A DNA stretch of 54,877 bases from Candidatus Gottesmanbacteria bacterium (lineage in GTDB: Bacteria > Patescibacteriota > Microgenomatia > 2-02-FULL-39-11), in NCBI GenBank assembly GCA_016195685.1, contig JACPZE010000029.1:1-54877 (forward strand), read 5' to 3'. Both the position numbers and the translations under genes were made by a program. The notes below the pieces were generated by a model, which saw only the letters and a list, made by a program, of their open reading frames with translations, was not told the origin of the DNA and made no database searches. This document shows positions 1 through 54,877 of the stretch, one piece after another (position 1 is the first letter of the stretch; every line of letters begins with the position of its first letter).

Positions 1-60
1 GAAGAACGGATTGCCCAAATATCACAAGCTGTTTATCAATATTTTGTAAAAGAAAAATAA
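1..60 (+). CDS. 3' end of a gene, possibly N-acetylmuramoyl-L-alanine amidase (partial)
   Basis: The first 60 bases read as 19 codons and a TAA stop, ending in ERIAQISQAVYQYFVKEK. The gene starts outside the window. The tail resembles the last helix of Amidase_3-type cell-wall amidases, which often end in a similar RIAQAI..GI..Y pattern. Nineteen residues are too few to be sure of the family. It converges on the RNase J gene, whose stop lies one base further on. Confidence 0.4.
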   Translation, partial: EERIAQISQAVYQYFVKEK

Positions 61-61
61 T

Positions 62-1765
62 TTAGACTTTTATAACTACAGAAAGGATAAGAGGTCGACG
101 GTGGGTTTCGCGGTATAGGAATTCTTCCAAGTTTCCTTCAATTTGTTTTCTCACATATTGCCAATCGATAAGTCTCCCTTTTTTCAGGCGCAGAGAATTG
201 ACGATAACTTTTCTTGCATCATCAAGGAGTTTGCCTGATTCTTTCATATAAATAAACCCTCTAGAAATGATATCCGGTTCAGCAGTGACACGGCCGGAAT
301 TTTGTTCAATAGGTACAACTACGATTAATATTCCATCGTTTGCCATAGTTTGCCTGTCACGCAGTACAACGTTGCCGATATCGCCAACTCCAAGTCCATC
401 AACCATAATATTTTTCAAATCTAAACGTTGGGTAATTTTGAAATTATGATTTCCATCAAATTCGATAATTTCTCCATCTTTGGGTAAGATAAGCTGTTTA
501 TCCAAGTACCCCATATTTTTGGCCATATCAGCGTAATGCCTCATTTGCCGGAAAGTTCCACCTATAGGCATGATATATTTGGGACGGGTCAGGCCAATCA
601 TAAGAGCTAAGTCATTGGCAGCACCATGTCCTGAGACATGTAATGCATCAGTGATATCTGAATAAGCGACACGCGCGCCTGAAGCAGTAAGAATATCGAT
701 AAGTTGATGCACGGCATTTTCATATCCTGGAATAGGATCTGCAGAGAAAACGACAACATCTCCAGGGTTAACTGATGCAAATTTATGTTGTCCTTGTGCC
801 ATGCGCATGAGAGCGGAATGTGGTTGTGCCTGACTGCCGGTGACAATGATAGCCAAGTCTGTTGGTTTATATTTCCTTATCTCTTTTTCATTCACTACTA
901 ACATATCCGGAAAATCCAAATATTTTAACCTTCTGGTTACTTCCACATTCTCTACAATAGAACGGCCTAAAAAGGCAATTTTACGATTATTTTTCACGGC
1001 TACATTTATAGCCTGTTGAATTCTAGAAATATTGGATGATTGGGTGGTAAAAATAAATTTGCCGGGACAGTTTCTAATTTCTTTCTCCAGGGTTTCTTCA
1101 ATTGATTTTTCGGATAAAGTGTAGCCGGGTGATTCTACCCGAACGCAATCAGAAAGCAAACATAAAATTCCATCCTGGGCAGTTTTTGCAATTTTTCCTA
1201 CTTCCGTTTGAAGGCCATCTATCGGAGTCCAGTCAAATTTAAAATCACTACCATGATAAAAAATACCTACTGGAGTTCTTATGATTAAATTTGCAGCATC
1301 CGGTATAGAGTGAGTGACATGTACAAACTCTACGGAAAAAGGACCAAAGCGAAGAACATCTTGGAGTCCTACTGTATGGACTTGCGCGTGAAGGCCGAAA
1401 TCCTGTAGTTTCACCTCTGTGAGTGCTGCGGTAAGTCTAGTGCCGTAAACCGGAACTTTTAATTCTGGCAATATATATGGAAGCGCTGCGATATGATCTT
1501 CATGTCCGTGGGTCAATACAATTGCACGAATTTTATCTTTTTTATCCCGCAAATATGAGATATCAGGAATCACTAAATCTACCCCATACATATCTTCATC
1601 TGGAAAGCCGATTCCACAGTCAACGATTAAAATATCAGAAATAGTTTTCGGATCACGCCTATACTCATAGACGTACATGTTTTTCGTTACATTTCCGCTG
1701 CCGCCCAGAGGAATTAGTCTAACAGATCCTAAATTTTGGGAGAGGGGATTATGAAAAATTGACAT
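62..1765 (-). CDS. rnj: Ribonuclease J (metallo-beta-lactamase / beta-CASP RNase)
   Basis: A 567-residue protein of usual RNase J length, a cytoplasmic 5'-3' exo/endoribonuclease in RNA maturation and decay. The metallo-beta-lactamase motif HGHEDH is at residues 86-91, with further ligand candidates His152 and Asp174. Beta-CASP segments follow: SSNISRIQQ near 242-250, GSQAQPHSAL near 309-318, and HVSGHG at 375-380. The usual P-x-H-G-E-x-R motif reads PIGGTFR (399-405), so the His and Glu are replaced by Gly401 and Thr403. The start is ATG, six bases after an extended -10 element, with no Shine-Dalgarno site. RNase Y and PNPase are also encoded in this window. Confidence 0.96.
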   Translation of the reverse strand: MSIFHNPLSQNLGSVRLIPLGGSGNVTKNMYVYEYRRDPKTISDILIVDCGIGFPDEDMYGVDLVIPDISYLRDKKDKIRAIVLTHGHEDHIAALPYILPELKVPVYGTRLTAALTEVKLQDFGLHAQVHTVGLQDVLRFGPFSVEFVHVTHSIPDAANLIIRTPVGIFYHGSDFKFDWTPIDGLQTEVGKIAKTAQDGILCLLSDCVRVESPGYTLSEKSIEETLEKEIRNCPGKFIFTTQSSNISRIQQAINVAVKNNRKIAFLGRSIVENVEVTRRLKYLDFPDMLVVNEKEIRKYKPTDLAIIVTGSQAQPHSALMRMAQGQHKFASVNPGDVVVFSADPIPGYENAVHQLIDILTASGARVAYSDITDALHVSGHGAANDLALMIGLTRPKYIMPIGGTFRQMRHYADMAKNMGYLDKQLILPKDGEIIEFDGNHNFKITQRLDLKNIMVDGLGVGDIGNVVLRDRQTMANDGILIVVVPIEQNSGRVTAEPDIISRGFIYMKESGKLLDDARKVIVNSLRLKKGRLIDWQYVRKQIEGNLEEFLYRETHRRPLILSVVIKV

Positions 1766-1771
1766 TGATTT

Positions 1772-1780
1772 ATTGTAGCA
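1772..1780 (-). promoter_or_regulatory. Extended -10 promoter of RNase J (leaderless start)
   Basis: On the minus strand TGC-TACAAT is followed by six bases and then the RNase J ATG, so transcription is expected to begin at the start codon itself. No clear -35 box is visible. The same arrangement precedes the neighbouring ABC transporter gene. Confidence 0.6.
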
Positions 1781-1793
1781 TGAAATTTAGAAT

Positions 1794-3584
1794 TCATCGT
1801 CTTTTGTAACGTTGTGCTTGTGTAGTATAAAGTTTTGCATATTTACCTCTTTCATTCATAAGCGTATTATGAGTTCCTTCCTCTATAATTTTCCCTTTAT
1901 CAATCACGACGATTCTTTGTGCATCTTTAATTGTTGAAAACCTATGGGAAATAAAAATTAATGTATTTTCTTTCATCTCACCTATCAATCGGTCAAATAT
2001 TTCCATCTCACTTCTGGCGTCCACGGCAGACGTTGGCTCATCCAGGATTAAAACCGGTGCCTTTTTCGCGTATGCTCTAGCAATTGCCAGTCTTTGCCAT
2101 TGACCGCCGGATAAATCTATTCCATGGGTAAATTCGCTCCCTAGCTGCTGGTCAAGACGATCGTAGGATTTTTTTATGAATTCCCAGGAGTTTGAAAATT
2201 GAAGAAACTTCACTAGTTCTTCATCAGTCAACTTTTTCCTTGCAGCCATCTCCAGATTTTCGCGTATAGTGAAATAAAATTTTCCATAAGCTTGGAAAAG
2301 TGTTGAATATATATTAAATAACTTTTCTTCTGGAATCTCTTTGATATCCTTTCCGTTTATGGTGATTTTTCCCTCCAGCGGATCATACATACGCAGAAGC
2401 AACTTTACGAGAGTTGTTTTTCCCGCTCCATTTTCTCCAACGAGTGCGACTTTTTGACCAAAAGGAATTTCCAGATTAATATTTTTTAAGACGAAATTTC
2501 CCCCTTGTGTATATTTAAAAGAAACATTTTCTATTTTTATAACAGGATCTTTTAATTTCTCTATTAACTGTTGATCTTTCTCGCCAGTAATAATAGGAAA
2601 TGTTATATGCGGCTGTAAATCAAAAAATTCTATTGCGTCTTTCATAAATAAACTATCCGCATGTAGATGACCGATATTTTGTCCCAGATTAAATAATGTT
2701 CCATTAAAAGATAATGAATTAAAAAATAAAAATAAAAATTGTCCGGCAGAAATAATTCCACGTGTTACTTCGTTGGCAATAAAAAGCGAATAAGCAAATA
2801 TTGAGAGTGTTGGTAAAAATCCAGAAAGAGTGTTGTATGTTATGTGCTTTTTCTCGATTTTCAGCTGATGGTTGGTAAATTGTCGATACGTGCTGATTAT
2901 TTTTTCTTTAAAAAAACTAAAAGCTCTGTAAAGCTTGATTTCCGGCAACGTATCTTTGGAGAAAAGTGTATTTGTTATGTATTCAAATTTACGCTTTATT
3001 TCGTCGTCAGCCCGGTATATCAAAAATACGCCATAAGCTTGGCGGGAGTTTATATAAATATGTATAAAATTGGCAAGAATTACTAAAATACCAAGAATGG
3101 GGGACACGTAAATAAATATAGCTGTACTGATGAGTACTTTTATAAATCCGCTATAGACATCTATAATTGCCTTGAGATAATATTTGAACTGAAACTGAAA
3201 ACGATTAAAGGCTCTAGCGGCAAGACCTACATTTTTCGGATCATCAAAAATAGATAAATCAAGAGTTGATAATTTATCTATAAACTTACCATTTAGGAAA
3301 ATAGCTAAGTGAGAATCCAATAAATTCCAAATATAACCGGATATCCCGTCTAAAACTTTATATAAAAGATAATAAATCAGAAGAACAATTATAATTCCAT
3401 AAAGAGAGAGTCCAAGAATAGTTTTTGTGTGGTTGATCGTATCAATAACTTCTTTATAGCTTAAGAGGTCGATTATAAATGTAAGAGCAAGAATTGTTTG
3501 GATGAAGAAATAAATGAGTAGTAGTTTTTTACTTACTTCCCAACTAGCTTTGAGTGTAAATTTAACCGACTGCCAAATCTCCAT
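1794..3584 (-). CDS. ABC exporter half-transporter (fused membrane and ATPase domains)
   Basis: A 596-residue protein. Residues 1 to about 320 carry hydrophobic segments of an ABC exporter membrane domain, and about 350-596 form the nucleotide-binding domain. Walker A is GENGAGKTT (383-391), the signature is LSGGQWQR, and Walker B is VLILDEPTSAVDA followed by a switch His in ISHRFS. This is the layout of half-transporters that dimerise to export lipids, peptides or drugs; the substrate cannot be read from sequence. It is a single gene whose ATG lies six bases after TGC-TACAAT, again with no Shine-Dalgarno site. Confidence 0.93.
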   Translation of the reverse strand: MEIWQSVKFTLKASWEVSKKLLLIYFFIQTILALTFIIDLLSYKEVIDTINHTKTILGLSLYGIIIVLLIYYLLYKVLDGISGYIWNLLDSHLAIFLNGKFIDKLSTLDLSIFDDPKNVGLAARAFNRFQFQFKYYLKAIIDVYSGFIKVLISTAIFIYVSPILGILVILANFIHIYINSRQAYGVFLIYRADDEIKRKFEYITNTLFSKDTLPEIKLYRAFSFFKEKIISTYRQFTNHQLKIEKKHITYNTLSGFLPTLSIFAYSLFIANEVTRGIISAGQFLFLFFNSLSFNGTLFNLGQNIGHLHADSLFMKDAIEFFDLQPHITFPIITGEKDQQLIEKLKDPVIKIENVSFKYTQGGNFVLKNINLEIPFGQKVALVGENGAGKTTLVKLLLRMYDPLEGKITINGKDIKEIPEEKLFNIYSTLFQAYGKFYFTIRENLEMAARKKLTDEELVKFLQFSNSWEFIKKSYDRLDQQLGSEFTHGIDLSGGQWQRLAIARAYAKKAPVLILDEPTSAVDARSEMEIFDRLIGEMKENTLIFISHRFSTIKDAQRIVVIDKGKIIEEGTHNTLMNERGKYAKLYTTQAQRYKRR

Positions 3585-3590
3585 AAATTC

Positions 3591-3599
3591 ATTGTAGCA
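3591..3599 (-). promoter_or_regulatory. Extended -10 promoter of the ABC exporter gene (leaderless start)
   Basis: Minus-strand TGC-TACAAT, then six bases (GAATTT), then ATG. It is almost identical to the element in front of RNase J and predicts a transcript starting at the ATG. Confidence 0.6.
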
Positions 3600-3633
3600 A
3601 AATATAAAAGAAGAAATTTATACGAGAATTTAT

Positions 3634-4725
3634 TTACCAAGTAGGTAAGAATTGCTTTACGTTTTCCACTGTGATGTGGAAAGATTGACCTTTTCCTTCG
3701 ACTATCATTCTTGCAACTTTTCTGCAAACTCCATTGATAGTTCGCTCCAATGTCCTTATCCCGGAATCAAAACCAAGAGGTCGCACAATCTGTGGCCAGA
3801 CATTATCATCTATTTGTAGTTGGCTATCATTTAATCCTGCATCCTGTTTGATCTTGGGAAAGACATAAGATTTCCCTATAATGATTTTTTCATCATCATT
3901 GTATGATGGCATCTGAATAGGTTCAAGCCTGTCCATGACGGCTGTAGAAATATTTCCGGTATTATTGGCTGTTGCTATAAAAAGAACTTCAGAAAGATTG
4001 AATGGATAATCTATGTAATGATCGACAAAAGCACTATTTTGTTCCGGATCCAATAATTCCACCAATACTCCCATAATATCGGATCGGGCCTCCTCTGTCA
4101 CACGATCCAATTCATCGAGTAGAATCACAGGATTTTTCGTTGCAGCACGTCTGAGCGCTTTCATAACTTGGCCTACTTCTGCATCCGGATGTACCCTGGA
4201 TTGTCCGCGTAAATCCAGCGCTGAACCCATACCGCCAAAAGGTATACGGACAAAGGGTCTGTTCATAGCTTCGGCAATGGATTTGGCAATTGTTGTTTTA
4301 CCTGTACCCACAAGACCTACAAAAAAAAGGATGGGCGCCCGCATAAAATTATGGTCCTCATTCTTTCCTTCTTTTTTTGACTGTTCTATATTTAGTTTCA
4401 TCACAGAAAGATACTCCAAAATTCTATCTTTTATATCTTTAAGTCCATAGTGATATTTTTCCAATATATCTTTGGCATGATTGATATCCAGATTATCGCT
4501 ACTTCTTTTATCCCAGGGAAGATTAGTTATCCAATCGACATAGCTTGCTACTTGATCAAACCCAGTGAAATACCCTCCGTATTTAAAACTTAATGCAGCA
4601 CGGTTAATCATAGAATCTGCTTTTTCTTTAAGGTCAGGAGGAAGTGATACGGCGGAGAGTTGTTGTTTTAACTTCGCCAGTTCAGCTGTTTCATTAGAAT
4701 TATTAGATTGGGCAGACGTATCCAT
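3634..4725 (-). CDS. Lon-type AAA+ ATPase without protease domain
   Basis: A 363-residue protein matching only the ATPase core of Lon. A helical region (about 20-125) includes the Lon-like block YVDWITNLPWD near 62-72. The AAA module has Walker A GLVGTGKTT (137-145), Walker B ILLDELDR (201-208), a sensor-1 Asn in ATANN (251-255), an arginine finger in MDRLE (264-268) and sensor 2 in GIRTLER (322-328). Lon normally has about 800 residues, with an N-terminal substrate domain and a C-terminal Ser-Lys protease. Here the protein stops at the end of the AAA lid, and no protease remnant lies in the 49 bases to the next gene. ATP-driven unfolding or chaperone action is likely; proteolysis would need a separate partner. 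Confidence 0.9.
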   Translation of the reverse strand: MDTSAQSNNSNETAELAKLKQQLSAVSLPPDLKEKADSMINRAALSFKYGGYFTGFDQVASYVDWITNLPWDKRSSDNLDINHAKDILEKYHYGLKDIKDRILEYLSVMKLNIEQSKKEGKNEDHNFMRAPILFFVGLVGTGKTTIAKSIAEAMNRPFVRIPFGGMGSALDLRGQSRVHPDAEVGQVMKALRRAATKNPVILLDELDRVTEEARSDIMGVLVELLDPEQNSAFVDHYIDYPFNLSEVLFIATANNTGNISTAVMDRLEPIQMPSYNDDEKIIIGKSYVFPKIKQDAGLNDSQLQIDDNVWPQIVRPLGFDSGIRTLERTINGVCRKVARMIVEGKGQSFHITVENVKQFLPTW

Positions 4726-4737
4726 AAAGATGAAATA

Positions 4738-4746
4738 ATTATATCA
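4738..4746 (-). promoter_or_regulatory. Extended -10 promoter of the Lon-like gene
   Basis: Minus-strand TGA-TATAAT ends 12 bases before the ATG, so the predicted 5' leader is only about six bases and lacks a ribosome-binding site. Confidence 0.5.
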
Positions 4747-4775
4747 GTTTTTACCGAAGAAGATGTGGTGTATTT

Positions 4776-5516
4776 TTAAACAATACGAGTTATCAAGTAT
4801 ATGAGAAGTACTCCTAAAAGCGTTAAAATTATGGTTTTCATGGAAGAATGTTTGCTATGAGCTTCTGGTAAGATATCTGACGCCCCGATATATAAAAGAA
4901 ATCCTGCAAAAAAACCTAAATAGATCAAAAGTGCATCATCTGGAATTTTAAAGATAAGAGTAGAGATTGTTCCCAATATAGGTGTTAGTGCATCGAGTAA
5001 AAGGAAGAATAGTGCAGTTTTATCTGTATTTTTATTCAAAATGACAAGTGAAACAGTATTTAACCCATCAGAAAAATCATGGGCTAACACTGCCAGAGCA
5101 ACAAGAATTCCTACATGTGCAGAAACCTGGAAACCAAGACCAATCCCTACTCCATCTAAGAATGAGTGAGCAGAAAGGGCTAAAGCGGAAAGTTGACCAA
5201 CAGAGGGATGTTTGTGCGGAGTGTACTGTTTTTCATGCCCATGGTGGATGAGTAGTAGTTTTTCCATCACGTGAAAAACTAAAAATCCTATGACTAATGC
5301 AATCATGGGTTGAGTAGGATTGGTGTGTGTATTGTTTACGATATTTATTATTTCTGGAAATATATCAAAGGCTACAACTCCAAGTATGACGCCGGATGTG
5401 AAGCCCAAAATGAGGTGAAGCTTGTTTTTGTATTTTAAACTAAACAAGCCTCCACAAAATGTGGATACGAAAGTAAGAAGTGAAAGAATGATTGGTTCGA
5501 TTTGGTTTATTGACAT
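4776..5516 (-). CDS. ZIP-family divalent metal transporter
   Basis: A 246-residue membrane protein with about eight hydrophobic helices and a His-containing loop between the early helices (HHGHEKQYTPHKH, near 90-103). The metal-binding helix motifs typical of ZIP proteins are visible: HSFLDGVGIGLG near 117-128 and HDFSDGLNT near 146-154. It probably imports zinc, iron or manganese. The start lies 22 bases after the stop of the DsbA-like gene on the same strand, so the two are likely co-transcribed, linking metal uptake with extracytoplasmic disulfide chemistry. Confidence 0.93.
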   Translation of the reverse strand: MSINQIEPIILSLLTFVSTFCGGLFSLKYKNKLHLILGFTSGVILGVVAFDIFPEIINIVNNTHTNPTQPMIALVIGFLVFHVMEKLLLIHHGHEKQYTPHKHPSVGQLSALALSAHSFLDGVGIGLGFQVSAHVGILVALAVLAHDFSDGLNTVSLVILNKNTDKTALFFLLLDALTPILGTISTLIFKIPDDALLIYLGFFAGFLLYIGASDILPEAHSKHSSMKTIILTLLGVLLIYLITRIV

Positions 5517-5538
5517 CTATTACAAAGTCCAAAAAATT

Positions 5539-6711
5539 CTAATCAGTGCAATCGCTACCAAGTCCGCCGACACAATTTTCTGTGGGAGGTTTACCTCTTT
5601 CCGGACATTTTAGTGAATACATGCAAGCTGTATCCGTGACTGACGCAAGTTGGTCTTGTATATTTTTATCATTGCCAGGACCGAAACTGATTAGAATCCG
5701 ATCTAAATCTTGTGAAATATAATCACCAAACTGTGTATTTTCTTTTCCATTTACGAACATTTTCAGGGTATCACTGGAATTATTTTTGTAATCTTCACCT
5801 GTATCCATTTTTAATTCACTATTGCTTAGTTGTATTCCTAAAGACGTGAAAAATTCACCTATTGTTATACCTCTTTTATGGAGGTGAATGGTGTTTCCGT
5901 TATTATCATGAAGGTGAATATTCTGATTTAACTCTTTTCCTTCTTTCGACTGGTATTTTGCTTGGCTGAAGTCTATCGATTTTCCATCCACGTAGACTTT
6001 AAAATCTACATGGGCATGATATTTCTCTGTGGGTGATTGAGTGATGGGAGATTTGATTATTGCTGCTTTAATAAGAGTTTTAAAATCTTCCAAACTGCCC
6101 GGGTTTTCCAGTTTTTCTCCGTTTAGAAAAAAAGTAGGCGTGGCGTCTACTCCAGCAGTATTTCCGTCGGCGATATCTCTTTCTACTTTTTTCTTGATTT
6201 TATCAGAGTCTAAATCTATTTTGAATTGATTTGTATCCATGCCTAGTGATTGTGCATACTGTATAAAAATGTCTTTGGCGTTTTGGGATAGAGACCACTT
6301 TGTCTGGCTTTCATAAATCGCATCATGCATCTGCCAGTATTTTCCCTGATTGCCAGCTGCCTCAGCGGCGTATGCGGATATTTTGGCATTTTGGTGTTGA
6401 TTAAGGGGAAAATTACGGAAAATGAAAGATAAGTTGTCTTTAAATTCGACGATTAATTGTTTCACTATAGGGTGATAGGTACCGCATGCTGGACACTGAA
6501 AATCTCCAAATTCTACTAAGGTAGCAGCAACTGTAGCTGTAACTGTTTTGTAACTATCATTCCGTATCAATATATCGTTATTTACTTTAACACCGGGAGT
6601 AGTGGAAGTAGTTTTATTGTCTTTGCCGAAAAACAAAACAGCGCCGATTATAATAGCGATTGTAGCTAAAATAATGCCGATAAAAAATTTAGTTTCACCA
6701 GTCATCCTCAT
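5539..6711 (-). CDS. Membrane-anchored DsbA-like thiol oxidoreductase with a His-rich C-terminal domain
   Basis: From the ATG at 6711 the protein has 390 residues: one membrane helix (about 10-29), then a DsbA/thioredoxin-like domain with CPAC active site (73-76) and the cis-Pro region DATPTFFLNG. From about residue 220 a second domain carries HAHVDF, IHLHD and IHLHKRG motifs and ends in a Cys-rich tail with four Cys residues in the last 30. The catalytic part faces outward and should oxidise or isomerise disulfides; the His-rich part may bind metal, which is inferred. A TTG at 6726 would add five residues, but GGGAG eight bases before 6711 supports the ATG. It shares a promoter region with the divergent PKD gene. 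Confidence 0.9.
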   Translation of the reverse strand: MRMTGETKFFIGIILATIAIIIGAVLFFGKDNKTTSTTPGVKVNNDILIRNDSYKTVTATVAATLVEFGDFQCPACGTYHPIVKQLIVEFKDNLSFIFRNFPLNQHQNAKISAYAAEAAGNQGKYWQMHDAIYESQTKWSLSQNAKDIFIQYAQSLGMDTNQFKIDLDSDKIKKKVERDIADGNTAGVDATPTFFLNGEKLENPGSLEDFKTLIKAAIIKSPITQSPTEKYHAHVDFKVYVDGKSIDFSQAKYQSKEGKELNQNIHLHDNNGNTIHLHKRGITIGEFFTSLGIQLSNSELKMDTGEDYKNNSSDTLKMFVNGKENTQFGDYISQDLDRILISFGPGNDKNIQDQLASVTDTACMYSLKCPERGKPPTENCVGGLGSDCTD

Positions 6712-6733
6712 AAGATTTTCTCCCAAAGAAGGC

Positions 6734-6743
6734 TATTATACCA
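6734..6743. promoter_or_regulatory. Overlapping divergent -10 elements (DsbA-like gene and PKD gene)
   Basis: The minus strand reads TGG-TATAAT (6735-6743), an extended -10 for the DsbA-like gene. The plus strand reads TATTAT (6734-6739), seven bases before the PKD gene's ATG. The two hexamers overlap by five bases, so polymerase can probably use only one direction at a time. Confidence 0.5.
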
Positions 6744-6746
6744 GTG

Positions 6747-7649
6747 ATGAGTAAAAAATTAAAGTTAATGCGATATAATAATGCATATATGAAGTATATC
6801 CCGACAAGATTATTGTATTCATTACTATTAATCTCACTTCTTCTATTTTTCCTATTGCCGAAAACTTATGCACATATGAGTGGTCAACCTTATATCAAAG
6901 TGAATGGAGAATATGCAAATGCTAATCCTCTTGTAGAAATAAGTTCTTCTTTAAATCCCACTACTGTGTTTCAAACAGGCCAGGATGAAGCTTCTTCTTC
7001 TGGATATTTGGTAAATGACAAAATCGTTTTTGAGATCGACGAGCAATTTGCTCCTTTTGCTTACACCGGTGGAGCCAATGGTTTTGGTAGCAATCAAGGC
7101 CCGATTAATAGTATAGTTTATCGATGGAATTTTGGAGATGGAAGTACGCCTAAAGAAGGTAAAAAAGTTACTTATGAGTATACTCATACCGGAACATTTT
7201 TTATCGACTTATCTATAAAAATACCCGATAAACAAGGCGATTTTACCAGTGTTGATACTATACAAATTCATATAAAACCCACAAAAGGTTATCAATTTCC
7301 CCAGGTAAAAATTAAAACCAACGGTAAAATAGTAGATGATCCGCTTTTTGATTCCGTGGAAATAAATCCTAACAGGACCGTCAATTTTGAGGCAGTAGAT
7401 TCTGTAGGTAATATCAGATCGTACCAATGGGATTTTGGAGATAATAGCGGAGGAAATGGACAGAAAGTACGTCATAAATATAATGCCAAAGATTTTTATG
7501 GTGGGTATTCTGTGCTTAGAATAGCGGATGAGAATAATATTATGGTAGATGTTTTTATCAATTTAAGTATACCGCTGAAGAAGCCAAATTTCTTTATCGG
7601 GATATTCGATGCAATTAAAGATTTCTTTTCTAATCTTTTCCATCGTTAA
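6747..7649 (+). CDS. Secreted or anchored PKD-domain protein
   Basis: About 300 residues. A signal peptide or anchor (LLYSLLLISLLLFFLLP, ending near TYA-HMS) leads into an outward-facing chain with two PKD repeats: WNFGDGS in the first and WDFGDNS in the second. PKD domains are beta-sandwich modules used in adhesion or carbohydrate contacts. The last 20 residues (IGIFDAIKDFFSNLF) form an amphipathic helix. The ATG at 6747 sits seven bases from a -10; the ATG at 6789 follows another TATAAT and gives a more typical signal peptide, so the start is uncertain. The exact role is unknown. Confidence 0.8.
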   Translation: MSKKLKLMRYNNAYMKYIPTRLLYSLLLISLLLFFLLPKTYAHMSGQPYIKVNGEYANANPLVEISSSLNPTTVFQTGQDEASSSGYLVNDKIVFEIDEQFAPFAYTGGANGFGSNQGPINSIVYRWNFGDGSTPKEGKKVTYEYTHTGTFFIDLSIKIPDKQGDFTSVDTIQIHIKPTKGYQFPQVKIKTNGKIVDDPLFDSVEINPNRTVNFEAVDSVGNIRSYQWDFGDNSGGNGQKVRHKYNAKDFYGGYSVLRIADENNIMVDVFINLSIPLKKPNFFIGIFDAIKDFFSNLFHR

Positions 7650-7683
7650 TTAATTTTCACTCCATGAAAAGGGCTTTTTATAA

Positions 7684-9846
7684 TTAAAATCTTCTTCTAG
7701 GGCGGTCGTATCCGCCTTCGCGTCGAGGGGGACGTGCTTGTGGAGGGCGTTTCTTGGCATCTTCTCCAAAAAGCATGGATAAATTAATTCTGCCTTGTAG
7801 ATCCATTTCAAGTACACGGACAGTTACTTGTTGACCTATTGTGACAACAGTTGTGGGATCAGCTATAAATTCTGTAGACATCTGTGAAACATGTACCATG
7901 CCTTCTTTCCCGGGTAATATCTCTACAAAGGCTCCAAAAGGTAAGATTCTTTTGACAATTCCCTGGTACACTTCTTCTGGCTTTACTTCTTTTATGATTC
8001 CGGCAACCCACTTTTGAGCTATTTCCACTTTGGCTGGATCAGTTCCGGCTATAGTCACTTTTCCGTCATCATCCACGTTTATATCACAACCAGTATCAGC
8101 GATAATTTGTCTGATCACTTTTCCTCCGGGACCAATTACTTCCCCAATTTTATCCTGAGGTACTAAAACCATGGCTACTTTTGGCGCATATTGAGATAGG
8201 GAAGTGCGTGGAGTAGGAAGGACTGCCAACATTTTTTCCAGGATGTGTAATCTTCCATCTTTGGCGCGTGTAAGAGTTTCGGCTATAAGATCCATTGACA
8301 GACCATCTATTTTGACGTCTAACTGTATGGCAGTGATACCATCTTTAGTGCCAGCTACTTTAAAATCCATATCCCCACAAAAATCCTCGATACCAATGAT
8401 ATCTGTAAGGAGAACATTCGTTTTACCATCACTAATAAGGCCGATTGCAAGACCGGCGACCGGATTTTTGATAGGTACGCCTGCATCCATGAGAGCAAGG
8501 GTTGATCCACAGGTTGAAGCCATAGATGTTGAACCATTGGAAGACATGACTTCCGATACTAGTCGGATCGTATATGGAAAGTTATCTTGAGATGGAATAA
8601 CGGGTAATAGTGCTCTTTCCGCAAGAGCTCCATGACCAATTTCTCGGCGAGATGGAAATCCTACCCTCCCTGTTTCGCCTACAGAATAAGGCGGCATGCT
8701 GTAATGATGCATGTATCGTTTGGCGGTTTCTCCTTCAGGACTCTCTATCAGTTGTTCAAGTGAAGGAGATCCCAGCGTTGCAACTGTCAAAACCTGAGTT
8801 TGTCCTCTTTTAAACATGGCAGAACCGTGAGTTCGGGGAAGAAGACCAACTTCTCCTTCAATAGGACGAATAGTTTGAGTATCCCTGCCATCAGGTCTTT
8901 TCCCTTTATTCAAAATGTCATACCGGATTTGTTTATCAAAAAGAGTACTGAGTGCTTTTTCAATGTCTTTTCGATCGTATTCTTCTGAGTATTTTTTCGC
9001 AATGGTATCAGTTAGAAGAACCAATTCGTCGCCTTCCCGTTCTTTGGCAACACGGGATAATATTATATCGGCTATATCATCTTTGTATTCTTTTTCCAGA
9101 ATCTTTATCAATTTTTCACTCAGAGTATTCTTTTCCATTTTGATTTTTTCCTTACCTACAACTTTTGTTAATTCGTTGATACATTTTATAATCTTTTCTG
9201 TTTCCTCTTTCCCAAACCGGATTCCGTTTAATACAATTTCATCCGGTAATTCTTTTGCCCCAGCCTCTAACATGACTACTTTTTCGGCTGTTGCAGATAC
9301 TATAAGATCCAAATCAGAAAGGGGCATCTCTTTTGTCCCTGGATTTGAGAAATAAGGCTGATTACCATTTTGAGGTGGAATGTATCCGACTCGTACAGAA
9401 CCGACAGGTCCATTCCATGGTAAAGGGGAAATGGATAGGGCCGCCGATGTGGCTATTATTGCCAATATATCCGGTTCATTTTCTCCGTCAACTGATAGAA
9501 CTGTAATGATTACCTGAATGTCATGATGGTAATTTTTATCAAAAAGGGGTCGAATTGAACGATCGATAAGTCTTGCTTTCAATATTGCGTCATCAGAAGG
9601 CCGGCCCTCTCTTTTTACCCAGCGACTTCCTTTGATACGTCCTCCTGCGTATAGTCTTTCAACATACTCAACTGAAAGAGGAAAATAATCAAGTTTAGAT
9701 TCATTAGATGCTGCAACGACTGTTGCAATAACCATGGTATCACCATATCTTGCAAGAACTGCCGACGTAGCCTGTTCGGCAAATCTTCCTACTTCAAGTG
9801 TTAGAGTGCGACTACCTATTTCTACAGATTTGGAAATGGTTTTCAT
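7684..9846 (-). CDS. pnp: Polyribonucleotide nucleotidyltransferase (PNPase)
   Basis: A 720-residue protein of standard length: two RNase PH domains joined by a helical domain, then a KH domain (IGEVIGPGGKVIRQI) and an S1 domain (ILPFGAFVEILPGKEGMVH). The tail is rich in Arg, Pro and Gly (PPRREGGYDRPRRRF). It degrades RNA 3'-5' with phosphate and can add tails. It follows rpsO by 33 bases, the common rpsO-pnp arrangement, and converges on the PKD gene. The 34 bases between contain a short AAAAGGGCTTTTT run that may help termination, but no convincing hairpin. Confidence 0.98.
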   Translation of the reverse strand: MKTISKSVEIGSRTLTLEVGRFAEQATSAVLARYGDTMVIATVVAASNESKLDYFPLSVEYVERLYAGGRIKGSRWVKREGRPSDDAILKARLIDRSIRPLFDKNYHHDIQVIITVLSVDGENEPDILAIIATSAALSISPLPWNGPVGSVRVGYIPPQNGNQPYFSNPGTKEMPLSDLDLIVSATAEKVVMLEAGAKELPDEIVLNGIRFGKEETEKIIKCINELTKVVGKEKIKMEKNTLSEKLIKILEKEYKDDIADIILSRVAKEREGDELVLLTDTIAKKYSEEYDRKDIEKALSTLFDKQIRYDILNKGKRPDGRDTQTIRPIEGEVGLLPRTHGSAMFKRGQTQVLTVATLGSPSLEQLIESPEGETAKRYMHHYSMPPYSVGETGRVGFPSRREIGHGALAERALLPVIPSQDNFPYTIRLVSEVMSSNGSTSMASTCGSTLALMDAGVPIKNPVAGLAIGLISDGKTNVLLTDIIGIEDFCGDMDFKVAGTKDGITAIQLDVKIDGLSMDLIAETLTRAKDGRLHILEKMLAVLPTPRTSLSQYAPKVAMVLVPQDKIGEVIGPGGKVIRQIIADTGCDINVDDDGKVTIAGTDPAKVEIAQKWVAGIIKEVKPEEVYQGIVKRILPFGAFVEILPGKEGMVHVSQMSTEFIADPTTVVTIGQQVTVRVLEMDLQGRINLSMLFGEDAKKRPPQARPPRREGGYDRPRRRF

Positions 9847-9879
9847 TAATTATTTATTGTGTGTTTCGGATATACGGGG

Positions 9880-10149
9880 TTATTTAGTTAATTTTAATTT
9901 TTTAACAACTTCCTTATATCGATCTTGCGCTTTTTTTTGTAAATAAGCAAGCAATCTTCGTCTTTTGGATACTACTCCCAGAAGTCCTCGTCTGGAGTGA
10001 TCATCTTTTGGATTGATTTTCAAATGGTCGACTAGTTTTTCAATTTTATAAGTTAAAAGGGCCACTTGTACTTCTGGACTGCCGGTATCACCACTTTTGA
10101 TGGCAAATTCCTTGATAATCTTTTTTTTATCGTCTACGGGAAGAACCAT
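9880..10149 (-). CDS. rpsO: Small ribosomal subunit protein S15
   Basis: An 89-residue protein, full length for S15. It has the conserved [14 protein letters not shown] segment near 18-31 and the [20 protein letters not shown] core near 51-70. S15 binds the central domain of 16S rRNA. It heads an rpsO-pnp unit with its own promoter at 10183-10211. No Shine-Dalgarno sequence is visible before the ATG. Confidence 0.98.
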
Positions 10150-10182
10150 ATATAAAATAAATTAATCTTACGAAGATGAGTT

Positions 10183-10211
10183 ATTATACAGGAAAGGCTT
10201 AGAAATCTCAA
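10183..10211 (-). promoter_or_regulatory. Promoter of rpsO-pnp
   Basis: The minus strand has TTGAGA, a 17-base spacer, then TATAAT. The predicted transcript starts about 27 bases before the rpsO ATG. This allows S15 and PNPase to be made independently of the upstream nusA-infB transcript. Confidence 0.7.
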
Positions 10212-10229
10212 TGGGTATTTGGAGAAGTT

Positions 10230-11198
10230 TTAAAGTAATGTTGATCCCTTATATATCTTCGGTTTAAGCCAATCCGGAGGAGCCTCGTTTGATTGCTGTT
10301 TTTTGGGTTGCTGAGGTTGTGGTTGCGGTTGTGTAGGTTGTATTTGAGGCGGAAACTGTATTTTGGGTTTTTGTTGAGGATTTTTGGGCATCACGGGTTT
10401 ATTAAACGATGGGATCATTGGTTGAGATGGGGGTGTAAAAGTTTTTGAAATACTAATTTTTCTTGCACCGCTGCGCAAACATTGTGCAGCAGCTTCATAA
10501 GTTGAAGCTTGGGTTTGAGGGGAATTAAAGTTGTCAGTTTCATTGGTCATTCCTGCCAAAATATTAGTAGCAGTATCATTATTTATAGTCAGTCCAAAGT
10601 TAGAAAACAGGCTAAGTGTCAGTTCAGAAATAGAAGAAATATTTGTGTCAACGATGTTTACCTTCCCAAAGCGGGTATTTTGGTTGCTGTTATCAATATT
10701 GACAATCGGTTTCTCAGCAAATAATCCCTGATTGTTGTTATAGATTTGGTTAAGATCTGCAAGTTTTGATATACCTATAGTAATAATCAAATCAGTATTT
10801 CCACCGCTACTTGCAAATCTGATAGCGTCGGCAGTTATCATGGGGTATCCTTCTCGTGGCTCGATGACCAAATTAAAAGTGTCATTTTCAATGTTGTAGC
10901 TTACTTTTTCTATAGATCCTTCTTGATACGGGAAAGAAATAACCAAGTTTTTTCCTTGACTATTTGAAACATTTCCGGTTACTTTATCCACTCCTACTAA
11001 TTGGTTAAATTCTACTGTCATCTGATCTGGGCAGACTACATTTACTTGGACTCCGCGAGCTGACAATCCCAAGTAAAAAGATAAAGCAGATGCTACAGAA
11101 TCGAAAGAAGGATTTCCAGGAAGGGCAATAAGTACTTCCTTTGCTCCTTCCAAAAGTGATCTTGCTTGACTGGTTTGATCGATTGATGAATTTATCAT
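10230..11198 (-). CDS. DHH-family phosphoesterase homologue with degenerate active site
   Basis: A 322-residue protein with the fold pattern and operon position of NrnA/RecJ-like DHH proteins, which often follow infB. The metal-binding motifs are eroded. The first motif reads PGNPSFDSVASAL (27-39) instead of the usual H..PDGDA.GS. The DHH signature reads NIDNSNQNTRFG (167-178), with Asn-Ser replacing His-His. The later T-D-T-G-S-F block reads NETDNF. The DHHA1 substrate domain seems to be replaced by a Pro/Gln-rich tail (about 255-310). It is probably a pseudo-enzyme, perhaps an RNA-binding or scaffold protein; this is inference. Confidence 0.8.
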   Translation of the reverse strand: MINSSIDQTSQARSLLEGAKEVLIALPGNPSFDSVASALSFYLGLSARGVQVNVVCPDQMTVEFNQLVGVDKVTGNVSNSQGKNLVISFPYQEGSIEKVSYNIENDTFNLVIEPREGYPMITADAIRFASSGGNTDLIITIGISKLADLNQIYNNNQGLFAEKPIVNIDNSNQNTRFGKVNIVDTNISSISELTLSLFSNFGLTINNDTATNILAGMTNETDNFNSPQTQASTYEAAAQCLRSGARKISISKTFTPPSQPMIPSFNKPVMPKNPQQKPKIQFPPQIQPTQPQPQPQQPKKQQSNEAPPDWLKPKIYKGSTLL

Positions 11199-11240
11199 AT
11201 GTATATACTAAGCAACCCCCCTTACTTCAGAGGGGTATAA

Positions 11241-12704
11241 TTAGCCTATAGATATTATACTATCACCTGTCAAGAAAGTAATATTATCTGCCAAAATTAC
11301 TCCTGCTTCCATGCCTTGTTCTGCTTTTGTGATGTCTTCTTTTCCATGGCGAAGTGATTTGATACGGCTGCGTCCCAATTCTACTTCTTTTCTGACAATC
11401 TTTACCTTGTCACCACGGGCGATTCTACCTGAGGAGATTTTTACTCCGGCTACAACTTGATCTTTCATGGTAAAAACTGCCATTATTTTTGCTTCTCCCA
11501 GAATTTCCACAAGATTTCCAGTGAGTGCAGCTTCCACAACGTCATCAATTTCTTCAAGTAGCTCATAAATAATATTATAAGTTTTAAGGATGACTTTTTC
11601 CGAATCTGCTAGTTTCACTACGGAATCGGCGATTTTCATATTAAAACCAATAACGATAGCTTTTGTAGTTTTGGCCAAGAGAATATCTGATTCGCTGATT
11701 TGACCGGCTCCACTAGCAATAACAATGGCATTTTTAGGCAAACTGCCCAAAATAGCTTCAAGGGTGCCAAAATTATCAGATTTGATGATGAAATTGATTT
11801 TTTCCTGTTCTATTTCTTGTTCAGATGAAGGCGTAGTAATAATTTCTGTTTTTATGGCAGGGGTTATTTCCTCTTCCACTTTTTGTCCAAGCGCAACTGC
11901 TGATTTTTTATAAAGTGCTGATCCTACTAAAGGTACTTTTTGCCAGCCCAAAATTTCAGTTGGATCACCTGGTATCACCTGGGTTTTGTTTTGACCTAAC
12001 CAGTTAATAAATGCACGAACTTTAAATGTCTGATCTTCACAAACCACCTCTTCACCGATAGATAATTTACCGCTTCTTATAATAATTGTAGCTACTGCTC
12101 CACGGCTCTTGGAAAGAGTAGATTCTATGACAACCGCTTTGAATTTGCCGGCCATATCTTCTTGGACTTGATTGAGTTCTGATAAAAGTAAAATCATCTC
12201 CAAAAGTTTCTCTACTCCCTCACCTGTTTTGGCAGAAAGAGGAATTACTGGTATCTCTCCGCCATACTCTTCCAAATTCAAACCATGTTTGGTAAGTTGC
12301 TTTTTTATTTTATCTATATTGATGTCCGGCAGGTCAATTTTGTTTATTGCTACAATGGCTGGTATTTGTGCATTCTGGATAAGATTAATAGATTCTATAG
12401 TCTGGGGCATGACTCCGTCATTGGCAGCAACGACCAAAACTGCAATATCGGATACGTCCGCTCCTCTTCCTCTCATTTTGGCAAAAGCTTGGTGTCCTGG
12501 GGTATCAATAAAGGTTATTTTACCTTTGGGTGTTTCTATTTGATAAGCTCCGATATGCTGGGTAATACCGCCGTGTTCACGCTGTGCAATATTGGTTTTT
12601 CTTATTGTATCTAGAAGTGAGGTTTTGCCATGATCTACATGGCCCAAAATCGTTACAATAGGAGCACGTGTTGCAATATATTGAGTCTTTGACTTTTTGA
12701 CCAT
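11241..12704 (-). CDS. infB: Translation initiation factor IF-2 (short form)
   Basis: A 487-residue GTPase that delivers initiator tRNA. The G motifs are clear: [10 protein letters not shown] (G1), GGITQHIG (G2), DTPGHQAF (G3) and NKID (G4), followed by beta-barrel and C-terminal domains. Most bacterial IF-2 proteins have 600-900 residues because of a long variable N-terminal region. Here the protein starts almost at the G domain, leaving about 15 residues before it. It lies 39 bases downstream of nusA in the same operon. Confidence 0.97.
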   Translation of the reverse strand: MVKKSKTQYIATRAPIVTILGHVDHGKTSLLDTIRKTNIAQREHGGITQHIGAYQIETPKGKITFIDTPGHQAFAKMRGRGADVSDIAVLVVAANDGVMPQTIESINLIQNAQIPAIVAINKIDLPDINIDKIKKQLTKHGLNLEEYGGEIPVIPLSAKTGEGVEKLLEMILLLSELNQVQEDMAGKFKAVVIESTLSKSRGAVATIIIRSGKLSIGEEVVCEDQTFKVRAFINWLGQNKTQVIPGDPTEILGWQKVPLVGSALYKKSAVALGQKVEEEITPAIKTEIITTPSSEQEIEQEKINFIIKSDNFGTLEAILGSLPKNAIVIASGAGQISESDILLAKTTKAIVIGFNMKIADSVVKLADSEKVILKTYNIIYELLEEIDDVVEAALTGNLVEILGEAKIMAVFTMKDQVVAGVKISSGRIARGDKVKIVRKEVELGRSRIKSLRHGKEDITKAEQGMEAGVILADNITFLTGDSIISIG

Positions 12705-12743
12705 AATTTTATTTCACGAAAAGTTGGACTTGCCATTTTTAAT

Positions 12744-13829
12744 CTATTTTTCTACTTTCTCTTTTATCTTTTTAGTCTTTGCCTTTTTTGTTTTTTTGTC
12801 TGATTTTGCCATTTTCGTGTCAGTTGTTTTCTTATCGTCATTTGACTTATTGGTTATAGGAGGTTGAATTACTGTAGGTTGTGATTTAGGTTTAATATCT
12901 ATTTTCCAACCCGTCAGTTTTCCAGCAAGTCTGACATTTTGTCCTTCCTTGCCTATGGCCAGTGAGAGTTGGTCATCCGGTACCAAGGCGATCACTGTTT
13001 TTTTCTTGTCGTTAAGTTCAATAACTATATCTTTAGCCGGAGCAAGAGCAGCTTGAATAAATTGTTTCTGATCCTCACCCCATTGGATAATGTCTACTTT
13101 TTCCATACCTCCCAATTCATTAATAACAGCTTGTACGCGTATTCCTTTTTGACCTACGCAACTACCTACAGGATCAACTCCGGATGCAGTGGAAGCGACG
13201 GCAATTTTACAGCGGTGCCCAGCTTCTCTTGCAATTTCCTTTAATATAACCGATCCGTTAGATACTTCAGGTACCTCTCTTTGGAAAAGACCGGAAACGA
13301 GACCTTTGTGAGCACGTGAAACGATAATCTGGTTTCCTTTCATAGAATCCCTGATTCCTTCTATATAAAATGTAAGGCGTTGGTTTAATCGGTATTGTTC
13401 GTTGGGAATTTGTTCTTGGGGAGGCATAACGGTTTCAGCCCGCCCAATATCAACTATGACATTTGGCCCGTCAAATCGAAGAACCATACCATTAATGATC
13501 GTACCTACTCGAGCAGAATATTCATCTATTATGGCCTTTTTTTCTGCCTCTCTTATTCTTTGCAGAATAACTTGTTTGGCTGTTTGGGTAGCAATTCTTC
13601 CAAATCCTGCTGGGGTAATATCTTTTTTATCTAAATATATTCTGGCTTCCCCAGTATCAGAATTTATTTTTACTTCAAGCTTGTCTAATTCAGATCCGCC
13701 ATAATCTTTGCGATAAGCAGCAAGAATGGCTGCCTTAATTGTTTCAATTACCGATTCAGGATCAATTCCACGTTCTGTGGCTACTTGATTTAATGCCAAT
13801 GCGAATTCGCTTCTAACTACAGCTGACAT
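12744..13829 (-). CDS. nusA: Transcription termination/antitermination factor NusA
   Basis: From the ATG at 13829 the protein has 361 residues. It has an N-terminal RNAP-binding domain (SEFALALNQVATERG), an S1 domain, then two KH domains (GSCVGQKGIRVQAV and LAIGKEGQNVRLAGK). The last 45 residues are a Lys-rich tail, and the acidic repeats of proteobacterial NusA are absent. A TTG at 13901 would lengthen the protein but overlaps the -35 box of the predicted promoter, so it is rejected. A short hairpin, GGTGGG/CCCACC, lies in the leader at about 13840-13856. NusA heads the operon nusA-infB-DHH. Confidence 0.96.
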   Translation of the reverse strand: MSAVVRSEFALALNQVATERGIDPESVIETIKAAILAAYRKDYGGSELDKLEVKINSDTGEARIYLDKKDITPAGFGRIATQTAKQVILQRIREAEKKAIIDEYSARVGTIINGMVLRFDGPNVIVDIGRAETVMPPQEQIPNEQYRLNQRLTFYIEGIRDSMKGNQIIVSRAHKGLVSGLFQREVPEVSNGSVILKEIAREAGHRCKIAVASTASGVDPVGSCVGQKGIRVQAVINELGGMEKVDIIQWGEDQKQFIQAALAPAKDIVIELNDKKKTVIALVPDDQLSLAIGKEGQNVRLAGKLTGWKIDIKPKSQPTVIQPPITNKSNDDKKTTDTKMAKSDKKTKKAKTKKIKEKVEK

Positions 13830-13872
13830 ATATAAAAATGGTGGGGATGTCCCACCGCAAAATATTGAATTT

Positions 13873-13901
13873 ATCTTACCATACAAAGAAGCACTTGACA
13901 A
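13873..13901 (-). promoter_or_regulatory. Promoter of nusA-infB operon
   Basis: The minus strand has TTGTCA (13896-13901), a 17-base spacer and TAAGAT (13873-13878). The -35 box overlaps that of the divergent rpoB promoter. Confidence 0.75.
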
Positions 13902-13922
13902 GTAGACTAAGTATGATAAAAT
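13895..13922 (+). promoter_or_regulatory. Promoter of rpoBC
   Basis: The plus strand has TTGACA (13895-13900), a 16-base spacer and TAAAAT (13917-13922). The -35 shares five bases with the nusA -35 because TTGACAA reads TTGTCAA on the other strand, which makes the two operons' promoters overlapping and divergent. Confidence 0.75.
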
Positions 13923-14013
13923 TTTGCTAATTTAATATCTGGCATAAGGCGTACAAAGTATGCGTACGCTTCTTTTGTCGTTGACAATTTTACTTCAAGA
14001 AGTAATTTTCCCA

Positions 14014-17000
14014 ATGCGAAAATCCAATATTAACTCTTTTAAGCAACAAGCAAATAAGCGCCTCGATTGGGGGAAAAGTTTCTCTAATTTGCCGATACTT
14101 GATCTTATTGCGGTACAAAAAGAATCTTACTCACGTTTTTTGACAGAAGGTATTTCAGAACTTTTAGCAGAAATTTCTCCAGTTGAGGATTTTACCGGTA
14201 AAAATTGGACCCTCACTTTTGGTAAACATCACTTCGATAAACCCAAATATCAACCCTCAGAATGTCTAGACAAAGGACTCACTTTTGATATGTCTTTAAA
14301 AGTAGAAGCAATTCTGACAAATAAACAAACTGGACGTCAAATAAATCAGGAAGTTTTTCTAGGTGATGTTCCGGCCATGACAGAAAACGGTACATTTATC
14401 ATAAACGGAGTTGAAAGATGTATCGTGAATCAGATAGTAAGATCTCCAGGAGCTTACTTTACAGGGGATATGGATCCTGTTACCGGAAAGATGCTTTACA
14501 TTGCCGAAGTTAGACCCATGTTTGGTTCTTGGCTGGATTTTGCAATAACAAGGAATGATGTGATTACTGTGAGAATAGATAGACGCCGAAAATATACTGC
14601 TACAACTTTTCTTCGCGCAATTGGAATAGCAGATGATGAAACAATTCTTTCACTCTTTAAAGATACAGAGAAAGATCATCCATTTATTGCAACTACAATT
14701 GAGAAAGATACAACTAAGACAAAAGAGGAAGCTTTAGTTGAGATCTATCGCAAAATGCGACCCGGAGAACCAGCAGTCGTAGAAAATGCCGCTGAACTTT
14801 TAAATAATTTGTTTTTTAATCCCAGAAGGTATTCCTTGGGTGCTGTAGGGCGTTATAAACTAAATAAGAAAATCGGAGTCAATTCTGTCAATGATAAATC
14901 AAATTGGACCTTAACGGTAGATGATGTGGTTGGAATTATTAAATATCTGATTACTCTCACAAGAGGTGCAGGGGATACAGATGATATTGATCATATGGGT
15001 AATCGAAGAATCCGTCGTGTGGGAGAGTTAGTAGCAACAAACGCTTTTAAACTGGGTCTTACTAGATTGGAAAGATCAATCCGGGAACGGATGAGCTTGG
15101 CTGGTACACAAATAGAAATTACTCCAGCTCAAGTGATCAATGCCCGTCCGATTATAGCTTCTATTAATGACTTCTTTAGGACCAGTCAGCTTTCTACAAT
15201 ACTAGATCAGACTAATCCGCTTGCTGAGGTAGATAATTTGAGAAGGTTAACAGTCATGGGTGTAGGAGGTATATCTCGTGAACGCGCTTCATTTTCTATC
15301 CGGGACATTAATTCATCTCAATATAGTCGCATTTGTCCAGTAAGAAGCCCAGAAGGTCCAAATATAGGGTTAGTGACGTATCTGGCTCTTTATGCCAGAG
15401 TAAATGAATACGGATTTTTGGAAGCTCCATATAGAAAAGTAGTTTTAGAAGGTAAATCAAAAAAACCAAGAGTGACTGATGAAATTATTTATTTGACAGC
15501 TGATGATGAGCAAAATTACTATATTACTCATGCCGAAGTGTCGATTGACAATAAAGGATATCTAACTGCCGACCGTTTACCAGCCCGTTATAAAGGTGAT
15601 TTTTTGGAGACTGAAGCCAGCAACATAAGTTTCATAGATGTTGTTCCGCGTCAGGTTGTGGGTGTGGCTGCTTCTCTAATTCCATTTTTAGCCCATGATG
15701 AAGCAAATAGGGCATTGATGGGTACTCATATGCAATGTCAAGCTGTCCCTCTTATCCAGCCGTCTTCTCCCGTAGTAGGAACAGGGATGGAGTCGGTGAT
15801 CCCGCAGGCATTAAAGCGTGCTATAGTATCTCCAGAAAACGGAAAAGTAGTATATGTGGATGCTACAAAACTAGTAGTAAAGGGAAAAAGCGGCAAAGAA
15901 TATACATATAATATAGAAAAATTCAAACGAACATCGCAAAATACTTGTTTCTCTCAAAATCCCCTCGTGTCTTTGGGTGAAAAGGTCATTAAAGATCAGC
16001 CAATCGTAGATGCTCCAGCATCAGAAAATGGAGAACTTGCGTTGGGAAAAAATGTGTTAATCGCTTATGCATCTTTTGATGGTTTAGGTTACGAAGATGC
16101 TATTGTGATATCTGATAGATTAGTAAAAGATGATGCTTTAACCTCAATCAGCATTGAAGAATATGAATCTGAAGTAGTAGATACAAAGTTAGGACCGGAA
16201 GAAACAACCAGAGATATCCCGAATGTAGGCGAGGAAGCTTTGGCTAATCTAGATGACAAAGGAATAGTTGTAATAGGAGCTGAAGTTGAGCCAAATGATA
16301 TTTTGGTTGGGAAAATAGCTCCAAAAGGAGAAACTGAGCTTACCGCGGAAGAAAGATTACTCAGGGCGATTTTTGGTGAGAAAGCCCGTGAAGTTCGTGA
16401 TACTTCTCTTCGTATGCCTCACGGTGAAAAGGGAGTGGTGATAGATGTAAAAATTTTGGATAGAGAAAAAGGTGATGAATTACAGCCCGGTACAATTAAA
16501 AAAATAATAGTGAAAGTTGCCCAAATGAGAAAAGTGGTTGTAGGCGATAAGTTAGCCGGAAGACATGGTAATAAAGGTGTCATAAGTAAAATAGTACCAG
16601 CTTCAGACATGCCTTATTTTGCCGATGGAACCCCAGTTGACGTAATTATTTCTCCACTCTCAGTTTTGTCCAGGATGAACTTGGGGCAATTGTTAGAAGC
16701 TCATCTCGGATGGGGAGCTTTTACGGGTAATTATAAAGTTGCAGTGCCGGTTTTTGAGCCTATTTCTGAGCAAAGAATAATTTCAGAATTAAAAGATCAT
16801 AATCTTCCTGTTTCAGGAAAAGCAACTCTATATGATGGTAGAACAGGACAAGCTTATAAAGAACCAATCGTAGTGGGTATAGGGTATATCATGAAACTTA
16901 TCCACATGGTGGAAGATAAAACCCACGCAAGGTCAACCGGTCCATATTCACTTGTTACACAACAGCCTTTGGGTGGAAAAGCACAAATGGGAGGTCAAAG

Positions 17001-17397
17001 ACTTGGAGAGATGGAAGTGTGGGCTCTTGAAGCTCATAGAGCAGCCTTTGCTTTACAGGAGATGTTGACACTTAAGTCCGATGATGTAGTAGGAAGAGCC
17101 AGGGCGTTTGAAGCAATTGTAAAAGGGACCGATATACCAGCTTCATCAATACCCGAATCTTTTAAAGTATTAGTGAAAGAACTTCAAGCTTTAGGCTTAA
17201 ATGTTATTCCAACAGGAGCAGTGACAGCAAGTAAGAAATTTACTGCAGTTTCCGATGATGAAACAAAAGAAGTAGAAGTGGTAAAAGAAGCAAAAGATCT
17301 AGCGAAAGCTTCAGGACAGGATTTAATTCCCGATTCAAAAGTATCAATTAGTAATGTACCTACTCCGGAAGATGAAAATATAAAAGGAGGATTATAA
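14014..17397 (+). CDS. rpoB: RNA polymerase beta subunit
   Basis: About 1127 residues from the ATG at 14014. An ATG at 13960 would add 18 mostly hydrophobic residues that are unusual for this family, though AAGG ten bases before it makes it possible. Conserved blocks include the rifampicin-pocket region (LSTILDQTNPL, near 398-408), CPVRSPEGPNIGL, the catalytic-site-facing KLAGRHGNKG, and the C-terminal QPLGGKAQMGGQRLGEMEVWALEA. It forms the polymerase catalytic core with beta'. Several pocket residues differ from drug-sensitive bacteria (see findings). The gap to rpoC is 62 bases and carries a repeat. Confidence 0.98.
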   Translation: MRKSNINSFKQQANKRLDWGKSFSNLPILDLIAVQKESYSRFLTEGISELLAEISPVEDFTGKNWTLTFGKHHFDKPKYQPSECLDKGLTFDMSLKVEAILTNKQTGRQINQEVFLGDVPAMTENGTFIINGVERCIVNQIVRSPGAYFTGDMDPVTGKMLYIAEVRPMFGSWLDFAITRNDVITVRIDRRRKYTATTFLRAIGIADDETILSLFKDTEKDHPFIATTIEKDTTKTKEEALVEIYRKMRPGEPAVVENAAELLNNLFFNPRRYSLGAVGRYKLNKKIGVNSVNDKSNWTLTVDDVVGIIKYLITLTRGAGDTDDIDHMGNRRIRRVGELVATNAFKLGLTRLERSIRERMSLAGTQIEITPAQVINARPIIASINDFFRTSQLSTILDQTNPLAEVDNLRRLTVMGVGGISRERASFSIRDINSSQYSRICPVRSPEGPNIGLVTYLALYARVNEYGFLEAPYRKVVLEGKSKKPRVTDEIIYLTADDEQNYYITHAEVSIDNKGYLTADRLPARYKGDFLETEASNISFIDVVPRQVVGVAASLIPFLAHDEANRALMGTHMQCQAVPLIQPSSPVVGTGMESVIPQALKRAIVSPENGKVVYVDATKLVVKGKSGKEYTYNIEKFKRTSQNTCFSQNPLVSLGEKVIKDQPIVDAPASENGELALGKNVLIAYASFDGLGYEDAIVISDRLVKDDALTSISIEEYESEVVDTKLGPEETTRDIPNVGEEALANLDDKGIVVIGAEVEPNDILVGKIAPKGETELTAEERLLRAIFGEKAREVRDTSLRMPHGEKGVVIDVKILDREKGDELQPGTIKKIIVKVAQMRKVVVGDKLAGRHGNKGVISKIVPASDMPYFADGTPVDVIISPLSVLSRMNLGQLLEAHLGWGAFTGNYKVAVPVFEPISEQRIISELKDHNLPVSGKATLYDGRTGQAYKEPIVVGIGYIMKLIHMVEDKTHARSTGPYSLVTQQPLGGKAQMGGQRLGEMEVWALEAHRAAFALQEMLTLKSDDVVGRARAFEAIVKGTDIPASSIPESFKVLVKELQALGLNVIPTGAVTASKKFTAVSDDETKEVEVVKEAKDLAKASGQDLIPDSKVSISNVPTPEDENIKGGL

Positions 17398-17399
17398 AT

Positions 17400-17436
17400 A
17401 GTTATTAGTTAGTTGGTTACTTAGTTAGTTAGAAAA
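17400..17436 (+). repeat. TTAGTTA-rich repeat in the rpoB-rpoC gap
   Basis: Tandem copies of TTAGTTAG and GGTTACTTAG fill the gap. Similar sequence forms inverted repeats at 31187-31266 and 37168-37235. Confidence 0.55.
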
Positions 17437-17459
17437 TTACTGAGAGATGAAATAAAAAT

Positions 17460-20400
17460 ATGGATAAAAAAGGGAATTTCGGAAATATCGTAGATTTTTC
17501 AGGCTTGAAGCTGACTTTAGCATCACCTACTGATATCAACGGCTGGTCCTATGGAGAAATCACCAAACCCGAAACAATAAATTACAGGACTCTTAAACCA
17601 GAAAAAGACGGTTTATTTGACGAAAGGATTTTTGGTCCCACCAAAGATTGGGAATGTTATTGTGGAAAGTATAAACGTATAAGATACAAAGGTATTATCT
17701 GTGATAAATGTGGAGTGGAAGTGACCCAAAGTAAAGTAAGACGTGAAAGAATGGGTCATATAAAATTAGCTGCGCCTGTAGCTCATGTCTGGTTTTTCAA
17801 AGGATCACCATCAAAGTTGTCGCTCATCTTGGATCTTACTCCAAAATCACTTGAGAATGTGGTTTATTTTGCTTCGTATCTTATAACTGAAATTGACAAA
17901 GATGAACAGAAGAAAGCACAAGATGTTTTAATTGCTGTATTTGAAAAAAAGAAAAAGGATAGGACTCATGAATACGAGGTAAAAACTAAAGCAGTAGAAG
18001 AAGAATGTAATAAAGCGAGAAACGATTTGGATAATAAAATCAAGAACAAAGAAGCTAAAGATTTGGCGTCGGAAGAATTGGTATTTAGAAAGAAACAGCA
18101 ATTAACTGCACTTACAGAAGAGTATGAACGTTTGGAAGATACAGCAAAAGAAATACTAAAAACAATTGCCGATCTTATCGGAAGATTAAGACCCCTAACC
18201 ATTATTTCCGAAGATGAATACCTAAAACTGCGTGAGTATGATGTCGGCTCATTTTTCAAAGTAGGAATGGGAGCAGAGTGTATTTTGGAAGTCTTGAAAA
18301 AATTGGATTTAGCAAAGATAACTGCAGATCTTCGAAAAAAAGCCCAAGAATTATCTGGTCCTAGAAAAATCAAAGTTACGAAAAGATTGCGGGTAGCCGA
18401 AGCCATAAAAAAAGCAGGTGTAGATCCTTCATGGATGGTATGGACAGTATTACCGGTTATTCCACCAGATTTGCGGCCTATGGTACAGCTTACCGGAGGA
18501 AAATTTGCCACATCTGATTTGAATGATTTGTATAGAAGGGTTATCAATCGCAATAATAGGTTAAAACATCTTATTGAATTGGGAGCTCCGGAGATTATCC
18601 TTCGAAATGAAAAAAGGATGCTTCAAGAGGCAGTTGATTCTCTTATAGACGCCAGCCAAAGAACTGGAGGCAGGACTAATACTCAAGCTACTTTAAGATC
18701 CCTATCAGATATGTTGAGGGGTAAACAAGGAAGATTCAGGCAAAACCTATTGGGTAAAAGAGTTGATTATTCAGGGAGAACCGTAATTGTTGTAGGTCCA
18801 GAATTGTCGCTTACCTCATGTGGCATTCCGAAAGAAATGGCTTTGGAACTTTTCAAACCATTTGTACTGCGGGAACTTATTGTCCGCGGTCTTGCACCAA
18901 ATGTGAAAAGCGCAAAGAATATCCTCGAAAGACGCCAAGCACAAGTTTTTGATATTTTGGAGGAAATCACTAAAAATCACCCAGTGCTATTAAACCGTGC
19001 GCCCACACTTCATAAATTGGGTATTCAAGCTTTTTATCCGATTCTAATTGAGGGTTCAGCCATCCGAATACACCCATGTGTCTGCGCGGGTTATAATGCT
19101 GATTTTGACGGAGATCAAATGGCGGTGCATGTACCATTATCTGTTTCTGCTCAACAAGAAGCTAAAGATCTAATGATGCCATCACATAATTTACTAAAGC
19201 CTGCTGATGGTTCACCAATTACTATTCCAAACAAGGAAATGGCTTTAGGGTGTTTCTATTTGACCAGTTTTGCTCAAGGGTCGCAGACTGTCAAAGAAGA
19301 AGAAGTAAAAATATTTCTCAGCGTTGAAGAGGCAATCTATGCTTATCAGTCGGGTAAAATTGACTTGAGAGTTCCGATCAGAACGTATATAAACGGTAAA
19401 CTAATGTTTACAACAATTGGAAGAATACTTTTTAATGAAATGTTGCCAGATGAGATGCGCTATTTTAACGAACCTGTAAAGGCAGTAACTATTAAAACTC
19501 TTCTGACTCGTGCGTTTTCACTCTATCCGCAGGAAGAAGTCGCAATACTTATTGATAAATTTAAAGATTTTGGTTTTTACGGTGCCACTATGGCCGGAGG
19601 TATGTCCCTTTCAGTTTTTGATAATTTGATTATTCCCGAAAAGGCAAAGATGATCAATGACGCTGAGAAGAGAAGCGCTGACGTAAATGAGAATTACCGC
19701 CAGGGGCTTATTACCAATGAAGAACGCAAACGTTTAAATAACGAAGTTTGGATTGATATTACAGAACAATTGGCTGATAAAACCTGGAATGCAATGCCTG
19801 ATGATAATCCGGTAAAAATCATCATCAATTCAGGTGGAGCTCGTGCTTCCAAAGATCAATTAAAACAATTATGTGCTGTAAAAGGGTTGGTTGTAGATCC
19901 TTTAGGTAAAATCGTAGAACTGCCAACGAAATCAAATTACAGAGAAGGATTATCTATTTTTGAATATGTGACTTCCACTCGTGGTTCAAGGAAAGGGCTT
20001 ACAGATTCAGCGCTTAAAACTGCTGATGCAGGTTATTTGACCAGACGTCTTGTAGATGTAGCCCATGATGTGATTATAAGAAGTAAAGAGTGTGGAGGTA
20101 AAAATGGTATTGAGATTTTGCGTGGAGCATTGAGGCAAGCAACTTTAGAGACAAGAGTAAACGGGAGAGTCTTAGTAGAAGATTTGATACATCCCAAAAC
20201 CAAAAAAACTCTTCTTAAATCAGGCGAAGTGTTGACGGAAGATAAATTGTATTTATTGGATGGAATTGATAAAGTGGTGGTTCGTTCTCCATTGACTTGT
20301 GCGTTGACAACGGGATTGTGTGAAGCTTGTTATGGTATAGATCTGAGCAATAAAAAGTTTGTGAATTTGGGTACTCCGGTAGGAGTTATCGCAGCACAGT

Positions 20401-21179
20401 CTATAGGAGAACCGGGTACGCAACTGACAATGAGAGTGCGTCATGCAGGAGGTATCGTGGGACTTGATGTAACTCAAGGTTTGCCTCGTGTAGAAGAGCT
20501 TTTTGAGTCTCGGACTCCGAAGATCTATTCTCCTTTATCTGAAATCGCCGGGAAAGTAAAAGTGGAACAAACAGATTCAGGATATAAAGTAACTATACGA
20601 AGCGTAGGGATAAAGCCAGTTGAAGAAAGAGAATATCTTTTGGCAGCTACATCAGAACCTAGAGTCAAAGACGGAGATTTGATAGCAGCCGGAGAAGAGT
20701 TGACTAACGGACCATTGGATATAAAAGAAGTATTACAGATAAGAGGTCTTTTGGGAGCACAAAGATACCTTTTGGCAGAAATACAAAATGTGTACGAATC
20801 CCAAGGTATACCGATTCACGATAAACATTTCGAAGTTATTATACGGAAAATGAGTGACAAAGTGCGTATAGAAACATCAGGTGATACGATGTTTCTTTCA
20901 GGAGAATTAGCTGACAGGAGAAGATTTGAAGAAGAAAACGCCAGAGTTATTTCCGAAGGGGGAGAACCATCTAGTGCTCAAGTAATTATGCTTGGAATTA
21001 CTCGTGCAGCCCTTTATACAGAATCTTGGTTATCGGCTGCGTCATTTCAGGAAACAACTAGTATATTGACAGATGCAGCGCTTCAGGGAAAAGAAGATCA
21101 CTTGTTGGGGCTAAAAGAAAATGTTATAATCGGAAGACTTATTCCAGTGACCGCAGAAAGAGCCAAATTGGAAGAGTAA
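17460..21179 (+). CDS. rpoC: RNA polymerase beta' subunit
   Basis: A 1239-residue protein. The N-terminal zinc-binding region CYCGKYKRIRYKG...CDKCGVEV is near 61-84. The catalytic Mg2+ loop NADFDGDQMAVH is near 544-555. The second zinc site is visible as ECGGK and CALTTGLCEACYG. The trigger-loop/bridge area and the C-terminal GEPGTQLTMR block are present. It makes the main RNA polymerase active site with RpoB. It ends 97 bases before rpsL. Confidence 0.98.
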   Translation: MDKKGNFGNIVDFSGLKLTLASPTDINGWSYGEITKPETINYRTLKPEKDGLFDERIFGPTKDWECYCGKYKRIRYKGIICDKCGVEVTQSKVRRERMGHIKLAAPVAHVWFFKGSPSKLSLILDLTPKSLENVVYFASYLITEIDKDEQKKAQDVLIAVFEKKKKDRTHEYEVKTKAVEEECNKARNDLDNKIKNKEAKDLASEELVFRKKQQLTALTEEYERLEDTAKEILKTIADLIGRLRPLTIISEDEYLKLREYDVGSFFKVGMGAECILEVLKKLDLAKITADLRKKAQELSGPRKIKVTKRLRVAEAIKKAGVDPSWMVWTVLPVIPPDLRPMVQLTGGKFATSDLNDLYRRVINRNNRLKHLIELGAPEIILRNEKRMLQEAVDSLIDASQRTGGRTNTQATLRSLSDMLRGKQGRFRQNLLGKRVDYSGRTVIVVGPELSLTSCGIPKEMALELFKPFVLRELIVRGLAPNVKSAKNILERRQAQVFDILEEITKNHPVLLNRAPTLHKLGIQAFYPILIEGSAIRIHPCVCAGYNADFDGDQMAVHVPLSVSAQQEAKDLMMPSHNLLKPADGSPITIPNKEMALGCFYLTSFAQGSQTVKEEEVKIFLSVEEAIYAYQSGKIDLRVPIRTYINGKLMFTTIGRILFNEMLPDEMRYFNEPVKAVTIKTLLTRAFSLYPQEEVAILIDKFKDFGFYGATMAGGMSLSVFDNLIIPEKAKMINDAEKRSADVNENYRQGLITNEERKRLNNEVWIDITEQLADKTWNAMPDDNPVKIIINSGGARASKDQLKQLCAVKGLVVDPLGKIVELPTKSNYREGLSIFEYVTSTRGSRKGLTDSALKTADAGYLTRRLVDVAHDVIIRSKECGGKNGIEILRGALRQATLETRVNGRVLVEDLIHPKTKKTLLKSGEVLTEDKLYLLDGIDKVVVRSPLTCALTTGLCEACYGIDLSNKKFVNLGTPVGVIAAQSIGEPGTQLTMRVRHAGGIVGLDVTQGLPRVEELFESRTPKIYSPLSEIAGKVKVEQTDSGYKVTIRSVGIKPVEEREYLLAATSEPRVKDGDLIAAGEELTNGPLDIKEVLQIRGLLGAQRYLLAEIQNVYESQGIPIHDKHFEVIIRKMSDKVRIETSGDTMFLSGELADRRRFEEENARVISEGGEPSSAQVIMLGITRAALYTESWLSAASFQETTSILTDAALQGKEDHLLGLKENVIIGRLIPVTAERAKLEE

Positions 21180-21204
21180 GTAACAAATACAATCATTACA
21201 TCAA

Positions 21205-21270
21205 CTAATTATCCAATAAACTAATAAATTTATTAATTGGTTTTGGGACTTATTAGCTGATTGGTTTTTT
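21205..21270 (+). repeat. AT-rich inverted repeat between rpoC and rpsL
   Basis: The gap holds CCAATAAACTAATAAA facing TTTATTAATTGG, an AT-rich hairpin, and a second TTGGTTTT...GATTGGTTTTTTT run. The terminal T-run might allow some termination before rpsL, but the stem is weak. Confidence 0.45.
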
Positions 21271-21276
21271 TAATTT

Positions 21277-21741
21277 ATGCCAACTATAAATCAATTAGTC
21301 AGAAAAGGGAGAAAAAAAGGAATAAAAAAAACTCGCGCTACGGCACTGCGTAAATATTTCAATGCGAAAGACAGAGTAATAAAACAGTTACCTGCTTCCT
21401 TTAAACGAGGAGTAGTAACTATAGTGAAAACCATGACTCCGAAAAAGCCTAATTCTGCTTTGAGAAAAGTAGCGAGAGTCAGACTTTCCAATAAGCAAGA
21501 AGTCACAGCATATATTCCAGGAATTGGACATGAACTTACAGAACATGCGATTGTTATGATACGAGGTGGAAGGGTAAAAGACCTACCAGGAGTTAAATAT
21601 CATATAGTCCGGGGTAAATATGATACTTCAGGTGTGGCGGGTAGGAAGCAAGGACGTTCACGATACGGAACTAAATTATCAGGTGGCTCCGCTGTAGCCA
21701 AAGCAGCAGTGACGCCTCAGCCGGCAGCTGCGGCCGCATAA
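21277..21741 (+). CDS. rpsL: Small ribosomal subunit protein S12
   Basis: A 154-residue protein; typical S12 has about 124. The decoding loop [11 protein letters not shown] is intact but starts near residue 54 rather than about 41, because some 13 extra residues (including [13 protein letters not shown]) lie between TRATAL and FKRGVV. A conserved [13 protein letters not shown] block follows. The C-terminal extension is Ala-rich ([16 protein letters not shown]). S12 sits at the ribosomal decoding centre. It heads the str group rpsL-rpsG-fusA; rpsG starts three bases after its stop. Confidence 0.97.
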
Positions 21742-21744
21742 AAT

Positions 21745-22221
21745 ATGTCTAGAACAGGTAAAATAAAACGAAAAACAGTACAAGCAGATCCGTTATTTGC
21801 AAATAAACTGCTATCCCGGTTTATAAATCGTACTATGAGGGATGGAAAAAAATCTGTCGCACAGCGTATGATTTATGCCGCTTTTGATAAAATTAAGGAA
21901 AAAAATCTAGACCCCCTTTCTGTATTCCAGGGAGCTCTACAAAATGTAGGTCCAAGATTTGAAGTACGACCAAGAAGAGTTGGAGGAGCTTCCTATCAAG
22001 TACCGATGGAAGTAAGGGGAGAAAGAAGAGTTTCTTTAGCTATACGTTGGCTGATAGCCGCAGCAAATAATAGATCTAGTAAGGAATACCATACATTTGC
22101 CGATAAACTTTCTGCAGAACTTCTAGATGCTTACAATAATGCAGGAGAAGCTATAAAGAAAAGAGATTTAATGCAAAGAAATGCTGAGGCGAATAGGGCC
22201 TTTGCACATTTTAAGTGGTGA
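21745..22221 (+). CDS. rpsG: Small ribosomal subunit protein S7
   Basis: A 158-residue protein of normal length that organises the 3' major domain of 16S rRNA. Conserved blocks include KLLSRFINRTMRDGKK, GGASYQVPMEVRGERR and ALRWLI-like AIRWLIAAANNR. The TGA stop follows an encoded Trp (KW-stop), which supports the standard genetic code. It starts three bases after rpsL. Confidence 0.98.
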   Translation: MSRTGKIKRKTVQADPLFANKLLSRFINRTMRDGKKSVAQRMIYAAFDKIKEKNLDPLSVFQGALQNVGPRFEVRPRRVGGASYQVPMEVRGERRVSLAIRWLIAAANNRSSKEYHTFADKLSAELLDAYNNAGEAIKKRDLMQRNAEANRAFAHFKW

Positions 22222-22227
22222 TTTTAA

Positions 22228-22350
22228 AAATTCAAATTACAAAATCCAAATGACAAATAAAGTTCAAAATCCAAATTTCAAATAATTAATTTATTCATTT
22301 GAGTTTTGGATTTGATTTGATATTTGAGTTTTGACATTTGGATTTATTTT
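22228..22350 (+). repeat. Long imperfect inverted repeat between rpsG and fusA
   Basis: Multiple CAAATCCAAAT/CAAAATCCAAA units on the left are answered by TTTGGATTTG/TTTGAGTTTTG units on the right, with arms of about 50 bases around ATTAATTTATT. The single strand could form a long, imperfect AT-rich hairpin. It occupies nearly the whole 134-base gap. Confidence 0.7.
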
Positions 22351-22355
22351 ATTTT

Positions 22356-24473
22356 ATGGCAGGAAATATTACTATTACAAAAAATAGAGATGTACCCCAG
22401 GATAAAATCCGAAACATCGGTATTATCGCGCATATTGATGCCGGTAAAACTACAACAACGGAAAGAATACTTTATTACACTGGTAGGACATATAAAATCG
22501 GTGATATAGACGAAGGTACAACCCAGATGGACTGGATGCCCCAAGAAAAAGAGCGTGGTATTACTATTACAGCTGCAGCCACAACTACATTTTGGAAAGA
22601 TGTGCGTATCAATATTATTGATACTCCTGGACATGTGGATTTCACCGCAGAGGTAGAAAGATCACTCAGAGTCCTCGATGGTGGCGTTACAGTGCTTGAT
22701 GCAGAAGAAGGGGTACAATCTCAATCAGAAACTGTTTGGCATCAGGCTGACAAATACAATGTTCCCCGTGTTTGTTTTGTAAATAAAATGGATAAGCTTG
22801 GTGCGAATTTCTTTCGAACCGTGGACATGATTAGGGATCGTTTAGGCGCAAATCCGGCAATTATGGTATTACCAATAGGGAAAGAATCTACTTTTGTAGG
22901 ATCGGTCGATTTGCTTACGAAAAAATGTTATATCTGGGGAAGTGATGAGTTGGGTGCTAAATACGATATAAAAGACGAAATTCCAGAAGATATGAAGGAA
23001 GATGTTGAAAAATACCGTCATAAACTGATAGAACAGATTTGTGAACAAGATGATCAGCTTTTGGAAAAATATCTAGGTGGTACAGAACCTACATTAGAGG
23101 AACTCAAAAAAGTTTTACGAAAAGCAACAATTGCTTATAAACTCGTTCCTATATATTGTGGTACATCTCTTCGGAATAAAGGAGTGCAACCTCTTTTGGA
23201 TGCTGTAGTGGATTATCTTCCTTCACCTTTGGATATTGCATCTATCAAAGGAGTCAATCCTAAGACTAATACAGAAGAAGTCCGACTGACCAATAAAACT
23301 GCTCCTTTTTCAGGATTGGCATTTAAGATTCAACTTGATCCTCATGTGGGAAAACTTACATATGTGCGTATTTATTCAGGTAAGATTAGTTCAGGTTCTT
23401 ATACTTATAACTCAACTAAAGACAAACAGGAGCGTATCGGAAGACTTCTTATGATGCACGCAAACGAAAGAGAAGAAATTACTGAAGCATTGGCGGGTGA
23501 AATAGTAGGAGTAGTAGGTTTTAAAGATACAGGTACAGGCGATACTATTTGTGATAGCACAAACCCCATTATTTTGGAAAAAATTACTTTTCCAGAACCG
23601 GTTATTTCACTAGCTATTGAGCCTAAAACAAAAGCTGATCAGGAAAAAATGGGTTTAGCATTGCAACGATTATCAGAAGAAGATCCTACTTTTATAATAA
23701 AGTCAAATCCGGAAACAGGGCAAACAATCATTTGGGGAATGGGAGAATTACATTTGGATGTTTTGGTAGACAGGATGAAGAGAGAATTTAAGGTAGATGC
23801 AAGTGTAGGGGCACCACAAGTAGCATATAAAGAAACTATCAAAAAATTGGCAGAAGGTGAGGGAAAATACATAAGACAAACAGGTGGACGGGGACAATAC
23901 GGCCACTGTTTTCTACGAGTGGAACCCAAAGCACGAGGAGAAGGTTACGAATATGAAGATGCTATAAAGGGAGGAGCTATCCCCAAGGAGTTTATTCCAT
24001 CAATAGAAAAGGGTGTGAGAGAAGCATTGGAAAAAGGAGTTCTAGCAGGTTATCCAGTTGTCGATATCAAAGTTACTCTATATGACGGTACATATCACGA
24101 CGTTGATTCATCAGATATCGCTTTTAAGATCGCCGGCAGTATGGCTTTACAAGCAGCAGTGAAACAAGCAGGCCTTGTTCTTCTTGAGCCTATCATGAAA
24201 GTAGAGGTGACGACACCTGATGAGTTTATGGGTACGATTATTGGGGACCTTTCCAGTAAGAGGGCGCAAATTCTAGGTACTGAAAAAAGAGGTCATATTA
24301 CTGTAATTTTAGCCATGTTACCTCTTGCTGAACTTTCAGGTTATGCGACATCACTGCGAAGTCTTTCTCAAGGCCGCGCCGCTTATTATATGGAACCTTC
24401 TCATTATGAAGAGGTTCCCAAAAACATTACCGAAAAAATAGTTTCCGCTACTAATCCCACAAGCGTAAGGTAA
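22356..24473 (+). CDS. fusA: Elongation factor G
   Basis: 705 residues from the ATG at 22356 ([20 protein letters not shown]). A TTG at 22338 would add six residues but falls in the repeat. GTPase motifs are [34 protein letters not shown] and [10 protein letters not shown]. Domains II-V follow, including the [14 protein letters not shown] block and the C-terminal [20 protein letters not shown]. It drives ribosomal translocation. Six bases separate its stop from that of the convergent permease gene. Confidence 0.98.
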
Positions 24474-24479
24474 ATATTT

Positions 24480-25361
24480 CTATTTTTCTTTCGTTGCTAA
24501 AATTATCCCGGAGGAAATAATTATCATCCCTAAAATAGATGTTATTTGCGGTATCTCCATATAAAATATTATCCCTAAAATCGAGGCTAAAACAGGTTCG
24601 ATAAGCAAAATAATACTACTAGTTCCCGCTTTTACTGTTTGTAGTCCTTTGTTTAGCAAAAGCCACGCCAGAAAATTATCTATACCAAAAAGGAAAACGA
24701 TAATCCAGCTAAATTTTGATAAGGAAAAGATATTTGGGGTGATTCCTTGAATATAAAAATTCCTTTCAAAAAAGAGAGAGATTATTCCCATAGAAATTAC
24801 TCCACATATAGTAGAGTAAAAAAGAAGTAACTTTGCTGGATAATTTCGTAATTTACGACTCCCAATAAAATAAGATGCATTGAGAATTGCTCCAATGAGA
24901 GCAAAAATTCCCCCGAGTGAACTATTCAGATTAGCGGGATTTAAAAGTAAATAAAGACCAATAAAAGACAGAATTAAAGCTAAAATTATAAATCGCGAGA
25001 TTTTTTCATGGAGAAATATAAAACCGAGTATCGGTGTAATAATTACATATGTTGAGAATATAAATATAGTATTAGCAATTGTAGTATGAAGAACAGCGAA
25101 AGTGAAAAAGAGAGTAGATAGACTATAACCAACAACGGCAATAAATAACATAACAAAATAATCCCTAGCATTTTTCATTTTCAAATCCGTTTTAGTAACT
25201 TTGGCAAAACTAAATGCAACTGTACTAGCCACGATGTACCTCAAAAATACCTGGGAAAAGACTGGAATTTCTTTTGCTAAAAGTCGTACAAATACCGCCA
25301 TTACTGCGTAAAAAAATCCTGCGAAGATAATATAAGCAAAACCTTTATTGATTGTTTGCAT
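24480..25361 (-). CDS. EamA/DMT-family permease
   Basis: A 293-residue protein with about ten hydrophobic helices in two similar halves of five, the EamA (drug/metabolite transporter) layout. Typical features include FARFLA-like VFLRYIVAS in the first half and the closing segments IILLIEPVLASILGIIFYMEIP and IIISSGIILATK. It probably exports a small metabolite, which cannot be named. It lies alone on the minus strand, splitting fusA from tuf. The start is ATG, seven bases after TATAAT. Confidence 0.9.
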   Translation of the reverse strand: MQTINKGFAYIIFAGFFYAVMAVFVRLLAKEIPVFSQVFLRYIVASTVAFSFAKVTKTDLKMKNARDYFVMLFIAVVGYSLSTLFFTFAVLHTTIANTIFIFSTYVIITPILGFIFLHEKISRFIILALILSFIGLYLLLNPANLNSSLGGIFALIGAILNASYFIGSRKLRNYPAKLLLFYSTICGVISMGIISLFFERNFYIQGITPNIFSLSKFSWIIVFLFGIDNFLAWLLLNKGLQTVKAGTSSIILLIEPVLASILGIIFYMEIPQITSILGMIIISSGIILATKEK

Positions 25362-25368
25362 TGATGTG

Positions 25369-25374
25369 ATTATA
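25369..25374 (-). promoter_or_regulatory. -10 element of the EamA gene (leaderless start)
   Basis: Minus-strand TATAAT ends seven bases before the ATG, and no ribosome-binding site is seen between them. Confidence 0.5.
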
Positions 25375-25416
25375 TATCATTACAAATTCACCCCTAAACA
25401 GATTTCAAACAGCCTC

Positions 25417-25445
25417 TTGCGCAAAAGAAGTTTGTTTTGTATAAT
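25417..25445 (+). promoter_or_regulatory. Promoter of tuf-rpsJ
   Basis: TTGCGC, a 17-base spacer and a perfect TATAAT. The predicted leader of about 85 bases contains a TCCGCC/GGCGGA palindrome followed by an AAAAAAGGAG ribosome-binding site. Confidence 0.65.
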
Positions 25446-25496
25446 TTGCGATGCCCCAAAAATATTGGGATTATTTTATTTATTATAAATATTAGG

Positions 25497-25515
25497 ATCC
25501 GCCTAAGCGGCGGAT
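25497..25515 (+). repeat. TCCGCC palindrome upstream of tuf
   Basis: ATCCGCC and GGCGGAT form a seven-base-pair stem around a five-base loop. The tuf Shine-Dalgarno site AAGGAG follows about ten bases later. Related palindromes precede infA, RNase Y and HU. Confidence 0.7.
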
Positions 25516-25536
25516 ATAAGAAAAAAGGAGCTCAAA

Positions 25537-26721
25537 ATGGCAACAGGAGTATTTAATAGAAGTAAACCTCATCTTAATATCGGTACAATTGGTCACGTTG
25601 ACCACGGTAAAACTACTCTAACTTCAGCTATTACTCATGTATTGGCAAAGAAAGGATTTGCCAAGGCACTCAAATACGAAGAAATTGATAATGCTCCAGA
25701 AGAAAAAGCTCGTGGAGTCACCATCAATATTCATCATTCCGAATACGAGACAGAAAAGCGACATTATGCACATATAGACGCTCCTGGTCACGCAGATTAC
25801 ATCAAAAACATGATTACCGGTGCAGCCCAGATGGATGGGGCTATTTTGGTCGTATCAGCTCCGGATGGACCCATGCCTCAGACTAGAGAGCATATACTTT
25901 TAGCCAAACAAGTCAACGTACCTGCGGTAGTAGTTTTCTTAAATAAGGTGGATATGGTGCAGGACAAAGAACTTTTGGATTTAGTCGAGATGGAAGTAAG
26001 GGAACTGCTTACAAAATACGGATTCCCGGGTGATAAAATTCCTGTGATACGCGGAAGTGCATTAAAAGCTGTCCAGGGAGACCCAGACGCAGTTAAATCA
26101 GTTGAGGAACTCATGAAGACTATAGATGAATATGTCCCTACTCCTACAAGAGATGTGGATAAGCCATTTCTCATGCCTATAGAGGATGTATTTTCTATCA
26201 AAGGTAGAGGAACGGTTGTGACAGGGAGAGTTGAAAGGGGTAAGGTTAAAGTGAACGAGGAAGTAGAAATTGTAGGTATTAAACCAACACAAAAAACAGT
26301 TATTACCGGGGTTGAGATGTTTAGGAAAACTCTGGATGAAGCAATGGCCGGAGATAATGTAGGTCTTCTGCTTCGGGGAGTTGAAAAACACCAAGTTGAG
26401 AGAGGACAAGTTATAGCCAAACCCGGTTCAATTACTCCTCATACTGAGTTTGAGGCGGAAATTTATGTCCTGACAAAAGAAGAAGGTGGACGTCATACTC
26501 CATTCTTTACTGGTTACAGACCTCAGTTTTATGTAAAAACTACGGATATCACCGGTGAAATAACATTGCCAAAAGGGGTAGAGATGGTTATGCCAGGTGA
26601 TAGTATAAAAATGACATGTAAGTTGATTGTAGAAGTAGCCATGGAAGAAGGACAAAGATTTGCAGTAAGAGAAGGTGGTCATACAGTCGGAGCTGGGGCT
26701 ATCACAAAAATAATTAAGTAA
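25537..26721 (+). CDS. tuf: Elongation factor Tu
   Basis: A 394-residue protein, standard EF-Tu length. Motifs: [10 protein letters not shown] (G1), RGVTIN (G2; most bacteria have RGITIN), DAPGHADY (G3; Ala where most have Cys) and NKVD (G4). Domains 2 and 3 follow with the conserved FTGYRPQFY and [10 protein letters not shown] blocks. It carries aminoacyl-tRNA to the ribosome. It has its own promoter and an AAAAAAGGAGCTC ribosome-binding site. rpsJ follows 30 bases later. Confidence 0.98.
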
Positions 26722-26751
26722 AACCTACCTGCTTGCAGGTTTAAAAATTGA

Positions 26752-27060
26752 ATGCCAAAGGGAAGAATACGTGTACGTTTAAAAGCATATGACGGCAGAA
26801 TCATTGATGATTCATGCCAAAAAATATTGGATACGGCCGTGCGGACCGGAGCAAAAGTCGTGGGTCCGATACCTCTGCCTACCGATAGACAGCATTTTAG
26901 CGTAAACAGGTCTCCATTTACCGATAAAGACAGTCGGGAAGATTTTTGGATGAGAGTTCATAAGAGACTGATAGATATTCTTGAACCTACAGATAAGACA
27001 ATCGATTCACTTATGCATCTGGAACTTCCTGCCGGTGTGGATATAGAGATAAAGATGTAA
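26752..27060 (+). CDS. rpsJ: Small ribosomal subunit protein S10
   Basis: A 102-residue protein of full length, with [19 protein letters not shown] (residues 38-56) and the [19 protein letters not shown] block. S10 is in the 30S head and also takes part in antitermination complexes. In many bacteria rpsJ is the first gene of the S10 operon; here it is joined to tuf and separated from rplC by a new promoter and a terminator-like hairpin. Confidence 0.98.
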
Positions 27061-27071
27061 GTTGGGAAAAA

Positions 27072-27100
27072 TTGAAATCCGGTCTTATTCATTGTATAAT
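27072..27100 (+). promoter_or_regulatory. Promoter of the rplC-headed ribosomal operon
   Basis: TTGAAA (27072-27077), a 17-base spacer and TATAAT (27095-27100). Transcription should start near 27107, giving a leader of about 95 bases before rplC. Confidence 0.75.
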
Positions 27101-27106
27101 TTATAT

Positions 27107-27201
27107 ACAAATCATGGAGGTAAGAAGACTGTAAATTTTGTTTATTAACGGATTTTGGGAGAAAGATCAAAGCCCCTATCCGGGGCTATTTTTTTATCTA
27201 G
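27107..27201 (+). promoter_or_regulatory. Candidate attenuator leader of the rplC operon
   Basis: The leader carries two mutually exclusive folds. CGGAT (27149-27153) and GGG (27157-27159) can pair with CCC and ATCCG (27178-27182) as an antiterminator. Alternatively AGCCCC/GGGGCT (27171-27187) forms a terminator with a U-run. A six-codon reading frame, MEVRRL, sits at 27114-27134, close to the predicted transcript start. What triggers the switch is unknown; a ribosomal protein or translation of the short frame are the obvious options. Confidence 0.5.
27171..27195 (+). terminator. Intrinsic terminator / attenuator before rplC
   Basis: AGCCCC, loop TATCC, GGGGCT, then A and seven T. It lies about 65 bases after the predicted transcript start and six bases before the rplC ATG. 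It may also end transcripts arriving from tuf-rpsJ. Confidence 0.75.
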
Positions 27202-27861
27202 ATGATTACATCAATTTTAGGTACAAAAATCATTCAATCTCAGGCATTTACAACTGAGGGGAAAAGGATTCCAGTTACGAAAGTATTAGCTGGACCATGT
27301 TTAGTGGTTAACATAAAGACTAAAATAAATGATGGTTATGATGCCGTCCAGATTGGTCTTGGCCAAAGACGAATTATTACCGTCACTAAGCCACAATTAG
27401 GTAATCTCAAAAAAGCGGGGTTGGAAAAAAATCCACCCCGTTTTTTAAAGGAAATAAAAATCGAGAATGCAACAATGGACAATGAAACAATGGAAAAATT
27501 AAAACCAGGGACGGTTATTAATGTTAATGACGTATTAAAACCCGGTGACACAATTCAAGTTACGGGGATATCCAAGGGTAAAGGATTTCAAGGTGTTGTG
27601 AAGAGACATCATTTCCGAGGCGGACCCAGAACTCATGGACAATCGGATCGGGAACGTGCGCCGGGTTCCATAGGTTCCACTACTACCCCAGGGCGAGTTT
27701 ACAAAGGAAAAAGAATGGCTGGGAGGATGGGTAATGATCGTGTAACACTAAAAAATCTAAAAGTAGTATCAATAGATGCAGAGAAAAATATCTTGACAAT
27801 TTCAGGTTTAGTGCCGGGTGGTAGGAATGCTCTTTTGATTATAAAGAAGACGAGTTCTTAA
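27202..27861 (+). CDS. rplC: Large ribosomal subunit protein L3
   Basis: A 219-residue protein of typical L3 length, with GKGFQGVVKRHHFRGGPRTHG (about 127-147, including the methylatable-Gln region) and GRVYKGKRMAGRMG. L3 binds near the peptidyl transferase centre and helps start 50S assembly. No Shine-Dalgarno is visible: the ATG follows directly after the terminator's T-run and TATCTAG. Its expression therefore depends on read-through of that hairpin. Confidence 0.97.
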   Translation: MITSILGTKIIQSQAFTTEGKRIPVTKVLAGPCLVVNIKTKINDGYDAVQIGLGQRRIITVTKPQLGNLKKAGLEKNPPRFLKEIKIENATMDNETMEKLKPGTVINVNDVLKPGDTIQVTGISKGKGFQGVVKRHHFRGGPRTHGQSDRERAPGSIGSTTTPGRVYKGKRMAGRMGNDRVTLKNLKVVSIDAEKNILTISGLVPGGRNALLIIKKTSS

Positions 27862-27870
27862 ATTTAAATA

Positions 27871-27925
27871 TGTTTACACTAAGCCCTTCGAAAACTCAGG
27901 GTAAACGCTGAAAGGAGCGAATGTG
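27871..27925 (+). repeat. SD-bearing palindromic repeat before rplD
   Basis: GTTTACACTAAGCCCTTCG faces CTCAGGGTAAAC, and GAAAGGAGCGAATGTG follows. The end of the element supplies the Shine-Dalgarno AAAGGAG and the GTG start of rplD. Shorter forms of the same cassette precede rplV, rplF and rplM. Confidence 0.75.
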
Positions 27926-28750
27926 CCGAACAAAAAAACAATTAAAACAGAAAAAACTCAAGTAAGGCCTAAAACTGATCTCAAAACTGAAGTCTATAAT
28001 CTTTCCGGAGAAATTGTAGGTAAGTTGTCTCTTCCAGGAGAAATTTTTGCAGTGAAAGGCAGTAACCATCTTCTTGCTCAAGCTGTCAGAGTTTATCAAG
28101 CCAATAAAAGGTTAGGTACCCATGACAGTAAAACTAGATCAGAAGTGGTAGGTTCTACCCGTAAAATATACCGACAAAAAGGTACCGGTCGCGCAAGGCA
28201 TGGTAGTATCACTGCGCCTATATTTGTCGGGGGTGGAGTTGCACATGGTCCTCATCCCAGAGATTATTCCTTGACCTTACCCCAAAAAATGAAGAAAGCC
28301 GCACTTTTTGCAGTGTTATCTGATAAATTGCACAACGGATCGCTTAAAGTTGTCAGAGGTTTTGAAAAAATCGCATTGAAAACTAAAATAATGAATGAAA
28401 CTTTAAATAATTTAAAGTTTAATGAGGAAACAAAGAAAAAAGAAAATATTCTTCTGATCACGTCAGAAAATCTAAAAAACATAATTCTCTCTGGCAGGAA
28501 TATAGATAACTTAACTATTGAAAACGTAAAATTATTAAATACTTTGAAAGTCATTTCTCATAGGAATTTACTACTTATGGAAGAGGCGGTACCTGTATTA
28601 GCGAGTCATTTTCTTTCCCAGAATAAACAAAAACTTCTTTCCGGTATTTCAACCAAAAAAGAAAAAGTAGTAAAAAAATCAGCCTCAACTAAAAACAGAT
28701 CAGCCAAAAAAGAAATCAAGCCAACAAAAAAACTGAAAGCTAAAAAATAA
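27923..28750 (+). CDS. rplD: Large ribosomal subunit protein L4
   Basis: A 275-residue protein, longer than the usual 200-210. The core has the extended-loop block KQKGTGRARHGS (near 78-89) and GGGVAHGPHPRDYS. The extra length is a Lys/Ser/Ala-rich basic tail of about 45 residues (from SGISTKKEKVV). L4 lines the nascent-peptide tunnel. In some bacteria L4 represses its own operon, relevant to the leader before rplC. The GTG start is provided by the preceding repeat. Confidence 0.96.
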   Translation: MPNKKTIKTEKTQVRPKTDLKTEVYNLSGEIVGKLSLPGEIFAVKGSNHLLAQAVRVYQANKRLGTHDSKTRSEVVGSTRKIYRQKGTGRARHGSITAPIFVGGGVAHGPHPRDYSLTLPQKMKKAALFAVLSDKLHNGSLKVVRGFEKIALKTKIMNETLNNLKFNEETKKKENILLITSENLKNIILSGRNIDNLTIENVKLLNTLKVISHRNLLLMEEAVPVLASHFLSQNKQKLLSGISTKKEKVVKKSASTKNRSAKKEIKPTKKLKAKK

Positions 28751-28752
28751 AT

Positions 28753-29052
28753 ATGATTATCGCAAACATTATTAGAAAACCTATCATTACAGAAAGATCT
28801 TTGATTGATGCTAGACTTGGAGTTTTTACATTTGAAGTGGATAAAAACGCCAATAAACACCAGATCAAAGAAAAAATAGAAAACCTTTTTAAAGTGCACG
28901 TAAAAAAAATCACCAGCGCAAATTTCAAAGGTAAAAAAAGATTAGTCGGTAAAAAAAGAACCCCTGTATATCAACCTGACAGGAAAAAAGTTTGGGTGAG
29001 GTTAGCAAAAGACGAGAAAATCGATTTATTTGAAGTAGGAGAGAAAAAATGA
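28753..29052 (+). CDS. rplW: Large ribosomal subunit protein L23
   Basis: A 99-residue protein with IRKPIITERSL at the N-terminus and the conserved FEVDKNANKHQIKEKIE block. L23 sits at the tunnel exit, where trigger factor and SRP dock. Its stop overlaps the rplB start (ATGA), so the two are translationally coupled. Confidence 0.96.
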   Translation: MIIANIIRKPIITERSLIDARLGVFTFEVDKNANKHQIKEKIENLFKVHVKKITSANFKGKKRLVGKKRTPVYQPDRKKVWVRLAKDEKIDLFEVGEKK

Positions 29053-29816
29053 ATACATCAACTTATTTCCACCCGGAAAAAACGTTGATGGCAATACTAC
29101 CGAAGAATTCAGGTAGGAATAATATTGGTCATGTAACAAGTAGGCATCAAGGCGGTAGAGAAAAACGTTACTATAGAGCTATTGATTTCAAAAGAAATAA
29201 ATATGATATTGTTGGTCGTGTAATTACATTTGAATATGATCCGAACAGAAATGTTGATATCTCGCTTATACATTATGCTGATGGAGAAAAAAGATATATT
29301 TTAAGACCAGTAGGACTTAATATTGGTGACAGTGTTTCTTCTGGAGAAAATGTTGAAGTGAAAGTGGGAAATAGTTTACCGCTTAGCCAGGTTCCGTTGG
29401 GCACGCCAATCCATAATCTGGAGTTATCCAAGGGTCGAGGAGCTCAAATAGTGCGTGGGGCAGGTACGATGGCTGTAGTGTTGTCGAAAGAAGGTAAATT
29501 CGCCCAAGTAAAATTGCCATCAGGAGAAGTCAGGAAAATTGATGTAGGTTGTCATGCTACTATCGGTCAGATCTCTAATCTAGATTGGAAGAATAAAAAT
29601 TTGGGTAAAGCCGGTAGATCAAGACATATGGGGATTAGGCCAAAAGTCCGAGGAACAGCCCAGAACCCGCGTTCTCATCCTCACGGTGGAGGAGAAGGTA
29701 GAAGCGGTGAAGGATTAAAACAAGCAAAAACTCCTTGGGGTAAACCGGCAAGAGGTTTAAAGACACGCAAGAAGAATAAATATAGTAATCGTTATATAGT
29801 ACAAAGGAGAAAATAA
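29049..29816 (+). CDS. rplB: Large ribosomal subunit protein L2
   Basis: A 255-residue protein; L2 is usually about 273. The N-terminus is about 19 residues short: the protein begins just before PEKTL...SGRNNIG. The rest is intact, including [31 protein letters not shown] and the [13 protein letters not shown] loop near the peptidyl transferase centre (the His of this loop is the classic conserved residue). The start overlaps the rplW stop. Confidence 0.97.
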
Positions 29817-29818
29817 AA

Positions 29819-30103
29819 ATGTCTAGATCTAGTAAAAAAGGACCATATATAGATAAAAGATTACTGAAAAAAGTTATAATCCAAAAAAATTCCGGTCAAA
29901 ATACGCCGATAAAAACATGGTCAAGAGCTTGCCAGATTCCGCCAGATTTTGTCGGTCACAAATTTGCAGTTTACAACGGTAAGAATTTTATCGAGGTATT
30001 TGTAAGCGAAGGTATGGTAGGACATAGACTTGGAGAATTCTCTCAAACAAGAACATTCCGAGGTCATGGTCAAGTGACTAAGAGAATTTTGGAAAAGACA
30101 TAA
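29819..30103 (+). CDS. rpsS: Small ribosomal subunit protein S19
   Basis: A 94-residue protein of normal length: [12 protein letters not shown] at the N-terminus, then [24 protein letters not shown], and a conserved [18 protein letters not shown] end. S19 binds the 16S rRNA head with S13. It starts two bases after rplB. Confidence 0.98.
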
Positions 30104-30107
30104 TATT

Positions 30108-30142
30108 ATGTTTACACTGAACGAATTAAAGGAGTGAACGTG
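30108..30142 (+). repeat. SD-bearing repeat before rplV
   Basis: ATGTTTACACTGAACGA, then ATTAAAGGAGTGAACGTG. AAAGGAG lies five bases before the GTG at 30140, exactly as in the rplD and rplF copies. Confidence 0.75.
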
Positions 30143-30520
30143 GAAATTATTGCACAAATAAAATATTTGCACATCTCGCCTAAAAAAATGAAAGCTTTAG
30201 CGAGAATTGTCGTGGGTTTAAATCCTGCTGATGCAGTAGAAAAGTTGCTTTTGGGTAGCGGTAAGGGTACAAGATTACTGTTACAAGCTATAAAATCTGC
30301 ACAAGCTGACGCCCAAAATAATCTGAAACTTGATGTAGCAACCTTAACAATCAAATCAGTCTCTATTTTGAAAGGGCCAGCGATGAAGAGGTTTCAACCG
30401 GTTTCCAGAGGTATGGCCCATTCGATAAAAAAAAGGATGTCACATATCACAGTAGTGTTAACTCAAAAAGAAGCTAAGGTAGTAAAAAAATTAGAAGAAC
30501 CTAAAAAGGAGAACATTTAA
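30140..30520 (+). CDS. rplV: Large ribosomal subunit protein L22
   Basis: 126 residues from the GTG at 30140 (MEIIAQIKYLHISPKKMKAL). A GTG at 30134 is too close to the ribosome-binding site. The core has LLGSGKGTRLLLQAIKSAQADAQNN and the beta-hairpin region GPAMKRFQPVSRGMAHSIKKR, which reaches into the exit tunnel. It ends with a short Lys/Glu-rich tail. It lies two bases before rpsC. Confidence 0.96.
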   Translation: MEIIAQIKYLHISPKKMKALARIVVGLNPADAVEKLLLGSGKGTRLLLQAIKSAQADAQNNLKLDVATLTIKSVSILKGPAMKRFQPVSRGMAHSIKKRMSHITVVLTQKEAKVVKKLEEPKKENI

Positions 30521-30522
30521 TT

Positions 30523-31185
30523 ATGGGTAAGAAAATACATCCAAAAGGTTTTAGGCTCGGTCCATTATATACTTGGGATTCCCGCTGGTTTGCGGGTGGT
30601 CAACAATACAATCAATTTGTGATTGAAGATGCCAGGATTAGGCGATTACTTCTTCAGAAATTACAGCCTGCGGGAGTAGCAAAAGTTGAGATTGAGCGTT
30701 CGATAAATAAAATTAATATTACTTTACATGTGGTGAGACCTGGTATGGTTATCGGACGTGGGGGTCAGGGTATGGAGGAAATCAAAAAGTTCACTCAACA
30801 AGTTATCTTAAAACATAGAAAAACCTTTAAACAATTGGGTAAACAAGCTGCTTTTAAGTTAGATGTGAAAGTAGAACCGGTGAAAGATCCATATCTGAAT
30901 TCATACTTTTTGGCCAATCAAATTGCGGAGCAAATAGCAAAAAGACTTCCTCATAAAAGAGTAGTCCATTTTGCTCTTGAAAAAGTGATGACAGCTGGAG
31001 CAAAAGGCGTAAAAATTATTCTTTCCGGAAGGATAAATGGAGCTGAAATTTCACGTAGGGAAACTTACAAAATTGGGACAATACCACTATCAACTATCCG
31101 TGAAGATGTTGATTTTACGGCTGTGCCATCATTGACTAAATCAGGATATGTGGGTGTAAAAGTATGGATATGTCGTAAGAGTTAG
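30523..31185 (+). CDS. rpsC: Small ribosomal subunit protein S3
   Basis: A 220-residue protein of usual length. It starts MGKKIHPKGFRLG, has the KH loop GMVIGRGGQGMEEIKK (near 77-92), and has the C-terminal domain with AKGVKIILSGRINGAEISRRE. S3 is at the mRNA entry channel and helps unwind mRNA. After its stop comes an 85-base gap with an inverted repeat. Confidence 0.98.
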   Translation: MGKKIHPKGFRLGPLYTWDSRWFAGGQQYNQFVIEDARIRRLLLQKLQPAGVAKVEIERSINKINITLHVVRPGMVIGRGGQGMEEIKKFTQQVILKHRKTFKQLGKQAAFKLDVKVEPVKDPYLNSYFLANQIAEQIAKRLPHKRVVHFALEKVMTAGAKGVKIILSGRINGAEISRRETYKIGTIPLSTIREDVDFTAVPSLTKSGYVGVKVWICRKS

Positions 31186-31186
31186 T

Positions 31187-31266
31187 TTGTTAATTAGTTA
31201 CTTGGTTACTTAGTAGATATTAATAATTTTTCTAAGTAACAAATAACAAAGTAACTAAGTAACTTT
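31187..31266 (+). repeat. TTAGTTA-type inverted repeat between rpsC and rplP
   Basis: TTAGTTACTTGGTTACTTAG on the left faces CTAAGTAAC and AAAGTAACTAAGTAAC on the right. The arms can form an AT-rich hairpin around GATATTAATAATTTTT. It fills the gap before rplP. Confidence 0.7.
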
Positions 31267-31270
31267 AATT

Positions 31271-31675
31271 ATGTTAGTACCAAAAAGAGCAAAATACAGA
31301 AAACAATTTAGAGGCACCATGGGTGGAGTTGCCAGTCGCGGAACGCAGGTCAATTTCGGAGAATATGGGCTGAAGGCTTTTGAGTCAGGTTGGGTTTCTT
31401 CCCGTCAGATAGAATCTGCGAGAAAAGTGATGACTCGTTTTACGGCCAAAGGAGGTCGTGTTTGGATTCGAATATTTCCTGATAAACCGGTATCAGATAA
31501 ACCTCCGGAAGTCAGAATGGGTGGAGGAAAAGGGGATGTAGTAGATTATGTAGCAGTGATAAAACCCGGCAGAATTCTTTTTGAAATGGGAGGTTTAGAA
31601 GAATCATTGGCCCGTGAAGCCTTGGAGTCGGCTGCCAGCAAATTACCTATTCAGGCTAAATTTGTAAAAAGATAA
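31271..31675 (+). CDS. rplP: Large ribosomal subunit protein L16
   Basis: A 134-residue protein of normal length. It has the conserved start [15 protein letters not shown], the [23 protein letters not shown] block and the [24 protein letters not shown] loop region. L16 contacts tRNA at the A-site elbow. It begins after the repeat with no clear Shine-Dalgarno site. Confidence 0.98.
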
Positions 31676-31706
31676 ATATATTTATAACGGTTAGTTAAAA
31701 AATAAT

Positions 31707-31913
31707 ATGAAAAAGAGTCAAATTAAAGAATTAAATGCGAAAACAGAAGCAGAATTAAACAAAATGCTTTCTAGCCAAAAAGAAGACTTGGCTAAAATAA
31801 TGATTGAGCTGCAGTCTAAAAAGTTGAAAAATGTTGCTTTAGTGACCAACAAGAAAAAAATGATTGCAGTAATTTCAACAAAACTTACTGAAAAGGAGTT
31901 AGCAAAAGTATGA
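31707..31913 (+). CDS. rpmC: Large ribosomal subunit protein L29
   Basis: A 68-residue helical hairpin with the expected ELNAKTEAELNKML and the IMIELQSKKLKNVALVTNKKKMIA segment. L29 pairs with L23 at the tunnel exit. The stop overlaps the rpsQ start (ATGA). Confidence 0.93.
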   Translation: MKKSQIKELNAKTEAELNKMLSSQKEDLAKIMIELQSKKLKNVALVTNKKKMIAVISTKLTEKELAKV

Positions 31914-32137
31914 AAAATATAATTGGAAAAATAGTCTCAACCAAGATGATGAAAACTATAGTAGTAGAAGTGGCAAGACAAAGAGTCCACCCTCTTTACA
32001 AGAAAATCATGAGAAGAACGGCACGGATTAAAGTACATAACGAGGATGAGACATTAAAAGTTGGCGATATGGTTAAGATTACCTCAACGAGACCATTATC
32101 AAAGACTAAACATTTTAAAGTGACAGGAAAAATATGA
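31910..32137 (+). CDS. rpsQ: Small ribosomal subunit protein S17
   Basis: A 75-residue OB-fold protein with [37 protein letters not shown] and [15 protein letters not shown]. It binds 16S helices 7 and 11. Its start overlaps rpmC and its stop overlaps rplN. Confidence 0.96.
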
Positions 32138-32508
32138 TTCAACTGCGTTCTATTTTAGACGTTGCAGATAATACCGGAGCACATAGACTATCAGTGATCC
32201 AGGTAATGGGTCACGGAAACCGTAAAATTGCTTATATAGGAGACATTATAAATTGCGTTGTCAAAAAAGCAGATGCGGAGGGAATGGTAAAAACAAGTGA
32301 AAAGGTAAAGGCAGTACTTGTGCGAACCAGAAAAGAAAAAAGAAGAACAGACGGGTCTTATATAAGATTTGATGATAATGCAGCTGTAATTATAGATAAC
32401 CAAAAAGATAAAAATCCAAAAGGGACAAGAATTTTCGGGCCAATTGCCCGTGAGCTTAAAGATCTGGGTTTTGCCAAAATTGTATCTATGGCGCAGGAGG
32501 TATATTGA
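32134..32508 (+). CDS. rplN: Large ribosomal subunit protein L14
   Basis: A 124-residue protein: [38 protein letters not shown], and an [25 protein letters not shown] end. It lies at the subunit interface. It overlaps rpsQ by four bases and ends in TGA, one base before the ATG of rplX. Confidence 0.98.
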
Positions 32509-32509
32509 T

Positions 32510-32815
32510 ATGAAACTATTAAAAGGTGACGAAGTTATTATTACGACAGGAAAAGATAAAGGTAAAAAAGGCAAAATAGAAAAGATTTTACATAAGCAGG
32601 GTAAAATTGTCCTGCCGGGATTAAATATATACAAGAGGCATCTGAAAAAAAGAGATGAGAAAAACCCGGGAGGAATAGTAGAGTTTAGTAGACCAGTTCC
32701 GGTTGGGAATGTCGCTATTATATGTCCTAAATGCGCAAAACCAACAAGGATAGGTTACAAATTAACAGGAGATAAAAAAGTACGCATTTGCCGAAAATGC
32801 AAAGCGACGCTATAA
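32510..32815 (+). CDS. rplX: Large ribosomal subunit protein L24
   Basis: 101 residues from the ATG at 32510 (MKLLKGDEVIITTGKDKGKKG), behind GCAGGAGG inside the end of rplN. It carries the KOW motif and a CPKC...CRKC four-cysteine zinc-binding knuckle in the C-terminal half. L24 starts 50S assembly. Upstream in-frame codons inside rplN are not used, because the family begins at MKLLKGDEV. Confidence 0.96.
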   Translation: MKLLKGDEVIITTGKDKGKKGKIEKILHKQGKIVLPGLNIYKRHLKKRDEKNPGGIVEFSRPVPVGNVAIICPKCAKPTRIGYKLTGDKKVRICRKCKATL

Positions 32816-32819
32816 TCCT

Positions 32820-33389
32820 ATGTCACAACTATTTCAACAATACCAAACAGAGATAAAGAAAAAATTAGCAGAAGAATTAAACATCAAAAATGTCATGGCT
32901 ATTCCGAAACTTACGAAGGTTGTATTAAACTGTAGTTTAGGTGAAGCGCTGGAGAATAAAAAAGTAATCGAAGAAGTGACGAGTGAGTTTACCCAGATAG
33001 CCGGACAAAAACCAGTAATTACTCATGCCAAGCATGATATTTCTGCCTTCAAGCTAAGAAGAGGTGACGCAATTGGGATAAAAGTGACACTAAGAGGACA
33101 AAGGATGTATGATTTTGTTGAAAAGTTAGTGAAAATTGTACTTCCGAGAATTCGCGATTTCCGAGGAGTACCCAGTTCTGGTTTTGCCGGTTTCGGAGAT
33201 TACAGTTTGGGATTATCTGAGCAGATTGTATTTCCAGAAATAGAGTACAGCAAAGTAAGCAAGGTTAGAGGTCTACAAATAACTTTTGTGACGACAGGGA
33301 AAAATAAAGAGCAAACGAGTAAATTATTAGTGGCATTAGGGATGCCCTTCACTAAAGCTCAGGGTAAACCGTCTGTTATTAAAAATTAA
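32820..33389 (+). CDS. rplE: Large ribosomal subunit protein L5
   Basis: A 189-residue protein with the conserved IPKLTKVVLNCSLGEA, FKLRRGDAIGIKVTLRG and DFRGVPSSGFAGFGDYSLGLSEQIVFPE blocks. L5 holds 5S rRNA in the central protuberance. The family usually ends soon after GMPF; here a further TKAQGKPSVIKN tail is encoded by sequence closely resembling the repeat found before rplD, so a palindrome seems to have extended the reading frame. Confidence 0.96.
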   Translation: MSQLFQQYQTEIKKKLAEELNIKNVMAIPKLTKVVLNCSLGEALENKKVIEEVTSEFTQIAGQKPVITHAKHDISAFKLRRGDAIGIKVTLRGQRMYDFVEKLVKIVLPRIRDFRGVPSSGFAGFGDYSLGLSEQIVFPEIEYSKVSKVRGLQITFVTTGKNKEQTSKLLVALGMPFTKAQGKPSVIKN

Positions 33390-33414
33390 TATTTGTCCTG
33401 AGCGAGTGAAAGGA
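33345..33414 (+). repeat. Palindrome joining the rplE 3' end and the rpsN ribosome-binding site
   Basis: The left arm CCTTCACT-AAA-GCTCAGG lies in the last codons of rplE. The right arm CCTGAGC-G-AGTGAAAGG lies after the stop and contains the rpsN Shine-Dalgarno GAAAGGA. Seven plus about eight base pairs can form a stem over the rplE stop codon. Confidence 0.75.
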
Positions 33415-33422
33415 ATAAAAGT

Positions 33423-33608
33423 ATGGCAAAAGTATCTGACATAATTAAATTCAGGAAAAAACAAAAATTTAAAGTTCGAGCAAGAAATCGCTGTCAACTC
33501 TGTGGTAGAGCTAGAGGTTACATGAGAAAATTTGCACTGTGTAGACTTTGTTTTAGAGAAATGGCACATAGAGGAGAATTGCCAGGAGTTGTAAAAGCTT
33601 CTTGGTAA
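33423..33608 (+). CDS. rpsN: Small ribosomal subunit protein S14 (zinc-binding type)
   Basis: A 61-residue protein of the short, type-Z class. Zinc ligands are CQLCGR and CRLC (about residues 21-43), followed by [19 protein letters not shown]14 is in the 30S head. Its ribosome-binding site is part of the palindrome at the rplE end, which may affect its translation. Confidence 0.97.
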
Positions 33609-33643
33609 ATAAGAAACTTATATTATTAATTAATAAATAAAAT

Positions 33644-34039
33644 ATGCTAACAGATCCAATATCAGACTTATTGATCCAGATAAAAAATGGGTATATGGCC
33701 CGGAAAAAAAATGTTGTTGTAACACACAGTAATATAAAAAATGAGATTGCGCACCTTTTATCCAAAGAAGGATATGTCGGAAAAGTTGAAGTAAAAAATG
33801 TTGGAAAGGTGAAAAAAAATATCTCAATAGATCTTGTTTACATAGGTAAAGAACCGAGATTAACCGATGTGGTCAGAGTAAGTAAAATTGCAAGAAGAAT
33901 CTATGCAAAGAAAGGCACAATACCCAGAGTTTTAAGCGGCTTAGGTATGACAATTCTTTCCACATCAAGCGGTCTTATGACAGGTAAAGAAGCAAGGAAA
34001 AAGGGACTTGGTGGAGAGATAGTCTGTAAAGTTTGGTAA
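33644..34039 (+). CDS. rpsH: Small ribosomal subunit protein S8
   Basis: A 131-residue protein: MLTDPISDLLIQIKNGYMARK and the C-terminal GLGMTILSTSSGLMTGKEARKKGLGGEIVCKVW. S8 binds helix 21 of 16S rRNA; in E. coli it represses the spc operon. It is followed by an SD-bearing repeat before rplF. Confidence 0.98.
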   Translation: MLTDPISDLLIQIKNGYMARKKNVVVTHSNIKNEIAHLLSKEGYVGKVEVKNVGKVKKNISIDLVYIGKEPRLTDVVRVSKIARRIYAKKGTIPRVLSGLGMTILSTSSGLMTGKEARKKGLGGEIVCKVW

Positions 34040-34043
34040 AAAT

Positions 34044-34078
34044 ATGTTTACACTGAGCGACAGAAAGGAGCGAATGTG
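34044..34078 (+). repeat. SD-bearing repeat before rplF
   Basis: ATGTTTACACTGAGCGACAG, then AAAGGAGCGAATGTG. The last three bases are the rplF start codon. It is the cleanest copy of the cassette. Confidence 0.8.
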
Positions 34079-34630
34079 ACACGAATTGGAAGAAAACCGA
34101 TATCATTTGAAAACGATGTAAAAATTTCCCAAAATATGGGGATAATTTACGTGGAGGGACCTGTTGGAAAAATGGAACTTCCTGTACCATCCGAGATGGA
34201 AGTGAAAATCTCAGGAAATACTATAGAAATTGCAGAAAAAAACGGCGTTACCGCCAGAAACATTCAGGGTTTATTTCGCAGTTTATTACAAAATGCCGTA
34301 ACAGGAGTAAAGACTCAATGGAATAAAACTTTGGAATTAGTAGGAGTAGGATACAGAGCACAAACAAGCGGAACAGAATTAGAATTGAATTTAGGGTTTT
34401 CACATCCTATCAAAATGAAAGCACCAATGGGAATCACTTTTAAGGTTGTTGAAAATAAGATTATAGTCAGCGGGGCGGATAAATACATGGTAGGAGAAGT
34501 ATCTGCCATAATTCGGAAGTTAAAGCCGCCTGAACCTTATAAAGGTAAGGGTATTCGTTATGATAAAGAGTTTATTAGAAAGAAACTTGGTAAAGCTGCC
34601 AAAGCAGTAGGAGCTACCGGTGCTAAATAA
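34076..34630 (+). CDS. rplF: Large ribosomal subunit protein L6
   Basis: A 184-residue protein made of two related domains. It starts with MTRIGRKPI. The second domain has ELVGVGYRAQ, LNLGFSHPIKM, ISGADK-like VSGADKYMVGEVSAIIRKLKPPEPYKGKGIRY. L6 lies near the factor-binding site. The start codon is GTG, supplied by the repeat. rplR follows after two bases. Confidence 0.97.
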   Translation: MTRIGRKPISFENDVKISQNMGIIYVEGPVGKMELPVPSEMEVKISGNTIEIAEKNGVTARNIQGLFRSLLQNAVTGVKTQWNKTLELVGVGYRAQTSGTELELNLGFSHPIKMKAPMGITFKVVENKIIVSGADKYMVGEVSAIIRKLKPPEPYKGKGIRYDKEFIRKKLGKAAKAVGATGAK

Positions 34631-34632
34631 AT

Positions 34633-34992
34633 ATGAAAAACTCAAAAGCAAAAGGAAGAATTAAAAGAAGTATAAGGATCAGGGCAAAAATCGCCGGGTC
34701 AAAAGACAGACCCAGACTTTGCGTTTTTAGGTCAAGCCGCTATATATACGCTCAGATAATAGATGATGTAAGCGGTAAAACTCTAGTAGCTGCAAGTGAA
34801 AAAGAACTCAACATCAAAAAAGGCGAGAAAATTAAAAAGATTGAAAAGGCAAAATTAGTCGGTCAACTGCTGGTTAAAAAAGCCGTCAAAGCGAAAGTTG
34901 CAGCTGTGGTTTTTGACCGTAACGGTTATAAATATCATGGCAGAGTTAAATCTCTTGCAGAAGGTGTAAGGGAAGGAGGCTTAAAATTTTAA
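34633..34992 (+). CDS. rplR: Large ribosomal subunit protein L18
   Basis: A 119-residue protein with RIRAKIAGSKDRPRLCVFRSSRYIYAQIIDD and the terminal VVFDRNGYKYHGRVKSLAEGVREGGLKF. It binds 5S rRNA together with L5. rpsE starts two bases after its stop. Confidence 0.97.
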   Translation: MKNSKAKGRIKRSIRIRAKIAGSKDRPRLCVFRSSRYIYAQIIDDVSGKTLVAASEKELNIKKGEKIKKIEKAKLVGQLLVKKAVKAKVAAVVFDRNGYKYHGRVKSLAEGVREGGLKF

Positions 34993-34994
34993 TT

Positions 34995-35429
34995 ATGAAT
35001 GATGAATTTAATGAAAAAGTAATTCAAGTCAACCGGGTATCGAAAAAAACAACCGGAGGAAATAAGATTGGTTTTTCGGTTCTTATAGTTGTAGGCGACA
35101 AAAAAGGTAGGGTGGGAGTAGGTTTGGGCAAAGCAGCAGATGTTGCTTCTGCCGTGAGGAAAGGCTCTGCTTATGCCAGAAAACATATGATCACGGTTCC
35201 AATGGTAAAAACAACTATTCCGCACGAAATTAGGATAAAAATGGGAGCAGCCAAGATACTCCTGAAGCCAGCTCCGGCAGGTACTGGTATCCGTGCTGGT
35301 GGTGCGGTAAGGGCTGTAGTTGAAGCTGCAGGAATTCGCGATATCGTATCAAAAATATTAGGAACTGACAACAAAGCCTCAAATGTATACGCAACATTTG
35401 CAGCTTTAAGTAAACTCAAAACACTATGA
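34995..35429 (+). CDS. rpsE: Small ribosomal subunit protein S5
   Basis: A 144-residue protein, somewhat shorter than the usual 160-170 because the N- and C-terminal tails are short. Core: FSVLIVVGDKKGRVGVGLGKA, TIPHEIRIKMGAAKILLKPAPAGTGI and NVYATFAALSKL. S5 guards decoding accuracy and mRNA entry. It is followed directly by rplO (4-base overlap); the rpmD (L30) gene found here in most bacteria is absent. Confidence 0.97.
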   Translation: MNDEFNEKVIQVNRVSKKTTGGNKIGFSVLIVVGDKKGRVGVGLGKAADVASAVRKGSAYARKHMITVPMVKTTIPHEIRIKMGAAKILLKPAPAGTGIRAGGAVRAVVEAAGIRDIVSKILGTDNKASNVYATFAALSKLKTL

Positions 35430-35881
35430 TAAATCTAAATAAACTTCCCAAAACCACAACAAGAGGAAAAAAGAGATTAGGTCAAGGACATGGAAGCGGG
35501 CGAGGTAAGACCGCCGGACGAGGTACCAAGGGTCAAAAAGCCAGAGGAAAAATGTCTCTTACCTTTAATGCGTCCGGATTATCGTTGATCAGGCGTCTTC
35601 CTCTTATCCGTGGAAAATACCGCAATAAACAACATAAAAATCGGGCATTAGTAGTAAATGTAAAATACCTTAACTTATTACCTGCAAATTCTACTGTCGA
35701 TATAGCTACTTTGATAGCTCATCATATAGTTGACAAAGGAGAAGTATTACTTTCCGGAGTGAAAATTTTAAGCAACGGAGATTTGAAAATTCCATTGATT
35801 GTAAAATTGCCATGTTCTAAAAAGGCACAGAAAAAAATAGAAGCCGCTGGGGGAAAATGTGTTACAGAAAAAAGTAAATGA
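35426..35881 (+). CDS. rplO: Large ribosomal subunit protein L15
   Basis: A 151-residue protein with the Gly/Arg-rich N-terminus ([26 protein letters not shown]) that threads into 23S rRNA, and the end block [19 protein letters not shown]. Its start overlaps rpsE and its TGA stop overlaps the secY ATG. Confidence 0.97.
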
Positions 35882-37167
35882 ATAAATTTCTAAGTCCGAT
35901 AATCAACGCCTTTAAGACAAAAGAGCTAAGAAGAAAAATTCTCTTTACTGCACTTATATTTTTGATTTTCCGCATTTTTGCTCATATTCCCATACCCGGT
36001 GTCAATCTTTTGAAGCTAAAAAACCTTTTTTCCCAGAGTGAATTTTTGGGACTATTGGATATTTTTTCCGGCGGAACACTGGTAAATTTTTCTGTTATGG
36101 CGACAGGACTTAATCCATACATTAACGCATCTATTATTTTGCAACTTTTGACAATGGTATTCCCCAAATTGGAGGAACTTTCCAAGGAAGGAGAATTCGG
36201 TCGCGAGAAAATAAACCAATATACCAGACTTTTGGCAGTACCTTTGGCTGCAATTCAGTCATTGGGTATGTATGCATTACTGAAAAGCCAGGGAATTATA
36301 GCGATACAGTCGCCATTAACTCTTCTGTCTATGATACTGACGATGACTACGGGAACGATACTCTTGATGTGGTTAGGTGAGCTAATTTCAGAATTTGGCG
36401 TCGGAAACGGAATTTCACTTTTGATTTTTGCGGGTATAGTGGGAAGACTTCCAGTAGTAGCAACGCAGACCATTTCTATAGTAACCGGGGAACTTTTGGT
36501 AAATGCGATCGTATTTTTAGCCTTGGCTTTTTTGGTGATAGCAGGAATTGTGCTTATCAATGAGGCAGTTCGGCAGGTACCAGTCCATTATGCAAAAAGA
36601 ATAAGGGGAAATAAAATTTATGGTGGTTCGACTACGTATCTTCCACTTAGATTAAACCAGGCAGGAGTTATCCCCATCATATTTGCTGTTTCTATCGTGT
36701 TGCTTCCATCATTGGTTGGGCGGTTTGTATCGCTTATACCGAACAAAGTTTTGGCAAATATCGCCTCCGGAATGGTTTCTATTTTTAACACAAACGGGGT
36801 CTTTTATAATATTATTTACTTTATTTTAGTGATAGGATTCACTTATTTTTACACAGCTATTACTTTTAATCCGCAAAAAATCGCCGGAGAAATACAAAAA
36901 TACGGAGGATTTATTCCAGGTATAAGACCAGGTACCCCAACAGCAAATTATCTAAATTACATCCTTACCCGGATCACTTTGGCGGGAGCAATTTTTTTGG
37001 GAGTAGTCGCAATTCTTCCGGCAATACTGAAACAAGTCACCGGTATTGCATCGCTGACGATCGGTGGAACTAGTATTTTGATCGTTGTTTCTGTAGTTTT
37101 GGAAACCGTAAAAAGCTTCGAAGCACAATTACTTATGAGAAATTACGAAGGATTCCTTAAAAGTTAA
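35878..37167 (+). CDS. secY: Protein translocase subunit SecY
   Basis: A 429-residue, ten-helix membrane channel for Sec-dependent export. Recognisable parts are [13 protein letters not shown] in the first helix/plug region, [30 protein letters not shown], the loop [38 protein letters not shown], and [25 protein letters not shown]. It is translationally coupled to rplO. A repeat separates it from adk. Confidence 0.98.
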
Positions 37168-37235
37168 TTAGTTAATTAGTTAATTAGTTACTTAGAAAAT
37201 ATAAATACTAATTCACCAACTAACAAATTAACTAA
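37168..37235 (+). repeat. TTAGTTA-type inverted repeat between secY and adk
   Basis: TTAATTAGTTAATTAGTTACTTAG faces CTAATTCACCAACTAACAAATTAACTAAG across an A/T loop. It fills most of the 78-base gap and belongs with the repeats at 17400 and 31187. Confidence 0.65.
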
Positions 37236-37245
37236 GAACCTATCT

Positions 37246-37827
37246 ATGCATCTTGTATTTTACGGACCGGAAGGGTCAGGAAAAGGTACACAGGCAAAAC
37301 TTTTATCAGAAAAACTCAAATTGCCTATTTATACAACCGGAGATTTAGTCCGAGAAGCAGCGGCAAATGATAAGACTGATGTTGGAAATCTTTGCAGGAA
37401 GGTTTTAGAAGAGGGTAAATATTTGCCAGATGTTGTTGTAAGTCAACTTATAGCAAACAAGGTAACAGGAAGTTCAGCAGTCAACGGTTTTATTCTTGAT
37501 GGATTTCCCAGAACAAAAGGTCAGGCAGAATTTTTAGATAAGACCGTAGAAAAATCAGGTTTTAAAATAGACAAATTTATATACCTAAATCTTTCAGATG
37601 AAGAATCAGTAAAAAGGCTTTCCAAAAGGAAAAGAGTATTATTTGGGGGTAGTAATATTCTTCACGATGATCCAAAAAGGGTAAGACAAAGATTGGCAGT
37701 TTATCACAAAAATGAAAAAGATGTTATAGATTTTTATACGAAAAAAAATTTGATATTAGAGGTAAACGCTGGACAAACAGTGGAAAAGGTATTTAGGGAC
37801 ATTGTTTTAGGATTAAAACTTGCATAA
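37246..37827 (+). CDS. adk: Adenylate kinase (short-lid form)
   Basis: A 193-residue enzyme converting ATP and AMP to two ADP. P-loop GPEGSGKGTQ (near 7-16), AMP-site TTGDLVR (near 30-36), and GFILDGFPRTKGQ (near 84-96). The lid is short (RKRVLFGGSNILHDDPKRVRQRL), without the four-Cys zinc lid of some Gram-positive enzymes. It lies between secY and map, as in many bacterial spc operons. Confidence 0.95.
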   Translation: MHLVFYGPEGSGKGTQAKLLSEKLKLPIYTTGDLVREAAANDKTDVGNLCRKVLEEGKYLPDVVVSQLIANKVTGSSAVNGFILDGFPRTKGQAEFLDKTVEKSGFKIDKFIYLNLSDEESVKRLSKRKRVLFGGSNILHDDPKRVRQRLAVYHKNEKDVIDFYTKKNLILEVNAGQTVEKVFRDIVLGLKLA

Positions 37828-37828
37828 T

Positions 37829-38590
37829 ATGGTAGATCTTAAAACTCCAGAGGAAATTTCGCTAATGCGAAAAGGGGGAGAAATTTTACACAAAATACTG
37901 CTGAAACTATTGGATGATGCTAGGGTTGGAGTACGTCTAAAAGATTTAGATCAGACAGCAGAAAATTTGATCTTCTCGGCAGGAGGAAAACCTTCCTTTC
38001 AAATGGTACCAGGATATAAATGGACAATATGCGCTTGCGTGAATGACGTAGTAGTGCATGGAATACCGGATGAATACATTTTACAGGAGGGGGATCTGCT
38101 TGGTATAGATTGCGGAATATACCTTGATGGTTTTCATACCGATCATGCTTGGTCAAAGATCGTTACGAATGGTAAACAGAGCGATTACAAAGAGAAAACA
38201 AATTTTTTAGACACAGGAGAGAAAGCATTTACAGAGGCAATCAAACAGGCACAACCAGGAAATTATATCTATGATATTTCAAAAGCAATTCAGGATAATA
38301 TTGAAGCGGATGGTTACTCTGTAGTAAGAAGCCTAGTTGGGCATGGCGTCGGCAGAAAACTGCATGAGGATCCAGAAGTACCGGGTTTCACAAAAGGCAA
38401 AAGACAAAGCTCTCTTAAAATTATCCCGGGTATGGTATTAGCTACCGAAGTGATTTATAATTTAGGTTCTGCCGATGTGGTTTATAAAGGAAATGACGGA
38501 TGGACAATTGCCACAAAAGATGGTAAAATATCTGGACTTTTTGAAGCAACCGTGGCGATAACATCCCGCGGAGGTTTTGTTTTGACTTAA
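37829..38590 (+). CDS. map: Methionine aminopeptidase, type I
   Basis: 253 residues from the ATG one base after the adk stop (a TTG inside adk is not needed). It removes the initiator Met. Metal ligands fit the family: Asp in [17 protein letters not shown] (two Asp), His in [12 protein letters not shown], Glu in LATEVIY and Glu in [10 protein letters not shown]. It is followed by 76 bases with two perfect palindromes before infA. Confidence 0.97.
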
Positions 38591-38596
38591 TCCCTC

Positions 38597-38650
38597 TCCG
38601 CCAGCTGGCGGATTCGGAATTAATTCGACTAACGTCCCGCCTGGCGGGAC
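38597..38650 (+). repeat. Two adjacent perfect palindromes upstream of infA
   Basis: TCCGCCAGCTGGCGGA (38597-38612) and GTCCCGCCTGGCGGGAC (38634-38650) are perfect or near-perfect self-complementary elements, separated by an A/T-rich stretch with GGAATTAATTCG. Both are far richer in G+C than the surroundings. They belong to the same type as the palindromes before tuf, RNase Y and HU. Confidence 0.8.
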
Positions 38651-38666
38651 GAGTCTCATTGAAATT

Positions 38667-38885
38667 ATGGCTCATCAGGGAACGACAGAAATTGTTGGAC
38701 ATGTTACAGAGGCTTTACCAAATACTATGTTTCGCGTGAAACTGCCTAATGGTAAGATAATACTTTGCCATTTAGCCGGCAGGATGCGGATACACTACAT
38801 AAGGATTATGCCAGGCGATCAGGTCAGGTTGGAATTAACTCCATATGATGATACAAAAGGTAGGATAGTTTATAGAATGAAGTAA
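38667..38885 (+). CDS. infA: Translation initiation factor IF-1
   Basis: A 72-residue OB-fold protein of the usual length. It has [47 protein letters not shown] and an RIVYRMK end. It binds the ribosomal A site during initiation. It lies in the usual place before rpmJ. Confidence 0.97.
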
Positions 38886-38887
38886 TT

Positions 38888-39001
38888 ATGAAAGTTCATG
38901 CATCAGTAAAACCAAGATGTCAAAAATGTAAAAGCGTTCTTCGTCGTGGGAAAATTTATATAGTTTGTGACAATCCGAAACATAAACAAAGACAAGGATA
39001 A
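38888..39001 (+). CDS. rpmJ: Large ribosomal subunit protein L36
   Basis: A 37-residue protein: [20 protein letters not shown], then a segment ending [10 protein letters not shown]. The three Cys and one His of the zinc ribbon (CQKC, a later Cys, and His) are present. It starts two bases after the infA stop and precedes rpsM, the canonical infA-rpmJ-rpsM order. Confidence 0.97.
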
Positions 39002-39004
39002 AAT

Positions 39005-39424
39005 ATGGCTAGAATTTCAGGAATAGATTTACCAGATCATAAAAGACTAGATATAGCGTTAACCTATATTTATGGAATAGGAAGAAAAAATGCTGTAGTA
39101 ATTCTGAGAGAAGCTTCTGTTCTCGGTTCCAAGAGAATTAAGGAATTGTCTGAAGAAGAAGTAGGAAAGATACAAAAAGTGATTGAAGAAAAATTTAAAA
39201 TCGAGGGAGATTTAAAGACCGAAATTGTAGGAAATATAAAAAGATTAAAAGAAATAGGTAGTTATAGAGGCCTTCGTCATATAAAAGGACTCCCGGTAAA
39301 CGGACAAAGGACTCGTTCAAATGCTAGAACAAAAAGAGGTAAACGAAAGACTGTAGGAGCGCTTAGAAAAGAAGTAAGGGCTCAACTTGATTCGACAAAA
39401 ACAACCGATAAAGCAGCCGCTTAA
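39005..39424 (+). CDS. rpsM: Small ribosomal subunit protein S13
   Basis: A 139-residue protein, slightly longer than usual. It has ARISGIDLPDHKRLDIALTYIYGIGRKNA, SYRGLRHIKGLPVNGQRTRSNARTKRGKRKT and a short extra tail. S13 bridges the subunits and touches tRNA in the P site. rpsK follows seven bases after its stop. Confidence 0.97.
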   Translation: MARISGIDLPDHKRLDIALTYIYGIGRKNAVVILREASVLGSKRIKELSEEEVGKIQKVIEEKFKIEGDLKTEIVGNIKRLKEIGSYRGLRHIKGLPVNGQRTRSNARTKRGKRKTVGALRKEVRAQLDSTKTTDKAAA

Positions 39425-39431
39425 AATTATT

Positions 39432-39803
39432 ATGCGTAATAAACAATCAAAAGTTGTAGAAAGAGGCCGCATCTATATAGCCGCGACATTTAACAATACC
39501 TTAATCACGGTGACCGATGAAAAAGGAAACACATTAGGGTGGGGATCTGCCGGTAACGTAGGGTTTAAAGGTACAAGAAAATCTACACCTTTCGCTGCTA
39601 CCACTGCCGTTGATCAAGTGATGAAAAAAGTCATCGCCGCAACCGGACTTCGAAGTGTAGAAGTTTACATGAAGGGACCAGGTGCCGGTAGAGACGCAGC
39701 ACTAAGAGCTCTAAAAAGTGCCGGACTTTCCGTAACTATGATAGCAGATATTACTCCTATGCCACATAATGGCGTAAGGCCAAAAAAGAAAAGAAGGGTA
39801 TAA
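39432..39803 (+). CDS. rpsK: Small ribosomal subunit protein S11
   Basis: 123 residues from the ATG at 39432 (MRNKQSKVVERGRIYI); an earlier in-frame codon overlaps rpsM and gives no family match. Conserved parts are AATFNNTLITVTDEKGN, STPFAATTA, GPGAGRDAALRAL and DITPMPHNGVRPKKKRRV. S11 is in the 30S platform next to the mRNA exit. Confidence 0.97.
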   Translation: MRNKQSKVVERGRIYIAATFNNTLITVTDEKGNTLGWGSAGNVGFKGTRKSTPFAATTAVDQVMKKVIAATGLRSVEVYMKGPGAGRDAALRALKSAGLSVTMIADITPMPHNGVRPKKKRRV

Positions 39804-39806
39804 AAT

Positions 39807-40427
39807 ATGGCAAGATACACTGGACCCAAAAACAGACTAGCACGAAGAGAAGGAGCTGATTTAGGTTTAAAAACAACTGGTATGTCAGCTCATTCTTCGC
39901 TCCTTCGAAGGATGAAAATTCCTCCGGGACAGCATGGACAAAAAGGGACCAGAAAAATTTCTGACTACGGAAAACAGTTGCGGGAAAAACAAAAAGTTAA
40001 AAGGATTTATGGACTTTTAGAAAAACAATTCAGAAACTATTTTGAAAAGGCGAGTCGGAATCCTGCTAACACAGGAGAAGTATTTCTGACTTTGCTTGAG
40101 AGGAGACTTGATAATGTAGTTTATAGATTGGGTATGGCACCAACTAGAGCTTCGGCGCGACAATTTGTAAGTCATGGACATATCCAAGTAGACGGGAAGA
40201 GAGTAAATATCCCCTCGTTTCAAACAAGTGAAGGCATGGTTGTGTCTCCGAAACAAAAACTTTTAGAGACACCTCTATTGAAAAAATTAATGGAAGATAA
40301 AGACTTACCACTGCCAGATTGGCTCAAAAGACAAGGGCCGGTAGGTAAAATATTGCGTCTCCCAAAAAGAGAAGATATTCTTGACGATATAGCAGAGCAG
40401 CTTATTATTGAGTTTTATTCACGTTAA
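39807..40427 (+). CDS. rpsD: Small ribosomal subunit protein S4
   Basis: A 206-residue protein: [52 protein letters not shown], and the S4 RNA-binding domain with [38 protein letters not shown]. It initiates 30S assembly and, in several bacteria, represses the alpha operon. The zinc-type N-terminal Cys cluster is absent. Confidence 0.98.
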
Positions 40428-40454
40428 TTAATTATTTTAAGGAGGTATAAATTT

Positions 40455-41369
40455 ATGATCGAACCTAATTTTACAGTCAAAGCCGAAACTGACAAGCCAG
40501 ATTATGGCAAATTTATTATAGAACCTTTGGATTTTGGTTATGGTCATACTCTGGGAAATAGTCTAAGAAGAGTTCTGCTTACATCCTTAAAAGGTGTTGC
40601 AGTTACTCAAGTAAAAATTGATGGAGTGAAGCATCAATTTTCTACATTACCTGGTTTGAAAGAAGATATAGTCCAGCTTATTTTAAATATCAAAAAGATC
40701 AGATTTACTCTGGATGGGGATAAGCCAGTGATTATGAGATTAAATGCCAAAGGTCCCAAAAAATTGGTCGCTGGAGATTTGGAAGGTGAAGCAGAGGTAA
40801 TTAATAAAGATATTTACCTTGGAGAATTAACTAACAATAAAGCAAAAATTTCTATGGAGGTTACAGTTGAGGGAGGATACGGATATGTCACGGCAGAAGA
40901 ATTCGAAGGTAAAAAAGAGTTAGGTTCGATCATTGTTGATGCTCTTTTTTCTCCCATATCACGTGTGAATTATAAAGTAGAAGCTACTCGTGTGGGAAGG
41001 ATGACAAATCTGGATAAGCTTATATTGGAAGTGTGGGGAGACGGTAGTATTTCTCCTCTTGATGCGCTTAAAACTACATCGAAAATTTTGGTATCCTATT
41101 TCCTGCAGATTTACGAACCGAAGGCAAAACCTACAGAAGGAGTAGCGCTTACACCTACACTTTCTGAGGAAATTCTCAAAATGACATTGGAAGAGCTAGA
41201 TCTACCTACTAGAATAGTAAACGCTCTACACAACGGAGGAGTAGATACGGTAGGACAATTGCTAGGTACACCCAAAAAAGAGCTCTATAAAATAAAAAAC
41301 TTGGGTGCAAAATCCATCACCACAATTGAAGAAGTTTTAAGAGAAAAGGGTATTGCCTTAACTGTATAA
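40455..41369 (+). CDS. rpoA: RNA polymerase alpha subunit
   Basis: A 304-residue protein. The N-terminal dimerisation domain has EPLDFGYGHTLGNSLRRVLLTSLKG and LLSPISRVNY-like LFSPISRVNYKVEATRVG. The C-terminal domain is present (DLPTRIVNALHNGGVDTVGQLL, LGAKSITTIEEVLRE), so contacts with activators and UP elements are possible. It has a strong ribosome-binding site, AAGGAGGT, about eight bases before the ATG, which stands out from its neighbours. Confidence 0.98.
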   Translation: MIEPNFTVKAETDKPDYGKFIIEPLDFGYGHTLGNSLRRVLLTSLKGVAVTQVKIDGVKHQFSTLPGLKEDIVQLILNIKKIRFTLDGDKPVIMRLNAKGPKKLVAGDLEGEAEVINKDIYLGELTNNKAKISMEVTVEGGYGYVTAEEFEGKKELGSIIVDALFSPISRVNYKVEATRVGRMTNLDKLILEVWGDGSISPLDALKTTSKILVSYFLQIYEPKAKPTEGVALTPTLSEEILKMTLEELDLPTRIVNALHNGGVDTVGQLLGTPKKELYKIKNLGAKSITTIEEVLREKGIALTV

Positions 41370-41375
41370 AATATT

Positions 41376-41846
41376 ATGCGACACCAAGTATTTGGTAAGA
41401 AATTAAATCGCGATGTCAAAGAAAGAAAAGCATTATTTAGAAGCCTTATATGGGCTCTAATATCTTATGGTAAAATCAAGACTTCAATAGCTAAAGCAAA
41501 AGCCATACAACGTTTGGCAGATAAGTTGGTGACAAAAGCTAAAGACGGTTCTGATAATGCGATTAGGCAAGTTTCTGCATTTCTGACAAAGAAAGACGTC
41601 ATAAATAAGCTTACAAAAGAGATTGCCCCCAGATTTGCCAAGATATCAGGGGGATATCTTCGTTTAAGAAGAATCGGGAAAAGGTCGGGTGATGATGCAG
41701 AAGAAGTAGTTTTGGAGTGGAGTGTCCCAGAAGAAAAAAAGACAGAGGTAAAACCTGTAAAAGCAGAAGCATCAAAATCTGAATTAAAGAAAATAGAAAA
41801 AAAGGTGCAAAAAAAGACAAAAACGTCGACCAAAGGACGAAAATAA
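41376..41846 (+). CDS. rplQ: Large ribosomal subunit protein L17
   Basis: A 156-residue protein; the core is the usual 115-120 (MRHQVFGKKLNRDVKERKALFRSL, GGYLRLRRIGKRSGDDAEEVVLEW). The remaining 40 residues are a Lys/Glu-rich tail (KTEVKPVKAEASKSELKKIEKK). L17 is near the tunnel exit. It is followed by an SD-bearing repeat before rplM. Confidence 0.96.
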   Translation: MRHQVFGKKLNRDVKERKALFRSLIWALISYGKIKTSIAKAKAIQRLADKLVTKAKDGSDNAIRQVSAFLTKKDVINKLTKEIAPRFAKISGGYLRLRRIGKRSGDDAEEVVLEWSVPEEKKTEVKPVKAEASKSELKKIEKKVQKKTKTSTKGRK

Positions 41847-41849
41847 ATT

Positions 41850-41884
41850 ATGTTTACACTGAGGGAGAGAAAGGAATGAATGTG
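41850..41884 (+). repeat. SD-bearing repeat before rplM
   Basis: ATGTTTACACTGAGGGAGAG, then AAAGGAATGAATGTG. Compared with the rplF copy the SD has changed from AAAGGAG to AAAGGAA, but the spacing and the GTG are kept. Confidence 0.7.
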
Positions 41885-42307
41885 CAAATGACTACATCTA
41901 CAAAACTTAAGGATATAAAAAGAAAATGGCACTTGGTAGACGTGCAAGGGAAAATACTTGGTAGAGTAGCAAGCAGTATTTCCCAACTTTTGATAGGAAA
42001 AAGCAAACCCTACTTTGTATCTTATCTTGATTGCGGAGATTACGTAGTTGTCGTGAATTCATCAAAAGTAAAAGTAACAGGTAAAAAAGGAGAACAGAAA
42101 ATGTACATGAGATATTCAGGCTTTCCGGGAGGATTAAAAGCCAAATCGTTTGATCAGGTGCAAAAAGAAGATCCTATCAGGATTATAGTCGAAGCAGTGT
42201 CGGGAATGCTTCCGCAAAATAAACTGCGGGCCTCGATGCTCAAAAGACTATTTGCTTTCACTGACGAAGAACATCCTTATAAAGAAAAACTAAATCAATC
42301 TAGTTGA
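41882..42307 (+). CDS. rplM: Large ribosomal subunit protein L13
   Basis: 141 residues from the GTG at 41882; an ATG at 41876 would add two residues but lies too close to the SD. Core: KWHLVDVQGKILGRVASSIS, SGFPGGLKAKSFDQ, and AVSGMLPQNKLRASMLKRLFAF. L13 is an early 50S assembly protein. It pairs with rpsI as in nearly all bacteria. Confidence 0.96.
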   Translation: MQMTTSTKLKDIKRKWHLVDVQGKILGRVASSISQLLIGKSKPYFVSYLDCGDYVVVVNSSKVKVTGKKGEQKMYMRYSGFPGGLKAKSFDQVQKEDPIRIIVEAVSGMLPQNKLRASMLKRLFAFTDEEHPYKEKLNQSS

Positions 42308-42347
42308 TAATTGTTAACCAGTCCTCCACTAAAAACCATATTTAAAT

Positions 42348-42851
42348 ATGCCAAAAACTAAAAAACAAGAAACAGAAAAAAAAGTAGAAAAAGTTACGCT
42401 AAAGAAAGAAACAAAGAAACATACTTACTACGAAGCGGTAGGCCGAAGGAAAGAAGCCACCGCCAATGTACGTCTTTATGTGATTTCCGAAGGCGAATTG
42501 GCGATGGGCGGGTATAATGTAAAGAAGGGAGATATCCTTGTCAATAAGCGACCGATAGAGAAATATTTTGCTGGAGAAGTATTTAAGAAAATTTACAGCG
42601 AGCCTTTTCGGGTTACCAATACCGTTGGCCGTTTTGCAGTAACTGCCGTCACAGTAGGAGGCGGACCAAACGGACAAGTAGGTGCTTTTGTACATGCAGT
42701 ATCCAGAGCTTTGGAGAAAGTGGATAAAGATAAATTTAGGGTGATTTTAAAAAAGAGCGGTTTTCTGACAAGAGATTCAAGAATGAAAGAAAGACGCAAA
42801 GCAGGTTTTGCCCAAAAGGCCAGAGCAAGAAAACAATCCCCGAAGAGATAA
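42348..42851 (+). CDS. rpsI: Small ribosomal subunit protein S9
   Basis: A 167-residue protein; S9 usually has about 130. The extra 35 residues are a Lys/Glu-rich N-terminal arm (MPKTKKQETEKKVEKVTLKK). The core has YYEAVGRRKEATANVRLY, GGGPNGQVGAFVHAVSRAL and the typical DSRMKERRKAGFAQKARARKQSPKR end, whose last Arg touches P-site tRNA. It ends seven bases before the convergent membrane-protein gene. Confidence 0.97.
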   Translation: MPKTKKQETEKKVEKVTLKKETKKHTYYEAVGRRKEATANVRLYVISEGELAMGGYNVKKGDILVNKRPIEKYFAGEVFKKIYSEPFRVTNTVGRFAVTAVTVGGGPNGQVGAFVHAVSRALEKVDKDKFRVILKKSGFLTRDSRMKERRKAGFAQKARARKQSPKR

Positions 42852-42858
42852 TTTTTTG

Positions 42859-43656
42859 TCACGACATTTTTTTGTTTACGAAAATAGAGGTTATTGTGAC
42901 AGTTATAAAGGATATAGCAAAAGAGATAAAAGTACCGGTGATAATTCCAAAGGCAGGATATAGGAAATGTACCCCGATTGAATAAATCGTAACATTTACG
43001 CTACCACTTACCATCATAACTTTCATAACAGCGGCAGAAAAATCTCTACCGTGGTTAAGATAAGTAATGATCATTGTTGAAAGCATAATAGCAGGGAATG
43101 ATGCAAAAACTCCGCCTAGAATATAGCCCCCCACTTTTGCCATGAAGACAGATAGCAAAATTATACCCCCGCTTAATAAAATTCGGAAAATTATTTGCGA
43201 AGTGGTGAAATTTAATTGTCTTTTTCCTTGAGATTTAACTTTCACGATTTTCTCTACTAGAAGATACGAAACCAAAACAAAAAATATAAAAAACAAAAGC
43301 GAAATTGTATAGTTATCAAATTTTAATAGAACTAGAATAAACGAACTTATAAACCATACAAATAATGAAATTCCCAAGGATATAAATAATTTATGACGCA
43401 ATAATAGTATATAGATTGCGATAAATAATGAATCTAATCCCATAATGGCTGGAATGATAGTTGTCGTTTTGGTGGCAGTTTCTACTGATTGAGTCGATCC
43501 AATAAAGAATAAAGCTATAACTATTGTTGATGGCATTCCAGCAATAATACCACCAACTTTAGAACCGAATTTTTCGGCAATTATTGTAGCGGTAGTAATC
43601 CACAAGGCACCAACTATAAAAGCAAGAAGAAGTTGCAGTAAAAAGATATTAGTCAC
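42859..43656 (-). CDS. Uncharacterised polytopic membrane protein with an internal duplication
   Basis: A 265-residue protein of about eight hydrophobic helices. Two segments look like copies of one another: KVGGIIAGMPSTIVIALFFIG (about 33-53) and KVGGYILGGVFASFPAIMLSTMI (about 168-190), both with a G-G-x-x-A-x-x-P core. This suggests two repeats in one chain, similar in layout to small GlpM/DUF3147-like membrane proteins, but I cannot name a function. The start is GTG, six bases after TATAAT, without a ribosome-binding site. Confidence 0.8.
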   Translation of the reverse strand: MTNIFLLQLLLAFIVGALWITTATIIAEKFGSKVGGIIAGMPSTIVIALFFIGSTQSVETATKTTTIIPAIMGLDSLFIAIYILLLRHKLFISLGISLFVWFISSFILVLLKFDNYTISLLFFIFFVLVSYLLVEKIVKVKSQGKRQLNFTTSQIIFRILLSGGIILLSVFMAKVGGYILGGVFASFPAIMLSTMIITYLNHGRDFSAAVMKVMMVSGSVNVTIYSIGVHFLYPAFGIITGTFISFAISFITVTITSIFVNKKMS

Positions 43657-43662
43657 ACGCTA

Positions 43663-43668
43663 ATTATA
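43663..43668 (-). promoter_or_regulatory. -10 element of the membrane-protein gene (leaderless GTG)
   Basis: Minus-strand TATAAT, six bases (TAGCGT), then the GTG start. No other start signal is seen. Confidence 0.5.
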
Positions 43669-43696
43669 ACGAATATTGAATTTTCATGGTTAATCA

Positions 43697-44815
43697 TTAA
43701 AATTTAACTGTTAACGGACTTCCTAACCCCGTTACGTAATCGTATCGTTTTCTGGACTCACAATAATATGTACATGTGCCATTAGCACCACTTACGATAT
43801 CTCGGAAAAATTGTGCATGACTACTCGAAGCTTTATCAGCATAAAATTTCTCATTTGAGGCAGAAAGTCCAAGGGCTTTAATAGCTGCCCATTGGGGTGG
43901 GCCGGCGCTAGTACCGCCTACTGTATACCAACCATTTTGTGTCCGGCTGCTGACAGTTTTATAAACCGGAAATCCAGAGGCTGGATCCGCATCATAAGAG
44001 ACATCGGGGACAGCTCTTTTACCATAAGCTTTGGGGATATCATATGAGGTTTGATAGGAAGGTTGAGTTTCATATTTGCTAACTCCCCCTCCACTTCCGG
44101 TCCATGCCTTTTCTGATGAAAAATTACCATCAGTTTTAAAATTTAGGGTGGTTCCCCCAACGCCTACTACATTTGCAGATGCTGCAGGCCAACTGACTCC
44201 CGCGCCATTATCTCCTGAGGAGGCAAAAAAAGTGATGCCATAGTTACTTGTAAAATGATTATCTAGTTCCACTTCTGTCGGAAATTCCCGCCCGCCCCAA
44301 CTCATAGATATAGCTACTACATCTTTTCTTTCTCTAGCATAATCCACAGCTTGAAGTAGATGCAGGCCGCTACTGCTTTTAGCTTCAACTAGGAGTATTT
44401 TCGCTTGTGGTGCTATCGCATGTGACCACTCGACATCAAGTGAAGTCTCAAGCGCCCACCCATTATTTTTCGCAATATTACTATCCATTTTGTGTTTTTC
44501 AAAACAACTATTAGCAGTTGTGCAGGCAGCTATACCAAATTGCTTGCTAAAAATATTTAGATCCTTTTCGATAGTGGGATTATCGTAAGCAGCAATTATA
44601 GCTATGGTTCCACGACCTCCATTTTCCGGTAGATTATAGATATTCTTGATTTGGGTTGGTGTTAATCCGGATGGTATAGTCCGTGCACTTTTATACACAT
44701 GAATAGGTGGCCTCGCCCAAAAATTTTCAATCCGTGAAGCTGCATAAGTAGTGGAGAGAGAAATTACGAAAAATACAAACACTACCAGAAATAAAACCCT
44801 AATTATTCTTGGCAT
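43697..44815 (-). CDS. Sedolisin-family (S53) serine-carboxyl peptidase
   Basis: 372 residues from the ATG at 44815; longer reading into the tRNA gene is rejected. An N-terminal signal helix (IIRVLFLVVFVFFVISL, ending near TYA) is followed at once by the catalytic domain. The active site fits S53: Glu123 and Asp127 in ETSLDVEW, oxyanion Asp202 in SSGDNG, and Ser303 in GGTSAGP. The calcium-site region near the end (RDIVSGANG, YDYVTGLGSP) is present. Most sedolisins carry a propeptide of about 180 residues; here there is space for only some 20-30, so activation must differ. It probably acts outside the cell. tRNA-Pro lies just upstream on the same strand. Confidence 0.9.
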   Translation of the reverse strand: MPRIIRVLFLVVFVFFVISLSTTYAASRIENFWARPPIHVYKSARTIPSGLTPTQIKNIYNLPENGGRGTIAIIAAYDNPTIEKDLNIFSKQFGIAACTTANSCFEKHKMDSNIAKNNGWALETSLDVEWSHAIAPQAKILLVEAKSSSGLHLLQAVDYARERKDVVAISMSWGGREFPTEVELDNHFTSNYGITFFASSGDNGAGVSWPAASANVVGVGGTTLNFKTDGNFSSEKAWTGSGGGVSKYETQPSYQTSYDIPKAYGKRAVPDVSYDADPASGFPVYKTVSSRTQNGWYTVGGTSAGPPQWAAIKALGLSASNEKFYADKASSSHAQFFRDIVSGANGTCTYYCESRKRYDYVTGLGSPLTVKF

Positions 44816-44851
44816 TGGCAGACAGAATAAATTTTGGATACTTGAGATTTC

Positions 44852-44926
<75 letters not shown>

Positions 44927-45034
44927 TAGTTAGGATTTAGCCGTTTTGAGCGACTTTGTTACCTTTTACAACTATTGTATTTTAGCATAGGCCGTGTAAA
45001 AATGATAACAATTTCCTGTCCAGAGAGGATATTT

Positions 45035-46069
45035 ATGGCAACTACCAATCCCAAACTTCAAGCTGTGAATGTAGCCATGGAACAGATAGAGAAACAGTAT
45101 GGCCGCGGATCTATTATGAGGCTAGGTGATCAAAGTGCTAGTAAACTGAGTATAGAAGTTGTTCCTACAGGTTCTTTAGCTTTGGATCTTGCATTGGGTG
45201 CAGGAGGCGTGCCGCGTGGGAGAATTATTGAGATATTCGGACCAGAAGCATCCGGGAAAACTACAGTGACATTATCAATTATTGCTGAAGTTCAAAAAGA
45301 GGGTGGTACGGCAGCTTTTATAGATGCGGAACATGCATTGGATCCTGTCTGGGCGGAAAAATTAGGTGTGAAACTCGATGACCTTTTAGTCTCTCAACCG
45401 GATACAGGGGAGCAAGCGCTTGAGATTGCGGAAACCCTCATCAGATCAGGGGGGGTGGATGTCATAGTAATTGATTCTGTTGCCGCTCTCGTACCCAGAG
45501 CTGAAATTGAGGGAGAAATGGGGGATTCTATGATGGGTGTACAAGCAAGGCTTATGTCACAGGCTCTACGTAAACTTACCGGAGCAATCTCCAAATCAAA
45601 AACAGTGACTATTTTTACCAATCAACTTCGGCAAAAGATTGGCGTAATGTTTGGTAATCCAGAGACTACTCCCGGAGGATTGGCTCTGAAATTTTATGCC
45701 TCAGTCCGTATGGATACGAGGAAGATTGAGACTCTCAAAGACGGAGATAAAGTAGTCGGTAGTAGACACAGAGTTAGGATAGTAAAAAATAAGATCGCTC
45801 CGCCTTTCCGTATTGCCGAATTTGATATTTTAGCCAATGGTATTTCCCGCGAAGGTGAAATCATAGATGTAGGACTAGAGTTAGAAGTTTTGACGAAGTC
45901 AGGTGCTTTTATCAGACTTGGAGAAAAAATGCTGGGACAGGGTAAAGAAGCAGTGAGGATATACCTTTCTGAAAATCCCAAAGTCGCAAAAGAAATTCTT
46001 GAAGCAATTTGGAAATCATATAAAGCCGGAGATATGAAAGAGAAGGTAGTAGGGAAAGAGGAAGACTAA
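45035..46069 (+). CDS. recA: Recombinase A
   Basis: 344 residues from the ATG at 45035 ([20 protein letters not shown]), which follows GAGAGGATATTT. Walker A is GPEASGKTT, Walker B is [10 protein letters not shown], and the DNA-binding loops include [21 protein letters not shown] and [20 protein letters not shown]. It drives homologous strand exchange and SOS induction. No LexA-type operator is evident in the 108 bases upstream, although regulation by an unknown repressor is not excluded. recX follows. Confidence 0.98.
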
Positions 46070-46144
46070 ATTTATGAGATCCAAAAAAAACTTCAGACGT
46101 GTACGCTATAAAGATGTCTATTTTATCCAAATATTTTATAATGC

Positions 46145-46633
46145 ATGGAAGAAGATAATTATCAAAGGCTTAGAGATTATTCTTTAAAACTTCTTTCGTT
46201 TCGACCCCGAAGCACCAATGAAATTTCCGCAAAACTACGCGAATACTGTGCCAAAAAGAAATTCCCTCAAAATTTATCCGACAAAGTTATAGACTATCTT
46301 AAAAAGCAAAAATTCATTGATGATTTAGAATTTGCACGGTGGTGGATCGATCAAAGACATTCTTTTAAACCAAAGGGCTTGCTGGCAATAAAATTGGAAC
46401 TATTGAATAAAGGAATTGATAAGGAAACGATCAGTGAAGCATTAAAAGGCGATAAAGAAGAAAAGGTCAGCGAATACGATTTGGCAACAAAAGTTATAAA
46501 CAAAAAAATAATTTTATTTAAAAAATTATCTCGCGAAAAGATGATTATGAAAATCCGAGATTTACTTCTGAGACACGGGTTTGACTGGGATACGATTCAT
46601 AAAGTGATTGACTCTTATGTACAAAAAGCATAA
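46145..46633 (+). CDS. recX: Regulatory protein RecX
   Basis: A 162-residue, highly charged helical protein with the RecX pattern of three-helix repeats: YSLKLLSFRPRSTNEISAKLR, then DLEFARWWIDQR, then KGLLAIKLELLNKGI. RecX modulates RecA filaments. It lies 75 bases after recA. A TATAAT directly before the ATG is only two bases away, too close to be its promoter, so co-transcription with recA is more likely. Confidence 0.9.
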   Translation: MEEDNYQRLRDYSLKLLSFRPRSTNEISAKLREYCAKKKFPQNLSDKVIDYLKKQKFIDDLEFARWWIDQRHSFKPKGLLAIKLELLNKGIDKETISEALKGDKEEKVSEYDLATKVINKKIILFKKLSREKMIMKIRDLLLRHGFDWDTIHKVIDSYVQKA

Positions 46634-46659
46634 AATATATATAGGATCATGATAGTAAT

Positions 46660-46770
46660 ATAAAGGTTTAGAGAGAAACTACATGAAGTTTAATAAATTA
46701 CCAATCGGACAAAATATATCCACGTACGAACTTCATCCTGATACACGATAAAAATCGTGTTTCTCTTTAT
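46660..46770 (+). ncRNA. Candidate small RNA or structured leader between recX and RNase Y
   Basis: The 110 bases contain nested complementarity: GTTT/AAAC around AGAGAG (46670-46683), ATGAAGTT (46683-46690) with AACTTCAT (46729-46736), and a terminator at the end. A 22-codon reading frame (46683-46751, MKFNKLPIGQNISTYELHPD...) also fits. Either a short RNA or a tiny peptide is possible; nothing proves that it is expressed. Confidence 0.3.
46743..46765 (+). terminator. Intrinsic terminator after recA-recX
   Basis: ACACGAT, loop AAAA, ATCGTGT, followed by TTCTCTTTATT. The seven-base-pair stem and U-rich tail suit termination on the plus strand. Confidence 0.7.
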
Positions 46771-46806
46771 TCCTTAATTTCACTTTATTGATCTGTTATT
46801 AGTATA

Positions 46807-46835
46807 GTCCGCCTTCGCATGAAGCTGCGGCGGAC
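46807..46835 (+). repeat. TCCGCC palindrome upstream of RNase Y
   Basis: GTCCGCC and GGCGGAC enclose a smaller CTTC/GAAG hairpin with loop GCAT. The RNase Y ribosome-binding site GAAGGAGG begins one base after the palindrome. Confidence 0.75.
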
Positions 46836-46848
46836 GAAGGAGGATTTT

Positions 46849-48384
46849 ATGTTACCGGTACTTAAAACTATTTTAGACAGGTTGGAGAAAATAGAGAAAT
46901 CACTAGATAAGAAAGAGCCAGTCGTTGGAGAAGTGAAAACTACGGTTGCTGCGCCAATGCAACAACCTGTATCAGATAAAGCAGTAATTTCACAAGCCCA
47001 GCAGGAAGCAAGATCGATAATTTTAGAAGCTAAAGATGAAGCATTCCGTATAAAAAAAGATGCTGAGGAAGAGACGAGAAAAGTCCGCGCGGAAGCATTA
47101 TCTTTGGAACAGCGCTTGATTGCTAAAGAAGAATCTATCGACCAGAAGCTGAATTCTTTTTCTGCCAAAGAAAAGGAATTATACAAAAAAGAGGGTTTTA
47201 TTACGCAAAGACTTGCAGATGCAGATAAATTGCGGACAGATCTCATCGCTAAATTAGAAAAAGCCGCAAATATGACTAGGGATGAAGCGAAAAACCTCAT
47301 TATGGTGGCGGTGGAAGATAAACTTAAAGAAGAAATTGCCAAAAAAATAAAAGAAGCTGAAGCTTTGGTAAAACAGGAGTCAGAAAAAAGAGCAAAAGAG
47401 ATAATCGTAGATGCCATGCGGCATGGGGCTACGGATTATGTAGCAGAATATACCGTTTCTACTATCAAAATTACAGATGAAGAATTTAAAGGCAGGATTA
47501 TAGGTAAAGAGGGAAGAAATATAAGAGCTTTTGAGATGGCCACTGGTGTTGATGTAGATCTGGATGAAGAAGGAGTGATAAGGCTTTCATCATTTGATTC
47601 GGTGAGACGAGAAATCGCCAGGGTAACTTTGGAAAAGCTTGTTCGTGATGGTAGGGTACAACCTGTAAGAATTGAAGAACTCGTCAAACAAACAAAGGAA
47701 GAAATAGAAAAAATTATGTTTGCCGAGGGTGAAAAATTATGTCATCAGGTTGGAGTGTATAATCTTCCGGCGGAAAACGTGGCGTTATTAGGGCGATTCA
47801 AATACCGTTTTTCCTACGGCCAAAATATGATTGTTCATACACTTGAAGAAACTAAAATCGGTATCGCTTTAGCACAGGAATTGGGAGCAGATGTAAACGT
47901 AGTCAAATTAGGATGCTTACTTCATGATATCGGAAAAGTCATCACCGACAAAGATGCTTCTCATGTCCAATTGGGAGTGGACTTACTGAAAAAAAATGGC
48001 ATGCCTCAGTCAGTTATAGATTGTGTAGCCGCACATCATGAAGATATTCCATTTCCCTCCATTGAAGCAGTGATCGTTTATATCGCAGATGCCATCTCTG
48101 GTGGAAGACCTGGGGCAAGATATGAAGATATCGAAGAATACGTAAAACGTTTGACAACATTGGAAGATATTGCCAAATCATTTGAAGGAGTAGAAAAAGT
48201 ATTTGCCTTACAAGCAGGAAGGGAACTGCGGGTATTGGTGGATCCTGGGAAATTAGACGATGCAAGTGCTACGATAACCGCCAATAAAATCGCAAAAGAA
48301 ATAGAGAAAAAATTCCCAACATATCCCGGACAAATAAAAATAACGCTCATTCGGGAATTACGTGTCGTAGAGACTGTCCATTAA
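46849..48384 (+). CDS. rny: Ribonuclease Y (no membrane anchor)
   Basis: 511 residues from the ATG at 46849, five bases after GAAGGAGG; an ATG at 46819 lies within the palindrome. It is an endoribonuclease that starts mRNA decay. A long coiled coil (about 40-190) leads to a KH domain (GRIIGKEGRNIRAFEMATGVD), an HD domain with LLHDIGK, and AAHHEDIP. Canonical RNase Y starts with a membrane helix; here the N-terminus (MLPVLKTILDRLEKIEKSLD) is charged and helical, so the protein is probably soluble or held by a partner. Confidence 0.96.
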   Translation: MLPVLKTILDRLEKIEKSLDKKEPVVGEVKTTVAAPMQQPVSDKAVISQAQQEARSIILEAKDEAFRIKKDAEEETRKVRAEALSLEQRLIAKEESIDQKLNSFSAKEKELYKKEGFITQRLADADKLRTDLIAKLEKAANMTRDEAKNLIMVAVEDKLKEEIAKKIKEAEALVKQESEKRAKEIIVDAMRHGATDYVAEYTVSTIKITDEEFKGRIIGKEGRNIRAFEMATGVDVDLDEEGVIRLSSFDSVRREIARVTLEKLVRDGRVQPVRIEELVKQTKEEIEKIMFAEGEKLCHQVGVYNLPAENVALLGRFKYRFSYGQNMIVHTLEETKIGIALAQELGADVNVVKLGCLLHDIGKVITDKDASHVQLGVDLLKKNGMPQSVIDCVAAHHEDIPFPSIEAVIVYIADAISGGRPGARYEDIEEYVKRLTTLEDIAKSFEGVEKVFALQAGRELRVLVDPGKLDDASATITANKIAKEIEKKFPTYPGQIKITLIRELRVVETVH

Positions 48385-48473
48385 TTTCTGCGCTTGTATT
48401 TTTTTTGATATATTACATCTACAAAAAATTGCATCACAATAGGATAAAACTATAACAATTTTTAAATTGGGGC

Positions 48474-48519
48474 TTGACACCAGTATAAAAATTGACTAGA
48501 GTTTACCTCGGACTATTGT
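48474..48519 (+). promoter_or_regulatory. Two tandem promoters of the HU gene
   Basis: P1: TTGACA (48474-48479), 17 bases, TAGAGT. P2: TTGACT (48492-48497), 16 bases, TATTGT (48514-48519). The P2 -35 overlaps the P1 -10 by one base. The remaining 100 bases back to the RNase Y stop show no gene. Confidence 0.6.
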
Positions 48520-48546
48520 AATCTGCCAAAATAAATTCTCTTGCCC

Positions 48547-48561
48547 TCCGCCAAAGGCGGA
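48547..48561 (+). repeat. TCCGCC palindrome upstream of HU
   Basis: TCCGCC, loop AAA, GGCGGA. The strong ribosome-binding site AAGGAGGTG follows six bases later. Confidence 0.75.
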
Positions 48562-48585
48562 TAAAGAAGGAGGTGAAAATATTAA

Positions 48586-48858
48586 ATGACAAAAGCAGAT
48601 TTAGTGGCATTCGTTGCCAAAAAAGCTAGCCTTACCGCTAAAGCAGCCAAAGATGCAGTCAATGCAGTTTTTGGATCAATCAGCGATTCCCTTAAGAAAG
48701 GTGATAAAGTAGTTGTAACCGGTTTTGGAACATTTATGGTTCGCAACAGAGCAGCCAGGAAAGGTCGAAATCCACAAACAGGTGCACCTATCAGCATCCC
48801 GGCCAGAAAAACTCCAGGATTTACAGCCGGAAAAGCTCTTAAGAAAGTCGTCAGATAA
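48586..48858 (+). CDS. hup: DNA-binding protein HU
   Basis: A 90-residue protein, full length for HU/IHF family. It starts MTKADLVAFVAKKASLTAKA, has VVVTGFGTFMVRNRAARKGRNPQTG and the DNA-binding arm with the minor-groove Pro (ISIPARKTPGFTAGKALK). It compacts and bends DNA. It has two promoters, a palindrome, a strong ribosome-binding site and its own terminator, as expected for an abundant protein. Confidence 0.97.
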   Translation: MTKADLVAFVAKKASLTAKAAKDAVNAVFGSISDSLKKGDKVVVTGFGTFMVRNRAARKGRNPQTGAPISIPARKTPGFTAGKALKKVVR

Positions 48859-48876
48859 AATCGAAGTTTTAAAATT

Positions 48877-48917
48877 AGAAGAACTCTCTAATTTCGAAAA
48901 GAGAGTTCTTCTGTTTT
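48877..48917 (+). terminator. Intrinsic terminator after HU
   Basis: AGAAGAACTCTC (48877-48888) and GAGAGTTCTTCT (48901-48912) form a perfect 12-base-pair stem, followed by GTTTT. It lies just before the -10 of the next gene. Confidence 0.85.
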
Positions 48918-48920
48918 AGA

Positions 48921-48929
48921 TGATATACT
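48921..48929 (+). promoter_or_regulatory. Extended -10 promoter of the ABC-2 operon (leaderless start)
   Basis: TGA-TATACT, six bases (ATCCAC), then ATG at 48936. It directly follows the HU terminator and predicts a transcript starting at the ATG. Confidence 0.65.
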
Positions 48930-48935
48930 ATCCAC

Positions 48936-49919
48936 ATGCAAACGATAAGCGTATCACAACTGAAAAAACACTTTAAAGTTTTCAAAAAAGCACCTGGTTT
49001 AGGAGCGACTTTCCGTTCTGTATTTTCCCGGCCTACAGAGATTATATCTGCCGTAGATGGCATCTCATTTTCTATAGAGCAGGGAGAATTAGTTGGATTT
49101 ATCGGTCCCAACGGTGCAGGTAAAACGACAACGCTGAAATGTTTATCGGGACTATTATATCCTTCCGGCGGAGAAGTAAAAGTGTTGGGATTTGACCCGT
49201 TTCTGCGCAATAGTAATTATTTAAAACAGATTAGTCTAGTGATGGGTCAGAAAAACCAGTTATGGTGGGATTTGCCGTCTTTGGAAACCTTCCGACTGAA
49301 CAAAGAAATTTATGACATTCCCGAAAAGGATTTTGAAAAAAACTTGGATGAATTGTTGGTGCTATTGGAAGTGAAAAATATTATATCGACTCCAGTAAGA
49401 CAATTATCTTTGGGACAGAGGATGAAGATGGAGCTTATCGCGTCTCTTATCCATAGACCCAAAGTTCTATTTTTAGATGAACCCACGATTGGCTTAGATG
49501 TCGTGATGCAGAAAAAAATCCGTGATTTTATCGCTGAATATAATAAAAGATTCAACGCTACAATTATTTTAACAAGCCATTATATGGCGGATGTGAAACA
49601 ACTATGTAAGCGAGTAATAATTATAGACCACGGAAAGATCATGTATGATGGGAGCTTGGAAAGACTTGTAGAAAAGTATGCTGATTTTAAAATAATCACC
49701 GCGCAGTTAAGATCCGATAAAGTAGATAAAAAAGATTTTACAAAATTAGGCAAGATAAACTACTTTGAATATCCCAAAGTATCCATTACAGTTTCTAAGA
49801 AAAATATCAAAGAAGCCGCGACAATATTGCTGAAAAAATTTCCCATAGAAGATCTCACAATTGAAGAACCGGAAATAGAAAATGTCATACGGATGGTTTT
49901 TACCAAGAAGAAAACATGA
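48936..49919 (+). CDS. ABC-2 type transporter, ATP-binding subunit (COG4586-like)
   Basis: A 327-residue ATPase. Walker A is GPNGAGKTTTLKCLSG (near 66-81), signature LSLGQRMKMELIASL, Walker B VLFLDEPTIGLD, switch His in LTSHYMAD. The long first segment (HFKVFKKAPGLGATFRSVF) before the domain and the KNQLWWDLPS block after the Q-loop are typical of COG4586. It is the first gene of a three-gene operon with two integral membrane partners, and its stop overlaps the next start (ATGA). The substrate is unknown. Confidence 0.93.
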   Translation: MQTISVSQLKKHFKVFKKAPGLGATFRSVFSRPTEIISAVDGISFSIEQGELVGFIGPNGAGKTTTLKCLSGLLYPSGGEVKVLGFDPFLRNSNYLKQISLVMGQKNQLWWDLPSLETFRLNKEIYDIPEKDFEKNLDELLVLLEVKNIISTPVRQLSLGQRMKMELIASLIHRPKVLFLDEPTIGLDVVMQKKIRDFIAEYNKRFNATIILTSHYMADVKQLCKRVIIIDHGKIMYDGSLERLVEKYADFKIITAQLRSDKVDKKDFTKLGKINYFEYPKVSITVSKKNIKEAATILLKKFPIEDLTIEEPEIENVIRMVFTKKKT

Positions 49920-50710
49920 AAAAATATGTAATGGTAGTTTCCAATTCGCTGCAGGAATACTTTGCCTACCGGTTGAATTTTATTTTATGGCGCGTCAGAG
50001 TGATAGTATCCATACTAATAAGCTTTTTCCTTTGGCAGACGATCTTTAAAACAAAAAGCCAGGTTTTCGGATACCAGCAGTCTCAAATGCTTACATATAT
50101 TCTGCTGATTACATTCCTAAACGGAATAGTTTTATCGACGCAAACTTTTCGGGTAGCAGAGGAAATAAATTTAGGCACTTTAAGTAATTTTCTCATAAGG
50201 CCTTTTAGTTATTTTGGTTATGTGATGTCCCGTGATATTTCCGATAAAATAGTCAACACATTTTTTTCTATTTTTGAAATTATTTTTCTCATTATCATAC
50301 TTCATCCTCCAATTTTTGTGCAGACTTCTGTCTACTGGTTGGGATTATTTTTTGTTACTTTCATCCTGGCGGCGCTACTTTTTTTTGAGATAGGGATGAT
50401 GCTGTCAATCATTGGATTTTGGTCCAGAGATACCTGGGCGCCGAGATTTATATTTTTTATATTAGTCACTTTTCTTGCCGGGACTTATTTTCCGTTGGAT
50501 ATCTTGCCCAAACCGATTTATTCTTTCCTCCAGTTTCTTCCTTTTACTTACCTTATCTTTTTTCCATTGAAAATTTACCTGGGCCAGATGGACTCTTTTT
50601 TCTTACTGAGAGGATTGGGTATCATGATTTCCTGGATAATATTAATGTCTGTAATTTTACGCTACAGTTGGAGGAGAGGACTGAAAATTTATACGGCTGA
50701 AGGAATATAA
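49916..50710 (+). CDS. ABC-2 type transporter, first membrane subunit
   Basis: A 264-residue protein with six predicted helices. It has the EYFAYRLNFILWRVR start and the central QTFRVAEEINLGTLSNFLIRPFSYFGY block characteristic of ABC-2 permeases that pair with COG4586 ATPases. Together with the next gene it should form the heterodimeric channel. The start overlaps the ATPase stop and the next gene starts one base after its stop. Confidence 0.88.
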   Translation: MKKYVMVVSNSLQEYFAYRLNFILWRVRVIVSILISFFLWQTIFKTKSQVFGYQQSQMLTYILLITFLNGIVLSTQTFRVAEEINLGTLSNFLIRPFSYFGYVMSRDISDKIVNTFFSIFEIIFLIIILHPPIFVQTSVYWLGLFFVTFILAALLFFEIGMMLSIIGFWSRDTWAPRFIFFILVTFLAGTYFPLDILPKPIYSFLQFLPFTYLIFFPLKIYLGQMDSFFLLRGLGIMISWIILMSVILRYSWRRGLKIYTAEGI

Positions 50711-50711
50711 A

Positions 50712-51494
50712 ATGAAAAAATATTTTCATGTCTGGTGGAGATTAACCGATGCATCTTTCCAGAATTTTTTTGTATCCAGGATCGGTGCGATACTTTTTCT
50801 TTTTGGAAAAGTAGTCCGGTTCGTATTTTATCTGGCTTTTTTGATTATTCTGATATCTCGGACACAGATATTTGCCGGATACAATCTCTGGCAGGTGATA
50901 CTTTTTTACCTGACATTTAACTTCATAGATTCCGCAACACAGATGGTCTTTAGGGAAGTATATAGGTTTCGCCAACTTGTATTGAGCGGAAATTTCGATC
51001 TTATTTTGGTGAAACCGGTGAACAGTCTATTTCGTTCACTTTTTGGAGGTGCAGACCTATTAGATATGATTACCTTGTTACCCTTTGTCATTTTCGTAGG
51101 AATAGCCGCTTATCACGTCCCCGGGGTTACAATTTTTAGTATCACCCTTTATTTATTATTGATCTTTAATGCATTATGGATTGCGATGTCATTCCATATC
51201 ATGGTTTTGGCTTTGGCGATCCTGACTACCGAGATAGATCACGCAATCATGATCTATCGTGATTTTACCAGTATGGGGAAACTGCCGGTAGATATTTACA
51301 GTGAGCCCCTACGGTCTTTTGTAACTTTTGTGATTCCGGTGGGCGTGATGATGACTTATCCGGCCAAAGCAATGATGGGCCTTTTAAATATAAATGGTAT
51401 AATTTTTGCACTTTCCCTATCTCTAACTATTTTTTTGTTCAGTATAATTCTCTGGAGATTTTCGCTAAGACGTTATACTTCTGCCTCAAGCTAA
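50712..51494 (+). CDS. ABC-2 type transporter, second membrane subunit
   Basis: A 260-residue membrane protein, homologous in layout to its upstream neighbour: VFREVYRFRQLVLSGNFDLILVKPVNSLFRSLFGG corresponds to the block before. It probably pairs with that protein in the membrane. It is the last gene of the operon; a long inverted repeat follows. Confidence 0.88.
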   Translation: MKKYFHVWWRLTDASFQNFFVSRIGAILFLFGKVVRFVFYLAFLIILISRTQIFAGYNLWQVILFYLTFNFIDSATQMVFREVYRFRQLVLSGNFDLILVKPVNSLFRSLFGGADLLDMITLLPFVIFVGIAAYHVPGVTIFSITLYLLLIFNALWIAMSFHIMVLALAILTTEIDHAIMIYRDFTSMGKLPVDIYSEPLRSFVTFVIPVGVMMTYPAKAMMGLLNINGIIFALSLSLTIFLFSIILWRFSLRRYTSASS

Positions 51495-51512
51495 TTTGGA
51501 TTCGCTGAGGTC

Positions 51513-51580
51513 GGAAAATTTTTTTGAGTCTGCGATTCGCTTCGCTACCCCTTCGGCGCAAACTCTTCAAAAAATTTTCC
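51513..51580 (+). repeat. Long inverted repeat between the ABC-2 operon and coaBC
   Basis: GGAAAATTTTTT (51513-51524) and AAAAAATTTTCC (51569-51580) are perfectly complementary. Inside them GAGTCTGCG pairs with CGCAAACTC with one mismatch. The loop holds ATTCGCTTCGCTACCCCTTCGG. The stem of about 22 base pairs may act as a terminator or as a mobile palindrome. Confidence 0.7.
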
Positions 51581-51605
51581 TCCCCGCGAATAATCGATAA
51601 ATATT

Positions 51606-52811
51606 ATGAAACATAAAGTCGTTATCGGAATTACATCAGGAATAGCTGCTTACAAAATTGTCGACCTGATCAAAATTTTAAAAACCCAAAATATAAAGGT
51701 AGAAATTATCATGACGGCAACTGCCGTTACGATGTTTGGAAAAGAGATGTTTGAGAAAGCGAGCGGGAAAAAAGTTTATACAGACCTTATCACAAATGAT
51801 TTTGATTATCAGGAAGTTTTAAAAAAGAGGGAAGTGGAACATATAAAAATTGCCGATACCGCATCTCTTTTTGTGATAGCTCCATCTACTGCCAACATCA
51901 TAGCAAAAGTTGCAGCAGGTATTGCCGATGATTTCCTTACTACAACTCTTCTTGCGACGACTGCCCCGGTTTTAGTGTGTCCATCTATGAATGTCCATAT
52001 GTGGACAAACCCAATTGTCCAAGAAAATTTGGCGAAGCTGAAAGGTATGGGTTACTTTATCAAGGAGCCTGATAGTGGGGAATTAGCCTGCGGGTATAAA
52101 GGAGTAGGAAGGTTATCCGAACCGGCTAAAATCGCCGATGAGATTCTAAAGTTACTATCTAATAGTGATAAATTGAAGAGGAAGAAAATCATTGTTACAG
52201 CTGGTGGAACATCTGAACCGATTGATGCAGTCCGGACTATCACCAATCGCGCATCCGGGAAAATGGGATCAGCTATTGCAGAAGCTTGTTTTTTACAGGG
52301 AGCGGAAGTACTTATTCTTCGGGCAAAAAATTCAATTATCCCAAGATACGATATAAAATCAGAGGTTTTTGAAACAGCGAAAGATTTGGAAAATTTAGCC
52401 AAAAAATATGTGAAAAGTTATGATGTCATATTCCACACAGCAGCTGTATCTGATTTTATTCCTGAAAATAAATTGGATAAGAAGTTAGATAGCGGACAAT
52501 CTTTTACGTTGAAACTGAAAAGTGTTCCAAAAATTTTGCATAAAATAAAATCTTGGAATCCGAAGATAAAACTGATCGGATTTAAAGCAGTCTATAAATT
52601 ATCAGAGAAGGAATTAATTGATACCGGGATGAAAAAGCTTAGAGAAAGTAAGTCAGATTTCATTATTGTAAATGACGTAGGGAAAGAAGGAGTAGGTTTT
52701 GCGGTAGATACCAACGAAGTTTATATAATTTCTACGAAAGGATTTGTAGAAAAGATTAAGAAAGCTCCCAAGAAAGAAATTGCCGGAAAAATACTAGATT
52801 TTGTCTTTTAA
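51606..52811 (+). CDS. coaBC: Bifunctional phosphopantothenoylcysteine synthetase/decarboxylase
   Basis: A 401-residue enzyme for two steps of coenzyme A synthesis. The N-terminal flavin decarboxylase (CoaC) has GITSGIAAYK, the catalytic His in VEHIKIAD, APSTANIIAK, PSMNVHMW and the flap ACGYKGVGRL. The C-terminal CoaB (about 190-401) has TAGGTSEPIDAVRTITNRASGKMG and FHTAAVSDF. It has no evident ribosome-binding site. Its stop overlaps by four bases with the end of the convergent acetyltransferase. Confidence 0.97.
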   Translation: MKHKVVIGITSGIAAYKIVDLIKILKTQNIKVEIIMTATAVTMFGKEMFEKASGKKVYTDLITNDFDYQEVLKKREVEHIKIADTASLFVIAPSTANIIAKVAAGIADDFLTTTLLATTAPVLVCPSMNVHMWTNPIVQENLAKLKGMGYFIKEPDSGELACGYKGVGRLSEPAKIADEILKLLSNSDKLKRKKIIVTAGGTSEPIDAVRTITNRASGKMGSAIAEACFLQGAEVLILRAKNSIIPRYDIKSEVFETAKDLENLAKKYVKSYDVIFHTAAVSDFIPENKLDKKLDSGQSFTLKLKSVPKILHKIKSWNPKIKLIGFKAVYKLSEKELIDTGMKKLRESKSDFIIVNDVGKEGVGFAVDTNEVYIISTKGFVEKIKKAPKKEIAGKILDFVF

Positions 52812-53262
52812 AGCAATTTCTCCATGAAGATATTGCACCGGCAATCTGTGATTTTATCTTCTTTGATCAATTTAAATCCCCGCTTTTTATACATTTTCGA
52901 AGCAATGGAAAAATTGCTCCAAGTATCCAGAATTATTTTATGAAATTTATTATTCCTACAAAATTCTATAGCCTTATCTACTAATTGCGATCCGTATCCT
53001 TTACCCCTGTAATTTTTGTCGATATAAAATCTTTTTAGCTCCGCGATTCCTTGTCCTTTATTTTTATCGCGATCGTTCCGATGATTTTGTTTTCCTTTTT
53101 AATAACATAAAAAATTCCGCCGGTATCAGGATAATATTTCTCTGGATCTTCCAGGTCGTAGTCTAATTTCTTATCATAATTAAATCCAAATTCCCTAAGT
53201 ACCCCAAGTACAAATTTCTTCACCCCCGGTTGGTCAAGCGAATTATACACAATTATTTCCAT
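52808..53262 (-). pseudogene. GNAT acetyltransferase broken by a one-base frameshift
   Basis: Reading from the ATG at 53262 gives the N-terminal half (MEIIVYNSLDQPGVKKFVLG up to TIAIKIKDKESRS), which stops early at 53035. The next frame continues with GIAELKRFYIDKNYRGKGYG, then LDTWSNFSIASKMYKKRGFKLI, to a TAA at 52808. RGKGYG is the acetyl-CoA loop of GNAT enzymes. The two parts join if one base is restored in the A-rich run near 53050-53060. The cause may be mutation, sequencing error or, less likely, programmed frameshifting. It overlaps the end of coaBC. Confidence 0.85.
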
Positions 53263-53267
53263 TTTAT

Positions 53268-54026
53268 TTATATCTTATTTCCCGAATTTGATTCACTTCG
53301 AAGTAAATCGATTCCGAGTGTAGTGGCAACGATTGCTTCGTAATCATATGGTAAATGAGTAAGTGCAACTTTTTCCACAACATGACCCGGTTTTCCATAA
53401 ACATCTTTTCTTTGAATAGTGAAACTTCTAGCTCCCCACTTTTCATAGAATGATCTTCCAGTACCTGATAAATGGGAGGAAGAATCAGCTGCAATCCGAA
53501 CCCATTTTGCTTTCTGTTCTTCCATATACCCTAAGCCAAATAACCATAAATCCCGCCCGAAAACTTTGTGCCTGTAATCACTTATTACCTCCATCCCTAG
53601 CCCTTTCTTATTTTCCGGACAAAAAAGAGCTACGGCTTTTTGTATATAAGGAGGTAATAGATCTATTGATCGGGTTAATTCTAGAGGTAAATTACCAATA
53701 TCCCAAAAATCAGCTTCACTGGGGTTTTTATCTTTGGTCAAAAAATCTATATGTCCGATTGGTTCGATTTCATTTTCTTTTTCGGCAAACATAAAAAGAG
53801 AATAGTTTTTACCAGTTTCTCCTACTGTATTTTGGAATGGATTAGTTATTGCACATAAGTAAAACTTTTTCGCTGGGTTATCTGTATCGGATACGCCCGG
53901 AAGATGGATTAGGTCCGTAAAGCTTACTTCCCCAATTTTATTTTTGGGGGAAAATCTGTCGGCTATACCAAGATAATCAAAGGAAGTAAATGGAGGTATC
54001 GGTGTTTCGGCTCTTAAGTCAATCAT
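53268..54026 (-). CDS. Uncharacterised protein, possibly acetyltransferase-like
   Basis: A 252-residue cytoplasmic protein with no signal or membrane helix. The C-terminal half resembles GNAT enzymes: GLGMEVISDYRHKVFG, then WVRIAADSSSHLSGTGRSFYEKWGAR, where SFYEKWGA matches the common end motif of that family. The usual R-x-x-G-x-G/A loop is not obvious, so this is tentative. The start codon is ATG, six bases after TATAAT. It lies five bases before the broken acetyltransferase gene and may be co-transcribed with it. Confidence 0.55.
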   Translation of the reverse strand: MIDLRAETPIPPFTSFDYLGIADRFSPKNKIGEVSFTDLIHLPGVSDTDNPAKKFYLCAITNPFQNTVGETGKNYSLFMFAEKENEIEPIGHIDFLTKDKNPSEADFWDIGNLPLELTRSIDLLPPYIQKAVALFCPENKKGLGMEVISDYRHKVFGRDLWLFGLGYMEEQKAKWVRIAADSSSHLSGTGRSFYEKWGARSFTIQRKDVYGKPGHVVEKVALTHLPYDYEAIVATTLGIDLLRSESNSGNKI

Positions 54027-54032
54027 ATCTTA

Positions 54033-54038
54033 ATTATA
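54033..54038 (-). promoter_or_regulatory. -10 element of the uncharacterised gene at 53268 (leaderless start)
   Basis: Minus-strand TATAAT, six bases (TAAGAT), then ATG. Confidence 0.5.
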
Positions 54039-54044
54039 CTCATT

Positions 54045-54557
54045 TCACTTATTACAATTCGGCCAGGCATGGATGCCTTCTGTGGCGACCTTAAAAGCCG
54101 CAGTTTTTATGGCTTCTTCAGGATTAAATCTAAGTGCGGGATCTGTAGGTAGATTCATATTTGTTCTTGTTGAAATCCAGGAACTTGTGGAAAATTGGAA
54201 TAACCCACCATAATCTAGAAATCTTGCATTTGGGTTTAATCCGGATTCACAAACAGCAATCCTTTTTAGTTTCTCGCGGTCGATACTTTCCTTACTGGCG
54301 TATTTATTAAACCAATCTTCCATAGCACCTACAGGAATAGGGGTCGGAGTAATAGTCGGAGTCGGCGAAGGTCTTTTTGTCGGAGTAGGAATCGGAGTTT
54401 CTGTAATGACGATAATATCAAGAGTCGGTGAAGGAATTGTTTCCGCAGGTGTGACTGCAATTCCTTCTACTTTGGGATTATTTTGTTTTTTTATTAGTGT
54501 AGGAATAATCAGTATGATTATTATAAGAATCAGTAATACTACTTGCCGTATTTTCAT
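54045..54557 (-). CDS. Membrane-anchored transglycosylase-like protein
   Basis: A 170-residue protein with an N-terminal membrane helix (VVLLILIIIILIIPTLI), a Thr/Pro-rich linker (PIPTPTKRPSPTPTITPTPI, about 55-74) and a small lysozyme-fold domain. The likely catalytic Glu104 is in AVCESGLNPNA, followed by GGLFQFSTSSW, the pattern of resuscitation-factor or SLT-type transglycosylases. It probably cleaves peptidoglycan outside the membrane. The start is ATG, eight bases after TATAAT, and the gene is divergent from the next one. Confidence 0.85.
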   Translation of the reverse strand: MKIRQVVLLILIIIILIIPTLIKKQNNPKVEGIAVTPAETIPSPTLDIIVITETPIPTPTKRPSPTPTITPTPIPVGAMEDWFNKYASKESIDREKLKRIAVCESGLNPNARFLDYGGLFQFSTSSWISTRTNMNLPTDPALRFNPEEAIKTAAFKVATEGIHAWPNCNK

Positions 54558-54565
54558 GCAGAGAA

Positions 54566-54571
54566 ATTATA
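54566..54571 (-). promoter_or_regulatory. -10 element of the transglycosylase-like gene
   Basis: Minus-strand TATAAT ends eight bases before the ATG. The 32-base gap must hold this and the divergent promoter below. Confidence 0.45.
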
Positions 54572-54573
54572 CA

Positions 54574-54582
54574 TGATATACT
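54574..54582 (+). promoter_or_regulatory. Extended -10 element of the last gene (leaderless start)
   Basis: TGA-TATACT, seven bases (GGTGGAG), then ATG. The same TGA-TATACT element precedes the ABC-2 operon. Confidence 0.5.
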
Positions 54583-54589
54583 GGTGGAG

Positions 54590-54877
54590 ATGAAAAAAGG
54601 ACTTATAATTTTGGCCAGTTTGCTTATTTTCCTTGCCGGAGCATACTTCCTTTTTAACAAAAAAGTCGGCGATGTCATACCGATTGTGCTTCCTCCCAAA
54701 GATTTAGAAATTCCAGCAAAAATAGGGGAGAAAAGTAGTCTTCCTTTTTCACTCCCTACCGGATTCTCAATCGGCATTTTCGCGAAAAAATTAAATGGCG
54801 CCAGGGATTTAGAATTTGCTTCCGACGGGACATTATTCGTCAGTCTAACTTCCCCCGGCAAAATCGTTGCTCTGGCC
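54590..54877 (+). CDS. Start of a PQQ-type sugar dehydrogenase-like protein (partial)
   Basis: 96 codons are visible before the window ends. An N-terminal anchor (LIILASLLIFLAGAYFLF) is followed by LPTGFSIGIFAKKLNGARDL and then LEFASDGTLFVSLTSPGKIV. This is how glucose/sorbosone dehydrogenase (six-bladed beta-propeller) proteins begin their first blade. It should act outside the membrane as an oxidoreductase, or as a binding propeller if the catalytic His is missing; that part is outside the window. Confidence 0.7.
   Translation, partial: MKKGLIILASLLIFLAGAYFLFNKKVGDVIPIVLPPKDLEIPAKIGEKSSLPFSLPTGFSIGIFAKKLNGARDLEFASDGTLFVSLTSPGKIVALA

Follow-up and report, generated by a model that had tools for sequence, protein, structure and literature searches.

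The window, a stretch of 54,877 nucleotides belonging to a 1.19-Mb genome, carries the gene order tuf-rpsJ-leader-rplC, with 141 bases separating the end of rpsJ from rplC. Pfam models identified EF-Tu, S10, L3, L4, L23 and L2 near the leader, S12, S7 and EF-G upstream of it, and S19, L22, S3, SecY, Adk, Map, S4, RpoA, L13 and S9 downstream. All genes of the downstream cluster lie on the same strand, and we have assumed that they form one transcript. In what follows, f1 denotes the window's own family, f2 and so on denote other families of relatives, and L-numbers denote individual loci. The features are as follows.

26752 to 27060, plus strand: rpsJ (ribosomal protein S10), last gene of the upstream unit (Pfam Ribosomal_S10, 8.4e-33)
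27072 to 27100, plus strand: predicted sigma-70-type promoter, TTGAAA (27072 to 27077), 17-nt spacer, TATAAT (27095 to 27100) (sequence)
27114 to 27134, plus strand: putative leader uORF ATG GAG GTA AGA AGA CTG TAA (MEVRRL) (sequence; position and frame conserved class-wide)
27149 to 27159, plus strand: candidate antiterminator 5' arm CGGAU UUU GGG (CGGAUUUUGGG) (pairing in f1; co-variation between families)
27171 to 27187, plus strand: predicted intrinsic terminator hairpin AGCCCC-UAUCC-GGGGCU (sequence; relatives)
27189 to 27195, plus strand: U7 tract of the terminator (sequence)
27202 to 27861, plus strand: rplC (ribosomal protein L3), the first putatively controlled gene, ATG at 27202 (Pfam Ribosomal_L3, 1.2e-17)
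27923 to 42851, plus strand: downstream cluster L4, L23, L2, S19, L22, S3 ... secY, adk, map ... S4, rpoA ... L13, S9 (Pfam, ORF list)

The elements described in the initial annotation, namely the promoter, the short frame, the terminator, the pairable segments and the gap of six bases between the T-run and the rplC ATG, are all present base for base. The promoter matches the consensus at 11 of 12 positions and ranks first among 42 promoter-like sites in 19 kb, the number of such sites, taken as a group, not being above chance. The start codon of MEVRRL lies 13 nt past the -10 box, with a predicted 5' untranslated region (UTR) of about 5 to 7 nt, and the frame includes a recurrent in-phase GGAGG. 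Downstream, CGGAT (27149 to 27153) can pair with ATCCG (27178 to 27182), and GGG (27157 to 27159) with CCC (27174 to 27176), these terminator positions being the putative competing partner of the arm. By its sequence, the stretch between the terminator and rplC offers no room for a promoter. We also observed that rplC has no Shine-Dalgarno sequence and a start nearly abutting the terminator U-tract both in the window (27202) and in L004, L006 and L007. Elsewhere in the window (25440 to 25536), tuf likewise has a TATAAT 5' of it; an ATG no more than about 5 nt past this box opens the frame MPQKYWDYFIYYKY, and an inverted repeat, GATCCGCC..GGCGGAT, stands 5' of the tuf Shine-Dalgarno sequence; this region is possibly another near-leaderless micro-ORF leader.

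We compared the region upstream of rplC in 163 genomes of what is probably the class Microgenomatia, spread over 28 families, counting as strong any terminator of -8 kcal/mol or lower that ended no more than 90 nt from rplC. Such a terminator precedes rplC in 132 of the 163 loci; the corresponding rates are 2.5% for dinucleotide-shuffled sequences and 3.7% for windows taken elsewhere in those records, so that terminators are about 30 times commoner at this site than in shuffles. A pattern search of the window's own genome returned as many control matches as true ones, and a covariance model of the f1 leader was used instead; it gave one strong match per genome, immediately before rplC, with a second, marginal match in one genome. 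On both counts the site is more than a chance occurrence. In f1, S10 is adjacent in 14 of 14 sampled members, and the terminator is kept in 51 of the 58 loci that have no rpsJ within 700 nt upstream, which means that it does not simply close the tuf-rpsJ unit. The initial annotation had placed the leader exactly where rpsJ was split from the operon, a proposal at odds both with the adjacency of rpsJ here and with these 51 loci. An end-of-operon terminator was rejected by the same synteny.

The sequence of the terminator varies by family, reading GCCCC..GGGGC in f1 and f6, CGACCUC..GAGGUCG in f8, GCGAC..GUCGC in f17, and GGCGCC or GGUGCC in f18. In f1, the end of the hairpin is only 7 to 47 nt from the rplC AUG, and transcription from the leader promoter must therefore cross the terminator. 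Since the U-tract of several f1 genomes nearly reaches the rplC start codon and no promoter fits after it, these rplC genes would be expressible only by readthrough. A leader of the same design precedes rplC in Candidatus Roizmanbacteria CP066689.1 (L043), with the micro-ORF MLYFLIEEIMF, the arm CGGAUUGG and the terminator GCCCCAAUCUGGGGC. The 24 loci sampled from other classes of the phylum have different leaders, or none of this design. Two further conserved rplC leaders were seen: one in f3 (L164, L181, L192, L194, L198, L203, L222 and L223), reading UUUCAGUAGAUCGCGCGUC..GAUACGGCGA..GAUACUGAGUGAG..CUCACUC, and one in L249, L260, L261, L264 and L267, from other classes of the phylum, reading CGGGG..AAGUCC..GGAAACUA..UGUCGGAAA, the latter of which looks like a separate structured r-leader.

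The initial annotation had further proposed two competing folds, with covariation in relatives as a check. In the window alone, the upstream segment is no more complementary to the terminator than chance would allow (p about 0.25), and the antiterminator occupancy predicted from the partition function is only 0.09; it is through the relatives that the second fold becomes convincing. Across loci, pairing between the region around the leader stop and the terminator of the same locus averages -12.5 kcal/mol, compared with -8.87 (sd 0.27) for terminators permuted among loci, none of the 5000 permutations being as low, and this holds with one locus drawn per family. A mutually exclusive antiterminator is thus predicted class-wide, whereas in the window by itself it is weak and lacks significance. 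In f8 and near it, where the short arm strings were misaligned by MAFFT and were read by eye, compensatory pairs include CUCGG/CCGAG, CUUGG/CCAAG (L148) and CUCAAGG/CCUUGAG (L199), and the corresponding helix reads, also by eye, CGGAUUGG/CCAAUCUG in f6 and GGCUACAUA/UAUGUGGUC in f17. Judged in this way, the arm-terminator helix appears to have been rebuilt several times.

Within families, arm and terminator are paired in 91% of cells in f1 (11 members), with no covariation because both sides of the pairing are almost invariant. In f17, 88% of cells are paired, column shuffling giving a trend only (36 of 500 shuffles as high), and sliding the partner drops the pairing to 17 to 44%. The proposed check therefore came out negative inside f1 but positive between families, where arm and terminator co-vary. 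As a separate observation, the f8 promoters (L018, L020, L021, L111, L112, L115, L116, L121 and L141) share the near-palindromic GATACTTTGGTATACTT, and the f8 leader has ACCAAAAGTCTCGG, which is partly complementary to it.

The six-codon frame that the initial annotation had placed near the transcript start is strongly supported at the class level by its frame, its stop position and the phase of GGAGG. Among 119 leaders with a clear -10 box, 85% have a start codon 5 to 17 nt past it, compared with 19% and 26% in two control windows. The distance is mostly 8 to 15 nt, which, with predicted transcription starts, implies a 5' UTR of about 0 to 8 nt and hence no space for an upstream Shine-Dalgarno sequence. 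The first in-frame stop falls within -12 to +16 nt of the arm for the ATG frame in 86 of 92 leaders and for each other frame in 28 of 92 (Fisher 2e-25), this interval having been chosen after inspection of the data and the loci being related, not independent; counted by family, the ATG frame is ahead in 13, behind in 2 and level in 2. What is conserved is the position of the stop and the reading phase, not the peptide, as families encode products as unrelated as MEVRRL, MFFSLFGITGE, MTRQSRP and MAKQTEVILAT. The micro-ORFs have a median length of 9 codons (n = 103), and 45 of the 103 contain GGAGG, in the same codon phase in 44 of these 45 and mostly 11 to 20 nt 5' of the stop, chiefly at 11 or 14 nt. 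No amino acid dominates the 103 micro-ORFs, whose peptides differ between families; an amino-acid-sensing leader peptide of the trp, his or leu type is out, as there is no run of codons for a sensed amino acid.

The families differ in detail. The f6 frames have 9 to 17 codons, encode unrelated peptides and mostly stop 4 to 9 nt 5' of the arm, and in most f17 leaders the stop lies within the arm; codon-position variability in f17 (0.48/0.43/0.51) is uninformative. Five f1 micro-ORFs were accepted automatically, those of L002, L004, L005, L009 and L011 were added by eye, and a convincing ATG micro-ORF was absent, again by eye, in 4 of 14 f1 leaders (L006, L008, L010 and L013). In f18 (L138, L144, L145, L150, L167, L191, L218 and L219), about 60 to 130 nt 5' of rplC, the micro-ORF sits inside a hairpin, GUGGUU..AACCAC or GAGGU..ACCUC, the loop of which often bears GUUCGUCA (for example, in L145, L150, L191 and L219).

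The comparative data and the Pfam assignments bear out the architecture of an attenuation switch that had been recognized here, with a promoter, a competing arm and a terminator abutting the gene ahead of a long ribosomal and translation cluster, and the leader in the window is one member of a predicted class-wide system. Computation yields the terminator, the co-variation of arm and terminator between families, and the position and frame of the micro-ORF; that the micro-ORF is actually translated we infer. We hold it very likely that the leader is an attenuator of rplC, and likely that the micro-ORF is translated and part of the switch throughout the class. Our preferred reading, to which we assign a probability of roughly 0.6, is a ribosome-mediated (uORF) transcription attenuator of the rplC (S10/spc/alpha-type) operon.

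In this model, transcription would start about 7 nt past TATAAT, producing a nearly leaderless micro-ORF followed by the antiterminator arm and then by a terminator that touches rplC, the arm being synthesized before the terminator. Were the micro-ORF free of ribosomes, the arm (CGGAU..GGG) would pair with the 5' half and the loop of the terminator, and RNA polymerase would read into rplC; a ribosome at the micro-ORF stop would cover or abut the arm, the terminator would fold, and transcription would end. On balance, then, micro-ORF translation would favor termination. Many active ribosomes would turn r-protein synthesis down and scarce ones would turn it up, with neither amino-acid-specific control codons nor an r-protein ligand. 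The logic would be the classical ribosome-mediated one, free of control codons, and we tentatively take the signal to be the frequency of micro-ORF translation, i.e., ribosome supply, and not another translational cue. In partition function calculations, arm pairing is 0.67 when the leader is free. The value falls to 0.44 if a ribosome occupies the leader stop and stands at 0.66 if it occupies the leader start; occlusion has a large effect in f17, f29, f6, f4 and f35 but little in f8 and f18. The gap from stop to arm in the window is 14 nt, just past the usual leading edge of a ribosome. More speculatively, the main r-protein operon in Microgenomatia might directly gauge active ribosomes, the micro-ORF, perhaps loaded by 70S ribosomes that GGAGG holds at the stop, masking the antiterminator when ribosomes are plentiful. 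That the short frame ends where a ribosome could determine the fate of the terminator suggests that cells may tune their supply of r-proteins to the activity of their ribosomes and need no dedicated regulator for it.

The initial annotation had looked to L4 or other r-proteins as the regulator. Binding of L4, L3 or another operon product to the leader would promote terminator formation, much as at the E. coli S10 operon or in the B. subtilis attenuators for L20 and L10(L12)4. This would place the same class of device on the same operon, r-protein attenuators being the known rule (PMC10931766), and the f18 hairpin with its recurring GUUCGUCA loop could be a protein site. We nevertheless consider it unlikely. 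None of the Rfam 15 covariance models matched at gathering score, a loose threshold giving only unrelated matches at chance level, and no conserved bulky RNA fold was found. Conservation falls on the position of the stop codon and on a helix of family-varying sequence, not on a fixed binding motif, for which the f1, f6 and f17 leaders leave little room, and an r-protein ligand would leave the conservation of frame and phase unexplained. These data point to the ribosome translating the small frame, rather than an r-protein, as the probable sensor. That such a ribosome acts by an opposite or different logic, with stalling or starvation in the micro-ORF opening an anti-antiterminator and turning the operon on as in vmlR, appears quite improbable given that neither a stalling motif nor a set of control codons is shared by different families and that most f17, f6 and f29 leaders have no enclosing hairpin and a stop inside or beside the arm. 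It would nevertheless suit f18, where the hairpin around the micro-ORF (GUGGUU..AACCAC) resembles the uORF-bearing SL-1 of vmlR (PMC9226507), as well as the small effect of stop occlusion in f18 and f8, and the recurrent in-phase GGAGG could cause pausing. The logic of the switch in f18 may thus be different from that in other families.

The position directly 3' of rpsJ and the nonsignificant single-sequence arm test would also fit an ordinary tuf-rpsJ terminator past which some transcription constitutively continues into rplC, in which case the small frame and the arm would be incidental. However, a promoter precedes the terminator and none fits after it, and the retention of the terminator in loci without adjacent rpsJ, the arm co-variation and the frame test all argue against this explanation, which we regard as very improbable. 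It is scarcely credible that the hairpin mainly controls the translation start of an rplC gene devoid of a Shine-Dalgarno sequence: even though the AUG lies a few bases past the U-tract in many f1 leaders, termination fits better, because almost every family retains the U-run directly behind its GC-rich hairpin, even with distances to the AUG that range from 6 to more than 50 nt.

How r-protein synthesis is adjusted to ribosome content is a classic question, to which the known answers are r-proteins acting as repressors. A uORF attenuator before the rplC operon, kept in most sampled families of the class, would be a different answer. If true, it would amount to a general feedback from ribosome supply that dispenses with an r-protein repressor and takes the place of L4-type autoregulation in an entire bacterial class. 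The hosts are tiny, uncultured bacteria with reduced ribosomes and no genetics. Within the open-access literature, our searches turned up neither a uORF attenuator acting on any r-protein operon, rplC included, nor an account of r-leaders in these bacteria.

In trp- and his-type attenuators, a ribosome at the leader stop masks the antiterminator strand and the terminator forms. The rplC leader would be alike in this masking but differs in having no run of control codons, unconserved peptides and an r-protein operon as its target. The E. coli S10 leader, a long, structured RNA, binds L4 and depends on NusA. It is similar in attenuating transcription of the same gene cluster before the early genes; it stands 5' of rpsJ and acts via L4 (PMC10931766), whereas the rplC leader follows rpsJ, is short, contains a uORF and has no known L4 motif. 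The B. subtilis attenuators of rplJL, responding to L10(L12)4, and of the infC operon, responding to L20, also govern r-protein operons by a choice between terminator and antiterminator, but their leaders bind r-proteins (PMC10931766) as ligands on a conserved RNA fold, and the rplC leader has no such fold or Rfam match. In the set of candidate r-leaders published by Eckert and Weinberg 2020 (PMC7247131), we found rplC under a single entry, an archaeal L4 leader (Archaeoglobi), and the premature-terminator survey of Naville and Gautheret 2010 (PMC2965389), which keeps leader peptides for amino-acid-related genes and r-protein leaders separate, leaves rplC unmentioned in its main text; both report computed leaders upstream of r-protein genes, as we do here, and neither describes an rplC uORF element. 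The vmlR leader of Bacillus subtilis (PMC9226507) likewise combines a short uORF near the 5' end with an antiterminator and an intrinsic terminator, and there, too, the position of the ribosome decides and a run of one amino acid is unnecessary. The vmlR leader precedes an antibiotic-resistance gene, is about 219 nt long and has a uORF with a Shine-Dalgarno sequence inside an anti-antiterminator hairpin (PMC9226507); unlike it, the rplC leader is roughly 90 nt long, has a nearly leaderless uORF and would serve an r-protein operon.
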